A stretch of DNA of 64,000 bases, taken from Icerya purchasi. Its lineage: Eukaryota > Arthropoda > Insecta > Hemiptera > Monophlebidae. Under the pieces are notes generated by a model, which was not told where the DNA came from, did no database searches, and was given only the letters and a program-made list of their open reading frames with translations. The position numbers were made by a program, and so were the translations under genes. Shown here piece by piece: positions 1 to 64,000 of the stretch. Positions within the stretch are counted from its first letter, which is position 1. Each line of letters starts with the position of its first letter. Where the stretch lies: positions 448,373,292 to 448,437,291 of the forward strand of contig CM077115.1 in NCBI GenBank assembly GCA_039619475.1, written 5' to 3'.

Positions 1-565
1 ACTAATGCAAAAAATGGCGATAATTTTACTTTGTTGATTATTTGTGAAAATTTTCAGATGCCTGAAAGGTCATCTTCGAAGGCACGTCACATTATTTATT
101 GAACACCCCTCGTCGTCCGATGTTTAATTTACGCGGTAAAGTAATTTTTCTTTCTCGCCTCCCTTGACATCTCTCTATGCCGCCCCCCTGGTTGGCAACT
201 CCTGATTTAGAGGATACAATGAGAATGTAAAATACTATCGGATTTGCGTTGCACATCCTTTAAGTTTCTAAAGGACACAAATGATATCGAATAGAGTCAG
301 TTTTCGAGTTCGATTACGATATCCAATTTAACGACTAAATAAATAGATTTATAATTAAATCGTGATCATCGATTTTGTCGTATAACTTTCAATTAGTACC
401 ACCGATGATCGTTTATTTCCAGCAGTTTAATTCGGCTGATGTAAATTTAATTCGAAATATATACACACCTCTATTTGCTTCGGTTATTTATTATTTTTAG
501 TTTGAAAAAGAACGTTCTGCGGATTGCAGGTGTTTGTCATATTACAAATAAAAATAAAGTTTATA
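1..565. other. Upstream flank or intron; no gene seen
   Basis: AT-rich sequence. A TTTTCAG at 53-59 resembles an acceptor, but the sequence after it does not match the missing FPPS N-terminal exons. If the gene is complete, those exons are upstream of the window. Confidence 0.5.
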
Positions 566-885
566 AATTTAAATTTTCCCGTAAATTATTTTTCTCCATT
601 TTAAAAATTTTCTCCTAAATTATTTTTCTACATTTTAAAAATTTTCTCCTAAATTATTTTTCTACATTTTAAAAATTTTACCCTAAATTATTTTTCCACA
701 TTTTAAACATTTTCTCCTAAATTATTTTTCTACATTTTAAAAATTTTCCCCTAAATTATTTTTCCACATTTTAAAAATTTTCCCCTAAATTATTTTTCTA
801 CATTTTAAAAATTTTACCCTAAATTATTTTTCTACATTTTAAAAATTTCCCCCTAAATTATTTTTCTACACTTTAAAAATTTTTT
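566..885. repeat. 34-bp minisatellite, about nine copies
   Basis: The phrase TAAATTATTTTTCTACATTT recurs at 582, 616, 650, 684, 718, 752, 786, 820 and 854, an exact 34-bp period with few substitutions (TCTCC/TACCC/TCCCC variants). It ends about 40 nt before the acceptor of exon A, so it lies in the intron or flank just upstream of that exon. Confidence 0.93.
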
Positions 886-923
886 TACGGTAAAAATTTT
901 TTCTAATTAAATATTTTTTTCAG

Positions 924-1069
924 ATTATTACTTTTATCACTTTTATGTACTTTTGAATTGCGCGCGTTGATATTCATCAAAACGTATAAAACCTTTATCA
1001 TCGCAAAATCAACAATTAACGGAAAAAAATCAAAACTTAATGTATATACTGGCGTGGTGCACTGAAATT
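924..1069 (+). CDS. Terpene synthase-like exon A (ends LAWCTEI), with an internal frame break
   Basis: The acceptor is a T-rich tract plus CAG at 921-923; the donor is ATT/GTAAGT at 1069/1070. Two frames carry homology. The upstream half reads ELRALIFIKTYKTF, like the FPPS region NRGL..V.TYK.L. The downstream half reads NQNLMYILAWCTEI, like ENL.LA.ILGWC.EML. Moving between them needs one surplus base, most simply in the A7 run at 1023-1029. In the downstream frame a TGA at 968-970 closes the reading upstream; in the upstream frame a TGA falls just after the LAWC position. No alternative AG lies inside the exon, so splicing does not explain the break. The exon is entered in phase 2 and left in phase 0, and joins 4920 to give LAWCTEI-HQTT, which aligns gaplessly with FPPS LGWCVEML-QAFF. 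Confidence 0.7.
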
Positions 1070-4000
1070 GTAAGTAAACCGATAAACATTCATCTCTCGT
1101 ATTTTACATTTACCATCGTCGAGTTTCGATATGTAAGTTATCGTTGCATTTGTAAGGCAGATTTAGCGTATGACTGATTCCCTAACCAGATTACTCTATC
1201 ATTGAACAATGAGCAGTTTCCGTGATTATAACCGGTGCTATTATCGCCTGAAATTCTTGAAATTTTTTAAATGTCTGTCTGTTATTTTGGAAAATTTATT
1301 CTCGGAAAATCAATATATTTGTGAAAGTAATAGTTCCCAAAAATCGTCGACGGTGTTGTTCACTTTCAGAACTTGCAAACGCTTAATAAAAGAAAAAAAG
1401 AAAAAAAGCAGCAGATTTCTCGCTAATAAGCGCGCGCAATGTATAAGAAATAATTCACTTAGAAAATATCAGCAGCATGGGAGAAGAAGGGGTTCAGTGA
1501 GAACCGTTGCCCCTCCCCTGTAAGGTTTTGCAGAAGAAAAAAAAGATCAAAGCGGATGAAAAATAAGATTAATCTCTTTTCTTTTTTTTTTTTTTAAATA
1601 TATTTATTTATTGTCGCTCGACAATGGAGCCATTTGCGACGAATATAATACATCTTAACAGTTAACTTATTTAGATACTATTGTACATATTTACATGTTT
1701 TAGGTATGTTAGTACATTTTCACAATTTAGTCTATCGTTGTAAAGGAGTTTATAGGGTTTCCTACCATGTCGCAGGCTGCTCGCTGTGTTTCCCACTTTT
1801 TGCATGTGAAGAGGTGGTCTATCGAGAAAGTCTCTGCTGCGCAGATTTCACAAATGGGCGCCGGCTCCTTGTCGAGGATGTACTTGTGGCTAAATGAGCA
1901 GTGCCCTATTCTTAGTCTTGAAATAACTGTTTCGTCCTGTCTTTTTGGCCAATAGTTGGTTTCCCAGTCGGCAATTTCGTTTTTGATGCGGCGTAGTTTG
2001 TTTTGGATTGGAGAGATTTGATTCCACTCTTTTTGCCAAGCTGAGCGAGTCACCTTTCTGATATGTCTGGTTAAGGACGAGTCCATTTTTTCGCGTCGGT
2101 TTAAGTCTGCTATGGTTTCTTGAAAGGTTGTGTGCCATGGTGGTAGTTCTCTTATGTCCTTTACGATGTCTGGTGTGCCAAAGTTGATGTTTTTAATTGT
2201 ATTTAGGCGCATCGTATCCCCAATGGGTTCGGAGTTTTTGGGTATTTCTCATATAGTTGAATAAAGTTTGGCGAAATAGTTTTTTCGGAAGTAGGATTCG
2301 TTAAATTTGAAATCATTTTTGTATAGTATTTCAGGGAGGAGAAAATTCTTCTATGTTGCAATGGAAAGATGTTTGATTCTAGGTGAAGGCTAACAATTGG
2401 GCTGATATAAAATGCTCCTGTAATGAGTCTTAGAGCTGAATTTTGAACGATGTCCAGTTTTTTCAGAACATTTTCTTTGGCACTACTGTAAATCACGGAG
2501 CCGTAGTCCATCTCTATAACGTGGAAATTTGAAAAAATACATTTTTTTTTTATTTATGTATAATTTTTTTACCAACAAAAAAACCCGAATTTCGATTAAA
2601 TATTATTCGCAACTCGTGTCATGTGAATTATTTCGCTTTGTCATTTTTTTGGTATTTCTCTTTACAAATTCGATACCAAAAATTAGGTATTTTTATATGG
2701 CCAAAATATCTTACATTTTCTTCTCGTAAATATAATATTTTTTATTGTAATTGAATATAGAGAGGCATTGATTTGTTAAAGCGAGGAAAAAAAAAATATG
2801 AATTAGAATAAAATTAGTTTGAAGAAAGTTTCCATACCACACAATAGTGATGGGGGGGGGATCAGAGATTTCGGTGAACCCGTACACAGTCACACAGTTT
2901 TCCATATTTCCCGTCGCGTAAAAATGGTATTGCCATTAAAATATTTCTTATAATACGAGAAATTTTGAAATATGTATGTATTTTATGTAACCAATTTTCC
3001 AGAAACGACTACAACATTAGTCTTACAAATGTTTTTAATTATTTTAAGTAAATCAATTAAATGTTTGGAAAAATAATTACGCTAACAAGAAGTACGATGA
3101 TTATTGTTTTTGTTAATTTTAGTACCTCTAAGTTTATTTTTTATTGTACTTGCGGTAACAATAATATTACTTTCATATTTTCTTTATAAAATTTAGTGTC
3201 AGTCCTTATTCAGATGCCATTTTCTTTTGAAAATTTAATAGTCTTAAGAAAGATGCTCCTATCTTTATCCATGGACCATATATATCCATTACATATTTAT
3301 ATTTGTAACAATGTATTCTTATTATCCTGTATAAATATATTATCCGTTCGAAGTTAAATTATTTATTCCTTCTTGTACGGTTAATGCTTCCTACATATCT
3401 CTTTCCAAACTGAATCGTTTACAGGACCTTTGTCTCCGCCGATGCCTCTCGGAGCTTTGAAGTCATCTCCCACTGCTGCAGTTCTTTCAGAAACCAATAT
3501 GGTTCCTCTAATATATGCGTCGGTCTTATCTTGGCTATCGTTTCTTGATTAAACGATTTCCTATTTCCTCGTCCAATCTTATTAACTCTTATATTTCCAT
3601 ATTACACAACTGGCGCTTCTCTCCTAGGAAAATCCCTATACTTTCTCATATATATCCAAACGACTTAATCAGTTCACTGCTTACGTTTTCTAACAAACTC
3701 CCTTACTTCACACGTTTAATTACTCCAATTCCCTGTATCCGCCTATAATATACACTCTCTTTCCGCCTTTCACAAGAACCTGCCGGCTCATGTAGTCCGA
3801 CAGGAATATAACCATGTCATGCAATCCTTATTTCCTTTTCACACTGTTATCTTTACTGATAGCTCCAGAACACCGGACGGTACGGGAGCTGTCTTTTTGC
3901 TCCCATCACTCAACACTATTTTGAATCTTATAAACTGTCTTTCTTCTGCTCCATATTTACCGCGAAGTCCTCAGCTATCCTTCATGCTATCCTATACATC

Positions 4001-5359
4001 ACTTCCACTAATGGTACTTAATTAAATTACCGTTAGTCTCGGATTCTAAAGGTGTTCTGCTATCTATCGTCTCTCCTATTCCTCGACATTGCTTAGATTT
4101 CATAATTCTCCTAATTCGTCCTCTTGTCACTAGATTGTATAGCGTTCGTTCCATTCAAATCAATTCCTTTGGTTCTCCAGTCATGTTGGTATTGACGGCA
4201 TTGAATTGGTTGATGCATCCGCTCATGTATGCGCATTTATGTTTAATACTTTTTTTATTGATTTAGTCCTTTTTCTTGTTTTGCTTCTAGTCATTCTTAC
4301 ATTACAAACATTTTTTATACCCTTCCCATTGTTTGAAGGGTATAGGATTGTCTATGTAAATTTAACAAACAACTTTCCAGATGTCATCGCTTGTATATAC
4401 TTTATACAAAGGGAACATTATTTTTAACTCTGGTTTCAGCAGCCCTCCAATAGTTTCCAGTTCACTGCTTTATATTTTACAGCCATGCTGTTTACTTTCT
4501 TCCGGGTTCTCCCCGATCTTCTATATTTCCCTGAATTAAATTTAGCAGCTCGTATTTGTTTTCCCTAAGTATGTGTCCAAAATAACATATTTTACGCTTG
4601 CTTATGTCTCCAAGAAGTCGTCTTTTCAGTACTTCACTACCGGTTATTTTTAATGATCTTTTAAAAAATTAATTTTTATAAACCATGCTAACAACATAGA
4701 TGTGTCGAATTAATTATTAACAAAAGCGTTAATTAAAACTGATCGGTTATTTTCGTTTTTACCGCAGGAATTTATAGGTTTGTTGTCATGGCTGAAAGAA
4801 AATAAAGCGACAAAGCATAGTGAAATAATAATATCACGACTAAGTAATTGATTAACAGAATAATGCTTTTCGAATGATTTTACTTCAGTACATTATTATA
4901 ATTTAATATTCCGTTGCAGCATCAAACTACGTGCAATATGATGGATGATATTCTGGATTATTCTTCTGTGAGACGAAATCGACCAGCTTGGCAAATTGTG
5001 ACTGAACAGGAAGGAAGAATGGAACTTTCTTATAACGACTGTCACTTTCTTAAAGAAATCGTATTTCTTATATTAAGGAAGTACTGCCGAAATAAACCGT
5101 ATTATCAAGAACTTTTAGACACCTACCGAATGGTAAGAATGTTATAAAAATTTTTTTCGCAATAACCATTTTGAATAAATGATGTACAATTTTCAATTTA
5201 TGAACAGAAAATGTATCAAATGTTATTCGTACGTCATTTGCTTGCTAAATAGTCAGTAAAATAATAAAATCACAAACGAACATCTTAATGTAAACATAAT
5301 AGTAATTCCAGCCGATTATCATCTAAAAGTAAAATCTACTAAAGTATGAAAAAGCAATC

Positions 5360-5409
<50 letters not shown>

Positions 5410-8400
5410 GTATATAGTAGACTTACTGAAATAGCCATTTATACCGCTATCATGCTTTTTATTCGTTTGCTCCGTCTTGTTTAGGAAGTTCTCTATAGTT
5501 CCCAGTCAAGAGTGGTATCCACGATTTCTCAATTTACATTTTCTTGCACACTTTGTCTACGCTCATTCGTTTCTTGCACAAATGTCTTCTGCACCGCAGT
5601 AATGCCACCCGGGGAAATGAAGTCGTAAACGGATTTGTTTGGAGTTAATGCGATTCCACAACATGGGCCGAAAAGAATATAGTAGCAATAGAGACTAAAA
5701 ATTTTTTAAAAATTAGACAGCTGGGTAGTGAAGTTCAAAAGTACAAGCTGTTACGTAAAATATCGGGAAGGAACGAACACACAATAAAAGTGAGAAATAA
5801 AAAGTGTGAACTGAATATATTTCATACGGTATACTGAATATAGCTTTTTAAAGACAATCTGATATGAAACAGACACGTGTGGGAGCTGGTACCGCTAGAC
5901 ACATGGAAAATGACTCGAGCATCGGCTGAAAGACTGAAATTAAATGAGGGAACTTATCTAAACCGAATGTGCATGTGGAACAGCTGAAGAAAAGAAAAAG
6001 GCCTTCTAAGCATCAACTCCACCAACATGGGCGTCACCAGCGGGGAGCAGGCAGGGACAGCTGTCCCCCCTGGAGCCTTGAAACATTTTAATCAACCAGC
6101 ATTGATGAGTTTTCATAGACGCCTAATCATGGATAATTTGAAAAACTTATGTTTTAATTAAGATTTTGTTCTTGTTTAATAAAATATTAAGTCTTTACAA
6201 CTTATGAATTTTATTTTTCCTATAACTCATATCCTCTTTCTATCATCTTGCCCCTCCCTGGCTCATCGGCTGACGACGCCCTTGTCCATCAACATATTAG
6301 TATGTGTAATATGTGCGGAAAGAAGTGCGGGGTAGTGGCCTTAAAACTTAAAATATTATAATTACAGTCTGCATTCTATACACCACATTGAATGAGTTTG
6401 ATAATGATAAAAAAGTGTGAAATAAAATAATATGCAAAATAAGTAGCAAACAATTATGGGGAAAACTCAAAGTGAATGATAAAAAAGAAAAAATCATGTT
6501 AACGTAACTATAAGTATAATAATTGTATGGCTAAATATGTCGACAAGCACGAGCTTGACGGATGCGATTGTTTTTGTCCTGTTCATTATTAAAATTTAAA
6601 AAAAAAAAAAAGTTATAATCAATAAAATATCTCAACTGATAAATAAACACTGTAGTAAACCATTCACTTATTTTGCATATTTCATTGCAGATTTCATCGG
6701 AGCTTGCTGTGGTAGGTAAATTTTTGTACATGTACCCCTTAACTAGTAATGAACTGAATAATAAAAGTAGGTAATTCGTGTTTTACGGTGTCCGGCGTGC
6801 AAATGTAGCACAATAGGACTCACTCTGGATGCCATGATGCACAAAAATATTACGCTATTTAACGAAGACCTATACAGTGAAATTGCCACCAACAAAGCTT
6901 GCTATCCGACGTTCGTTATGACGGTCGAAACAGCATTTCACGCGGTAATTATCGAAAATGAGATATAATAATTTCATCATTTAAACATCGACTATTATTA
7001 TATACACACTTCAGTGTTTGTTGCGCAAAAGATTTCCTTTTGATTAATTACTTTTTTTACGAGAATATTCGGTAGTCAAAAAAGAAAAAAAAATTCGCCG
7101 AGGAAAATCAAAAAAGATAGAAATTTTAACGAAAAAACGTTATAAAAAAGAGCGATAATCGAAAAATCTGATGCGGGCAACACATGACTTCCTTGTACAA
7201 CTATTAAACATTAACATGAGTAGTAAGTTTTAAACGTGCAATGCCGAATTCAAATTACAGCTATCCGCTTTTAAGTTATGAGAAAAATTCCACGAAACAA
7301 ACCAAGATAAGTGTTCCCTTTGGCCAAACCGATTGTAACTAAAATCGGAGGTATACACAATTAGATATTATATCAATACCGAGTACAAAATTTCGACTTT
7401 CTATGGTTACCTATTTTCGAGTTATGAGAAAAATTCTATGAAGCCCTCCAAGAGGAGTGCCCCTTTGACCACCCAACCGATTGTGTACGATTTATTGTCT
7501 ACGTGTTTATAAATGTAACATAATTAAGCAAATATATACCACAAATGCGTATAGCTGCGCGAGCAGTGGGATTAATTAAATTAAAATTTCCAACATAGTA
7601 CAAAACACGTCCAGTTAAATAGCTTTCTAAATCTACATATAAGCAATCCAGAATTTACTTATGCTAAGTTAAATAACATTTATATATATATATATATATA
7701 TATATGCGCTTACTTCTACACAAACATATAGACGCACACAAACACACATATATACCTACCTACATGCATGATATGCATGTACACACATAAGTGTACTTTC
7801 ACTTAAATATTAATGCATATGTATGTACACATTTTTATATATACACACGCACAAACACACACTTACTTATGAAAATCTTTCTCCAATCCACACACCTGAG
7901 TGTCTATGGTACACATAGTGACGCACACGCACACGGGCACCTCTCAGAATTGCGTTTTGCAGCATAACGTAACGTTTGATTTATCTGAGCACATTAATTT
8001 TATGTGCCAAAACGTTATTACTTTGCTTTAATAATTTTTTAGTCTCACTACTGTGATGCTTTTTGGAATACTGCACGATATAGAATGCTTAAAGTCACTC
8101 GAATTATCTCTATAAGATAAATTTCTATCCGATAACTAATGTGAAAAATAAATACTAATATGTTTCTGGAACAAGGGGAGGTGCACAACTAGATGCTAAA
8201 AGAGTCCTAAAATCAAAATTTCATCTTTCTGCGACTCTAGCCGTTTTTGAGTTACGCATACTACATACATCACACGTCACCAAAATAGATCCAAAAGTAG
8301 TCAAAGTGGATATTTCCGTTGAAATGTGAAATTAAAAATACTTCGCGAATCCTTTTATTCGCATAAGGAAGTGATCAGAGATAGTTTAAATGGATATATC

Positions 8401-11400
8401 CATTGAAATATGGCATTCAACATTTTTCATGATTACAATACTTCCTTTACTACATCATACAGGGCATCAAAAATTTGTGGGAAAAAAATTATGTAAAATT
8501 CGGATGAATAAAGTGTTGAATAGGACAGATTTGAAATATTAAAAACATAAATTTTAATGCTAAGAAATAAAACAATTATACACATACATACATATATATA
8601 TATATACCGTATTTACTCGCCTAATTTCGGCACCCTAATTTTTTCACGCATTTTTTTGGAAAAATAATATAAACCACATTTTCGCGTTATTAAAATACAC
8701 ATTAATAATAGGTTCAACATTACTAGACAATGTCTAATTTCTTAGAAGTAAATTACCGCTACTCGATATTATAAATTACCCTAATGTAGAGTTACACCTA
8801 TTAGTATCGTATAAATAGACTTTTCGAAATGAAAGTAACTGATTTCACTTAATGAGTGTGTTTTGTTTAGGGAAGAAGTAATTTTGAAATACACACCTAC
8901 TATTACGTATAACCCGCCAAATGCAGGTTGGTCTGATTCCCCGCGTAATTTATGCACCCCCCTTTTTGGCAGGTTAAAAACGGCGCGAGTAAATACGGTA
9001 TATATAATACATACATACATACAACCATAATGTATATATATATACTGATATATACACATACATACATATATACCTAAAATTCGGTTCTAAGAACATCGCT
9101 GAAAAAACTTCCCACTTACCGGGTACCAGATGCTGATCTTTTATAAGTTTAATGGAAGAATCAGTTTTAACGGACTATATCATTCGCTACAATATTACCA
9201 TTTTAAGCGTAACACAAAACTAAATTTCATTTCACTTGAGAATGATATTGTCGTTGAAAACGTGATTCAAAAACGATACAGATGCTGTTTCAAGAGCTCC
9301 AGATTACTTCATGCAAAAGAATTGCGTAATGATATTAGTATGTGTGTGATGCACTAAGTAATCTTTTCATTGCAAAATGTTTCGAATGGCATCCTGTAAG
9401 GTCCCATTTTAATAAACAAAATCGTATTTCGTCTCTCTGTTATACTCGTGCTTCTAGAAATTTACAATGCCACTCTCAGTTAAGACGCGTTCTATATTTG
9501 ACGACACTCGAATTACGTACCGTTGTTTACCTGGCCGACGGTTAAAAAAGGTTTAGTAATCTAATTAATCAAATTGCGCACCGGAAGTTTGCCGGTATGA
9601 GAAATATAAAAAATACCAACGAAAACGGCATTCGGACCCCAACGATATATTTGTTGGACTCCAAAACTGATGACCGTTTATAACATATTCAAATGTTCGA
9701 TGGCTTTCAACATTTTTACGCATCATCGTATACTTAAAAGATAGCCTATTTTTCGCAAACCCTTAAGGGAAGGTTTCTTGTCTAAGCAACCGACGAAATG
9801 TAGTTCCCTTAATCCTTAATAGCAAACATTCCCCATCGAGATAAAAATATTTTGAAAGTCACTGAAAAAACGACACTTTTACTGATTTTATTCCTTCGTC
9901 GATTTTATAAAATCCGGAGTTTTTTTTTTTAAAGGCGGTGCGCAATTCGAGTTCGCCGCAGGCGGGCTATTTCGGGTGGTCGGTGCGCATTTCGAGTCCG
10001 ACTTGTCACTGTGTGAAGTGTTGGTGCGCAATTCGGGTGTCCCCCTATATTTATCTCTAATGCGGTATTTTCTCTTCTCTTGTAATTCTATACAACATTC
10101 ACTTTCACGTATGTCTCATTATTACAATGGCCAGGTAGATGGATATTTAATTGCTAACATCCCTATTTAAATCCTGTAGACGACAGCTAAAATAACAAAC
10201 AAGTTAAATAGAAAAATAAACGTTAGCTATGTAGAAAGTAATAAAGCGAATCATGATAAGCAAACTAAGAGTGAACTTTTATCCATCGTGGATAACAGTT
10301 AAAAATAGGTCAGCTTTTATTCACTAGCCATGACCAGACGCAGTTATATTTCTGGATCTGCAACGATGCGATTTGAGATATCTCGATTCCGCAAGGCTTC
10401 ACATGACACAATCGGATGTATATGTCTGGTGCGCGGTGTGATTTAATATGTCTCACAACTCCGAAAGACGTTAGCTACGCATGTAATTGCCAAAATTAGC
10501 CGAGTACGTTCTGCTGCTTTGTACACTCGGAACAGGCGAGCAGAATTAGAGTTGAATATGCGGCGTGAGATTATAACTGCGCATTCGTTACGGGTTAGAG
10601 GCGATAACTCTATCGGATTTGGAGTTGACAAGCAGATAAATATCCGCAATGTTGGAGATCCTCAACTCTTCCGACGGAGTTGACTTGTACACTTACACAT
10701 AACCTCGTTTTATATGGAAGCTACAAACGGTACAGATTTATAAACATAATGACTGTCAGATTGACTAACAGAGAAGTTCATCGTGGAAGATTAGAAATTT
10801 CCCTATTCTTCTTGTCAAAATACGCACTAGCAATCTTTATGTGCGTGTGCAAACATGAGTGGAGTCTGAGTGGATGACCCAAAAAAAAAAAAAAAAACTT
10901 TCCTAAGAAGCACCAAACTAACCCCACCAACCCCTGGCGGTGGCCTTCTGATGTCATAAGCAGGAAAAAATATTCGATACTTAATCGTCTCCAGACGAGG
11001 CGCATACTGCTGCGCTAATAACTATCTTTATGCCAACGAGCTGTTCTCCATATGTCTGCTGCCAAACTAACTAACTGTGACACATCTCATTTATAACTGC
11101 AAGAAGCTCGCGCCACACCAGAAAGCGCATAATATAGGGAGGTCGCTGTGTACGGAATTCTCTCCATCACTCCTGGCGCGCCATTGTCAAAATTCTGATG
11201 TTTGCCATGGAAACCGGGTTACATTTGTACTTATAAATAATTCGCATAGTTCTCTATGTTCTGTACTGGCCTAGGCAATTAAAGACGGAACATAGATATG
11301 TGAAATTTAAAAAAAAACAACAAATCAAACAGTTCTTCGTTTGTCTTATTATCTAGATAGATTTTCTTCGCAACACGCAAAGGTAATTTTTTTTCAGCTA

Positions 11401-13738
11401 CCGTAGATTTCATTTTTTTTAACACACACACGCCAATTCTGAGTTCTGTTTTCACGATTACTTTCAAATTTTCTGCAATCTTCAATTTTTTTTAAATCTA
11501 AAAAAACAACAGATTTATTCCATCCTGTTCATAGACGCGATGTGACATTGTTTGCGAACACTCCATTTACATGCGTCTCTGCCCTATTTCACTGCACCAG
11601 CCAATACTCCTTTTTTCCTTTACCAAAGCATACTGCATAAAGCTCTCTATACGGTACTCAACTTTTTACTATTTTGTGAGCAAAAAAATCACTTCAATTG
11701 TTCTTTGTGGAATTTTAAACAAAAAACGAATAGCACTCTGATGGTACTATAACGTATATTCAATTATAGATTATCCCACTAAAGATACTTACGCTCCAGA
11801 AATTTTCTTTAATCTTGCAATAATTTTTTCAGAGTTTAGAAATTACCTTAACAGTGATATTTAATATCGTTACGATTGTTTCCTACCACTAGGCCGGATT
11901 TTATAACGAAGATTCGTGGCAGCAAATCGAGGACATAATTGTAGATTTCGGGACATTTCATCAAATCAGGGTAAGTTTATTATGTTTAATGTTCTTTCGT
12001 AGGAAAATAAAACATAACTATTCCGTAAGGTACATTGCAGTTGGTAGAGAAAGCATTTAAAAATATGTTATCTAAATTGAAGCTCATCTGGAGGTTTTTT
12101 TATTTTTGTTCAATGTAATAATCTGTAACAGTTATGTTGGCCAGAAACGGTAATATTTAAGGTTTTCGCGCGTAAGATGCAGTAATAAATCGAGCAATTT
12201 TTTTCACGATCACAGTTCCTGATTCTTGAAGTTTTTCCAGGGAAATGTTGTATTTTTAATATTATCTGTACAGAAGTGTTTCCAGGAGTTTTTCCAGGAG
12301 TTTACTTTTGCCGGAATTATGACACAGCGTTTTCTCGAACATGTAATTTTTCGGTTTCTTCTGACCGTAGTAGGACTTTGTTAAAATCGCCCCTTCATTT
12401 TATTATTCCGACAATTATTTGTTTTGGTTTTTTATTTTGTATTTCCGATTCTCTTTAATAGTTTGACTCGCTGAGTTCCCCTCCCCCATGTAGTCAAATA
12501 AATTTGACTTTACGCAGCCTTCAACATATCCCTTACTTGGCTTTTTTTTTTGGCTATAGCTGGTGATGATTCTTTTCGTTTCTTTATAAAAGATAATTGT
12601 GATTGGCTTTTTTTTTTTTCAGAATTTAAAGCCCAGGTGAAAGAAATTGATTTAACCCGGAAAGTGATGAATTTCCGTGTAACGGGCATAGACCTCATAA
12701 AAAATCTACACTTTTTTCCCTCTTTTGTTTTGCCTGGTCCATTTGGCGGCCATTATTAAGTTTATTAATTTTTTTCTCCTTCCCTTTTCCCTTCCACATA
12801 CATACGTATATATAAGGATAAAAATAACAATGCGTAAGCAAGGGTAGGACCGGTCGGTCATCCACCGAAATTATTTGGTGCATATATTTTTTTTTTTTTT
12901 TTCTACCCCAGGCGCGCCAACGGCCTTGACTCAACAACATGAAAAATAAACTAAAAGTTGGGCGTAAAGAAAGGAGCGTTCGTTGGAGAGTGCAGAACAT
13001 ACGAATAGGATATGATTTGAGTGTCACAAATACAAGAAGACTCAGAAGCGTGAAGAGAGCAGAAATGAGAAAAAGCTAAAGAAAAACGAAAGCGAGAAGA
13101 AGGGAGTAGAGAATGATTGATTCTAAGTCTAATTAAGGAAACAACAGTGGAACGACGACAGATAGGAATAGATTGAAACCAAGGCGCAGGAAAAACCGGT
13201 TGAATAGGACGGCAGTATGAATAATGATTTGAGGATAAAGATGGATACATGTCAGACCAAATGCATATAGTTCTATGGTATTAGATAAAACTTGCACAAT
13301 CGGCGCAACAAGGATGAAAGTTACTTTTAACGAGAAATACAATCAAACACGTTTAAGCAACACATTCGAATTCAATCAAGTACACATCTTTAGCGGTAGT
13401 TTTTAAATACACGCAGTTGAATATGATCGTTTGTTTATTTGTTGTTTTTTTTAGGATCTTTTTCATCCTTTATGTGCGTCGAAAATACCTTTGTGATTAT
13501 TATAGTGTTTTAACTTAAATGTTCAAATACCATAATTAGAACTTATTTAATTATTAGAACGACTACCAAGGATACAAGGAAGACGTCAAAAGAGGTAAGC
13601 CAGAGGAAGACATTCAGCTGGGACAGTGCACTTGGTTCATAGTGCAAGCGTTGAAATTGGCAGATTCAACACAAAAAGCTACTCTACAGGTTAGTATTTG
13701 ATTAATTTGAAGAGTTCATGTATGCGCCTCCATCGAAT

Positions 13739-13798
<60 letters not shown>

Positions 13799-16700
13799 AC
13801 ATATGTACATTCCTATTATTATTGAGGAAATCCATTCATCGGCATATTACATACAGATTTTGCTCCGTTATTTTCTATTCTTCTTTTCAGTGGCGGAACA
13901 TTTTCTTTCTATTTTTCTTATGACTTCTACAACTTTAAAGGATATTTTCAATACGTCGCTTCTTCTCAGTACATGATCAATACAATTTTTTATTCTGTTT
14001 TTTTCTCCCGGTAAAAATGCAGAACACCTTCTCCAGTTCACATTGGTTTTTTAGTTCATATACTTACACAGGGATGAATCCAGTGGGTTTTTTTTTGAGG
14101 GGGGGATGACCCCCAGAACTCAAAAATTGCCCCCCCCCAGAACTTAATACAAGCTGTTTAAGAATGCAGCAATTTAAAAGGAAATAAAAATCTTTTTATT
14201 CGCTTTATTTACACAGTTATGTCAAAAGTTGCTGCCAAAACATTTTCGATATGGTTCAATTAGTGTCGTATATTTTTAAATTTCAAAATTACGAGAATTA
14301 TTTTTGACGAAAAAATGAAACTTCATAAAATGACAATAACAAAAAATGATCTTTTAAAATTTGGCTTTGGTGTTTGCTTGTTATTCTATGAAAAAACTGA
14401 TATTGGCTTTTATTGCAAATGTGCGAAAGATGTAAAATACGGACGAGCTGAAAAAATTATTCGCTGCAGTTCATATTTTTTGTTAGCGTAAAGGAGAACT
14501 ACTTCGCGTTTCACGTTATCCATTTATAATTAATATCAATAAATTGTTTTTAAAGTTTTTCTTTTCTGTTTTCATTCATTCTTTTTTTTTTTTTTTTAAA
14601 GCAACATGATCTATAGAAAATTTAATTTCAATGTCTCTTTTGATTTTTTCTTGTTTTATATTTCCAAGAAAAGTCCCCATTTAAAATATCTGAAACCACG
14701 GCTATTCGTTTATTACAAAAAGATAATGAACCCGTTAGAATGTTCTTACAATATGTTCTTTAATGGTGCAATTAGAATTAATAATTTTAAAACCAATTGG
14801 GAAAACATTGTTGTTTATAATCGGCGTTATTTTACTTCAGAATTTATTATTCACACTTGCTTTGTCTCATTATTTTAAATTACATAATAAACATCATTTT
14901 TTACATATTCTGTTTTATTCGGGAATATCCCAAAAAGATTTTCTCAGTAAAAATATAAACAAAATCTCTGCCCCCTCGGAGACAGATTTCTGAATTCATT
15001 CCTATTCTTACATACGATGTAATTATTATTTATTTCATTACTGACCTATCGGTAAATTCATTTTATATGTTTCCAGAATTTCAAAAAAAAAAACAACTAA
15101 TTTTTAGGTTTTAAACCGGATCAATCATTCTCTCCTCCCCCCTCTCGCTTTCGATTTGCTCTGTTGCCTTCTTCTTATTGTTCTCTTCACGATTGTGAAC
15201 GTCCTCGTATATGTGATTCTGATCACATTTTCTTCTTCGAGTGCCCTGCCCTTCGTAATGAACACTTCCATTTATACAGTCAGCTCTTGTCATTAGGTCT
15301 CCCTACTCCCTATAACTCTTCCTTTATCCTCTCCTTTCCTTCATCTTCTGCGGTGTCTGCACTGCTGTCTTTTGTTGCGTCCATTTCGGACCGCCTAGCT
15401 ATTTAGATCTTTAGCTTAGTTTTTCCTGTTGTTGGGTCAATGCCGCAGGCGCGCCTACAAAAAAACAAAAAAAAAAAAAGAAAGTTTTAAAGTATTATAA
15501 ATTTAATATTAATAATTTTAAAAAATTTTATGCGAAATTATTTACTTTTAGATTTAAAATTTAGTACATGTGTTTTCGAAAATTAAAATTTTAGTTTAAT
15601 TTTAAAATGTAAATTTCAACACTTCACAATTTCACATGTCATCCTTGTGTAGGGGTCAAGCTAATCTTTTCTATTCGTTGCAATTTTAGTATATGTGTTT
15701 TCGAAAAATTTTAATATGTAATGGTTGAAATTTTACTTCGTTCATTTCTGGTCTTATTCGTAATTTACATTAGTTCGCACACCATGATTAAGATGACAAA
15801 CGAACGAACTGAAATTTCGATCAAAATGAACTGGAGACGCTGTTCTGCACGCTTACCTTTTTTCCCTCTGTTCATCAGGTTTTTGCCGCACTGAACGAGC
15901 TACATGCGCAATGTACACTGCACATTTTTCATTATGAAAGTGTGACTATGCTATCACTTTTTTATCACAGTGAAATAGCATTCATATGACTAATTTATAA
16001 ATACGCTTGCGAAAATCTGTCAACTGTGACAAACGAAAGGCGATAATGCAGCGACCCGGCAATTATTAAAGTTTATTAATACAATAAGACGTATTAATTT
16101 TACTTTTAAATATACTTCTTAATGTGTTTGTAATTTTTCTTTAAATAACATATTTCAATTTTTTTTAAAAAGTTATATGTTTCAATAAGCTTTTTTGTTT
16201 TAAAATTATTTTGTCACTCATTTCCATACTTATTTATGTACATAATATATATATATATATATTGTTGTAAATTATCTTCTCTTCTTTTTTTTTACGGGCG
16301 CCCGTAGAGTTTGGCTTCACATACCGTTTTCCTTTTTATTATGATGGAAATAAAATCGTTATTTTTATTTTTTCGTATACAGATACTTTTTAAATGAAAC
16401 GATCAAGAGTCGGAGCCGCGTATTCTAGTATATCAACAATGTTTCTAAACTATACTTCCATATCGCGACACGATATTACACAAAGTGATCGGCAAAACTC
16501 TCACTTGCGAAGTAGGATCGTCGTTCCCGATAGCGTCTTATTTCTGCTACCTGCGCATTGTTCCGCCGACATCGGTGGTTTACGGTCGTATCTTATCACT
16601 GACATACACACACGCACACAGACACCTGTGCCATAAATAATGAACGATTTTCGGCCGGTAGACCAGATCAACTGATAACCCGTCTTTTATATCTGCGCGT

Positions 16701-18934
16701 GTTTTATACGGCGATTATCATTTAAACTAAAAACAGCACACACATTCATTTTTGGCGTCGTTACAACTAACCAAAAGATAGCGCCACAAACCTTGATATG
16801 TAACAACATGTAATTGAGAAGACGATACACGTAAAAAGAAATACACTATCACAAAAAATGGATGAAGATAATTTCAATTTCAAATACACTATATATCAAC
16901 AAAGTAAAAATGAATACATGTTTCATAATTTCTTCCTCTTCTTCTAAACCGATATCCGTTCCGAATGTCGCGTGACCTTATCTAACGCAAAGTATAATAC
17001 GTCGCCATTTATCTCGCTCATAGGCTAGCTCCTTTAATTCCTGTATGCCCAATCCAGATAGCTTCATGATCTGATTGATGTAGCGGTTTATCGGCTTGCC
17101 TTTCCTTTTTTTTTCATTCACCTTCCTTTGCAGAATCTTTTTCTCCAAACCATTTGCACGCATTATATGATCAAAGAAGGGGCTAGCATACGTCTTTTAA
17201 TGGATACTGATAACCGGTCACTGGTTTCAACCTGTAGTCGTTCTATGAGCCGTCCATAGGGAATCCTTAGGATTCTCCGACATCCTTTCATTTTGAACGC
17301 CTCGATCTTCTTCCCCATCGCTCCGTTAATCGCCCACGTTTCTGATCCGTATGATGTTATTGAGATAACTAATGTGTTTAATAATCGTAGTTCTGATGAT
17401 CTGGAAATCTTGTGTAGTCTTGCCATATACAGTTTAGTTTTCCAACCCCTACGTTGGCTAATGCTAACCTTCTGCTTATTTCTTCATTTGATCCGCCATT
17501 TTTGGATATACATGCGCTCAAATAGATCTGTTTATTCTTGATTTCTATTTCTTACAACAATATCAGTGGTTGTTGAATTCTGTCCTCCTTATCAATGAAT
17601 ATAATTGAATACTTACGTTTATTCAGTTCTAAGCCCGCTTCTTTCCCCACAGCATCCACTCTTGAAAATACCTCAGGCAATTCTTTCTCATCGCTGGCCA
17701 ATATTATTGTGTCGCCTGAAAACCTTTGATTTGTGATGCTTTTTTTTCTAATAGATATTCCACTTGGCCATCCACCCGTTACGTGCCTCGTAATCTATTC
17801 CCCATAAATACTAAAGAGGGTTACTGATATACAGCAGCCTTGTTGTACAACTATTTTTGACGAAAATCCTTTAGATTTTTCCTTCTCCTGTTTAATATAT
17901 GCTCGTTTGTACCCGGCAAAGCAGGAACAGGTACTAATTTTAAAGACAAATAATGGAGAAGCTTAATGACTACAACATACCGGGAGGACTAGCTGATTTC
18001 TAGATTACCGGAAGGCATTTGGTAATGTTACAACGGACGTAGCAAATTTTACTAGAAATAGGTACACTCAAACGTCTAATGTTTCATAATAACAAACTAT
18101 TAATATATATATATATATATATATAGTCAGGGATATATAATAAAAATCCAAATGCAAATGCTGTAGAAGACTAAAATCCTATTTTGCTAGCACAACATTT
18201 ACATCTGAATTGTTACTACATACATATATACCATGAATACTGTAACATATCCGGGTTTGTGGCGTCATCTTTTGATTAGCTGTGACGGCACTGAGAATAA
18301 GCGTATGCTCTACTTTTAGTTTATATAATAATCACTATCCAAAATGCACGCCGATGTATATAGGGACAGGTCATCAGCTGATCTGGCTGACTGAACGGAC
18401 ATCGCTTATCATTATACGGTGCTTCAATATGGCTGCAAATCGCACCTTCTGAGGAACGATAAAGCGCTATCAGGAACAACGTTTTCAGATCGCAGTCGAA
18501 ACGTGTTTTTGTATTGTTGTGTTAGATTTCGCGCCGAGGACGAAAGGGGTTTTCAGCGTAATTCGTATAATGATAAAATCCGCGTTTTATTCTCGTCCGT
18601 TCACTGTTGTTATTATTAGCATTTGCAACTTTTTCGTAACCAAGTAGTCGAAATAAAGTTGAATTACGAAAATCTATTTATTTCCATCTGCCGATAAGAG
18701 AAAAAAACGGTATGGAACTGAACTGCACTGGTACCCGGAAAAATAAAGAAATGAAAAAAAAAAAGACCGTGATATTGCCTTCATCTGTCAATCATCATCA
18801 GGTTTAGCTTTCCGAACCAGGAGCTGTCAAGTTAGAGAAAGAACTAAATTCACGACAATATATAGTTTGTTACTACGAAACATCATGGTTTTTACTTTAT
18901 TGATATATACAGTGTATTTCTATTTATGTGCTTC

Positions 18935-18974
<40 letters not shown>

Positions 18975-19413
18975 CCCTTTTTATATATTTATTTCGCATT
19001 ATTCCTTTTTATTTTTCATATAAATTACTTCCTTTATCGTAAGTTTTCTATTACATAATTTTTTTATTGTTTGAAACTATAAAAAGGTGTCTCATCAAAT
19101 GCGTATACATTATAAAAAATTACGTTTTTGCAGATTGTATCTAAATTAACTGAATTATAAAACATTATTATGAAATATTCACTTTTTTCGCTATTAGAAA
19201 TATTTCGGAAAATCCGGGACGGAGAACGCGTTAGAAGTGTCCAATGTTTACGATCAATTGGATTTGCCATCGAAATACGCAATACACGCGAACGGAATGT
19301 ACAAAAATATGATAGAAAAGATAGATCGGTTACCGGATGAATTGGTCCGGCAGGCCCTAAGGAAAGTTTTAAAAGTCCTAATTGACTTTTCTGACGCAAC
19401 GTTCCAGAAGTGA
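924..19413 (+). CDS. IDS-type terpene synthase / FPPS-like gene, 3' part, seven exons (5' end outside window)
   Basis: Seen: seven GT/AG-bounded exons (924-1069, 4920-5132, 6691-6715, 6817-6944, 11893-11970, 13558-13689, 19198-19413) joined in compatible phases encode about 310 residues ending in TGA. They follow FPPS order: an R..L...TYK stretch, LAWCTEI, first Asp-rich motif DDILD then RR....W, GLTLD, a Lys-containing helix (EIATNK), then NDYQG where FPPS has DDYLD, then EDIQLGQCTW where FPPS has TDIQDNKCSW, then the C-terminal helix exon with YDQLDLP. Known: FPPS condenses IPP with allylic diphosphates using both DDxxD motifs and Mg2+; insect IDS-type terpene synthases descend from FPPS and often have a degraded second motif. 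Inference: a diphosphate-ionising terpene synthase and not an FPPS. The first roughly 60-100 residues lie upstream. One frame break is present in the first exon, so a young pseudogene is possible. Introns are 0.1-5.5 kb and full of mobile elements. Confidence 0.8.
1575..2520 (-). pseudogene. R1/I-type non-LTR retrotransposon relic (RT C-terminus plus C-terminal zinc motif)
   Basis: On the minus strand, 2511-2203 reads like the end of a reverse transcriptase ORF (MDYGSVIYSSA, KLDIVQNSALRLITGAF). 2212-1727 reads like the post-RT C-terminal region ending in a C-x2-C-x8-H-x3-C motif (CEICAAETFSIDHLFTC). The two frames overlap by a frameshift, and the RNase H domain expected between them in I-type elements is absent. 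A T-run at 1580-1595 on the + strand is the poly(A) tail. It lies within the exon A-B intron. Confidence 0.75.
2530..3400. other. Intronic AT-rich sequence, no gene seen
   Basis: Only short low-complexity reading frames. A G8 run at 2853-2860 and the surrounding text resemble the degenerate ends of local MITE families, but no partner end was found. Confidence 0.4.
3405..4230 (+). pseudogene. Non-LTR retrotransposon relic (RT end and RNase H), same family as 44.7-46.0 kb
   Basis: The + strand reads LGYRFLIKRFPISSSN and NWRFSPRKIPILSH, nearly the same as the copy at 45.4-45.6 kb (LGYRFLIKRLPISSSK, CWRFSPHKIPILS). Downstream, VIFTDSSRTPDGTGAVF is the first RNase H motif, and near 4.17 kb SSHVGIDGIELVDASA is the last RNase H motif (HVGI.GNE.VD). 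Several stops and frame changes interrupt it. No 5' part or tail is present. Confidence 0.72.
4290..4675 (-). pseudogene. L2/CR1-like LINE fragment (C-terminal part of RT ORF)
   Basis: The minus strand reads KRRLLGDISKRKICYFGHIL, then RENKYELLNLIQGNIEDRG, then WL.NIKQWTGNYWRA. This is the typical post-RT tail 'KLEYFGHI.R..KYELL.LI.QGKI..R..GRR..SWL.NL..W.G' of L2/CR1-like LINEs. At least two in-frame stops. Probably the same kind of element as at 17.0-17.4 kb. Intronic. Confidence 0.7.
4920..5132 (+). CDS. Terpene synthase-like exon B with first Asp-rich motif (DDILD)
   Basis: 213 nt, phase 0 at both ends; acceptor CCGTTGCAG/CAT, donor CGAATG/GTAAGA. The 71 residues contain MMDDILDYSS followed by RRNRPAW, matching the FPPS first Asp-rich motif DDIMDxSxTRRGxPxW. 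They continue through a loop and the helix ending NKPYYQELLDTYRM, which matches the FPPS helix (R/K)xPYYxxLLELF. The three Asp of DDxxD that coordinate Mg2+ and the substrate diphosphate are intact, as is the Arg-Arg pair after it. The residues before the motif (TTCNMM) replace the chain-length region (AFFLVA in FPPS), losing the two Phe that normally gate product length. That suggests a reshaped active-site pocket. Confidence 0.88.
5133..6017. other. Intron B-C part: (TA)n tract, otherwise nothing recognised
   Basis: Contains a 46-bp (TA)n tract at 5363-5408 and unique-looking AT-rich sequence. No coding frame or element end recognised. Confidence 0.5.
5363..5408. repeat. (TA)n microsatellite in intron B-C
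   Basis: Uninterrupted 46-bp TA run. Similar tracts at 7681-7705, 18939-18972, 20654-20708, 28995-29032 and 57587-57638 are part of the same general background. Confidence 0.95.
6026..6284. mobile_element. hAT-like MITE family 1, copy 1 (259 bp), with near-perfect 8-bp target duplication
   Basis: Ends are imperfect inverted repeats: CATGGGCGTCACCAGC at left, and at right the complement of CAAGGGCGTCGTCAGC. Flanks are TCCACCAA (6018-6025) and TCCATCAA (6285-6292), seven of eight bases identical, as expected for a hAT-type insertion. The interior is shared with 21102-21346 and 26643-26906. No coding capacity. Lies in the exon B-C intron. Confidence 0.82.
6691..6715 (+). CDS. Terpene synthase-like microexon C (25 nt)
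   Basis: The acceptor is TTTCATTGCAG at 6680-6690 and the donor GTAG/GTAAAT at 6715/6716 is close to consensus. It encodes ISSELAVV plus one base, entered in phase 0 and left in phase 1. Joined to exon D it gives RMISSELAVVGLTLD, which aligns without gaps to the FPPS stretch LFLQSSYQTEIGQTLD. Neither flanking exon can supply these residues, because exon D extended to the next in-frame AG (6770) would add too many residues and break the alignment. Very short, so supported by homology and splice sites together and not by coding statistics. Confidence 0.7.
6817..6944 (+). CDS. Terpene synthase-like exon D (GLTLD and Lys helix)
   Basis: 128 nt from acceptor ACAATAG/GACTC to donor CACGCG/GTAATT, entered in phase 1 and left in phase 0. 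Residues GLTLDAMMHKN match the FPPS motif GQTLDLLTAP, but the Gln is Leu here. YSEIATNKACYPTF matches the FPPS helix Y.SIV.YKT.FYSF; the substrate-diphosphate Lys is kept, while the following Thr is Ala. The exon ends TVETAFHA, continued by AG in exon E as in FPPS AAAMYMAG. The intron to exon C is only 101 nt, against 1.6-5.5 kb for the others. Confidence 0.83.
6945..8604. other. Intron D-E, first part: no gene seen
   Basis: AT-rich intron with a (TA)n tract at 7681-7705 followed by CA-rich low complexity to about 7940. Two similar phrases near 7,265-7,350 and 7,400-7,480 (AAGTTATGAGAAAAATTC versus CGAGTTATGAGAAAAATTC, then GACCA/GGCCAAACCGATTGT) hint at a diverged ~135-bp tandem duplication. 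Confidence 0.4.
8606..8999. mobile_element. TA-flanked MITE with perfect 15-bp terminal inverted repeats, copy 1 (394 bp)
   Basis: Starts ACCGTATTTACTCGC and ends with its exact reverse complement, with TA on both sides, as for Tc1/mariner/pogo-type insertion. Internal phrases (CACATTTTCGCGTTATTAAA, TAGGTTCAACATTACTAGAC, GATTCCCCGCGTAATTTA) recur in the copy at 61500-61907. No transposase. Confidence 0.9.
9570..10045. repeat. GGTGCGCAATTCG repeat block
   Basis: GGTGCGCAATTCGAG at about 9936, GGTGCGCATTTCGAG at about 9981 and GGTGCGCAATTCGGG at about 10023 form three direct copies about 43 bp apart. An inverted ATTGCGCACC lies near 9573. This could be the remains of a 450-bp inverted-repeat element; no target duplication was established. 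Confidence 0.45.
10046..11892. other. Intron D-E, last part: no gene seen
   Basis: No reading frame with recognisable similarity. An A17 run at 10880-10896 could be a retroposon tail, but nothing upstream of it is recognisable. Confidence 0.4.
11893..11970 (+). CDS. Terpene synthase-like exon E
   Basis: 78 nt, phase 0 at both ends; acceptor TACCACTAG/GCC and a perfect donor AGG/GTAAGT. It encodes 26 residues from AGFYNEDSW to DFGTFHQIR. In FPPS this is AGI......, a Leu-rich helix and GEFFQIQ, the lead-in to the second Asp-rich motif, so the Phe-x-Gln-Ile signature is conserved. The exon is too short and too far from its neighbours (4.9 kb and 1.6 kb introns) to be found by ORF length. It was identified by its fit between exons D and F. 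Confidence 0.82.
11971..12885. other. Intron E-F, first part: no gene seen
   Basis: Contains the short direct repeat TTTCCAGGAGTTTTTCCAGGAG near 12,280 and T-runs. The frame open at 12550-12759 is low complexity and has no family signature. Confidence 0.4.
12886..13350 (-). pseudogene. 5'-truncated non-LTR retrotransposon 3' end (LPSSRFRF family), copy in intron E-F
   Basis: The minus strand encodes SLLPSSRFRFSLAFSHFC and CICD, matching the 3' segments at 15.1, 32.2 and 41.1 kb. The T17 run at 12886-12902 is the poly(A) tail, preceded (minus strand) by GGCGCGCCTGGG, as in the 15.44 kb copy (GCAGGCGCGCCTAC). Severely 5' truncated and frame-broken. Confidence 0.68.
13558..13689 (+). CDS. Terpene synthase-like exon F with degraded second Asp-rich motif (NDYQG)
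   Basis: 132 nt, phase 0 at both ends; acceptor TTATTAG/AAC, donor CTACAG/GTTAGT. It starts NDYQGYKEDVKRGK where FPPS has DDYLDCFGDPSVTGK, so only one Asp of DDxxD remains. It continues EEDIQLGQCTWFIVQAL where FPPS has GTDIQDNKCSWLVVQCL: the DIQ and CxW anchors remain, but the Asp-Asn-Lys triad is Leu-Gly-Gln. In FPPS the second motif binds the Mg2+ that positions the allylic substrate, and the TDIQDNK strand belongs to the same site. Loss of both argues against chain-elongating FPPS activity and for a terpene-synthase role. Confidence 0.87.
13741..13792. repeat. (TA)n microsatellite, 52 bp, just after exon F
   Basis: Uninterrupted AT dinucleotide run starting about 50 nt past the exon F donor. 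Confidence 0.95.
14069..15004. mobile_element. hAT-like non-autonomous element carrying a small ORF, copy 1 (936 bp)
   Basis: The left end CAGGGATGAATCCAG and the complement of the right end, TAGGAATGAATTCAG, are inverted repeats. Flanks TACTTACA (14061-14068) and TTCTTACA (15005-15012) match in seven of eight bases, as in hAT insertions. The interior holds a short frame at 14316-14490 (MKLHKMTITKNDLLKF, then CAKDVKYGRAEK). It is repeated almost unchanged in the copy at 34.86-35.57 kb. C- and G-runs near both ends are typical of these families here. Confidence 0.78.
14316..14490 (+). other. Small ORF inside the 14 kb element (KNDLLKF family)
   Basis: About 58 residues, starting MKLHKMTITKNDLLKFGF and containing an F-Y-C-K-C cluster, ending shortly after YGRAEK. 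The sister frame at 34887-35084 is nearly identical over its first 47 residues. I do not recognise the family. It could be a fragment of the parental transposase or non-coding sequence kept in frame by chance. Confidence 0.35.
15108..15482 (+). pseudogene. 5'-truncated non-LTR retrotransposon 3' end (LPSSRFRF family)
   Basis: The + strand reads PSSYCSLHDCERPRICDSD, HIFFFECPALRNEHFHLY and LSLGLPTPYNSSFILSFPS, the family's C-terminal cysteine/histidine region after RNase H. It is followed by a short 3' UTR (GGTCAATGCCGCAGGCGCGC) and an A-rich tail at 15460-15482. Located in the exon F-G intron. Confidence 0.75.
15490..16965. other. Intron F-G, first part: nothing assigned
   Basis: AT-rich. A (TA)n-TTGTTGTAA junction at 16245-16270 resembles those at 20.25 and 20.65 kb. 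A less AT-rich stretch at 16394-16640 has an 80-codon frame without recognisable similarity. Confidence 0.4.
16975..17430 (-). pseudogene. L2/CR1-like LINE fragment (RT C-terminus)
   Basis: The minus strand reads NTLVISITSYGSETWAIN and KKIEAFKMKGCRRILRIPYG, then in another frame KGKPINRYINQIMKLSGLG. These fit the 'SYGSETW.......IEAFEM.C.RR.LRI' and 'GRP..R' segments of L2/CR1-like LINE ORF2 C-termini. RT sequence may extend to about 17.9 kb (minus strand) in broken frames. Possibly the same element as 4.3-4.7 kb. Confidence 0.75.
17950..19197. other. Intron F-G, last part: (TA)n tracts, no gene seen
   Basis: TA tracts at 18106-18124 and 18939-18972. A less AT-rich block at 18360-18600 has no family signature. 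Confidence 0.45.
19198..19413 (+). CDS. Terpene synthase-like terminal exon G with stop codon
   Basis: 216 nt including TGA at 19411-19413; acceptor CGCTATTAG/AAA, entered in phase 0. It encodes 71 residues beginning KYFGKSGTENALEV, matching the FPPS stretch NYGQKEAEKVARV, then VYDQLDLPSKY, matching ALYEELDLPAVF, then a helix and DRLPDELVRQALRK, matching the FPPS C-terminus LPPAVFLGLARK. The tail continues about ten residues past the usual FPPS end (KIYKRRK), so the basic C-terminal tail that closes over IPP in FPPS is replaced by an uncharged one. No frame disruption is seen. A 3' UTR of about 280 nt is interrupted by a (TA)n tract. Confidence 0.88.
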   Translation, partial: KYFGKSGTENALEVSNVYDQLDLPSKYAIHANGMYKNMIEKIDRLPDELVRQALRKVLKVLIDFSDATFQK

Positions 19414-19515
19414 AATTAACCAACAACGAACTGAGCAATAATACAAATTGTATATGGCGTTTATCAAATGTTTCATATTAAACATATTATTATCTGAAAT
19501 AGTTTTGTAATTTGT

Positions 19516-19565
<50 letters not shown>
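19516..19565. repeat. (TA)n microsatellite in the presumed 3' UTR
   Basis: TA run (with one ATACAT interruption) about 100 nt after the stop codon of the terpene synthase-like gene. Confidence 0.9.
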
Positions 19566-19566
<1 letters not shown>

Positions 19567-19689
19567 TTGTGTCACGCAGTTGTATGAAAATAATTAATTT
19601 TTTATTCAATATCGGTATTTATTAAAAAAAAAAGTGCTTGTACATAGTGTGGTAAATCATTTTTTTTTTTTTTTTCGTTTCGTTTTATA

Positions 19690-19695
19690 AATAAA
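19690..19695 (+). promoter_or_regulatory. Candidate polyadenylation signal AATAAA for the terpene synthase-like gene
   Basis: This is the first canonical AATAAA after the stop codon at 19411-19413, about 277 nt downstream. It follows a (TA)n microsatellite and two A/T homopolymers. Position fits a short 3' UTR, but AATAAA is common in this AT-rich sequence, so this is only a candidate. Confidence 0.35.
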
Positions 19696-20250
19696 AATCT
19701 TTTACACCATTTCCACTTACTCAAAACTTCACGTATTCGTTTCGATGCGCTGAGTAATTGTTAAATGCAGCTAGCTATCACGCGATGATATAATAGACAC
19801 AGACGAACAATACGGTGCTAATCTCACCGACGGAGAAACGAAACAACAACCACGTGAGTTTTGTACGTCGACGTCGTACAGGGTGGTAATTTTCTTTTTC
19901 AGCGAGCTTAGGTTCACTTGTCGAGGGCGTTCCTGCCAATAAATACCGTTAAGCTTTTCACTGCACTAACAACAGCAGGCTATCAGCAACTCGTTCGAGA
20001 CAATGTGTCCCAGTCAGATTGATGAGTATCAATCTAGAACGAGTAGGTGAGTATCCGGCACCTTCAAACCGGGTTCTTTCGGCTAAGGAAGTATACCGTG
20101 ACAGAAAATCATGGCGTAAGGCAATACCACTACCGCCATTATCTTCCCTAGAATACCAACATGAAACATGAGACTGTAGAAGAAAAAAATTATGCCATGC
20201 GATCCGGTTAGCTCCCGACGTTTTCGAGTTTCCAGGCTCGATAATGAGGA

Positions 20251-20647
20251 TATATATATATATATATATTGTTGTAACCCTTCCTTAACTGGAATACTGA
20301 TTTCAACAACCCTGTTCCTCCGTACTATACAGGTATATTAATTTCGGGCGCCAGAGCCGTCAAAACGTCTCAATAACAAAAAAAAAAAACTACTTTCCAA
20401 ATTCGATAAATGACGATGATACAGCCTCAAACGGTGAATCTACGCTCACGGCGAATAAACGACGATCACACCGTCCGACAGCACACGGACAACACAAAAC
20501 TATATAGGCAGACAGATTTACCCCGGTCGATGCATGTGATCTCGACGCTGTTCAACCCCGAACTCCGCTAGTGTAGCTATTTTTCCTATTTGTTTTTTAA
20601 TTATAATAAATCGCTCTTAAATAATCCACACTAGCATTCGTGGTTTC

Positions 20648-20690
<43 letters not shown>

Positions 20691-20710
20691 TATACATATA
20701 TATACATATA
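20251..20710. mobile_element. Possible element bounded by inverted (TA)n-TTGTTGT ends
   Basis: Left: (TA)n followed by TTGTTGTAACCC at 20251-20280. Right: TTTCACAACAA followed by (TA)n at 20641-20710, i.e. the inverted arrangement. The interior contains GGGCGCCAGAGCCGTC and unique sequence. A third (TA)n-TTGTTGTAA junction is at 16245-16270. No target duplication can be read because the flanks are dinucleotide repeats. Confidence 0.4.
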
Positions 20711-21101
20711 ACTCAGCCATTTTGGTTTCGCAAGGGGCTGTGCCCCGTGACTCCTCTTACTTTCATTTCTGTCTCTATTTCTTCCATACTTTGTATAAAA
20801 TGATCAAAATTTACAACGTAATTCTTACTGGCATCAACACAAAAAAATAACATAATCACAAAAATCCTATCCTAACATTTAACTTTCATTATATAAAATT
20901 AAGACATTTTTTCGTTACATTTTCGTTACACAAAATTGTGACATTTGAAAAATAACAATTACAAAAATTCTATAAAATATAACAAGCGTTACATAAAATT
21001 GGGACATTTTTTCTAATGGGGGTAGCCTAAGAATTATATTTTAATTAATATATATATATATACATGTACATATATATATATCACACATATATATATATAT
21101 A

Positions 21102-21346
21102 CATGGGCGGAAGGCAGCCCCCCCAGCTTTGAAACTTTTTAATTAACTAGCCATGACGAGTATTCATAAGTGCGTAATCATGGACAATTTGGAAGACTTT
21201 TATAATAAAGTAGTAGAACAATTTGCCAGAAACCCACCAAAATTATGTTTTAATTAGAATTTTATTCTTGTTTAATAAAATATTAAGCCTTTACAACTTA
21301 TAAATTTAATTTTTCCTACAACTCATATTCTCTTTCTATCATCTTG
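21102..21346. mobile_element. hAT-like MITE family 1, copy 2 (right end lost)
   Basis: Starts CATGGGCGG and shares AACTAGCCATGACGAGTATT, AATCATGGACAATTTG and TAATAAAATATTAAGCC with copies 1 and 3. It stops at ATCATCTTG, before the right terminal repeat. Inserted next to a (TA)n tract. Confidence 0.75.
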
Positions 21347-21349
21347 CTG

Positions 21350-22560
21350 TTGTATTCCTTTACTCCCGATCGAACAGGGACGAATGGGAACAACAAATTA
21401 AGACTATAAATATCCTCTTTTTATTTATTTCGACGTTAATTCGTAGCGAGAAAAACGGTTCGTACTCGTTGTCGCATTATCGGTATTTACGTGATAGTGA
21501 AAAGAAAAATAATAAGTTAAGAAAGAAGGAAAGGAGATAAAAAACGGCGTTTTATAAAGTGGTCCGTAGTTCTTTATTTATTATTAAATAAAGTAATTAC
21601 AACTACCAGGCCCGTGCCCAGAATTTTGGAGGGGGGGGGTGAAAATTTTCTTTGCATATTTATTTTATAATACATTTTTCACTAATATTCGTACTATTAA
21701 TAATTTACATAAATGAATTACCCCGTATATGAACATTAAAAATCTTTAGTCCATCATCACGTAAACAGTCATTCTGTTAATATCACATGACCTTTCGTCT
21801 TGGAAAAAAACGAATGGATGATCGTACAGAGATGAATCAAAAACTAAGTTACTGCTTCCGGAGAGGGGAGGAATAACAGGAATATGGCAATGTGATTCTT
21901 TTTCGAGAATATTGAAATATACGCGTCAAGTGTTAATTATTACTGGTACACTACTTTGAGCATCATACTCGGCAACGAAACTCAAACGGACTTCTTTCAG
22001 CTTGACAAACTATATACATAAAATGTTATTTTAACAACAAAATATCCGCTTACAGTAAAGCATATTCAATCAAAAAGTGGTCAAAAATTCAAAATGTCGT
22101 ACTATCGCACGAAATTCGAATTAATAAACTAAAATAGGCTAAAAACCCCACTGAAGGGGGTCTACACTCATCAGTTTGCTGTAACATCCACGTTTAACTC
22201 CTGTACGTGTTTACAATATTTTAAATAAAAAACAAAAATTACAACAATGTAAATGGTGAGAAACAGTGTACCGTTTAAGATTCTGATATTATTTACCAAC
22301 TGATCGATATCTTACGCATGTATGTTAAACATATTGTAATAAGATCAAGATTCTAATCTCTTTCCGGTATGTAAAAGTTTTCATCTCAGATTTCGTTATA
22401 GGATATTTGCGCTTTTTCTAATAGTTATTCATTTTTTATCTGTTCAACCTAGTCTTCCTACTTTTTTTCTTTTTTTTTTAATTTTGAGCATGTCAGCTTA
22501 GGACGTTACTCAATCCAATGGTATGATAGTACTGTCTTCCTACTAATAATCCGAAGTTCT
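21350..22560. other. Intergenic: MITE-like end at 21.6 kb, otherwise nothing recognised
   Basis: CAGGCCCGTGCCCAGAATTTT followed by a G9 run at about 21608-21640 looks like the left end of another hAT-like non-autonomous element. A candidate right end (GGGGGAGCAATGGCCCCGTG) lies near 23,545, but the pairing is uncertain because a jockey relic lies between. Confidence 0.35.
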
Positions 22561-23323
22561 CTCTGTTCACTTTGTTGTTCTGCTGTTATTTCCATTATTC
22601 GTCTGCGTTCTTAAACCATACTATCTTCCTCCCATTTCTCCAATACTTAAAACGCGATTTCTTCCTAGAAGCTAGTACATTTTTTTTAACACGAATATCC
22701 ATTTCTCTTTTCTTTGCCTGTATGTGCTGCTTCCATGTTGTTAAGCGACTATCTAGGTGTAATCCCAAGTACTTGACTGTTCTCCAGTCCGTTTATCCTG
22801 ACAGTTGGCATTATGACTTTTCTACTCGTGAAATGAACGTTTACCGATTTACTTTCGTCGATCTGAACTTTCCACTTTTTAAACCAGCTATCCACCTCGA
22901 TACAGGCAACAAGGAAATGGGACGATAAAACATAACAGCATGCTGATTTTTTTGCTCGGTTTCGCAATCACAATAATTTGAGAAGATATTTCATTGCGCC
23001 CGAAAATAATGTAGACTCCCGAGTATTGCGTTACATATAAATGTCAGCAACATTACAGCCTTCCGTGGAAGTCTACTCAATAGTATCACGCTTATTAAAT
23101 CAAAGCCGGGACTCTTCCGCCTTTTTAACGTCGTTTTGAGTATGCTTTTCACCTCTTGAGTTGACGCTGACTTGGTAGGAGAAGATAACAAAGGCGCACT
23201 CAGGATTTCTTTTTGGTCGAGGCTGGAATTTAGAAAATAAATTAGGGGGTGATAATTCGGTTCCTCGACTAAGTACCTAACTATTTCCGTGGTTTGTAAA
23301 TTAAAATTTAAAAAAAAAAACAA
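22560..23323 (-). pseudogene. Jockey-type non-LTR retrotransposon RT relic
   Basis: On the minus strand, 23323-22991 carries KTTLKRRKSPGFDLISVILL and LPRKAVMLLTFICNAIL (RT N-terminal 'KSPG.D.I...L..LP.KA...LT.I.NA.L'). 22967-22749 carries ACIEVDSWFKKWKVQIDESK and SVNVHFTSRK, the palm/thumb region 'W..KW.I.IN..KS..V.FT.R'. Further on, in another frame, YLGLHLDSRLTTW occurs. The catalytic middle (FADD) is deleted. Confidence 0.82.
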
Positions 23324-23991
23324 AATTGACGAATTTTATTTTTAAAAAAATAATAATAATAGAAACACGTAACATTATGTTTGTAATAAGCACAAATTAG
23401 GTAAGTATACGAATTTTATTTTAAAAAAAATTAGCTAAAACTTGTAATATAAGTAAAAAGTAAATATGTATGTTTTTTCAAAAAAAAAAAATGAAGTAAA
23501 ACAAAACATTACAAAACGAAATTAAGATTTCGAAGATTTTTTTGGGGGAGCAATGGCCCCGTGGCACCCCCCTTGAGTGCGCCAATGGAAGATAACCTAA
23601 AAAGTCATCGATTTCCATGTCCGAAGTAGTTGTTAAAAGTTTAGCTTAAAAACTGTTGCCAAGCAGGTGGTAAATAAATTCGCCTTTCGCTTTGAATCTT
23701 TCGCCCAAGACCCGTTGCCATGCTTTATCGGAGGAATGCAATTTTTTGGTTGTTTAATGTTTTTTGTACACTTCCGCAAAGAATAATCATTCGCCGCTGA
23801 TGGCGAGAGTTTAAGTAATTATTAAAAGTTTTATTTTTAATTTCTGCTAATCATTTTTTTGAGTTCTTTGGTTTTATTATGAAGTTGTTTTTTGTCTGAT
23901 GGATTTCCTGTCTGAAACCATTTTCGCCTAAGCCTTCTCTTTTCTAAAACAAGCTAGCGGACTAAAATAGGATAATTTTTTCTTTTTTTGT

Positions 23992-24255
23992 TTATGTAAA
24001 TGTTACATCTTGATCTAACACAGCGGTCTCTTTTAATAAGAAGGTATACTCCTCGCTTGAAACAGACTGATTTTTATTATAAATCTTACTAAAAATATCA
24101 AACTGTTGCTGTAAAAAATTGAACATACGCTTAGTCAACTTCAGCATGTCCTCTTTAGTTTCCTTTTTGTTATACGAAGTAACTGCTAACTTATTTATTT
24201 CATCCAAAATTTCTTCTAATTTATCGTGCAGTCGTAGTGAAATCAGGGGAAACAA
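23992..24255 (-). CDS. Unidentified Glu/Lys-rich helical ORF (about 87 codons)
   Basis: Reads LHDKLEEILDEINKLAV, KKETKEDMLKLTKRMFNFLQ and SSEEYTFLLKETAVLDQD on the minus strand. It is amphipathic and coiled-coil-like, more balanced in composition than the AT-only shadow frames around it. No family recognised. No Kozak-like start can be chosen; a CAG near 24,284 (minus orientation) is followed at once by TAA in this frame. Could be a degraded exon or transposon ORF fragment. Confidence 0.25.
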   Translation of the reverse strand: MFPLISLRLHDKLEEILDEINKLAVTSYNKKETKEDMLKLTKRMFNFLQQQFDIFSKIYNKNQSVSSEEYTFLLKETAVLDQDVTFT

Positions 24256-24295
24256 TCGTCGATTGTAAACGAAGCAACAGTTGTATTACTGTATT

Positions 24296-24369
24296 CAGGG
24301 CCGTATCTGGACCAACATTTCGGGAAGGGTTATGAAAATATTTTTATATATATACGTGTGGTGGTGGTG

Positions 24370-24400
<31 letters not shown>

Positions 24401-24665
24401 TGTGTTATCGTGAAATATGTTTGTACACACTAAAGCCTTGTAGTAAATTATTGTATATGCATAATTTGAACACTACAATAAAAATAAATAAAAAATATAG
24501 TCGTTTCTATAGAATTCATTAAAACTTTAATCTTTTCTTTTGTCAAAAATCGAAGAGAAATAAATTTGTTCTGAATTTCGGTCCATTTAATTCAAGCAGT
24601 TATTATTTCGCAGACATTTCGGGGGCGGTTTGAACCCTGAAAACCCCCCTTCAAATGCAGCCCTG
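24296..24665. mobile_element. hAT-like MITE family 2, copy 1 (370 bp)
   Basis: Starts CAGGGCCGTATCTGG and ends with the complement of CAGGGCTGCATTTG. Contains a (GT)n tract at 24357-24400. The whole segment recurs in reverse orientation at 58694-59064. Target duplication not evident. Confidence 0.78.
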
Positions 24666-24669
24666 ATTC

Positions 24670-25880
24670 GATTCATATAGCGTATATTTCGATATATTTT
24701 TTCCCCCGAAATTAATGATAATTATACCTTTAAATATCACGGTAGTAATTTTCGCCTGACAAATATATTCCGCTCACAGCAAGTAATCTCAGTTTAAAAC
24801 AAAAATATATACAGTCAAAATCAGGATACGCGATTTACATGCAATGTCGGTGACTGAAGAAAACTTTTATTAAGAATACAGCTGCGATAATTAAGCATAC
24901 AGCGAACAACTGATAAAGCGCTATCTACTGTAGGTACATCCGAAATGATAGATATATTTCTCCGTTCGATATGCGTATTTTTGATTTCTTTTCAGATTAA
25001 TTAATTATAATTATTTTATTTCATTTTATTTTGGTGTTCATTAATTTTCTTCGTTGAGATTGTAATTTCAAATTTATATCATATATACTAGTTCGATATT
25101 GTATATACGTGGGTGTACGGAATGGAGTGTTAGTGTTGTATACATATATACCTATATATTGGCTAGCTAGAGGATATTTATATTTGTCATTTTTCATTCG
25201 ATATACATATTTTTCTTTATCTCTGGTTTGTTATTTTTACTTTGTTCTCGCTGTCATTCATTCTCGTTTGTTTAATTACAGCTTCAATGATTCTATATCT
25301 TAAGCGGATGAACGGTTTGAAGTGTGAGTGTACATATAAAAATGCATATATACATATATATATAGTATAAAATTGTAGTTTTTAGTAAATTAAGAGTTGT
25401 ATGCATTTCATATACGTATTTACTTGGTTTCCACTACCACGAAGCGCATTTTTGTTATGTGATTCGATTTAATTTATTATTTTTACAGATTTATATGATA
25501 AATACATATCAAATAAATTTCTGCTAAAAATCAAATGAAATAGAAGACATAAAATAAATGCACACGTAAAAAAATTAAATAAAGTGATAAGAATACGATA
25601 TTGGTTAAAGAAAATTATACTGATCTTTAATATCCAGCTATTTTTAACATTAAAACACATTAAGCAAATACAAAACTATAAAATATCAGTATATAATATA
25701 GCATACGAAAAATACCTACTGCAGACAATTTCAGTATACGAAAAAAGTTAGCAGTTTTTGAAAGGTGAATTGGGGCTAAAAATAAATAATAAAATGCTAC
25801 TACAAATATGAAACTGTAGATACTGAAAAAGAATTATATCAAAATGTACCATGAAGATACAAAAATATAAGAAGAAATTA
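24670..25880. other. Intergenic AT-rich sequence, no gene seen
   Basis: Only low-complexity frames; no element ends recognised. Confidence 0.45.
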
Positions 25881-25884
25881 TCAA

Positions 25885-26290
25885 AAAATACTGTAATCCA
25901 CCACTATGGAAATATATGCAATATATAAAGCAATGGAATACATCAAAAACAGAAATACTTCGCAATAATAACCGACTGCTGCTCGGCGGCGATGCAGACT
26001 CAAATGTAAAGGTACATCAGAATAATACAAGTAGAACGATAAGAATGCTATATATATGTATATATATATATGATACAATAAAAAATAATTCTGCTTTGGG
26101 TACCAGGTCACTCGGAAATAAGGGCACATGAAATCGCTGACGAATTGTCCAAAACATTAAAAAAAAAAAGAAATAGAAAAGCATTAATACGAGATAGAAA
26201 AAAACTTACCGACCAAGCCATGGTTTAATGGAGCACAATATTACACAGCGGAGTATGTAAGAACATTAATAGAACCGGACATAATTTAAC
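25885..26290 (+). pseudogene. RNase H fragment of an I-type non-LTR retrotransposon
   Basis: In broken frames the + strand carries LLWVPGHSEIRAHEIADELS near 26.09 kb, the last RNase H motif (WVPGH.GI.GNE.AD..A), with the two Gly replaced. It is preceded by a Thr-Asp/Cys-rich stretch where the third motif would lie, and a (TA)n interruption. No 5' part. Confidence 0.6.
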
Positions 26291-26642
26291 ACTTTTCGTT
26301 TAGTATTAGATTTTGTTAATCGGCGATTCCATAAAGTGTGCCTTTTTTCGACCTCAAAGTAGATATTTTCGGATGCTCGTTCTGATTTACGAACAGTTCT
26401 ATAGCTTCTTTAGAAGCATCAGAGAAGTTCGTTACTCGGAACGCTCAATTCGACTACTGTCCCTCGTTTAGTAGCGAACAAGCTTCGAGGTCAATAGTAA
26501 TTCCCATGGCATTAATAATTTTTAAAATTGCTAGAAAGCCTTTATTGAAAATGCAAACAGCTATAGAATTTGCAATTTCACTTATCCGTGTATCTGTATA
26601 TATACCTATTTTTAGCGGGATTTTTACAATCTACTCTCGACT

Positions 26643-26906
26643 CATGGACGTCGCCAAGCTGCCCTCCCTGGAGCCTTGAAACTTTTTGATCAACTAGCCA
26701 TGATGAGTATTCATAGGCGCGTAATCATGAACAATTTGCCAGAAACCCGCGAAAATTATGTTTTAATTAGGATTTTATTCCTGTTTAATAAAATATTAAG
26801 CCCCTTTACAACTTATAAATTTTATTTTTCCTATAACTCATATCCTCTTTCTATCATCCCCCCCCCCCCCCCCCCCTCCCCGGATCATCAGCTGGCAACG
26901 CCCTTG
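26643..26906. mobile_element. hAT-like MITE family 1, copy 3 (264 bp), with near-perfect 8-bp target duplication
   Basis: Left CATGGACGTCGCCAAG, right end CAACGCCCTTG. Flanks TCTCGACT (26635-26642) and GCTCGACT (26907-26914) match in seven of eight bases. Interior as copies 1 and 2, with a long C-run at about 26858-26878. Confidence 0.85.
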
Positions 26907-26914
26907 GCTCGACT

Positions 26915-28057
26915 TGATGTTAATCGACAGACAATACGGATGTGTTCGGACACTTTTTACTACCGAGAGTAGGGAACTGGCCCCCCTACTCTCATTAACG
27001 CCGTTGGGCCTATATTACATCGTGAACTTTAACTTCACAATGTTTACTTTACTTGTTACTGTCTTAGCTTTCGACTACTACCACTCAGACACCAATGCTG
27101 CAGTCTCTATCTGACGCGACTGTTCTTACAAACGTGCACGGAGATTTTTGGTTTTGGACAAGTAAGCATCCTTGACGGAACCATATAGCGAGGGCAAATT
27201 AGAACGATGTGTCTGAGAGCTCACGAATTAATGAAGTATTAGGGAATATTTTTGAACTCGAACACCGCCAACAGATAAGGCTACAAGAACCGAATTCGTC
27301 TCGCATTTTACATACCAAAAATAAACTCAAAATGATTTATTTTCAAACTACGAGCAACGTAAGTTTACGTTTCTTGAAGATTGAAGCTAAATTGGGCTGA
27401 ACTGAGCACTGAACAAAAGAAGGTTTTCAAAAAAATACGTTACTGCGGTCTTCGATTAATCGATTTTTAAGTGTGTGTGGGGGGTTACCTGTATTTATAT
27501 AACGTCATCATACCAAAAATGGTCAGCTCCGGTGTAATGGGCTTAGTTGCTGCACCACTGTAGTAGCTGTAATTCCGTAAATTATTAGAATTTTAAAATT
27601 TTCCCCCCTCGAGGGTGTATTCTTAAAGGTTCTAACTTTAGGAATATTAAAAAAAAAAAAGTGATTTTTTCAAAATTCTAGACCGTCCTTTAAAGAATGG
27701 AAATGATTTTTAAAAAAATGGAAATAATTTTTAAAAAAAATGGAAATAATTTTTAAAAAAAATGGAAATAATTTTTAAAAAAAATGGAAATAATTTTTAA
27801 AAAAATGAAAAAATATATTCATAAATACTTAAATTAAAGCGTGACAAATCGAAATAAAATAAAAAAATATTCCTCAAAATTAGAATTTTTAAGAATGAAA
27901 CTGTGAAAATGTTACCACACAGAGAATTAAATAATAGAGCAATCTTACTTAACCGTCGGAAGTATCGTAAAATCGATTAGCATTTAGTTGAATAAACGAA
28001 TTTGATCACAATAAATGAAAAGAACATACCAACCAACAAATCAGACCATTATCGTGT
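26915..28057. other. Intergenic; no gene seen
   Basis: A short frame at 27209-27400 has no recognisable similarity. Contains the minisatellite listed separately. Confidence 0.45.
27696..27815. repeat. 21-22-bp tandem repeat, about 5.5 copies
   Basis: TGGAAATAATTTTTAAAAAA recurs from 27698, 27719, 27741, 27763, 27785 and 27806 with variation in A-run length only. Confidence 0.93.
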
Positions 28058-28065
28058 CCATTATT

Positions 28066-28998
28066 TATGGGCGGACCCAGAAGGATTATTGGGGGTGGGG
28101 TGGGGATTATATAATTACATAAAATCTTATACGGGGTAGGCAGTAGATATTTAAGAAATTCCCCCCTTTTGTTTTATAAAGAAAATTAAATAGCGACCAC
28201 CTCTTCAGAAATTTAAAAATATGTTTTAAAAATACGTGATTATTACAATTTTTGAATTTAGATTATAAAATGAAACGAAATTATAAAATTCTACCTAAAA
28301 AATGGTAGTTTAGAAATAGTAAGATAGTATTTTTATTAGACACTTTACTTCTTTTTTTATTTTTGTTAGTAATTCGATCCGAATTCTCTTTGTTCAGGAG
28401 CAAGTTTATATATTTCTCATTGAACTCTATTTTTTAATTAAAATTACAAAATAAAAATTAAGTAGGAAAGTCAGAAGATCGATGGCAGTTGAGTTTAACA
28501 TAAAATAAAAACGTAACATTAATAGTTTTACTAGAAAATAGTATTAAATATTAGCGTTATAATCAGAGTTGGGCATTTGTATACACATTTTGTTATAAAC
28601 CACTAGCAAGCTTAAAAAAATTAAAAATACAATTTTCAATTATATTTTTTCAAAATATTTTTAATAAAAATGTAAAGTTAAAATAAGTAATATAGAAAAT
28701 TGCCAAAAAAAATTGTTTAAATTAAATAATAATATTTATTTGAATGCTTTGAATCATTAAGTGTATTCTACTGATACCGCTTAGAACATTATAAGTTTTT
28801 ATTAATTAAAATGTTTAATTGGCTATTAAAAAATATGAATATTAAAATTAATTTATATTAGTCATCCTTTTTATATTAGCGATTTGTGATCCTAGAAGGT
28901 TTCTTGTTCTCAGTTTTAAAAAATCACAAAAATATAGAAAAAAATAAATATAAATCTTAATTTTTCAAATAAAAATTAAAATATATACGAAATATGCT

Positions 28999-29034
<36 letters not shown>

Positions 29035-29600
29035 CAAATTTAATTTTTTACAAATCACTAATAACAGTGAAAAGTATATTTAGTGAAATGTACAGTTAAA
29101 ACTAACATAAAAGATTGTTTTTTTTTTCCCTATTTCCAATAACTTTGGGTAGGGCTGTTTATTTGTTTAATTTACAATTCTTACTATAATGTTCATTACA
29201 GGGACCATCCAATTAAATAGATCAAAAAAAAAAAAAAAAAGAAAAAAAAGGGGGTCGGTCGTCAATATTAAATTATTAAAAAAACATTTTGTACGCATTA
29301 ATATTAATTGATATTTGAAATAATGATTAACGCGTGATTGATGAATAACGAATAATGAATAATTTAATCATTACTAATGCGTGTAAATAACGAATAATTT
29401 TATATTTTATGATTTTTATTATTCTGATTATTATTCAATAAATCATTATTCGAATCAACACTGGTTATAATTAAATCTATAGGTGTAAAATTCATACAAA
29501 TCTTTTATAGCATAAATTAAGTTTCTCTGTTAAATTTTCTCATAGACGCTTTGGTTTTTTTGGGGGGATGCCCCTATCACCCCCCGTGAATCCGCCACTG
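28066..29600. mobile_element. hAT-like non-autonomous element family 3, copy 1 (1535 bp), with perfect 8-bp target duplication
   Basis: Flanked by exact CCATTATT (28058-28065 and 29601-29608). Ends TATGGGCGGACCC and the complement of CAGTGGCGGATTC are imperfect inverted repeats. AT-rich interior without transposase; blocks near the left end and the last ~100 bp recur in the shorter copy at 54.04-54.61 kb. Eight-bp duplications plus CAGnGGCG ends are characteristic of hAT elements. Confidence 0.85.
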
Positions 29601-30837
29601 CCATTATTTATTGCTATGGTATATACATTGTCGCACCGGAAGCATCTGATATGTGTCCCTCAATTTTGTTATACCCTTCTTAAAAATTGTATTTCCCTAA
29701 AATTATTGATCTCCGCATAAACAGTGGCAAAGAATATTTTTATTCCAGTTCTCTAGGAGGCTTAAAAAGGAAAAAGCGGAAGTTAAAAGTCTTTTATATT
29801 TTTCTCTCGCACTATTGCAATTTTCTTTCAAAAACTTAATCCTACAAAAAACCGGTTTCCGTTAATTTATGATCGAAACTGCAACGGAATAAATGAATTT
29901 TTAAAATGTATATTATTTTTTCCGTACATTTTGCACTGTAACTGAATAGTTCCCGTTTCAAACGGAAATTCGCATCATTTTAAAGTACATATTATGACCA
30001 ACGACTACTGTCGTTATAAGCGCACCATACAATAAATTATTCGTATTTTTGGTAAAATTACCAACTTTGCAATTATACGATTACATACAATTGTACTATG
30101 GAAATGTATCCATATAGAGTGTGGTACGCGCGCGCGCGTGTGTGTGTGTGTGTGTGCATATAATAATAGTGTGTTTAATTACTTCAATTAATAATAATGG
30201 TATTTTGACGCCATTTCGTATACTTTAAGATGCGGCGGTATAGCGTATATTTTAAAATGACTGCTAATCAGACCATTTAGTTAAAAATTTTTCTCAGTTA
30301 TCTAAGTTTTTCGTGTTTTTAACGTGTTAACATACACCACATACCTTCGCACATATATTTTTTATTACTTCGTAATCGGAGAGGTACATATACATACATA
30401 TATTATATAATTAGGTAAATTATTTTTGGTTTAATTTTATATGTTGTCATCATCAAAATATTTGATTTTTTTTTATTAGTTTTTTACCTATTAATAGATA
30501 CGAGGGGGGGGGGTATTTAGTGCATCTTTTTTGGTAATTCTCTGTGGAATTATTATTAAAACGTTTCTTTAACTCCATCTATTTTATTTTTTTTTCTATT
30601 ACAGCAAACCATGGTCGAACGAAAAGCTGAAAAAAACTATTCGAAAATGTGCATTTGATATGCTTGTATTTTTTTCATTAAATATATCATTTTACAATTT
30701 TCAATTGTTACAGTTTTCAATTTTTTTCCTAAGGATAATAATTTTTGGATTTTTAAAATCGGTTGCATTAAAAATATTTTTATGCACCTGCGCGCATTTT
30801 TTCATAATAAACTGAAATTAAATCGGATTGAAAATAA

Positions 30838-30957
30838 AAGAAGATTGTTTTTTTTTTGATAACAGTGTTAAAGCTAAATTATTAATGTCGAATGAAGAAG
30901 ATTGTTTTTTTTTTTTTTTTGATAACAGTGTTAAAGCTAAATTATTGTCGAATGAAG
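30838..30957. repeat. Tandem duplication of about 60 bp
   Basis: GAAGATTG plus T-run plus GATAACAGTGTTAAAGCTAA occurs twice in succession. The copies differ mainly in T-run length and an extra AAT. Confidence 0.9.
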
Positions 30958-31497
30958 AATTTTCGATATTTTTAATAACTATATTTAACCTCAATGTATT
31001 TACTTTAGTGTATAAAATGTATGCCGTAATATTTAAATATTTGAACGCGCTAAATTTAGAATAGCATTAATCAAAAAATTTATTAATTATAAAAATTCGG
31101 GATTTTTAGTGTCATCTCATAAAGCGGCACCGTAATTACCTATATTCTTACTATACAAATGTGGTGCTCAATATAGTCCGTGTGCAGCACGACCTAAAAA
31201 CCGATTGAAATTATTTGTTTTATTTGTTTCTACTTTGATATTTTCTCCGTGTTTATAGTATGCATAAATGCTATCAGCTTCTGCGCCCATCACATCTAGG
31301 ACCATCAAAATTTGGTAATCCGATCGTTCTAACTACAGCGAGGGATCGTTCATAATCACGTAAATGCATAGAAAATTTTAAAATGAAACTAAATCGAATT
31401 CCAAAAAAGGTGGTTTTGTTTTACACCTCTCTGATACGGAACGAAGCTATGCACAATGTGTTTTTTATGCTTTTACATGTTACAGCGTTGGATAACC

Positions 31498-31710
31498 GAC
31501 ATACATATACATACATATACATACATATACATACATATACATACATACACATACATATACATACATATACATACATATACATACATATACATACATATAC
31601 ATACATATACATACATACACATACATATACATACATATACATACATACACATACATATACATACATATACATACATATACATACATATACATACATATAC
31701 ATACATATAC
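31498..31710. repeat. Long CATACATATA microsatellite (about 213 bp)
   Basis: Repeats of CATACATATA with occasional CATACATACA variants. All frames are open, giving artefactual Tyr/Ile/His/Thr-rich and Met/Tyr/Val/Cys-rich proteins on both strands. Not coding. Confidence 0.95.
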
Positions 31711-32142
31711 AAACACTCTATTTATTATTATAGAGATTGGTATTCGTTTAATGGAAAGATATCTGGTTTAGCAGCCTACATTTCTCTATTCGTCACGATA
31801 AATATAGTTTCTTTAATAAATTTGTTTATTTCTAACTTGACGACTTTTCTATCAAATTATTTTTTCTCTTCCATTCATTTGAAAACCTATCCCCAAAACG
31901 TAACTCTGGTGCCTAAAGTACTGGCAGAGTTGTCGGTTTTTTTTTCGTTTTTTTTTTTTTTTTTATATTTAGTTTGCTTATAATCGGCCAGATTTTGTAA
32001 TTTTAAACTCGTGATTCTAAAAAATAATGAACCATCTCGAATTCGCTTCACTCATACAATTTTATTATTGTCCTTTCTTTTTTCTGTGACTCCTAAGTCA
32101 GCATACACTGAGAAAACAGCAGATTTATTGGTCTCGATCGAA

Positions 32143-32760
32143 TCTTTTTTTTTTTTTTTTTTAAATGGGCTCGGTGTTAACACTGATCCAACTACATGGA
32201 CTTAGATCACCTACTCAGATTCTAAGGCGATCGGAGATAGAAAGTATAAAGGAAAGAAGGAGAACGGCTGGAGATGGGAAGGAAAGGATAAAGGAAGCAT
32301 TGAAAGGGCTAGGAAGATCGAAAAGTTCGGCGTATAGATGAGAGCACTCAGGAAAAAGAGCAGGGCATTCAAAAAGGATATGGTTGGGGTCGCATATAAA
32401 GGGAGGATCAGTAGGGTGGAGAGGGAAAAAGGGAGAAGGTGAAAGAGAAAAAGAAAAACGAGAAAAGGGAAGGAGGGAATGACCAAGTCTCAGTCTGATT
32501 AAAGAAACAATAGCCGAGCGCCGAGAAAAGGGAAGAAACTGGTACCAAGGCTGTGAATTGGGAGTAGAGGCTGTAGGAGGAGGTAGAAGGAGGAACGATT
32601 GGCAAAAAACGAAGGGTAGATGTCAACCCATAGTCCGGTATGGAGACTTGCGGAGAGGACTTAGAATGTCTGAGGCAGGAAAATGTGGAAGGAATGGACC
32701 ATTGAGAGACGCCGAACGAGCTAGGAACTCAGCTGCTTTCACTCTCTACAACTTATTAAA
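32143..32760 (-). pseudogene. 5'-truncated non-LTR retrotransposon 3' end (LPSSRFRF family)
   Basis: The T-run at 32145-32162 on the + strand is the tail. The minus strand then gives the 3' UTR shared with the 47.7 kb copy (GATCTAAGTCCATGTAGTTG, GTTAACACCGAGCCC), followed upstream by a CDPN/ALFFLSALIY-type C-terminal segment. Very close to 47490-47775 over the last 250 bp, so the two copies are relatively young. Confidence 0.78.
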
Positions 32761-32869
32761 AAGAAAATACCTGCTTCTAATATATTCTAGGCACTTTAAT
32801 TGGTCATTTATGTTTCTTCCTACTTCAATTTTTCAACTCTTTCTATATGTCTAATACCTAAACCGTTCT

Positions 32870-34855
32870 TCCCGGTTTACTATTACCTCACCATTCCATT
32901 TACATTGCTGTCTGCTACCTAGACGTTTTAATCACACATTATTTCCACGTTTTCGTTTGTTTTTTTGAAATTTCAACTTTGTTCGTTTTATTCTAAGTTT
33001 TTTGTCTCTCATCTCAATTATATCGTTTCTCTTCCTCAAAAGTCGTCATATTCTATTCTCATTTATTCAAAATGTAGGCTTCCTACTCTTTTATAATGTC
33101 CAGAAATACTCTCTTCGCTACTAATTATTCCCACACTTTCTTCTCTATTGCGCTCTATGCGCGCATATTCGACCGTATGAACTCCAATGGATGCTTAATT
33201 TCTCTTATCTCAATTCTGAAAAACTTCTCCTAACTGCCTCCCCCCACACAGAAAGAAAAAGAATAATAATGCAGTGATAATACGTAACGTATAGAAGAAG
33301 TTAAGGTGTGAGCCTTTTGCATTGCTATAAAAAGAATATCGCCCCGTAAAAAATTGCGAAGAAACTTTGGACTTTTGTCGGTTCCGTTTTTAATCACTAA
33401 GACATTTTTACGCTTTGACCATTGTCACTCTACTACTTTAATAATAATAAAATTATAAATATTCTTCGGATTCCTAAGGAAATGTAGTAGAATTTAATAA
33501 ATTAAATAATTATTTTATTCTTTCTCGAACACTGTGATTTCAATAGGCTTAATAAACGCGTAACACGTAGTTTGTTTTTGTTTATTTTTTCAAGTGCAAT
33601 ACAAGTCGGTTATAATAATACGGAAAGAGATGTATTAAATGCAGCGTTTTAATTAACGTCTAATTCGCGATAATTTGCCATTACTGAATATCGTGAAATA
33701 TGTACGGAATAACTTTTCAGTAATTAAATTAATAATCTCATTTCAGTGTTTGGAATCGCGGAGGAGGATGAAAGATATGAAACCTTTCGAAATCTATGAC
33801 CGGAAACATTTTTGCTTATAAACGAGCGAACGCGAAAGCACGGTATATACTTAAACCCTCGAAGAGGTTCTTCTTTTGGAAGAATTTCTTCTTTTCCTTC
33901 TTTAGAATTGCTCGTCTTTCACATATTTAGAGAATAGTTGGTGTTTTTTTAACTCCCATCCTCTGAACACCCTTCCAATTTCAACATTCCTATTATGAGC
34001 CCACATTACCTAATACTGATTTTATTACCCTTAATTAAAGGTTCCCCCAGCTTTGATAAATTGTATTCCACTCCTTTTCAACGAAATTTCCCCTCTAACT
34101 TCCTAATTTCTAACATTAACGAAATTCAAATCTATTCCTTCAAAATCTCTCACGTTCCGAGTCTCGATGATATATCTCGCCCTTAAAAACCTGTCTAAGT
34201 GTGTTAGTATTCTCCTGAAAACTTTTTGTAATACTTAAGCACCTAAGACTTCCTCCATGGTGGATATGATTAGAAACCATGTTATAAAAAAATTATTTTA
34301 TTTATAATGTGTTTCAGACAGCTTACACTGACCATCATCCGAAGCGAATACTTTCCTCTTCAGATTCCTCTCTCCTCGAACACACTGTCATCATTGTTCC
34401 GAAAAATATTCCTTACATTTAATTTCCTTAGCATGCTGCATATCAGAAAATTAGTTAAATTCATGTTGAACAGGATAATAATGCGGTCGCCCCAGTAGTA
34501 ATATATCTGGCGGCCCTCGACCTGGTATTTGCCGCTCTTTTGTTTCAAATATACATACGTATAGAGTAATCATTCATCAGCGTTACACTTCCTTTATCGA
34601 TATCTCGTCTGCTTCTGGTAATGTGCATCTGAGAAAAAATGCCAGCAAATAATATTCCCGTTCAGTTTTCTTCCCGTATTATATTAACCTTGCAATAAAT
34701 CGTTCTATTCACCTCTCTTCTTCATTTCTCTAGCCTAAAATAAAGGTCTCCAAAAATATCCGAATTTTTTCGATATCTACACTATTAATATTGTTTATTT
34801 CCCTTTCAATTCCTTCTCTTTAATAACATCTTACTTTTCTCTTCTTCCTTCGGTC
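32870..34855. other. Intergenic; scattered unrecognised sequence
   Basis: Pyrimidine-rich stretches (32.9-33.2, 34.3-34.9 kb) may be old + strand copies of the same non-LTR family, but no motif is certain. An acceptor-like TTTCAG at 33742-33747 precedes a short open stretch (FGIAEEDERYETFRNL then stop) that cannot be tied to any gene. Confidence 0.35.
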
Positions 34856-35574
34856 AAAATTACGAGAATTATTTTTGAGGGGAAAAATGAAACTTCATAA
34901 AATAACAATAACAAAAAATGATCTTTTAAAATTTGGCTTTGGTGTTTGCTTGTTATTCTATGAAAAAACTGATATTGGCTTTTATTGCAAATGTGCGAAA
35001 GATGTAAAATACGGACGAGCTGAAAAAAATATCAGCTGCAGTTCATACTTTTTTGTCAGCGTAAATGGGAACTATCAATTGTGATATTCACGGTATTAAT
35101 TTCGAGGTACATTGTATTCTTTTCAAATTTTTCTCCATATGACATTTAGACGATTCTTCTGGGGGGGGGGCAAGTTTTCTAAGGTGGGCACTGCCCACCT
35201 TTGCCCCCTTCTAGCTACGCCGATGACCACGGCGTTTCGTTTATTATAAAAAGATAATGAACCCGTTATTAGAATGTTTTTACAATAATATGATGTTCTT
35301 TAATGCTACAATTAGAATTAATAATTTTAAAACTAATTGAGAAAACATTGTTGTTTATAATCGGCGTTATTTTACTTCAGAATTTATTATTCACACTTGC
35401 TTTTTCATTATTTTAAATTACATAATAAATATCATTTTGTACATATTTAGTTTTATTCAGAAATATTCCAAAAGAATTTTCTCAGTAAAAATATAAACAA
35501 AATCTCTGTGCCCCCCTCCAAAAAAAAGAACACAAATCCCCCCCCCCGGAAACAGATTCCTGAATTCATCCCTG
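34856..35574. mobile_element. hAT-like element with KNDLLKF small ORF, copy 2 (left end lost)
   Basis: Homology to 14069-15004 starts at AAAATTACGAGAATTATTTT and runs to the right end CTGAATTCATCCCTG (35560-35574). Near 35.10-35.22 kb it is interrupted by a foreign segment with a G10 run ending CTTCTAGCTACGCCGATG, itself a MITE-like end. The left terminal repeat is missing. The small ORF at 34887-35084 is preserved. Confidence 0.75.
34887..35084 (+). other. Small ORF inside the 35 kb element (KNDLLKF family)
   Basis: MKLHKITITKNDLLKFGF... to YGRAEK is nearly identical to the 14.3 kb frame; the ends then diverge. An upstream in-frame ATG at 34875 adds four residues. Function unknown. Confidence 0.35.
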
Positions 35575-35579
35575 GTCCT

Positions 35580-36540
35580 AACTGTACAGAATGCTTCAAT
35601 GGCAATTAAAGCATTTTCTTTCTTGACATTCGGCTAACATTTTCCGAACACGCTGAACATCTTTCCTTTTCTGCTATTAAAAGGAATAAACTTGCCGAAA
35701 GGTCCAATCAGAATTACAGAACTTACTTCATTATTATTTCTGTTTTGTAAGAAAGTTTTTTTCCTTTTATACATTTATAAAAAAAAAAAAAATAAATAAA
35801 TAATTGTAATAACTTTTGGCGCTAAATGTTGCACTGAAGCAATTATTTTTGACATGCGTACTGAAATTCTCGTCACCGATTCATTATTATAACCGATAGA
35901 AATTAACATATAATCTTATGTAATTCTGCCAATTCCAACAATATTCGTCGCTGTTTATAAACGATTTCCGCTGTCATTAACATTCGAGTTTAAATATTAC
36001 TGTAATGATCACAGATGGATTTTTTTTTTCCCGCAGACAACATAACCCATCGGCTTCTTGGATTATCGGATAATAAATTCTTTAAAAATATTTTTGGAGC
36101 TTTTATATTTTGAGCATACGAAATTTAAGATATTTAGTAACTCTGATGCATACCTGCAGAGAAGAAACACTGTAGAAGAGATCCGCTCTCTTGCAGCAGA
36201 TAACTTTGTATACGTTATTATGGAATATGATCAATACGGAGTTTGAATAACTTCTTTTTTATTATTTGTGAAGGTTCTGAGATGGTCAGAGCGAAGACTC
36301 ATGACCAGATTTTTTTAAACTGTAAACCAAGTTTGTTTTTTTTTTCTTATATAAATTATCCCCTTTTCAAATTTAAAATGATTCTTAAAATTACAAAACC
36401 TTAATAAATAAATAAAAAAAAAAAAAAAAACCATTACAAAGTGTAAATTCTTGTAGATAAAGACCGTTTGACCAATGATTTATCCATATCTCCTCTACAT
36501 TACAAGATATCTAAAGAGAAAAAGCTATCGACTTAGATTA
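35580..36540. other. Intergenic; one orphan frame at 36.06-36.25 kb
   Basis: A frame to a TGA at 36246 (SDAYLQRRNTVEEIRSLAAD, then NFVYVIMEYDQYGV) follows a T-rich CCCGCAG at 36030-36036. If splicing used that site the same frame would start ACA ACA TAA, so it cannot be an exon in this phase. The composition is protein-like, but I do not recognise it. Confidence 0.3.
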
Positions 36541-36548
36541 TAACATCA

Positions 36549-38400
36549 TATTCTTTTTTTTTCTTTTTTTTTTTTTTTTTTTCTCCCGCGCTGTGTACAG
36601 CAACTAGGCTAGCTGCGCGGCCTGCAAGTTTATTATATTTTATTAAATAAATTTAGGGATTTGAAAAGATAGAGAAGGGGTGCGACGGATGGCGAATCCT
36701 GCGATAGGAGTGACAAAGGAAGATATTGCGGAGGGAAGCTGGAGCATAGGTTTAGGATCTTTGGACATTCGGATAGAAGGTGGGGAATGGTGATAGGAAC
36801 TTCACATGTGTCGCATTTTTTTCTTTAATATAGTGGTTATATCATATTTTATGGTCTTGATAGTATTATTTTTATTCTTGAACCAGTTGTAGTTTTCTCC
36901 GATGTTGTATTCAGCTCCTATGTGTTCGAATTTGGAACAATATAGAAAAGTATGATCCGGTGAATCTGTTTCGATATTGCATTCTCTGCATTTATCAGCA
37001 TTTGTTACGCTCATTTTTTTATATACTCAGCAAAATGACAATGTCCTGACAAAAATTGGGTTAGAAAAAAATCTGGATTGAGTAATTTGTTCTTCAATCT
37101 ATCCTCGATTCTGGTTAATAATCCATACGTTCGTCTCCCTGTTAATTCTTGAGCTCATAAGTGTTTTGCCATTCCTTCAGGTATTTCGACTTTATTTCTT
37201 TTACTTTCTGCATTACTCGTGTCCTATCACTATGGTTGTTTTTGGTTATCGGTTATCTTTATCTCGTTAATCATTTCCAACTGTAAATCCACTGGCATAA
37301 TTCCTGATATATGACATACGAAGATGTATAGGAAACCGTTGTTCTATATGCAGATGTTATATTTAAGATGATTTTCCTTTGTTCCATTTTAATTTTCTTT
37401 TTGTTTTTTACCGAAATGTTAGGAAAATAAATCAAGGAACCATATTCCGTTATAGATCTGAACAGCGCTGAGTAAAGAATTTTCCTATCCACAAATTTTA
37501 AACCAAAGCTTCTGTTATATAGACCTATACTAATTGTGTGTAATATTTTTTAATTTTATCCATGATGTAGCCAACATGTTTGCTGAAATTGAGATTTTCA
37601 TCTATGTATATACAACTCAATTATTTCATTTCCTTGCTAAATTTAAGAGGCTTATTATTATTCAACTTTAATTATTTTTCTATTATACTTTTAATTTCAT
37701 GTTTTTTTATGTTTTCTGGTTATCAATATTGGTTTTTGTTCGGGGATTTAAATGTAGCCCAAGATTAGTGAGTTCGTTGTTAATGAATTTTCTGATTTAT
37801 TTGAGGAATGTTCTTTTTATTATTTATTCCTGAAATCAATAAAATGTCATCCGCATAACTTATAAGATTTATATTATCGTAATGAATAACTATGTATGTT
37901 CGCCATTACAATATTGAAAAGAGTGGGTGCCAGAATGGATCCTTGTGGAACACCTGCAGTGAGTGTCCTACGATAAATTATTTCATTATCCTTATTCTGA
38001 AAAATAATTTCTGTATTTTTTAAAAAGTTTTTTATTATTTCAATTAGGTTTGAATCAAATTTATTCAGTTTTAGACATTCCGTAATTTTTATATTATCAA
38101 AGGCACCACTGATATCAAAACTTATTAGTAATATTAATTTATAATAACTTTTGTAGTTGTTAATGAAATGCGTGACATTTCAAAATAGATTTTTCCGTTG
38201 ATTTGTTCCTTATATACCCATATTGTTGCTCATTCAGTATTAAGTTATTATCCAGTACCTCATCAATTTTATGTTTTATTATTTTTTCATAAATATTTCT
38301 AATGTTAGAGAGTAAAGTTATCAGTGATGACCAGAATTTAAGCCTAATGTTCACGGAAAATTTCTTTCTAACAATGCATGATTTAAGATGAACGGCTCCG
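36549..38400 (-). pseudogene. R1-type non-LTR retrotransposon relic (RT to C-terminal zinc motif)
   Basis: Minus strand, in several frames: SNIRNIYEKIIKHKIDEVLD and NEQQYGYIRNKSTEKSILK (RT motif 1-2), LISFDISGAFDNIKI (motif 3), TAGVPQGSILAPTLFNI (motif 4), KILYSALFRSITEYGSLIYF (thumb), and near the end CRECNIETDSPDHTFLYC (C-x2-C-x8-H-x4-C). The T-run at 36549-36585 marks the 3' tail. Many stops; dead. Confidence 0.85.
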
Positions 38401-38869
38401 TATCAGTGACTAATTAGGGGAATTATAAGGCTTAGGTTATAGACACTATCCCTTCTTTGAATATTTTTTATCGGTCAATGATATCTACATCAGCCGCTAC
38501 TTTACCGGCATTTCAGATAGTACAAATCTCGCACGTAGAACGGAACAGAATTCGGTTGAATGACACATAAGTGAAATAAGTGAGTTCGTACCCCCTTTTA
38601 AAAACTGATCCCATTTGATTATATTCTGTCTGTTAATGAATTATCGCTCAAAATTCTATTTGTTGCTATGAATTCTTCATGATCAGTTTTATCTTTAGAA
38701 CAGTAATCTACTTAATAAACAAATTTTTAAATACAGCTAGTGTGTTATTAAGGCTGTTTTATAAATTCAAGCCGATCAACATGGCTGGAACGGGTTCTAA
38801 AACGGTTCTATAAAAGAAATTAAAAATATTTGTCAATAATCTTCTCTGCTAAGAGATTAGTGTTTTCAA

Positions 38870-39730
38870 TTGCTTAGATTTATCTTCGGAATTTTATGGC
38901 GGTACGGCTTGCTTTTTAAACTGAAAAATGCTAGAATAAATGGCAAAATGGACAATTTCATATCTAATAGAGCAATGCAAGTGAAAGTAGGCTCTGTGAT
39001 GTCCTTTCCTGTTCCTATAGAGAATGGAATGCCACAGGGATCTGCTCTGAGTGTGACTCTCTATTCATTCTATTTATTAATGACACTTCCTGCTGCATTA
39101 GTCCGCCATTAACAGCTTGTTTATTTATTGATGATCTGAATATATCAATCTCATCCAAATCCAATGCCCAGTCTATCCTCCAGAAATAAACTATATACCT
39201 GGGCTGTGCACATGGGCTAAATTTCTCCTCCTCCAAAACTTCATGTGCTAATTTCCACAGGAGTCGTCTGCATAGAGATAACCAAGTTATTCGCCTTCAT
39301 CTCAATAATTCTCCAGTTCTGTTAAATTTTTAGGTTTAAGATTCCTCTCTGTTCCGGTCTCCTCATATTTCCAAGCTTAAAAATAAATGCATAAAGAACC
39401 CCTCGATTATAAAATACTTGTCCAGTCCTAAATTCAATATTGATCCCAAGCTGCTTGTCACCGCATTTATAAAGCCCTTATCCTTTCCAGATTAACTTAT
39501 GGATGCCGCAGGTGTACTCCTCGGCTAGTCAGTCGTTACTCAGTTCACTCGATCCGATACATCATACATCCATCGGATTAATTTTTGATCTTCACCGAAC
39601 TTCTCCATCGGCAAGTGCTTGTTTCCTTAGTGTGCACCATTAGCGGAACAATTTCTTCCTACCAACATGTTTCTCGAAAAGCACTTTATTAAAATTTAGC
39701 GCACAACTCGTACAAGTTACATTTCAAGTC
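38870..39730 (+). pseudogene. Non-LTR retrotransposon RT relic
   Basis: The + strand reads KMDNFISNRAMQVKVGS, IENGMPQGSALSVTLYSF (RT motif 4 'NG.PQGS.LSV.LF'), then LFIDDLNISI where FADD is expected, then broken thumb sequence to about 39.73 kb. I-clade-like order; truncated at both ends. Confidence 0.75.
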
Positions 39731-39734
39731 TGAA

Positions 39735-40965
39735 CATTTCTGCTTCCGGAGAATTTAAATTTTGATCTCAGGGGAAAATTAATTTCGAGAAAAATCTATA
39801 ATTTTGAAAGAATAAATGTTACTACTATTATCAAAGTTTAATAATAAAACTAGTACGACAATAAGCTTGACATTATATGTAATATAATGTTTACTATAAT
39901 TACACTTCGACGAAGGTATTTAACGTCGAGCAATAAAGAAAATTTTAATATTACCAGGAAAAATAGCTTCGCTACTGGCGTTGCATGCTACTGGATGATC
40001 GTTTTCACACTAAGCTAATTTAATGATTTTGCCTAATCAAAAATATTACCACCTTAAAAACTAATTGTTAAACGAACGAAATTGAAATCCCGTTAATGTA
40101 CACGCTAGAATAGAGTTGAAAATTAATTAAAATTATCCCCTTGTATAGATTTTTCTGAGATTAATTAAAATTACGTATTAATTTCATTTATTATTGAAAG
40201 CAAGTGAGGGATGTAACTGGACAAAATTGTGTTACGTCGTCGATATAGATTTCGTTCCAAGCTAATGTTAAAAATAAATCGTAGCATGTAACAACACGGA
40301 TTGGTAATTACGGTAAACTTTTTAAAAATTCCGTTACTCAAAAACTACAAATCTTACTGAATTCTATCAGAAAGCTTAACGATATTGTGGCGATGCTTTT
40401 CATATACATAAATATGTAACATTTTGCCGCTTTTTTAAAATTGAAACCCTTAAAAAACCTTCTTTAAGAAGTTAAAAAAAAAAAAAAGGATGGAAGTGAA
40501 AAGACTCACTACTGATGATCTCTTTAGGGTGATTAATTTTGCGGACGCATGAGATAAGAATCAGAATAACTGATGATAATAATTTACCGAAGTGGATTGA
40601 TGCTATGCTTTAGCCATCCGCTATTATGAAGGACGTTTCATGTGAAACACGAGATATCCGTCAAAATATGAGGTATGTTGCTATTTACATATTACGTAAT
40701 TCTTCTTATAAATAGGTCGCTAGGAGGCCAGTGTCGGTAAGTGTAATATACCGGTAAACGATATATAACTGCGGGGGAGTTTTTCGGAGGCAACCCTTCC
40801 ATTTGAGGATGAAAATTTAAAAAAATCACTATAAACAAGTGAAAAAATACAGAATTTCTTTTGGAAATTAAAATTTACATCATTTATATTTCAGTTGTTT
40901 TTATTTACTTCCATTTTATTAACCATTATTAAAGTGCAATTCAACTAATTCGCTAAATAGGCTAA
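39735..40965. other. Intergenic; no gene seen
   Basis: AT-rich, no motif-bearing frame on either strand. Confidence 0.45.
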
Positions 40966-40971
40966 TTAAGT

Positions 40972-41560
40972 TTAGGCTTTTTTCTTTTTTTTTCTTTTAC
41001 CTTTACCCAAAAACAACAATAGAAAGGAAAGGAGTCGGTTGAATTTTAATCCGATTAGAGAAATCTTCGATGAAAAATAGCAGAAATAACTAGTGGGGAC
41101 GGAAAAGATAGAATATAAGAAGCATAAAAAAGAGTAGGAAGCCCAAGCCTCAAAAAATAGGAATACGAAGCGGAATATGCTCCACACAGGAAGGAATGAA
41201 CACCACTGGAGTTATCAGGGTCGCAAATAACTGCATCATCAGGACAAAGAGGACAATGTGGAGAAGAGATCGGCGAAAAGCGAAATCTGGAAGAAGGCAG
41301 CAGAGAATGACGAAAACCTCGTATGAACAACAAAAATAACATCAGAATGTCGAAGAAAAGGATGTAAAACCATGAATAGGGAGGAAGAGTAGACTGAACG
41401 GACAGATGAAATGAATAATTACTAGAAAAGAAGGCTTATCACCACTCTTTTTGGTTCTACTAAAAGTAAGCTATTCCACTGCAAAAGATCAAACGCTCTC
41501 CTAAAAAAAATCTGGCTACTGCCCTGTGAATAAATAAGATAGCCTAAACAGCTTAACGAC
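40972..41560 (-). pseudogene. 5'-truncated non-LTR retrotransposon 3' end (LPSSRFRF family)
   Basis: The minus strand reads FRHSLLPSSRFRFSPI, then CPLCPDDAVICDPDNSS and RLGLPTLFYASYILSFPS, the same C-terminal region as at 15.1 and 50.4 kb. T-rich 3' tail at 40978-40998. One of two adjacent minus-strand copies. Confidence 0.75.
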
Positions 41561-41599
41561 GTGGACTCTTGACCACGACAATGCAGCGATCACCGGATT

Positions 41600-42200
41600 G
41601 TTTTTTGCCTTTTTTTCCTCTTGGGCTCGTCGATTGAGGGCATTAAACCAGCGCTACATACAAAAGTACTAGAAGAGAGAAAAATAAACTAGATCTTAAC
41701 GCGGTTACTAATTAAGAAAAGAAAGGAGACACTAATAGAAATCACGGTAGATGAAGAAGTGCAAGAATGAAGGATGCATATTTTAGGGTGTTAAAAGGAT
41801 ATAGGCCTTAGAAGACGCTCAGCAGAGAGAGCGGAACATTCAAAGAAAATGTAATTGTGGCAAATTAAACTGCTATCATCGGAATTAGCAAAAAAAAAGG
41901 AAATTGTTAGAGGTAAATATGGCCAAAATGAAAACAAGAACGACTAAGATGAGAATAATCCTTAGTCGGAAAGACGAGAACGGCTAAATAGAGTGATAAA
42001 AAGATCGAGGATTAGAAAAAAATGAGGGGGTAAATAAATAGTTAACAAAATTTAGATTGACTACTATTGGGAAAAACATTAATATTAAAAGCAGAATAAA
42101 TCGGCACACCGGTGTGCGTCCCAGACCGGGCCAACAGATCAAATTACTCATTGCCCTCAATCCTTGCGTAACCAAAGACTCACAGTGATGTGGATAGAAT
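41600..42200 (-). pseudogene. Second adjacent minus-strand 3' end of the same non-LTR family
   Basis: Begins (3' tail) at a T-rich stretch 41600-41620 followed by CTTGGGCTCGTCGATTGAGG, matching in complement the 3' UTR phrases at 42.95 and 50.64 kb. The coding part is badly decayed; only the position of the tail and purine-rich strand bias support it upstream. Confidence 0.5.
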
Positions 42201-42224
42201 GTCGGGTGGTGTACAATTTAAAGA

Positions 42225-42985
42225 TTAAAAATTGAATAAAAAAAAAATTGCTGTATCTAATAAGGAAGGTGGAAGAGGAGTAGTAATGGCCGGAAGGACA
42301 CTTTTACTATCAGAAACGCTCACAAAATGAATAGAATAATTCGAAGATGGATTCCTGGTCATTTGAGAATTGAGGGTAATGAAGTGGTGGATTCCTTCGT
42401 GTCTGTTCTTCCATTTCCAGTGGCAGATTTTTAGGCACCTTTTCATGATATTGTTCTTCTTTCCTTAAACTACCCGTTCCAGACTATGGCTCAACTCCTA
42501 TTTTTCTTCATTTTCTAGTCCTGTCTTCTTTTATCTCTCTATGCCGCCATTTCTTCAACACCATACATGGTTTTCTTGATACTTCTCTTAAACGCTTTAC
42601 AATCTCTGCTATTTGTCGCCTTCGCCCTGAGTCTCCTTCCCGCATCATTTTCTCAGTTGTTTTTATCCGTCTTTACTCCATTTTTCTCCCCTTCTAATTA
42701 CTTTCCTTGCGATCCTGACATCATGTTTTGTTTGAATGTTTGACTTTTTCTATCGAGCAATCGTCCTTCTACTCCTTTCCTATTAAAATTCGGTATTCCA
42801 ACTCTACTTATCGGTGCTTCTTACATTCTCTCATTTCCTTCTGCTTCTGTTATTCCTGTCCTTGAATTATTTTCATCCTCTGTATGTCTTTAAATGTTTG
42901 AAAACAAGAACGTTATTTTCTTCTTCTTTTCATTTCTTGGGCTAATGTCCTCGTTGACAAACTCATTTGGGGAGAGAAAAAAAAG
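42225..42985 (+). pseudogene. Non-LTR retrotransposon 3' end with RNase H tail
   Basis: The + strand reads IRRWIPGHLRIEGNEVVDSF, the last RNase H motif (WIPGH.GI.GNE.VD). It is followed by the C-terminal segment (LLKFGIPTLLIGASYILSFP) and a 3' UTR with GCTAATGTCCTCGTTGACAA and an A-rich tail at 42975-42992. Directly abuts the inverted copy at 41.6-42.2 kb. Confidence 0.72.
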
Positions 42986-42999
42986 ATAGAAAGCATGGC

Positions 43000-44400
43000 A
43001 TGCAGGTAGGGCTTGGTTCTTCTCAGCAGCAGATTAAAAAATAATTTCGCGATTAGGCAGTAATCAAATAATCGTATTTAACGTTAAGCGGGGGAAAAAA
43101 TACAAAGTGTTTAAACGCTGTACGACTTTTTTTGAAATCGGTTTTAATTATTTTTATACAGCGAGAATATATCAATTAAACCGCATAATTATTAGCAGAA
43201 ATTAGGTTAAAGAAGAAACTTTAATTTATTTGAGACATTTTTGTTTAATTTCGTGCGCGAAGGGAGTTATCCGTTTATTCAAAAACTTGCCAAAGATAAA
43301 TAGATTTATTTACCATTAAGCGGCTGTGTTTTATTTATTTTCATAAACTATCGAGAATTGTTATCATCTACACTGGACCAATGACCGTAACGGACCGGTT
43401 CAATTAAATTTAAAAAATAAAAACATTTTCGTTAACCGACTAGAAGCGCTTGCATTTTTTGCAGCAACTTTTGAGAATTTTCCTTTTGTGCTTATTTCAA
43501 TTTCAAACTGAAGAGTAGTGATGAAACTTACTTAAGCCGAAGCTCACATTTTCTTATCCGATTTTTCAGGTAAGACTTTAATTTTAGTACCATGAGGTGT
43601 TCAACTACAACCTTTAAAAAAAAAAAAAGAAAAGAAAACACATTCTCGAAGAGCAAAAGACGACGGTCAATATTTGTAAAAGTAACATCGGCGTGCCTTT
43701 GAAAATAAATAAAATGAAATAAACTGCCTCGTGGGAAAAATTAATTACAACGGGGTGCATTTATTTTGGTAAATTTTTATTGCTCACGATACACCAAAAA
43801 ATAATGGGAATTAAAAAAATTTCCGAATACTCTACGTTTTACATAATTATTTAAATTAATGAATTTTTAATGTGACCCGTTCAATGAAGTACTTGGAGTA
43901 CAATTTTTTTGTTTAATCTTATCTCGGTATTACTATTTTACGATCACTATATATCGACAAAATGGATTGTTACTATGGTTAATTATGTTATTCAATGACA
44001 ACGAAATTCTTTGCCCGATCCCATCCCTTTTTTTGTCCCAAAACGTTACATACATATATTGTGTACATGTGTAACAGTCGTATTGCTCGAATTCGAGCGT
44101 CGTGACTACCTATTCGTACATTCTAGTTGTACAGAATAGGCAGCGCTCATAGCAATTGTTATATGCAACGTAGGTGTACACATGCAAGAAGACTACATTC
44201 GGAACTGATAGTAGCCGCTATTGTGTACATAAGAAGACAAAATTGTGACAGAAAAAGTAGTGGGGGTCGGGCCAAGAATAACGTTGCCGATTTTCCTCGT
44301 TCTATACGAAGTACAGAAGTTATGGAGCTGAGGATATGAGGGTGTTCCCAGTCGAAGGGTGCAGCCCCTTGCAGGGCACGGAGGGCCGAATTTTATATCT

Positions 44401-44431
<31 letters not shown>

Positions 44432-44735
44432 CATTTATTAATGACTACGTTATTCTTAGTCCGGAGTACACCACATTTTTTGACTAATGATTATGTCTCG
44501 TTAGGGGTACACTACATTATAACAAAAATTGATGTTGCATAATTGCTAAGATATTTTTTTTTAATAAAAGACGGGTAAGAATGATGTAGTGAATTTTTTT
44601 TTTTTTTTTGTTCCCCAATTCGTAATACGATGGGGTAAATATATTTAGAAAATTTATACCAATAATTTATATAAATACGAGGTCTGTCCTGAGCACGTCT
44701 ATTTAAGTTTATGGAGCCCTGACAGACTGTTTTAC
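43000..44735. other. Intergenic; one dispersed repeat, no gene seen
   Basis: Includes the dispersed repeat at 44.09-44.23 kb and an (ATCT)n tract at 44396-44424. Confidence 0.45.
44090..44230. repeat. Dispersed repeat with a short hairpin, copy 1
   Basis: CGTGACTACCTATTCGTAC ... GTACAGAATAGGCAGCG ... CAACGTAGGTGTACACATGC ... ACATTCGGAACTGATAG is matched in order at 59900-60056 with roughly 80% identity. CTATTC and GAATAG flank a 20-bp spacer (hairpin). Confidence 0.7.
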
Positions 44736-44739
44736 AATG

Positions 44740-45961
44740 TTAATAATAATTAGTATTCCTTAAATTTATTCTCCCTCCCTTTCCTCCTCCAGATGCGTTT
44801 ATCGTGGGCTCCCACAGGTTTCCTGTCTGAGTCCTACACTTTTTAATATGTACTCTTTTGATATCGCTTCTCTTCTTATTTCTTCTTCCTCCCTCCTCTT
44901 CGCTGACGACATTTTGGTCTATTCCACCTGTGACAATCTGTCCGCCGCTATTGATGAGTTGAATAATTCGCTGTCTATTCTTAATAATTCCCTTTCTCGT
45001 CTTCACCTTTCTCTTTCTCCTACTAAGTTGTCTTGTATCTTTTTTTCTCTCCGCCCCTTTAACCGAGCTCTAACTCGCATCACTGTATCTGGTATTCCTA
45101 TCCCCGTTGTCAATTCCATATGCTATCTTGGCCTTTTTTTAAATAGCCGCCTCACATTCCATGAGCACATTAATTTTCTCTATAAATCCTGTCTTAAAAG
45201 ACACTTAATCTTCTTAAATCTCTCTCTCCCCTCAGATGGGGAGGCGATCCGTTTATCCTTCTAATTCTTTTCAAAGCCATCATCCGGTCCAAGCTCGACT
45301 ATTGTTCCTTTATCTACGGTAATTCCTCCAAGTCTCTCCTCACTAAACTTGACGCGATCCAGAACTCTTGCCTCCGTTTGTGCATTGAAGCCTGGAAATC
45401 CTCCCCCATTCCCGCAGTTCTATCAGAGTGTCGGTTACCCAACCACTGTTTATTCGCCGTTCTCAGCTTGGGTATCGCTTCTTAATTAAACGGCTTCCCA
45501 TCTCCTCGTCCAAACGTATTTCCTCCTATCTATATATTAAAAACTGCTGGCGTTTTTCTCCTCATAAAATCCCAATCCTGTCGCTCATTGCTACCCGTCT
45601 TTCTAATTTTTCTCCTGTTGTCCTTTCCTACAACACTCTCCCGTACTTCTTTCATGACTTCAATAGCCTATGGCAGCCTATCAAATTTTCCTCTCTCCCA
45701 CTTCGAGCCAATTCCTCCTCTCACGGTGTAGTCAACAATGAATTTCTTCATTTGTTGAATTCCTCTTTTCCTGCTCATGTATTGATCTTTACTGACGATT
45801 CCAAGAGCGAGGACGGCGTGGGTGGTGCGTTTACTGCTCCGTCGCTTCGGTATTCTGAGTCCTTCCGGCTTCCTTCCTTCTGCTCTATTTTTTCTGCCGA
45901 GTCAATCACCATCCTTCAGGCTATCTCTTTTATTTCCTCTTTAAACGATCTTTCCCAATGA
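44740..45961 (+). pseudogene. Non-LTR retrotransposon: RT palm to RNase H start (LGYRFLIKR family)
   Basis: The + strand gives GLPQVSCLSPTLFN-like sequence near 44.8 kb, then SSLLFADDILVYSTCDNLSA (RT catalytic FADD box), LHLSLSPTKLSCIFFS, and ICYLGLFLNSRLTFHEHINF (motif 7/thumb). After one frameshift near 45.26 kb come LGYRFLIKRLPISSSK and VLIFTDDSKSEDGVGGAF (RNase H motif 1) and SAESITILQAI (motif 2). Then it stops abruptly at an inserted minus-strand sequence; a 3' end of the same family resumes at 47.49 kb. This is the best-preserved copy in the window. Confidence 0.85.
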
Positions 45962-47260
45962 TATCTAATGGGTCATATTGGCCTTTAACCATATCCATTA
46001 GTATAGTGAAATTGGTGAATGATAATGGATAACTTTTTTGTTCTGTTATATTTTCGGCTATTGGTGTTAACATCTCTTCTGTTGAATTTTATGTGATTCC
46101 TTTTCCTTATTCGTGTTTGTTTTGTTGGTGGTTGATAAACGTGTTTCGGTATTACTTTGTTGTTCAGAAGATTTATTTTGCATGTCTGTGAAAGTAGACT
46201 CCATTGTAGTTTGTGGTTCTGGTGTTATGGGATGTAATCGTTTAGCGACTGTTTGTTGTTGCTCACTTTTTTCCTTTGATACAGGAGTTTTGGAAGTATT
46301 TAATTTAACATGAGGTTTAGTCTGTTTGCTAGGGTTTTGTATCGTCGGTTCGTCCTCTACCATTTTGTTCTCTTTCTCATTTTGTTGGCTAGTAGCCGGT
46401 TTGCTAGTCTGATCATTTTTCTGGTTTGTAAGTTTATCCTGTTCTATTTTCGGACAAGTAGTTTCGTTGTGTGAGTAAGTTTTACGAGCTTTACACCACT
46501 TTTCTTCAGTTGTTATAAATATACGAAATTGTTCATCTTCATATTTGATGATGATTGATTCTGGTATAACAACTTGATCTATCTTATCAGATGTTACATA
46601 AACTTGTCTACGGAAACTCAGGATATGCTTAAATTTTTCTTCAGTGAGGCCAGCTTTAATGAAAGTGATTGAGGAGGTTAGTTTTAGATTAATATTGAAA
46701 AGAGCTTGTTCAAGTATGTAGTTCGAAATGTGTGACGAAACATTAGACAGAACTATACGCTTGGATGGATTTATTAATTTACGCGTCTTAATATTTATAT
46801 TATTTATAGTAAGAGACGGGTAAGATAATATAAATTGATCAGCTACATTTCTATTAGATAAATACATACATATACGGTTGTTAGATATCCGAGAGGAAAA
46901 TAGAATATTGTGTGGGCCAACCTTGTTGCTAACGTCTTATACGTAGTTACTGAGCGTAATGTTATCAGCTGCATCGAGTATAATGACTTGTTTTCGGTCT
47001 GGGCATTTTACAGATTCGGCCACTTTGTTATACGCTGGAGAAAATGCATTGTTTGCTGGTGTTGGTGATATAGTTTCTGCTGCCTTTGGCGAAATCGGTG
47101 TAGGTTTGGTTGCCGACGATGCGGTGATCAGTGAGGTTAGTTGTGAAATATTTTTTGTTGATCTTGTAATTCGTAATGTGTTCGGAAGAATGGGTTGCTT
47201 GCTTGGGTCTTGCGACGGGGATGAAGTTGTTACAGAACCATCGGGCGGCATAATGGCGGT
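45962..47260 (-). pseudogene. I-type non-LTR retrotransposon ORF1 (gag-like), in two frames
   Basis: Minus strand: 47251-46937 (Pro/Ser/Thr-rich N-terminus, PPDGSVTTSSPSQDPSKQP, later KCPDRKQVIILDAADN), then 46867-46067 with RIVLSNVSSHISNYILEQAL and IPESIIIKYEDEQFRIF, then a decayed zinc knuckle (WCKARKTYSHNETTCP, first pair lost) and a Gln/Lys/Thr-rich tail. Layout and motif order are those of ORF1 proteins of I/Nimb-like elements, which bind the RNA. ORF2 is not present downstream. It is 5' truncated or deleted. Confidence 0.7.
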
Positions 47261-47489
47261 GCCGTCCGTACACCTAATTTATTTATATTATAACGATTTT
47301 AATGAAACACGAGTTTACACGATCTTTTCCGGTCGATTTAAAACCATCTGTGAATAATGTAGTCAATTGAAATTTTTCTAAAAGAATTTTAGAAGAAAAA
47401 GATTGGTGATTAAGGGATCTTGCCTCTTACAAAGCCTGAAGGGTAGAGTTTTATATATTGCTTTTTGTAACACTGAAAATTATCTAAAG

Positions 47490-47775
47490 ATAAAAACAAC
47501 TCAACTGATCCTCCCTTTATATGCGACCCCAACCATATTCTTTTTGAATGCTCTGCTCTTTTTCCTGAGTGCTCTCATCTATACGCCGAACTTTTGGATC
47601 TTCCTAGCCCTTTCAATGCTTCCTTTATCCTTTCCTTCCCATCTCCAGCCGTTCTCCTTCTTTCCTTTATACTTTCTATCTCCGATCGCCTCAGAATATG
47701 AGTAGGTGATCTAAGTCCATGTAGTTGGGTCAGTGTTAAGACCGAGCCCATTTAAAAAAAAAAAACAAAAAAAAA
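47490..47775 (+). pseudogene. Non-LTR retrotransposon 3' end (LPSSRFRF family) with A-rich tail
   Basis: The + strand reads the family's C-terminal region (CDPNHILFEC-like) to SISDRL, then the 3' UTR GATCTAAGTCCATGTAGTTGGG and an A-rich tail (47754-47780). Probably the 3' end of the element at 44.74-45.96 kb, separated from it by the minus-strand ORF1 insertion, although part of RNase H is missing from both halves. Confidence 0.72.
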
Positions 47776-48026
47776 CAAAGGAAAAAAATATTTGTCTAAT
47801 TTTTTCATTAATCCTTGCTCAATTTGCTCGCTACTACCTAAAGGAACTCCATAACCTGTTCGACAATTACCCGCTTAACTTATCAAAAATACTATTTGAG
47901 TGTTCTCAATTTATTATTTTCAGCTATAGAAATATTTTAAATTTCTATATTGCAAAATAAAAAACCCCCAAAAAAAAGACATCGATTATTATCTAAAAAA
48001 ATTGTTATACGGAGATACACATATAC

Positions 48027-48058
<32 letters not shown>

Positions 48059-48149
48059 CAGTGGAAGACCGGAAGTATGAGGTCTAAACCTTCCCAAGAG
48101 TATTTCTTTAGTAGAAACTTAATTTCGAATGTAGATTGCCATTAAACTG

Positions 48150-48556
48150 ATTAAAGTGTACAGAACTACCAGCTATATGGCTACAATAGTTATCGCAGGC
48201 ATGTTACCTATCGAATACGAACTGCAAAAACATATAAGCTCGGTCGCAATTAAAAACAATATTAATATAGATCATCAGTTTAATAACGTAATATATAAGA
48301 CACCATTTTTTAAATATGAGGATAAACCACTTAAAGTAAAGCAAATGAAAAAACTTACGGATAAATTTTATATAAATAAATTTCAAGAAATATGGAATAA
48401 TTATAATGGAATAGCGTATCAATTTTTCCCAAGTATAATAGATAGATTTAAAAATAATCAATACACGCCAAATTTTTTTAATGTTCAATTTATAACAGGG
48501 CACGGTCTACTTAAGGTATATTTATATAAATTTAAGATATCTGATTCTGACAATTA
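48150..48556 (+). pseudogene. R1-type non-LTR C-terminal region, 5' half (host of a nested insertion)
   Basis: YRTTSYMATIVIAGMLPIE is the post-RT hallmark (YRT.S..A..VIAG..P). It continues through FPSIIDRFKNNQYTPNFFN and QFITGHGLLKVYLYKFKI (the 'LTGHG.F..YL..F.I' signature) to SDSDN at about 48,556. The next residues expected, a CxxC zinc motif, are found only at 49.64 kb, after the inserted element. Confidence 0.82.
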
Positions 48557-49634
48557 TTTGACTGAGAAAAACATCAAATACAATCCGGATCTCCTCCTGT
48601 TCCCAAAAGAACCCCCATGGGAATACCCCCCATTGATGGTAGACTTATCACTCTTCATCCATCGTACATCTAACGAGGACCAATATACAGCTCGCCAGAA
48701 AAGTATCGAAAAAATACAAACTTGCACACATGATACACACGTTTATACAGATGGAACTAAAGCAAATGTCGCTGGCACACTTTCCACTCCCACAGCATGT
48801 GCATACCTAATCTCAGGTGAAGCCGAAGCAGTGAGGCTACATGATGACAGCTCCGCGCATTAGAAGCCGAGCTATACGGAATTCTCTTTGGATTGGAAGC
48901 ATGTGCGTGGTGTAAATCTGAGAAAAAACAATACATAATTATCACAGATTCACTGGCCTCCCTTCAAACTATTCAGTCACTTACTATAACCAGTCTACTA
49001 GTCTATAAAATAAGATCTACAGCACATCGCCTTATCCAAGAGGGGATACAAGTAAGCTTCTTGTGGGTGCCGGCACATGTTGGAATACCCGGAAACGAAT
49101 GTGTAGACCGGGCCGCCAAGTCAATGTTGTCTGCCCCTATGCCACCCAATGTCCCATCACCAGAAATCACTCCCTTCTTCCACAAAAATATGAAAGAACA
49201 TTGGATCTCATCCTGGTCCCAACATGCAACTTTCCTAAGGAATATTAAACCAAATGTTGATCTTTGGTGGCCACCGATCCAAATGTCAAAAAAAGAATTC
49301 TCTGCCCTTAACAGGTTGAGACTGGGACACACATCGATATCTCATAACCATGTCCTCCAGGGAGCCCCTCCACCGATTTCCTGCCCATTTTGTAATGCAG
49401 CAGTGCTACCTTCGGTGGAGCACATCCTGAAACAATGTCAAAACTTAACAAGAATCAAGGACGAACCACTACACCTTCTTTTAGATAACCGTCCAAGACA
49501 GGTTCAGACAATGCTAATCTTCCTTAACAGAAATAATCTAACAAACAAATTGTAATAAATCCGATACTCGTTATGCCGTAATGACCCTGGCAGTTATACA
49601 TGGCCAACGAGTAGTTTACAAAAAAAAAAAAAAA
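48557..49634 (+). mobile_element. Nested 5'-truncated non-LTR retrotransposon (RNase H plus zinc motif)
   Basis: Begins near the end of an RT ORF (LFPKEPPWEYPPLMVDLSLF), then RNase H motif 1 (HVYTDGTK), motif 2 (ALEAELYGILFGLEA), motif 3 (IITDSLASLQTIQ) and motif 4 (LWVPAHVGIPGNECVDRAAK), then the C-terminal zinc motif CPFCNAAVLPSVEHILKQC and a stop at 49553-49555. One frameshift near 48,857. All four RNase H catalytic acids are present. The poly(A) tail at 49618-49634 ends the insertion. Because it lies inside an R1-type 3' end, it is the younger element. Confidence 0.85.
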
Positions 49635-49975
49635 ACTGTATAATATGTAATTTTAGAGATGATGTTTTTCATATCCTACAAGGATGCAATTATAATAATA
49701 CCCAATAATAATAGACACTCTGTAATTATGATATAAAACAACTTGCACAAAATTATATTAACGAATTTAACAAATTTGCAACTGAAGAAATAAAATTCCG
49801 GAAAAATAATGTACATTTATATTTAATGTAAATGATAAAAATATAGTGTAGATATTGTAAAAAGCTGTAAAATGGTAATTAATGTAATACCAAATACTTA
49901 ATTTGATGGGTTATATGTATTATTAATGCCGTTAGTATAATAAATTAATATTTTTTAGTAAATAAATGTGCCCTA
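49635..49975 (+). pseudogene. R1-type non-LTR C-terminal region, 3' half (host of the nested insertion)
   Basis: Resumes directly after the inserted poly(A) with CIICNFRDDVFHILQGC (C-x2-C-x7-H-x4-C), the zinc motif missing from the 48.15-48.56 kb half. Then degenerate tail sequence in broken frames. Confidence 0.78.
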
Positions 49976-50665
49976 CCCGAAGTTTCGGGAAAAGGGGAAA
50001 AAAATGTAGATTCAGGGGCAACAGATAATATTGAAAATGAGGTTGATAACGATCTTGCTGATTCTTTGGCAGCTGCAGTAAATGGCCGTTTCATAGACAA
50101 ATACTCCCTCCCAAAGTCTTTGCCTTCTCTCTTATCGTTTTCACCATGACTTTTGGACTGATCTTTATCCGTTTCTTTTCTCCAAACCTATTTTTTTCCC
50201 CTTGCTATACAACCCTCTCCACCCTCTTCTTCCTGATTTAATAATTTTCCCTGCATCAGCCGCTCTGTTATTTCTTCCATAATTCGTCTTCGCTCTAATC
50301 ACACTCTGCTTCCTGTCTCTCTCTTTCGTTTTAATATTGTTCAGTCTCCCTTGTGTCCCTTTCATCTCCCTATCTTAAATTTGTCCTTTAATGCAAATCA
50401 CGTTCTATTCGAATGCTCTTCTATTTTCTTGGAACGCCCAGTCCTTTATTCCACTTTGCTTGGCCTTGGCCTCCCGACTCCTTACTGTGCCCACTATATT
50501 CTTGCTCTTCCATCTCCTTCCGTTATTCCTGTATTGGCTACCTTCATTTCTTCTATTTCTAATCGCTTCCTGATATAACCTACAAATTTCTACGTTTCAT
50601 CATTCTGCTAGTCCTTTAAGTTGGGTAAATGTCCTGTGCTGACGCGCCCGAGGGAAAAAAAAAAG
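49976..50665 (+). pseudogene. Non-LTR retrotransposon 3' end with RNase H tail (LPSSRFRF family)
   Basis: ENEVDNDLADSLAAAVNGRF at 50.03 kb is the end of RNase H (GNE.AD.LA). Farther on are CPFHLPILNLSFNANHVLFE (CP...NHVLFEC segment) and LGLGLPTPYCAHYILALPS. The 3' UTR TGTCCTGTGCTGACGCGCCC and an A-rich tail at 50654-50666 close it. Confidence 0.75.
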
Positions 50666-50669
50666 GTTA

Positions 50670-51885
50670 GATTTTAATCTGAATAGAAACCAAAGCAACG
50701 AAGACGGTTAGCATAAAAATACGATTATATTTTTTGGTTTTTACTTTGATACGTAAAAACATAACATTCATTTAAAAAGTCGCGATAAATTTTTAGCTCC
50801 CCTACGATGAGACTTCATTAATGGTCCATTTATAATTACCATCGCTAGTTTTAAATAACGTTAGTATCATCATCATCATGTAGACGTATGGTAATAATTC
50901 TTTACTAATAGATCGTAACCATCGGGCAAAGACAGTATCGGTTTTACTTTTTTTGCGCAATAAACACATATTTCAATTAAGAATATGTGTAGCGATAATA
51001 TATTAAGTAATGCTGTGTAATTAAATCGTCATTAAATTATGTAAATGAAATAGACGCCGAACAGTCGCGCAGTTTCCACACACAGAGTGTGTAATTATTA
51101 GCCAACATCTGCAGTTAAATGTAGCAAAGCGATGAAAATTTCAGTGAGTTAAACCAGGCCCTTTAACCCCCCGCCATTGATATACACACATATATATATA
51201 TATATATACATATATTATACATATATATATTTGTATATGTATGTATGCACACATGTACACCTCTGCACATATAAACATTTTTTTAGCAAATATTTGATGT
51301 CTTTTTTTCGGTTTTTTATTTTGTTACACAGAAATGTAAAATATTTCAATAACCAAAACACAATACTTTTGATAGTTTACCATTCGAAGGAAAAAGATTG
51401 AAGAGCCCCCTTAGGGTATGGTGAGCAAAGCCAGTAGGGATTAATAAAAAAAACTGGCAAATATTTGTTTTTCTGTTTTTATTTTGGAATAATTTTCAAT
51501 ATTACAGAAGCAATGATAACAGGTCGTAGTGTTGCCCTTTTGTGAGCACTTCGAGCAGAGAACGAAGCCTCGTAATGTACATATAAGTATAATATATAAA
51601 TATATCAGGGGAGGATCCAGAGAGACATTTGGGGGGGAAGTTTTTTTTTAAAATTAAGAACTGTATTCCAATAGTGTTATTTTTTATAATACGAGTTTGC
51701 GTACAAATGGGCCAAGCCAAGCACCGCCGTTGGACTTAATCTTGACCTAGAACCTTCTTATAATAAAACTTAACTAATAAATTTTAATTTTTCTTTCTTT
51801 TTTGGGGCGAGGGGGTGAGAAACTTAATGCTACATGATCTGGTGGGTTATGCACTATGTACTTATTTAATAGACAATAATATTTT
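50670..51885. other. Intergenic; a (TA)n/(CA)n tract and a MITE-like end
   Basis: A TA/CA-rich tract at 51181-51270. CAGGGGAGGATCCAGAGAGA with a G-run at 51606-51640 looks like a hAT-like left end; no right end could be paired with confidence. Confidence 0.4.
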
Positions 51886-51889
51886 TATT

Positions 51890-53990
51890 TTTATTTTTTT
51901 TTTCCCCTAAAAGACGCAAGTGTGATTTATTTCGGTTTGATTTACCATTCAGGCTAGATTGTCTTGTCCGGGTGTTAATATTGAAAATTACATATGTATT
52001 AATGAGTAGATTTTAAATGTAATGTTTTTTATTTAATTGAGTAATGTAAATCACTGTAGATTGTTATTTTTGCCAGTAAATTTTGGTTTTAAAACTAAGA
52101 ACGTGACGTTTTGAAATTTAATTGTTGAATTGCTCAAATTGAGGTTTTCTATGTTGAAGTGTCTGATGTCGTCATACTTACTACAGTGAAAGATTACGTG
52201 ATTGTCGTTTTCAATTTCCCCACAGTCACATTTATCGTCTTCAGTAATTTTGTATTTTTTTAAGTAGGCTCCGAAGTGTCCGCGGTCAATGAGGAGTTGG
52301 GTAGTGTAAAAGTCAGGTGTTAAGCCTGTTCTAATATTTCGGATTAGCCTGTGGGTATGCCGACCTGCTGTATCTCTTTTTCCCACGAGTTTTGCCGTGT
52401 GAACATGAAATATTTTTTAATGTTCTTTTGAGTTGTTGTTTTAGTGACATTTTTATATGTAAGTCATGGTGGATTAGCATGTAGGAACTGTTCTGAAGAG
52501 GATTTATTGGAGATAGAAAGTTCATTATCTGCTAGACATAATCGTTAATATATTCAAAATTTGTATGGTAAAAATGATCGACCTATAGTTAATTTTTAGG
52601 TCTAGTGGAAGGATTCCCGTAAGAGCAACAGCGGCACTGTGAGAAATTGTTCTATAAGCTCTATTAAGTATTTACGTTGTGCGGAGTAGATTTTTTGCTT
52701 CAGGGTTTTAATTTTTTAGGTGTTGGAAAAACACAGAGCTACAGTAACACATTGTATTCTTACCAAGTGACTTGTACAGTACAAGTCTGTATCTGTAATC
52801 AAAGCCCCATGCCATGTATTTCTGCACACTTTTATTAATTGATAGTATTTAGCGCCCTACTTAGATGAGGTGGAGTCTATGTGTTATTTAAAGGAGAGTT
52901 TATTGTCTAATATAACTCCCAGGTATTTAAAATGTTCGACTACTTTTAAAGCGATCCCCCTGTAAAGTACTTTACTATTTTTCCTTTTTAGTTTCAGGGG
53001 ATTTGGGAAAAGGGACACAAAGCATATTTTTCAACTGAAAGATTAAGCATCACTTCATTTAGCCAGGCTCCGGAGTAACTCGAGCGTTTTGTTAGCTGTT
53101 CTTTCGAAACTGACTTTTTGTATCGTCCGTTATTATGAATAGAGTAAGTCATCTGCATATGCGCATAGGTCAGCGTTCTTATCGTATGGTAGAGCTTTCA
53201 GATGAAAAATATATTCCAGAAAAGTGGACCTAAAACGCTACCCCGCGGGGAGCCTTTATTGGTTTCAGTGTTTGCACTATGATTACCTATTTGAAGAGCT
53301 ACACGTCTGTTTTTAAGGTAGCGATATATATTGTACTTAGCAATGGGACGTCTTTGATCAGAATAGATTTTAAAATGGCAAACAAAGCAAGTTGCTAGCA
53401 GTTATCAAAGGCTCTTTTGATATCCACTCCTATGACGAGAACGTTCGATTTTTTTTTAAGGCTGCTGATAATCTTGCTAATCACATAATTCACAGCATGT
53501 TTGTGGACAGACCTTGTCTGAATCCAAGTTGTCTTTTATCTGAAAAGTTTGTTGAATTCAGATAGTTATCCTATTTTTTAATAGTTTTTTGTAAATTTTG
53601 CTTATAGTATTTAAAAGACATATTGGGCGATAGGAGCTTATGAGATTTGCATCTTTGTTTAATTTATGAAGTAGGATTACATTTACTTCGTGCCCGGGTT
53701 TAGGGAAATAAGTTTAAGGAGAAGATTTTTTTTGTAAATTTTTTATAATGCTATTTAGTGCGCAAGTATCAAGAGGAGTCCGTTATATGAATGAGTAACG
53801 TTTTTCTTCACACGGGAAGTTTAAAGTTTTCTCTTAGTATTTTCTGTTTGTTGCTGTCTTTGTCAGTGCTGTCTAACGGAAAAAGAGAGGATAGATAGGG
53901 AGTAGTTTAGATTCTCTGTCATATTGGTGATTTTATCGTCGTTATTGTTTGTAAAAAATAAAATATAGTCTGGTTTGTTTGATTTCGGAA
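51890..53990 (-). pseudogene. R1-type non-LTR retrotransposon relic (RT and C-terminus)
   Basis: Minus strand: near 53.4-53.5 kb VLVIGVDIKRAFDNC (RT motif 3), then broken palm and thumb sequence. 52386-52051 carries TGLTPDFYTTQLLIDRGHFG, AYLKKYKITEDDKCDCGEIE and a C-x-C-x7-H-x4-C motif (CDCGEIENDNHVIFHC). T-runs around 51.89-51.90 kb fit a 3' tail. Many stops. Confidence 0.8.
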
Positions 53991-54040
53991 ACGTTAATTT
54001 GTAGCTTAAGCCCCATCATGGTTTATCATTTTGAGAGCAA

Positions 54041-54605
54041 ATTTGCGGAGGGGAAGTTATATAATTACATTATATCTTCTATGGTACGCAGTAGATTTGA
54101 GAAATACGTTGTTTCATAAAGAAAATCAAATAGCGACCAGCTCTTTAGACACTTAAAAATGTGTTTTAAAAATACATAATTATTACAATTTATTTTAAAC
54201 TTTGTCTTATATTAAAATAAAACGAAATAATAAAAATTCTAACTAAAATGGTAGTTTAGAAATAGTAAGATAATATTTTTATTAGACTTTACTTCTTTTT
54301 TATTTTTGTTGGTAATCCGATGCGAATTCTTCATTCGTGAGCAAGTTTAAATACATATATTTCTCCTTGAACTATTTTCATTTACATTACAAAATAAAAA
54401 TTAAAAATAAAGAAAAACGAACGACAGTTGTGTTTGAAATAGAATAAAAAAGGAACATTAATAGTTGTACTAGAGAACAATATTAAATATAAATTCATAT
54501 ATAGTATAAATTAAGTTTCTCTGTTGGAACAAATTTTTTCATAGAAAATTTGGTTCTTTGGGGGGGAATACCCTCTATTCCTCCCTCCTCCGTGGATGCT
54601 TCACT
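54041..54605. mobile_element. hAT-like non-autonomous element family 3, copy 2 (internally deleted, about 565 bp)
   Basis: Shares with 28066-29600 the phrases GTTATATAATTACAT, AAATAGCGACCA, GGTAGTTTAGAAATAGTAAG and the right end (GGATGCTTCACTG versus GAATCCGCCACTG). About 1 kb of the interior is missing. The left terminal repeat is decayed and no clean target duplication remains. Confidence 0.75.
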
Positions 54606-54609
54606 GTAT

Positions 54610-55300
54610 AGAGGAGAAGTGGGATGAATCGGACACGTTTTAGTTTTGAGCGATTTTCTCTGTAACGGTAAATCGTATCGACTTTCTTTTTGCACCATCG
54701 CGTAGTGCGAGCAATGCGCTACATTTTGGCTGCAAAACTTTTACCTTTCGAACAAGTACAACTTGATGAGCTTAATTTTAAACTTCATCCATTTTGTCCG
54801 AAGTATCCCCCAACCTGGGGGATACTTCGGACATATGCTTTTTTTTTTTTCATTTAAAATGTATTTTTCTTTAAGAATCTGCAATAAATGCTTATACAAA
54901 TCCTATAAGATGAAAAGTCAACATGTTCTACAAAAACAAAAAAAAAAGAAAGAAAAACTGAAAAATCATATTTGTATTTTAAACAAAAAAACGATGAAAA
55001 ACTATAAGTGAGTCGCGTGGATTTTAATGATAAAGTAACACATTCATATAATTTAAACGAAAATTTAAAAAATATTAGCTACTGTAATTATTAGTCACCT
55101 GGCAATGCTTTATTTAATCAGAGATTTTTATAATTTTAGGCAGAAACAGCAACTACGGGTATTATAATTTAATTCGTTCGAATGTCGGAGGTAAAGTAAA
55201 AGTAAATCAGTGAAAACGGCTAAAAAAGATTCCGGTTGATAATTAGAAATTACTAACACAGCTCGCATATCTTTATTCATCTATTCTTTTGTGGACTATA
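54610..55300. other. Intergenic; no gene seen
   Basis: GTATCCCCCAACCTGGGGGATAC at 54805-54827 is a perfect hairpin-forming palindrome inside AT-rich sequence; no gene accompanies it. Confidence 0.5.
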
Positions 55301-55306
55301 TTATAG

Positions 55307-55491
55307 ATTCTCTATTAATTATATTTTATGACAATACTTACCGAGTGTATGAATTACGTAAACCTGTTTTATGGCGAATCACAACAAAACCGGAAGGCAA
55401 CCGCAGTATGTCGACACGACAGTTAATTAGTGCGAGACGGTTTTTGATCGTGTTTGATAGGAAGATTATAAAATCAGTTAGCAAGAGATAA
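55307..55491 (+). other. Possible decayed terpene synthase-like paralog exon
   Basis: An open stretch following TTATAG (55301-55306) reads LLIIFYDNTYRVYELRKP, VLWRITTKPEGNRSMS and RRFLIVFDRK before TAA. It resembles exon B (DDILDYSSVRRNRPAW, QIVTEQEGRMELS, FLILRK): shared P..W.I.T..EG....S, an Arg two to three residues before the Pro, and a hydrophobic run before an Asp. The DDxxD motif itself is not kept, and the PYYQELL helix is missing. Homology is suggested, not shown; it may be chance. Confidence 0.28.
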
Positions 55492-56314
55492 TTTTCAATA
55501 ATTAGCGAAGGCATCTTACGCGTATGGCCTATAGAAATACGTTTTTCGTTTACGGTGTAGGAAAATTCAAAATGATAATTTCTCATTAAAAAGGGGGGGG
55601 GGGGCTACGACGGATCTGCGAATTCACGAATTCCTAAAAATTGGGTTTCCTGCTACAATGTATTTCTTTAATGTTTTCCGGTCTAGCAAATCTGTGCTCC
55701 AGATGTTACATTTTAGTAACATGAAAATATTAAATATAGATTGAAAGTGACAGCTGCAGCACCGTTAATGAGAGATTCGGCAATGTAGAGAAGAAAAATC
55801 AAAAAAACCGAAAGATGCACTAAAAAACATATAAAAATAACAGGCATTTGTTTCGTTTACACTCGATGTTATCGTGCATATACCAAGTCATTGCTGAATG
55901 TAAACATTCCCCAGACTTACCCAATTTTTCTCATTTTGTTCCAGCCGAATTTAGTTGATCCCGGCAATTTCCATGATGTCATCGCGTTATTACGTTTTTT
56001 CCTTTTAAAATGTAATGGAGCCTCCATTGCAGCAAATTTTTGTGTTCCATCTGTCATTGTTTCTACCTACTACTGCACGTCCATCTTAACTTGCCTATTC
56101 GTTCTAGTGCATTTGCAATTTTTTTTTTACTCTCTGATACAAGTAATTCTTATAATTTTTTCATACGCTATTCGTGTTTTCCTGGTTTTCATAACCTTCG
56201 GTCCTGTAACTTAATAGCGGAAAACGCGCTTGTTTGAAAAAATTTTTCCTCTTCAAGTTATTCCGTATCTCTTTATTTCGAAACACGTTATTATTTCCCG
56301 AAGACATACGAGAT

Positions 56315-56830
56315 GTGATCAAAAATTAACAAGGATTTTAATTTCTTTTCAAAAAGTATTTATCTAATCTTCAACGATTATTCCATGGTCCCTTCAAAAT
56401 AGTCTCCTCTTGATATTACGCACACTTATGCGACCGCAGTTTCGAGAAACACTGTTTCTTGGAACGCCTTTTTAGGTATGTTATCTCGCTCTGCGATTTC
56501 ACCTTTATCATCTTGTATCTATTGTTGAAAAACGCTTTCCTTTTTGTTCGTGACATTAAAGGGTAGGAAAGAAAATCTACCATGTCTGGAAACTAGAGAG
56601 TTGTTGCAGCCTTACAGCGATGTCGAACAGTCGGATAAGTGAAAATGCGCTGGTGCGTTGTTGCGGTGCAACCCCCCACCCAAAGTTGTTTCTCCGAAAT
56701 TCGGGTCGTTCACTCCTCACGAAAATTGTATCAAAAACTTGCAAATAGTACTTCTTATTGACTGTACGACCAGCCGGTAAAAATTCGTAATAAGCTATTC
56801 CATTTCAGTCTAAAAAAATGATTAGCCAAA
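56315..56830 (-). pseudogene. mariner-like transposase relic (C-terminal half)
   Basis: The minus strand reads FPDMVDFLSYPLMSRTKRKA (mariner 'YSPDLAP.DFFLFP.LK..LKG'), DDKGEIAERDNIPKKAFQET and VCVISRGDYFEG, the typical mariner C-terminus (AFQ....W..R...C....G.YFEG). Upstream, FRLKWNSLLRIFTGW and NHFF continue in broken frames. Several stops; no inverted repeats assigned. Confidence 0.65.
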
Positions 56831-56834
56831 ATTC

Positions 56835-57583
56835 TTGTTACTTTTCTTAATCACACCTCGTACTTTTCTTCTTACTTTTGGTTGCACGATTTCTGTTCTG
56901 TTTGCAGTTATTTGGACGTCTTAGGTAAATGGTATTTCCTTACCTGGTCGATATTCCCTCGGTTTATTGTTACCGATACATCATCTATTATGACATGTTC
57001 GTCATTATTTTTTGTGTTTTACGCATTTATTTTTAATAGCCTACTTTTTCCGATTCCAATTTTAAGTTCATCGAACGCGGTTTTTTAACTCTTCTAGATT
57101 ACTACTGAATACAACGATGCCCCATCTACGATCTCAAGTGATTTAGTTGTTCTCCGTGAACTGTTATTTCCTTTGCATTTCGGGTAAATTTTCTGAGCGC
57201 GTATTCCAGGGCTACTATAAATAATTTTGGCGATATAATATCTCCTTGTCGCATAAGCTCACTTTTAAGGTATTTCTCCTGTTTCTAAGTTAATCACTTT
57301 CATGGAATCTGACTCGTACATTATTCTAACGTTCTTCAATTCTAATGTCAGCAACTTTATATTATTCATATCTAACCAAATCAAAATTTAACTGGCGACT
57401 CTTTCTGTTTTTATTGTTTTTGGCTGGCATGCTCGGGAAAAAAAATAAAAGAATTGTAGACATTCAGACAAACAGAAACTGAATTTTATATTTATTTATT
57501 TAATTATTGTATATATTTATTTATATATTTATATATATATATATATATTCAAAAGGAATTACTCGTTTAATGATATATACGTA

Positions 57584-57643
<60 letters not shown>

Positions 57644-58690
57644 CACATATAGAGATATAGACAGACAGATAGACAGATAGATAAACAGATTTTAACATTT
57701 AAATAAAGTTAAACTGCTGCGAAATTTTCATAAAATAAAGATTTATCGCATAAAAAGTGCCGATTTTATCATTGCAGATAATTTTTTTTTTATTATTATT
57801 ATACAGATACTTTGTCGTAGCGGATATTATGCTCCGTTATTGCATGGTTATTACGATGTTGTTATTCGTTTGGGAAATTTATACTTGCAAAATACTGAAA
57901 ACTCATGCGACAGGTAACAATGTTTTATTCGTTATATGTTTAATCATTTATTATAAAGTAAGAGACGTCATGACGTTATTTTAGACTTCTCGAGGTTTTA
58001 CAAAAAAAAAACAAAAATAAAAATAAAAATGTATTATCCATTTTATAATTCTATGAATTATTACTAAAATTTATAACATAGAATTTTGAACATTTTAAAA
58101 AGTGGAGTTACATGAATGTATTCGTGCATTACGCCGATATGTTTTCGTTCCATAATTTCCTCCTCTTTTAATCGTTAAATATCATAAGTAATAACCACCA
58201 TGATTGTTTTGAAACAAACTTTAAAAGCTTCAAAATTTTTTTAAATTTTTTAAAAAAACTCCGCTAACTCTCTTAGGAATTATTCATTTTATTTCGGCGA
58301 TAGGAGATTGAGCGTGCTAGTAGCAGTAATATAGTTAAGATGTACGCAAAACCTAGCGAATAGTCCACTATCACTTAAATCGCATTAATCTCGAAAGCGA
58401 AATAATGAATAGTCCACGATACCTGTTCTCTCATCTTCAGATGCTAGTATTCAGAAATCCACTAAAATGCAACGTGCTTTTCTCGACAATCGAATAATCG
58501 GGTAAGACAGTTTGTACACTAGCTGGCCTACTTGCGTAAATTGACACTAGGTGCGCATCAAAGTCGCTAAATTAAAAAGCGGGAGCTTATTTTATAAATT
58601 TTTTTATTCACGGGCCACAGTGCCACAAGTGACCAGTTTTGAAACTTAAACTATTGTTTATGTTTACATTTTATTTATATATAATCCCGT
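56835..58690. other. Intergenic; (TA)n tracts, possible LINE fragment
   Basis: Around 57.10-57.35 kb the minus strand faintly resembles an RT segment (ending near CDKEILYRQ...PWNTRSENL), too broken to assign. TA tracts at 57525-57550 and 57587-57638. Confidence 0.35.
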
Positions 58691-58693
58691 AAT

Positions 58694-59064
58694 CAGGGCC
58701 GTATCTGAGAAGGGATTTTAGGGTTCAACCTCCCTCCCCACCTCGAAATGTCTGCAAAAAAATAACTGCTTGAATTAAATGGACCGAAATTCAGAATAAA
58801 TTTCTTTCTTTTCAATTTTTGACAAAAGAAAAGATTAAAATTTTTATGAATTATACGGAAACGACTATTTTTATTTGTTTTTATTGTGGTTTTCAAATAT
58901 TGCATATACAATAATTGATACTGCAAGGCTTTTATTTATAAATAAACATATTTCACGATAACACACACACACGCACACATGTATATATATATATGTATAT
59001 ACATATATATAAAAATATTTTCGTAACCCTTCCCGAAATGTTGGTCTAGATACAGCCTTGCCTG
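58694..59064. mobile_element. hAT-like MITE family 2, copy 2 (inverted)
   Basis: Reverse-orientation copy of 24296-24665: starts CAGGGCCGTATCTGAG, contains ACTGCTTGAATTAAATGGAC and AACATATTTCACGATAACAC, and ends AGATACAGCCTTGCCTG. Its (CA)n tract corresponds to the (GT)n of copy 1. Lies next to the 4.2 kb TIR-bounded region. Confidence 0.78.
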
Positions 59065-59899
59065 TAAGTATATAAAAATAAGATTCAGAATTTGTTAACC
59101 TGCGTAGGGCGCGGCCGATCTGACGGGCTCAGGCGTCGGGTTTTTTCGTGTCCCTCCTGATAGTGAGCAAAAGAGAGCCCCTCCGTCACAGTAGTCGCCT
59201 AACTATGTGAGATGATTCCAGCCCACCCGGTCAGTACGTTATCGGTCATTAAGAGCACGAGCAATTCGCTCTATGATCTGACAGGCTCACCGCACCCTAA
59301 TATGTTACAAAACCCAGATCAGAATGTTTTACTTTTAGCAACAAAAAGGTGTTTTATTTGTGTCCTATAAACCCTTAGAAAGCATAACTGTTATGTTTAG
59401 GTATTATTACCATGGAAGATATATTGACATGTGCCTGTCAGGCTCACCGCGCCCTTGTAACGGAAATTTTTTTTTCGCGTTCTTTACTTGAGAGATTCCT
59501 ATGATTTAATCATCGTCCAAAATCACCCTTATACCCCCGCAAAAGATCTAGATGCTGTGACTGTACGGTGGAAACGGATAAACGTCGATTGACGAACTAT
59601 TCGCGTGAAAAATGTCACAGAGGAATATGCCTCAGTCATGCGAAATCGCTCTGTGCAGTACGCTTTTCAGAGTGCTCGTGCGGACCTGCCACGTCACTAA
59701 AAGAATACGACTCCGAGTGATTTCACTCAACGAAGACCCAAACTACATCGCCAAGCGTTTTTTTAAATTTTTTCAAATTTTAAAGAGCGATTTTTGATTT
59801 TTTTCAAAATTATGTTTTACGATTTTTGCAATTGAAATACTTTTAGTTTTTGTACTGTAATAAATACTTCTGTTCGATTATTCTCTATTTGTTCGTTAG

Positions 59900-60056
59900 C
59901 TCGATTACGTGCGTCGAGACTACCTATCTGTACTATCTAGCTGTACAGAACAGATAGCGTTCTTGGCAATTATTATAATACGTAACGTAGGTGCACACGC
60001 GCAAGATTACACTCGGAACTGATAGCCCGTGTGTGTCTGCTGTGTACTGACCTAGC
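59900..60056. repeat. Dispersed repeat with a short hairpin, copy 2
   Basis: Matches 44090-44230 in order: CGAGACTACCTATCTGTAC, GTACAGAACAGATAGCG, AACGTAGGTGCACACGCGC, ACACTCGGAACTGATAG. CTATCTGT and ACAGATAG form a perfect 8-bp inverted repeat, compensating for changes seen in copy 1. Confidence 0.7.
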
Positions 60057-61499
60057 GCGCATATGATGGTGTACGTGGTGAGTTGTCGGGGCGCACCGGT
60101 TTTGCGAGTCGAATTCCTTATTTTCACATGATTGATGACTTTAAATGACGAAAATGATTTTACGAACAAGAAGTAAATTTTTCTCTGGCAACAACGCATC
60201 TTACCGCTATACACAGAATCGTAGATGAAATAGGAAACTAGCGAGCAATTTTAGGAAATGATTATTCAGCATATTGCAAATCGAAAGGAGTTCGGGTTTC
60301 AACAAACGGCATACCACACGTAAACGTAATAGTTTCACACATCGATATTCACTCATCTATCCGACTACTTGGAGAAAAATTACTATCGCTTCGTAAATAC
60401 ATATATACTTTTTTTAAATTCACGGCGAAATCTCTCGCGATATCCAGATAAAGATCTCTATTTATTCCATTTGGTTGTATATATGCGTTGATATCTTCAC
60501 CATACATTTTTTACACTGTTAATATGTTATTGGTTAATATTAGGTTAATTAAATAAGTTAAATGAATTTAAATATTATTTTAAGCAGTAGGGGGAATATG
60601 AATTTAGTACGTAGTGTAATTACAAATAAAAAAAATCGTGATAACAGAAATAACGTAACAGTTGAGAATTAAACATGTACCGCGAGTAAATTTTGTTGTT
60701 CCAGGTTTGGAAAACAAACGTAGAGGCAACCAACATATTTTTTTGTTTTTGTTATTCATTTCATTTATTTCGTCTTCTTTATCTTATTTCCAATACTTGA
60801 TATGTAGTATATTGGTGCACAGTATGCCGTTCATTTTGCTAGTTGCATTATTAATTTATTTTTTGTTAATTTCCATTTTTTAATTATTTCTTTTCTATTA
60901 TATCACTTTTTTTTTATTTAGTCTCGTTTTAATTTTTTTTGTCACCTTCACGATTTCCCGATCAGCTGAACTTTTTGTTGAAAATAACTCTCTTTTCAGG
61001 GCTACTTTTGTGTTACTTTATTGACATATTTTTCGTTGTATTTTATTAAATATTTTTTGTTCTGCTGGTAGTACAAATATACCCATTAAGAGCATGAACA
61101 AAAAAGTAAACACTTGACATTAATTTTTTACAGTCTCAGCATCGAATTCAAATTGCAACAATAGTTAAAAACTAATTAATGAGTACATAATATGATAATA
61201 ATATAATTGTTCACTTTCTGTAAGCTGAATAATGAACATTTACTCCACTCTGACTTGTTGCCGGTTTTGAAAAGTTAATGTTGTTGAAGAATAATCATAA
61301 GATTGTTAAGTCATATTACCCTGAAATATATTATACCTTTTATCTAATTATTTTTTACTTTCAGCACATTTGCCTTTTTTAACTTTTACAGCAAACTTTG
61401 AAGTCGATATCACGTTTTTACCGGTTCTACACTTCTGCATGAACGAAGAATCATTGAAATCAGTCTGCATAGTTATACGTAACCATATACAAAATAAAT

Positions 61500-61907
61500 A
61501 CCGTATTTACTCGCCTAATTTACGCACCCTAATTTTTGCACACATTTTTTTGAAGAAATAATATAAACCATATTTTCGCGTTATTAAAATACACATAAAT
61601 AGGTTCAACATTACTAGACAATGTCTCTAATTTCTTAGAAGTAAATTACCGGTACTCGAATTTATGTTACCTATTATTGTATAAATATATGTATATATAT
61701 TTGGTTCGAAATAAAGGTAACTGATTTCACTCTTAATCAGTGTGTTTTGTTTAGGTGTAAAATGTAACTTTGAAATACACACCTACTATTACGTATAATT
61801 CACAAAATGCTAGTTGATCTGATTCCCCGCGTAATTTACGCACCGCCTTTTTTGGCAGGTTAAAAACGGCAAAAAAAAAGTGCGTAAATTACGCGAGTAA
61901 ATACGGT
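61500..61907. mobile_element. TA-flanked MITE with long terminal inverted repeats, copy 2 (408 bp)
   Basis: The left end ACCGTATTTACTCGCCTAAT... and the complement of the right end agree over 27 of 28 bases (to ACGCAC). TA flanks. Same interior as 8606-8999. The longer intact TIR suggests this is the better-preserved copy. Confidence 0.9.
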
Positions 61908-63014
61908 AAATAAATAAATAAAACAAGTTCAGTCAAGCATGATGTTTCATGCGCTCAGGGTTACTCCGTATGTTAATTTATAGATAACTATAATATTTAT
62001 GTTTACATAAAGTTAAATTCGAAAGAATTTGAGTTTTCCGCTGCAACGGTGAACATGTATTTTTTGCGATTTTTCGAAATTATCGCCATCTCGAAAATTT
62101 CGTTAAAGAAATGAAATATGATTTTGTTTCCGACAAATAGAGCGATCTTTTCAACAATACATCATATGCCGGGGGGGGGGATATTTTTTTCAAACTTTTT
62201 GAGCTTTCGACGCCCCAAAGGTCTGAAAATGAAGTTTGAAGCTTAGCTATATTTTTCGTCCTGTATGCATATGTCTAAATTACGTTTTGGTTTCTTCAAC
62301 GTTTTTACTCGGGCTAATATTTACGTGAACTTCCATTTTTTTTTTTGCTGTTTTTGGCCCAAAAGGGGAGGTTTAATTAATTTTTTTACTGTACTTTTTT
62401 GATTTTATGAAAGGACTCCTGCATTTTATTTTATATTTCGAATTTGACCTTTAAAGGTTTATCCAGTAGCGAGTTATGATTTTTTTTAATAGTGATTTTT
62501 GAGGTAGTTTTAAATACCATATTTTGACGGTTTTTTGCCGTCCAGGGTAATCGGTCATCTCGAAATTATAGATATCGTTTTAAAGATAATTTTAACTGTA
62601 ATTTATGTTCCAAATTTCGAAATTAATAAGTCAAACCGTTCTCGTGAGTTATTGCATATTTTTATTTGATATTTTTGTCATTTGTGTACCATCTTATTAG
62701 GATTCTGTACATTATATGTGTGTACGGGAGGAATCCTAAAAAGCTTACGTGCACATGTTTTTTATAAATGAGACCGAATTGTAAAAATTTTAAAAATCAT
62801 CGCCGAAATGGAATGTCGATCTGGTTGTGTTCGTAAAACGCGTCTTGTTACCCGTGGTGAACATATCATTTTACTTGGCTCGCAAAACTTTAGTCGGCTG
62901 TCAAAAATTTCCTTTGGCTCGCAAAACCGGACCGCCGGGGTTGCCGCTGCTGCCTTCCACGTGTGATTACTAGCGATTATTTATTTGTTTATTTTTAATT
63001 TTTGTATTAAGTTC

Positions 63015-63089
63015 GTCGTCGCTCGGGATCGAACCCGTGACCGCCATGTCGGAAGTCAAGCGCTCTAGCAACTAGGCTATCGCAACGAC
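63015..63089 (-). tRNA. tRNA-like segment (probable tRNA-derived SINE head, not a functional tRNA)
   Basis: On the minus strand GTCGTTG and CGACGAC pair as a 7-bp acceptor stem (one G-U). An A box (TAGCCTAGTTGC) with a 4-bp D stem TAGC/GCTA and a B box (GGTTCGATCCC) lie at tRNA spacing over 75 nt. The anticodon stem does not pair properly, so a working tRNA is unlikely. Such tRNA-like heads are typical of arthropod SINEs. A T-run at 63119-63144 lies on the upstream side, in the minus orientation. Confidence 0.6.
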
Positions 63090-63300
63090 ACAATAAATAT
63101 TTACGCATTTTTTAAATCTTTTTTTTTTTTTTTTTTTTTTTTTTCGTATTTTTTCCTTATTTTCTACATCCTAAGGAAGCTCTACCAAGTTTTAGTTTAA
63201 TTTAATACGGCGTTTTATGGATGTTGTGGATTTTTATGTAAAGTGAGCCTATCAGACTCACCGTGCCCCGATCTTGGGAATCCTAGGCCGCGCCCTATGC

Positions 63301-64000
63301 GGTATATTATTATTTGTAGATTTTAAACGGTTAATGTTAAACGACTATTTTAAAAAATAAAATACAGTGTAGTAACCCGTTTGATATGAAAAACCAGTGA
63401 ATACAAAATGCGAATTTCGGTCTAGAATTAAATCCGTATATTTACGTGTATTTTATTCTGATAATATAAAAATGGAAATGAACGCTAATACGAAAATTTA
63501 ATGTTTTGTGAAACAAAAAAAAAAAAAAAAAAAAAGAATTATATTGAAGCAAACTGAAGAACGGGGGGAAAATTGCGATCGACAATAATAATAAAATAAG
63601 AATCAGAAATCATGAAAAACCCAAACCAAAACAGAAAACCTACTTCTAAACAGGAAAAACCGACAAAACGCATAATAACAACAAATAGATAAAAAATAAT
63701 ATAAAACATATGAGAAAAAGAAGAGTAAATAAAAATATAAAAGGAGCATAAAAACCAGATCGGGTCACATTTGGGACAAAGGATGAACAATAAAAACCAA
63801 GAAGAAGAGAAATGCGGTGGTAGACGTCAGGGCACCTAAAAAGACACACAAAATTAAAACCAAGTAACCTAGAGATGGAAAAGAAAAATGAAACCTACTT
63901 GGCCGCTGTTATATAGATGTAAGCTCGTCAACCGTATGACTGATTTCCATGCCGTGGGAACACGTGTAAGCCTTCTTCTCTGTTGAAATTTGGCCATTTC
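63301..64000. other. AT-rich flank, no gene seen
   Basis: An A21 run at 63515-63535 precedes an A/G-rich block to about 63,890 without recognisable coding sequence on either strand. Confidence 0.45.

Follow-up and report, generated by a model that had tools for sequence, protein, structure and literature searches.

Does the FPPS-derived gene described here, gene C of Icerya purchasi, encode a working terpene synthase? Insect terpene synthases derive from duplicated isoprenyl diphosphate synthases (IDS); for the pheromones of scale insects, most of the enzymes responsible have yet to be identified (PMC10960109). We analysed a window of 64,000 nucleotides (C1:448373292-448437291) in a genome of 1,103,370,081 bases and 41 contigs, of which C1 has 601,656,059 and C2 497,304,701 bases; the assembly is based on HiFi reads at a mean depth of 31 and comprises two chromosomes (PMC11183206). 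Our conclusion, to which we assign a probability of about 0.68, is that gene C originated as a duplicate of a scale-insect FPPS-like gene, now dispersed and diverged, and that it likely yields no working full-length enzyme, being either a young pseudogene or a decaying gene.

Exons and motifs of gene C

As listed in Table 1, gene C consists of a frame-broken exon and six further exons spanning 4920 to 19413 on the forward strand. The six exons have AG acceptors and GT donors with agreeing phases, and their spliced product comprises 263 open codons followed by a stop. At the base composition of the window, 263 consecutive open codons would arise by chance with p = 3.9e-9, and homology speaks against chance besides. 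The encoded protein matched PF00348 (polyprenyl_synt) with an E value of 2.8e-27 and 96 bits at a cut-off of 27, while its relatives D and B from the same genome reached 155 and 180 bits. Its best match in the PDB was the leaf-beetle isoprenyl diphosphate synthase (Phaedon IDS, 4.8e-31), and vertebrate FPPS was matched as well. When the intact relative P0001, a protein of 411 aa from a public assembly (E 4.4e-85 with C), was searched across the window by tblastn, the pieces of gene C were recovered at E 1.6e-21, 4.2e-17, 1.7e-12, 1.2e-9, 1.4e-5 and 3.0e-4, and the next match stood at 0.82; the 25-nt mini-exon is below the length that tblastn can detect singly. A retrocopy was rejected, since the introns are retained and their borders are nearly those of the relatives A, B and D. 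The 101-bp intron at 6716-6816 is missing in these three genes, pointing to an intron gain or a splice rearrangement.

Table 1. Exons of gene C (window positions) and its FPPS-family relatives (C2 positions)
Feature	Position	Strand	Content
Gene C exon, second known	924-1069	+	FPPS helices preceding the first Asp motif; both splice sites (AG acceptor, GT donor) intact; frame-broken
Gene C exon	4920-5132	+	First Asp-rich motif DDILD, also RRNRP; open
Gene C mini-exon, 25 nt	6691-6715	+	ISSELAVV; followed by an extra intron not in A, B, D
Gene C exon	6817-6944	+	GLTLD (GQ to GL) and NKACYPTF; open
Gene C exon, 78 nt	11893-11970	+	Terminates in FHQIR, ahead of the second motif; open
Gene C exon	13558-13689	+	Altered second motif NDYQG and RGKPEEDIQLGQCTWF; most conserved exon, 75% to P0001
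Gene C last exon	19198-19413	+	Stop codon; C-terminus non-basic; lowest conservation, 39% to P0001
A, FPPS	C2, 5' exon near 219963806 and exons 219996650-220020096	+	DDLMD, DDYLD, end KRRN; partial model
B, FPPS-like	C2:220303190-220331917	-	363 aa open over the seven exons found; DDMLD, NDYDC, end IYDK
D, FPPS-like	C2:220369978-220392919	-	366 aa open over the seven exons found; DDILD, NDYQG, DNKKVRA kept

The motifs of gene C depart from those of canonical FPPS. Its second motif reads NDYQG, as do those of D and P0001, where FPPS has DDYLD, and is one residue shorter when aligned. The protein ends in ..FSDATFQK, compared with ..KIYKRRN in the FPPS of the same genome (A), and gene C has neither the DDxxD second motif nor the basic C-terminus of a canonical FPPS. 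Among 43 positions that are identical across A, B, P0002 (a second protein relative) and three other relatives, C and P0001 have nine changes in common, including GQ to GL, VQ to IR before the second motif, the last D of the second motif to Q, and K to Q before CTW. Several positions on the IPP-contact side are also changed in gene C. The residues on the GKxxR side, with its Lys and Arg, are kept in D and P0001 but lost in C, and among the conserved residues the change of KT to KA and the loss of the Lys of GKxxR are seen in C alone. The sequence NDYQGYKED was compared with the consensus of the NSE-type metal motif; P0001 has N at the last position, and we do not claim convergence. Both the FPPS-family exon pieces of the preliminary description, six plus a frame-broken first one, and the features it had singled out, namely an intact DDILD, an altered second motif, changed IPP-side residues and a non-basic C-terminus, were borne out by this analysis.

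Frame switches at the 5' end of gene C

The window starts about 1.4-1.6 kb downstream of another 5' exon of gene C, C1:448371667-448371846 (L009:8376-8555), which matches in two frames and holds one frame switch. Exon 924-1069 likewise matches in two frames and holds two more, one in a T-rich stretch near 950 and one in an A-rich run near 1021-1030. Compared with the intact P0001, gene C thus has three frame switches in its first 326 coding nucleotides and none in the next 792, an outcome that was the same at each penalty of the frame-tolerant alignment (12, 15 and 20). The first and second switches combined restore the frame, and only the third leaves a break. For a working copy, the preliminary description had named further inactivating changes in 5' exons as half of what would speak against it, and the exon upstream of the window carries just such a change. 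The start exons of B, C and D were not located in the models built. Assuming indel ratios, the lesions of gene C correspond to about 1.5-2.8% neutral divergence, a rough bound only. A 34-bp AT-rich unit is repeated in tandem at 571-883 (9.2 copies, 93% matches), and this array ends 40 bp before the frame-broken exon.

Gene C might nevertheless be a working IDS-type terpene synthase, making a volatile or a pheromone precursor, if the switches were assembly errors, or if alternative splicing or different 5' exons circumvented them. Its 263-codon 3' part is open over six exons with every splice site intact, DDILD is preserved, the exon with the catalytic-side block is the one closest to P0001, signs of past constraint are present (see below) and, as assembled, there is a single net frame break, located in an A-rich run. 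Intact splicing, the long open part, the single net break and the signs of constraint likewise argue against decay. However, the three frame switches occur in a HiFi assembly, whose mean depth of 31 makes three independent errors seem unlikely, the conserved residues lost in C alone add to them, and the genome also holds the relative D, whose frame is open. We therefore regard a working gene C as rather unlikely, and a terpene-synthase role for C as assembled is unlikely too.

Alternatively, translation could start inside exon 924-1069 and produce a shortened protein with a non-catalytic or regulatory role. The frame is indeed open from an ATG within this exon through the stop, and the lesions cluster 5' of it (p = 0.025 for all three switches to fall in the first 326 nucleotides if evenly spread), but such a protein would be missing the helices that precede the first Asp helix in FPPS and, judging from the fold, should not fold as an enzyme, which makes this alternative very improbable. 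In the preferred reading, that of a pseudogene or decaying gene, the three switches leave the long frame of C broken, from which we infer that gene C most likely encodes no full-length working enzyme.

Relatives of gene C and their possible functions

The relatives A, B and D span about 0.43 Mb on C2, and gene C sits on the other chromosome, C1. The exon borders of D are nearly equal to those of C. Searching the genome with D produced 18 matches, each of them at A, B, C or D, with no further D-type locus beside D and C among the best candidates, which were the ones scored. A search for homology between the introns of C and D gave seven matches in total, lying at exons except for three at a repeat-like L009 stretch. 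C1 also carries loci with DDIQD and DDVID, whose motifs fit GGPPS and decaprenyl synthase in the motif table for Planococcus citri (PMC10960109). The arrangement is consistent with a scale-insect FPPS-like gene that would have been duplicated with its introns kept, copy C having been dispersed and the open-frame copy D lying on chromosome 2.

Used singly as queries in protein searches, C and P0001 each retrieved P0001 and no other protein. A profile of four sequences found 18 proteins, among them P0002 (62% identical to B) and 16 others; eight of the 18 entered a 12-row tree, six a 10-row tree and 13 a structure alignment, those left out being short, near-duplicate or distant. The source sequences of P0001 and P0002 (the longest 1394 and 1494 bases) fit transcripts. 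In the 10-row tree C, D and P0001 group together as a clade (100/100), as do B and P0002 (95/96; 99/98 in the 12-row tree without D), both clades standing apart from FPPS. It is conceivable that C is simply an ordinary FPPS, given its PF00348 match and the FPPS fold of P0001, for which FPPS-type chains were among the 50 matches listed in two fold comparisons. Gene C, however, is only 27% identical to the FPPS of its own genome, and it falls outside canonical FPPS in both trees; an ordinary FPPS is contradicted by motifs and tree alike and has next to no chance of being right, and the earlier view of C as a non-canonical, FPPS-derived gene stands. Since the order of branching among C, D and P0001 is not settled by the tree, the duplication that gave rise to C may be older than the split from the species of P0001.

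Identity from the first motif on was 71.4% between D and P0001, 55.0% between C and D, 52.7% between C and P0001 and 65.5% between B and P0002; in the 5' exons it was 66.7% for D and P0001 and 42.2% for C and P0001. Branch lengths in the 10-row tree were 0.54 for C, 0.19 for D and 0.27 for P0001. Relative-rate counts for C and D were 26 to 12 with A as outgroup, 19 to 21 with B and 17 to 17 with P0002, so that a faster evolution of C, supported by outgroup A only, is not secure. Depending on the exon, 54.6-76.5% of bases are identical between C and D, whose differences by codon position number 96, 58 and 144 in 262 codons. This third-position excess shows the pattern of coding constraint, part of the signal coming from changes in D itself; dN between C and D was 0.33 by one method, and dS was not computable. 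Moreover, at sites common to D and P0001, gene C changes 10 of 51 that are family-invariant and 51 of 138 others (p 0.024). Together, the codon-position pattern and the fewer changes at family-invariant sites show that C was under constraint for part of its history, in keeping with an ancestor of C under protein-coding constraint.

The ancestral D-type protein would have had the FPPS fold and retained the first Asp motif and several of the residues holding the allylic diphosphate, while the second motif and the IPP side had each been lost in part. A D-type protein may accordingly be pictured as binding one allylic diphosphate and ionising it, in the manner of a terpene synthase rather than for chain elongation. 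IDS-type terpene synthases of insects (flea beetle PsTPS1, stink bugs, sandfly LlTPS) are likewise derived from FPPS or IDS, with the first Asp region kept and the IPP side changed (PMC10962984, PMC9960045), and active ones keep 3-4 of 15 IPP-contact residues (PMC10962984). Activity has been shown for these enzymes, whereas D and P0001 are candidates by sequence, and in both of them GKxxR retains its Lys and Arg. With regard to a complete reading frame, C has its three frame switches whereas D is open over the seven exons found, and a terpene-synthase role for D is plausible. From canonical insect FPPS (gene A, and Phaedon IDS in the PDB) both C and D differ in the second motif, the GQ, the residues before the motif and the basic end, while fold, exon borders and first motif are alike. 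A warning that FPPS-like does not imply terpene synthase comes from cockroaches and termites, whose divergent FPPS-like clade resembles C in being a divergent FPPS duplicate but has both Asp motifs disrupted, and whose termite members were without terpene-synthase activity in the assays named (PMC13143122). With D, whose frame is open, at another place in the genome and a further frame switch in the upstream 5' exon, gene C is, contrary to the earlier proposal, not the leading candidate for a new function; B and D are better candidates for terpene enzymes.

Like Coccomorpha FPPS-like genes, gene C combines a DDxxD first motif with a non-canonical second motif beginning with ND. A similar pattern in Coccomorpha was reportedly found by Rebholz in 2023, as cited in the work on P. 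citri. Seven FPPS-like genes with such motifs, transIDS8-13 and 18, are tabulated for P. citri, their function being open, and transIDS9-12 are higher in virgin than in mated females (PMC10960109). With these genes C also has in common that it stands apart from canonical FPPS and shares the duplication pattern of scale insects and mealybugs; its NDYQG, by contrast, is absent from the second motifs tabulated for P. citri (NDYND, NDYCD, NDYYD, NDGVAL, NDGFVL), and its 5' exons are broken (PMC10960109). This likeness is one of tabulated motifs, our tree having been built without P. citri sequences and grouping C only with D and P0001. The kind of gene is therefore not undescribed, as had been suggested, and C is a new, probably degenerate member of a known, little-characterised FPPS-like kind.

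Mealybug pheromone chemistry suggests a further alternative, in which the NDY lineage couples two C5 units irregularly (lavandulyl- or chrysanthemyl-type). All of B, C, D, P0001 and P0002 carry NDY instead of DDY, and one proposal (cited in PMC10960109) holds that replacing Asp by Asn in the second motif favours such activity; yet the same change abolished irregular activity in P. citri transIDS5, and none was seen among the tested P. citri FPPS-like proteins (PMC10960109), making irregular coupling highly improbable. It is a long shot, too, that D, P0001 and formerly C, the genes with NDYQG, would be an undescribed giant-scale-insect terpene-synthase lineage making a mating signal, and that C was lost in I. 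purchasi because this signal had become partly dispensable through hermaphrodite selfing.

Icerya belongs to a non-neococcoid tribe (PMC10158165), and the A-B-D cluster with its two diverged open copies thus suggests that diversification of FPPS-like genes was not confined to mealybugs. The main text of PMC10158165 contains no farnesyl or terpene term, and the listings and abstracts of the open-access literature yielded no paper on an Icerya terpene synthase or pheromone. It is the A-B-D cluster that most merits further attention. The broken gene C is chiefly a caution, and possibly a trace of relaxed selection in I. purchasi, which is a selfing hermaphrodite.

Other contents of the window

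Ten open reading frames of the window were compared with Pfam, and two were matched. Retrotransposon remains lie at 44764-45264 and 48848-49555, with reverse transcriptase (RVT_1, E 4.9e-9) and RNase H (E 1.4e-6). Adjoining them on the reverse strand, a 289-aa open frame at 46067-46936 had no Pfam match at 0.01; our guess is that it is gag-like. Further retrotransposon remains are found within an intron of gene C, where 3514-3645 is 75% identical to 45451-45582. The window also contains a direct repeat pair, 14283-14501 with 14695-14977 against 34854-35518 (95% and 89%), with the first copy inside a gene C intron, and an inverted pair, 32145-32412 and 47504-47771, with 97% identity over 268 bp.
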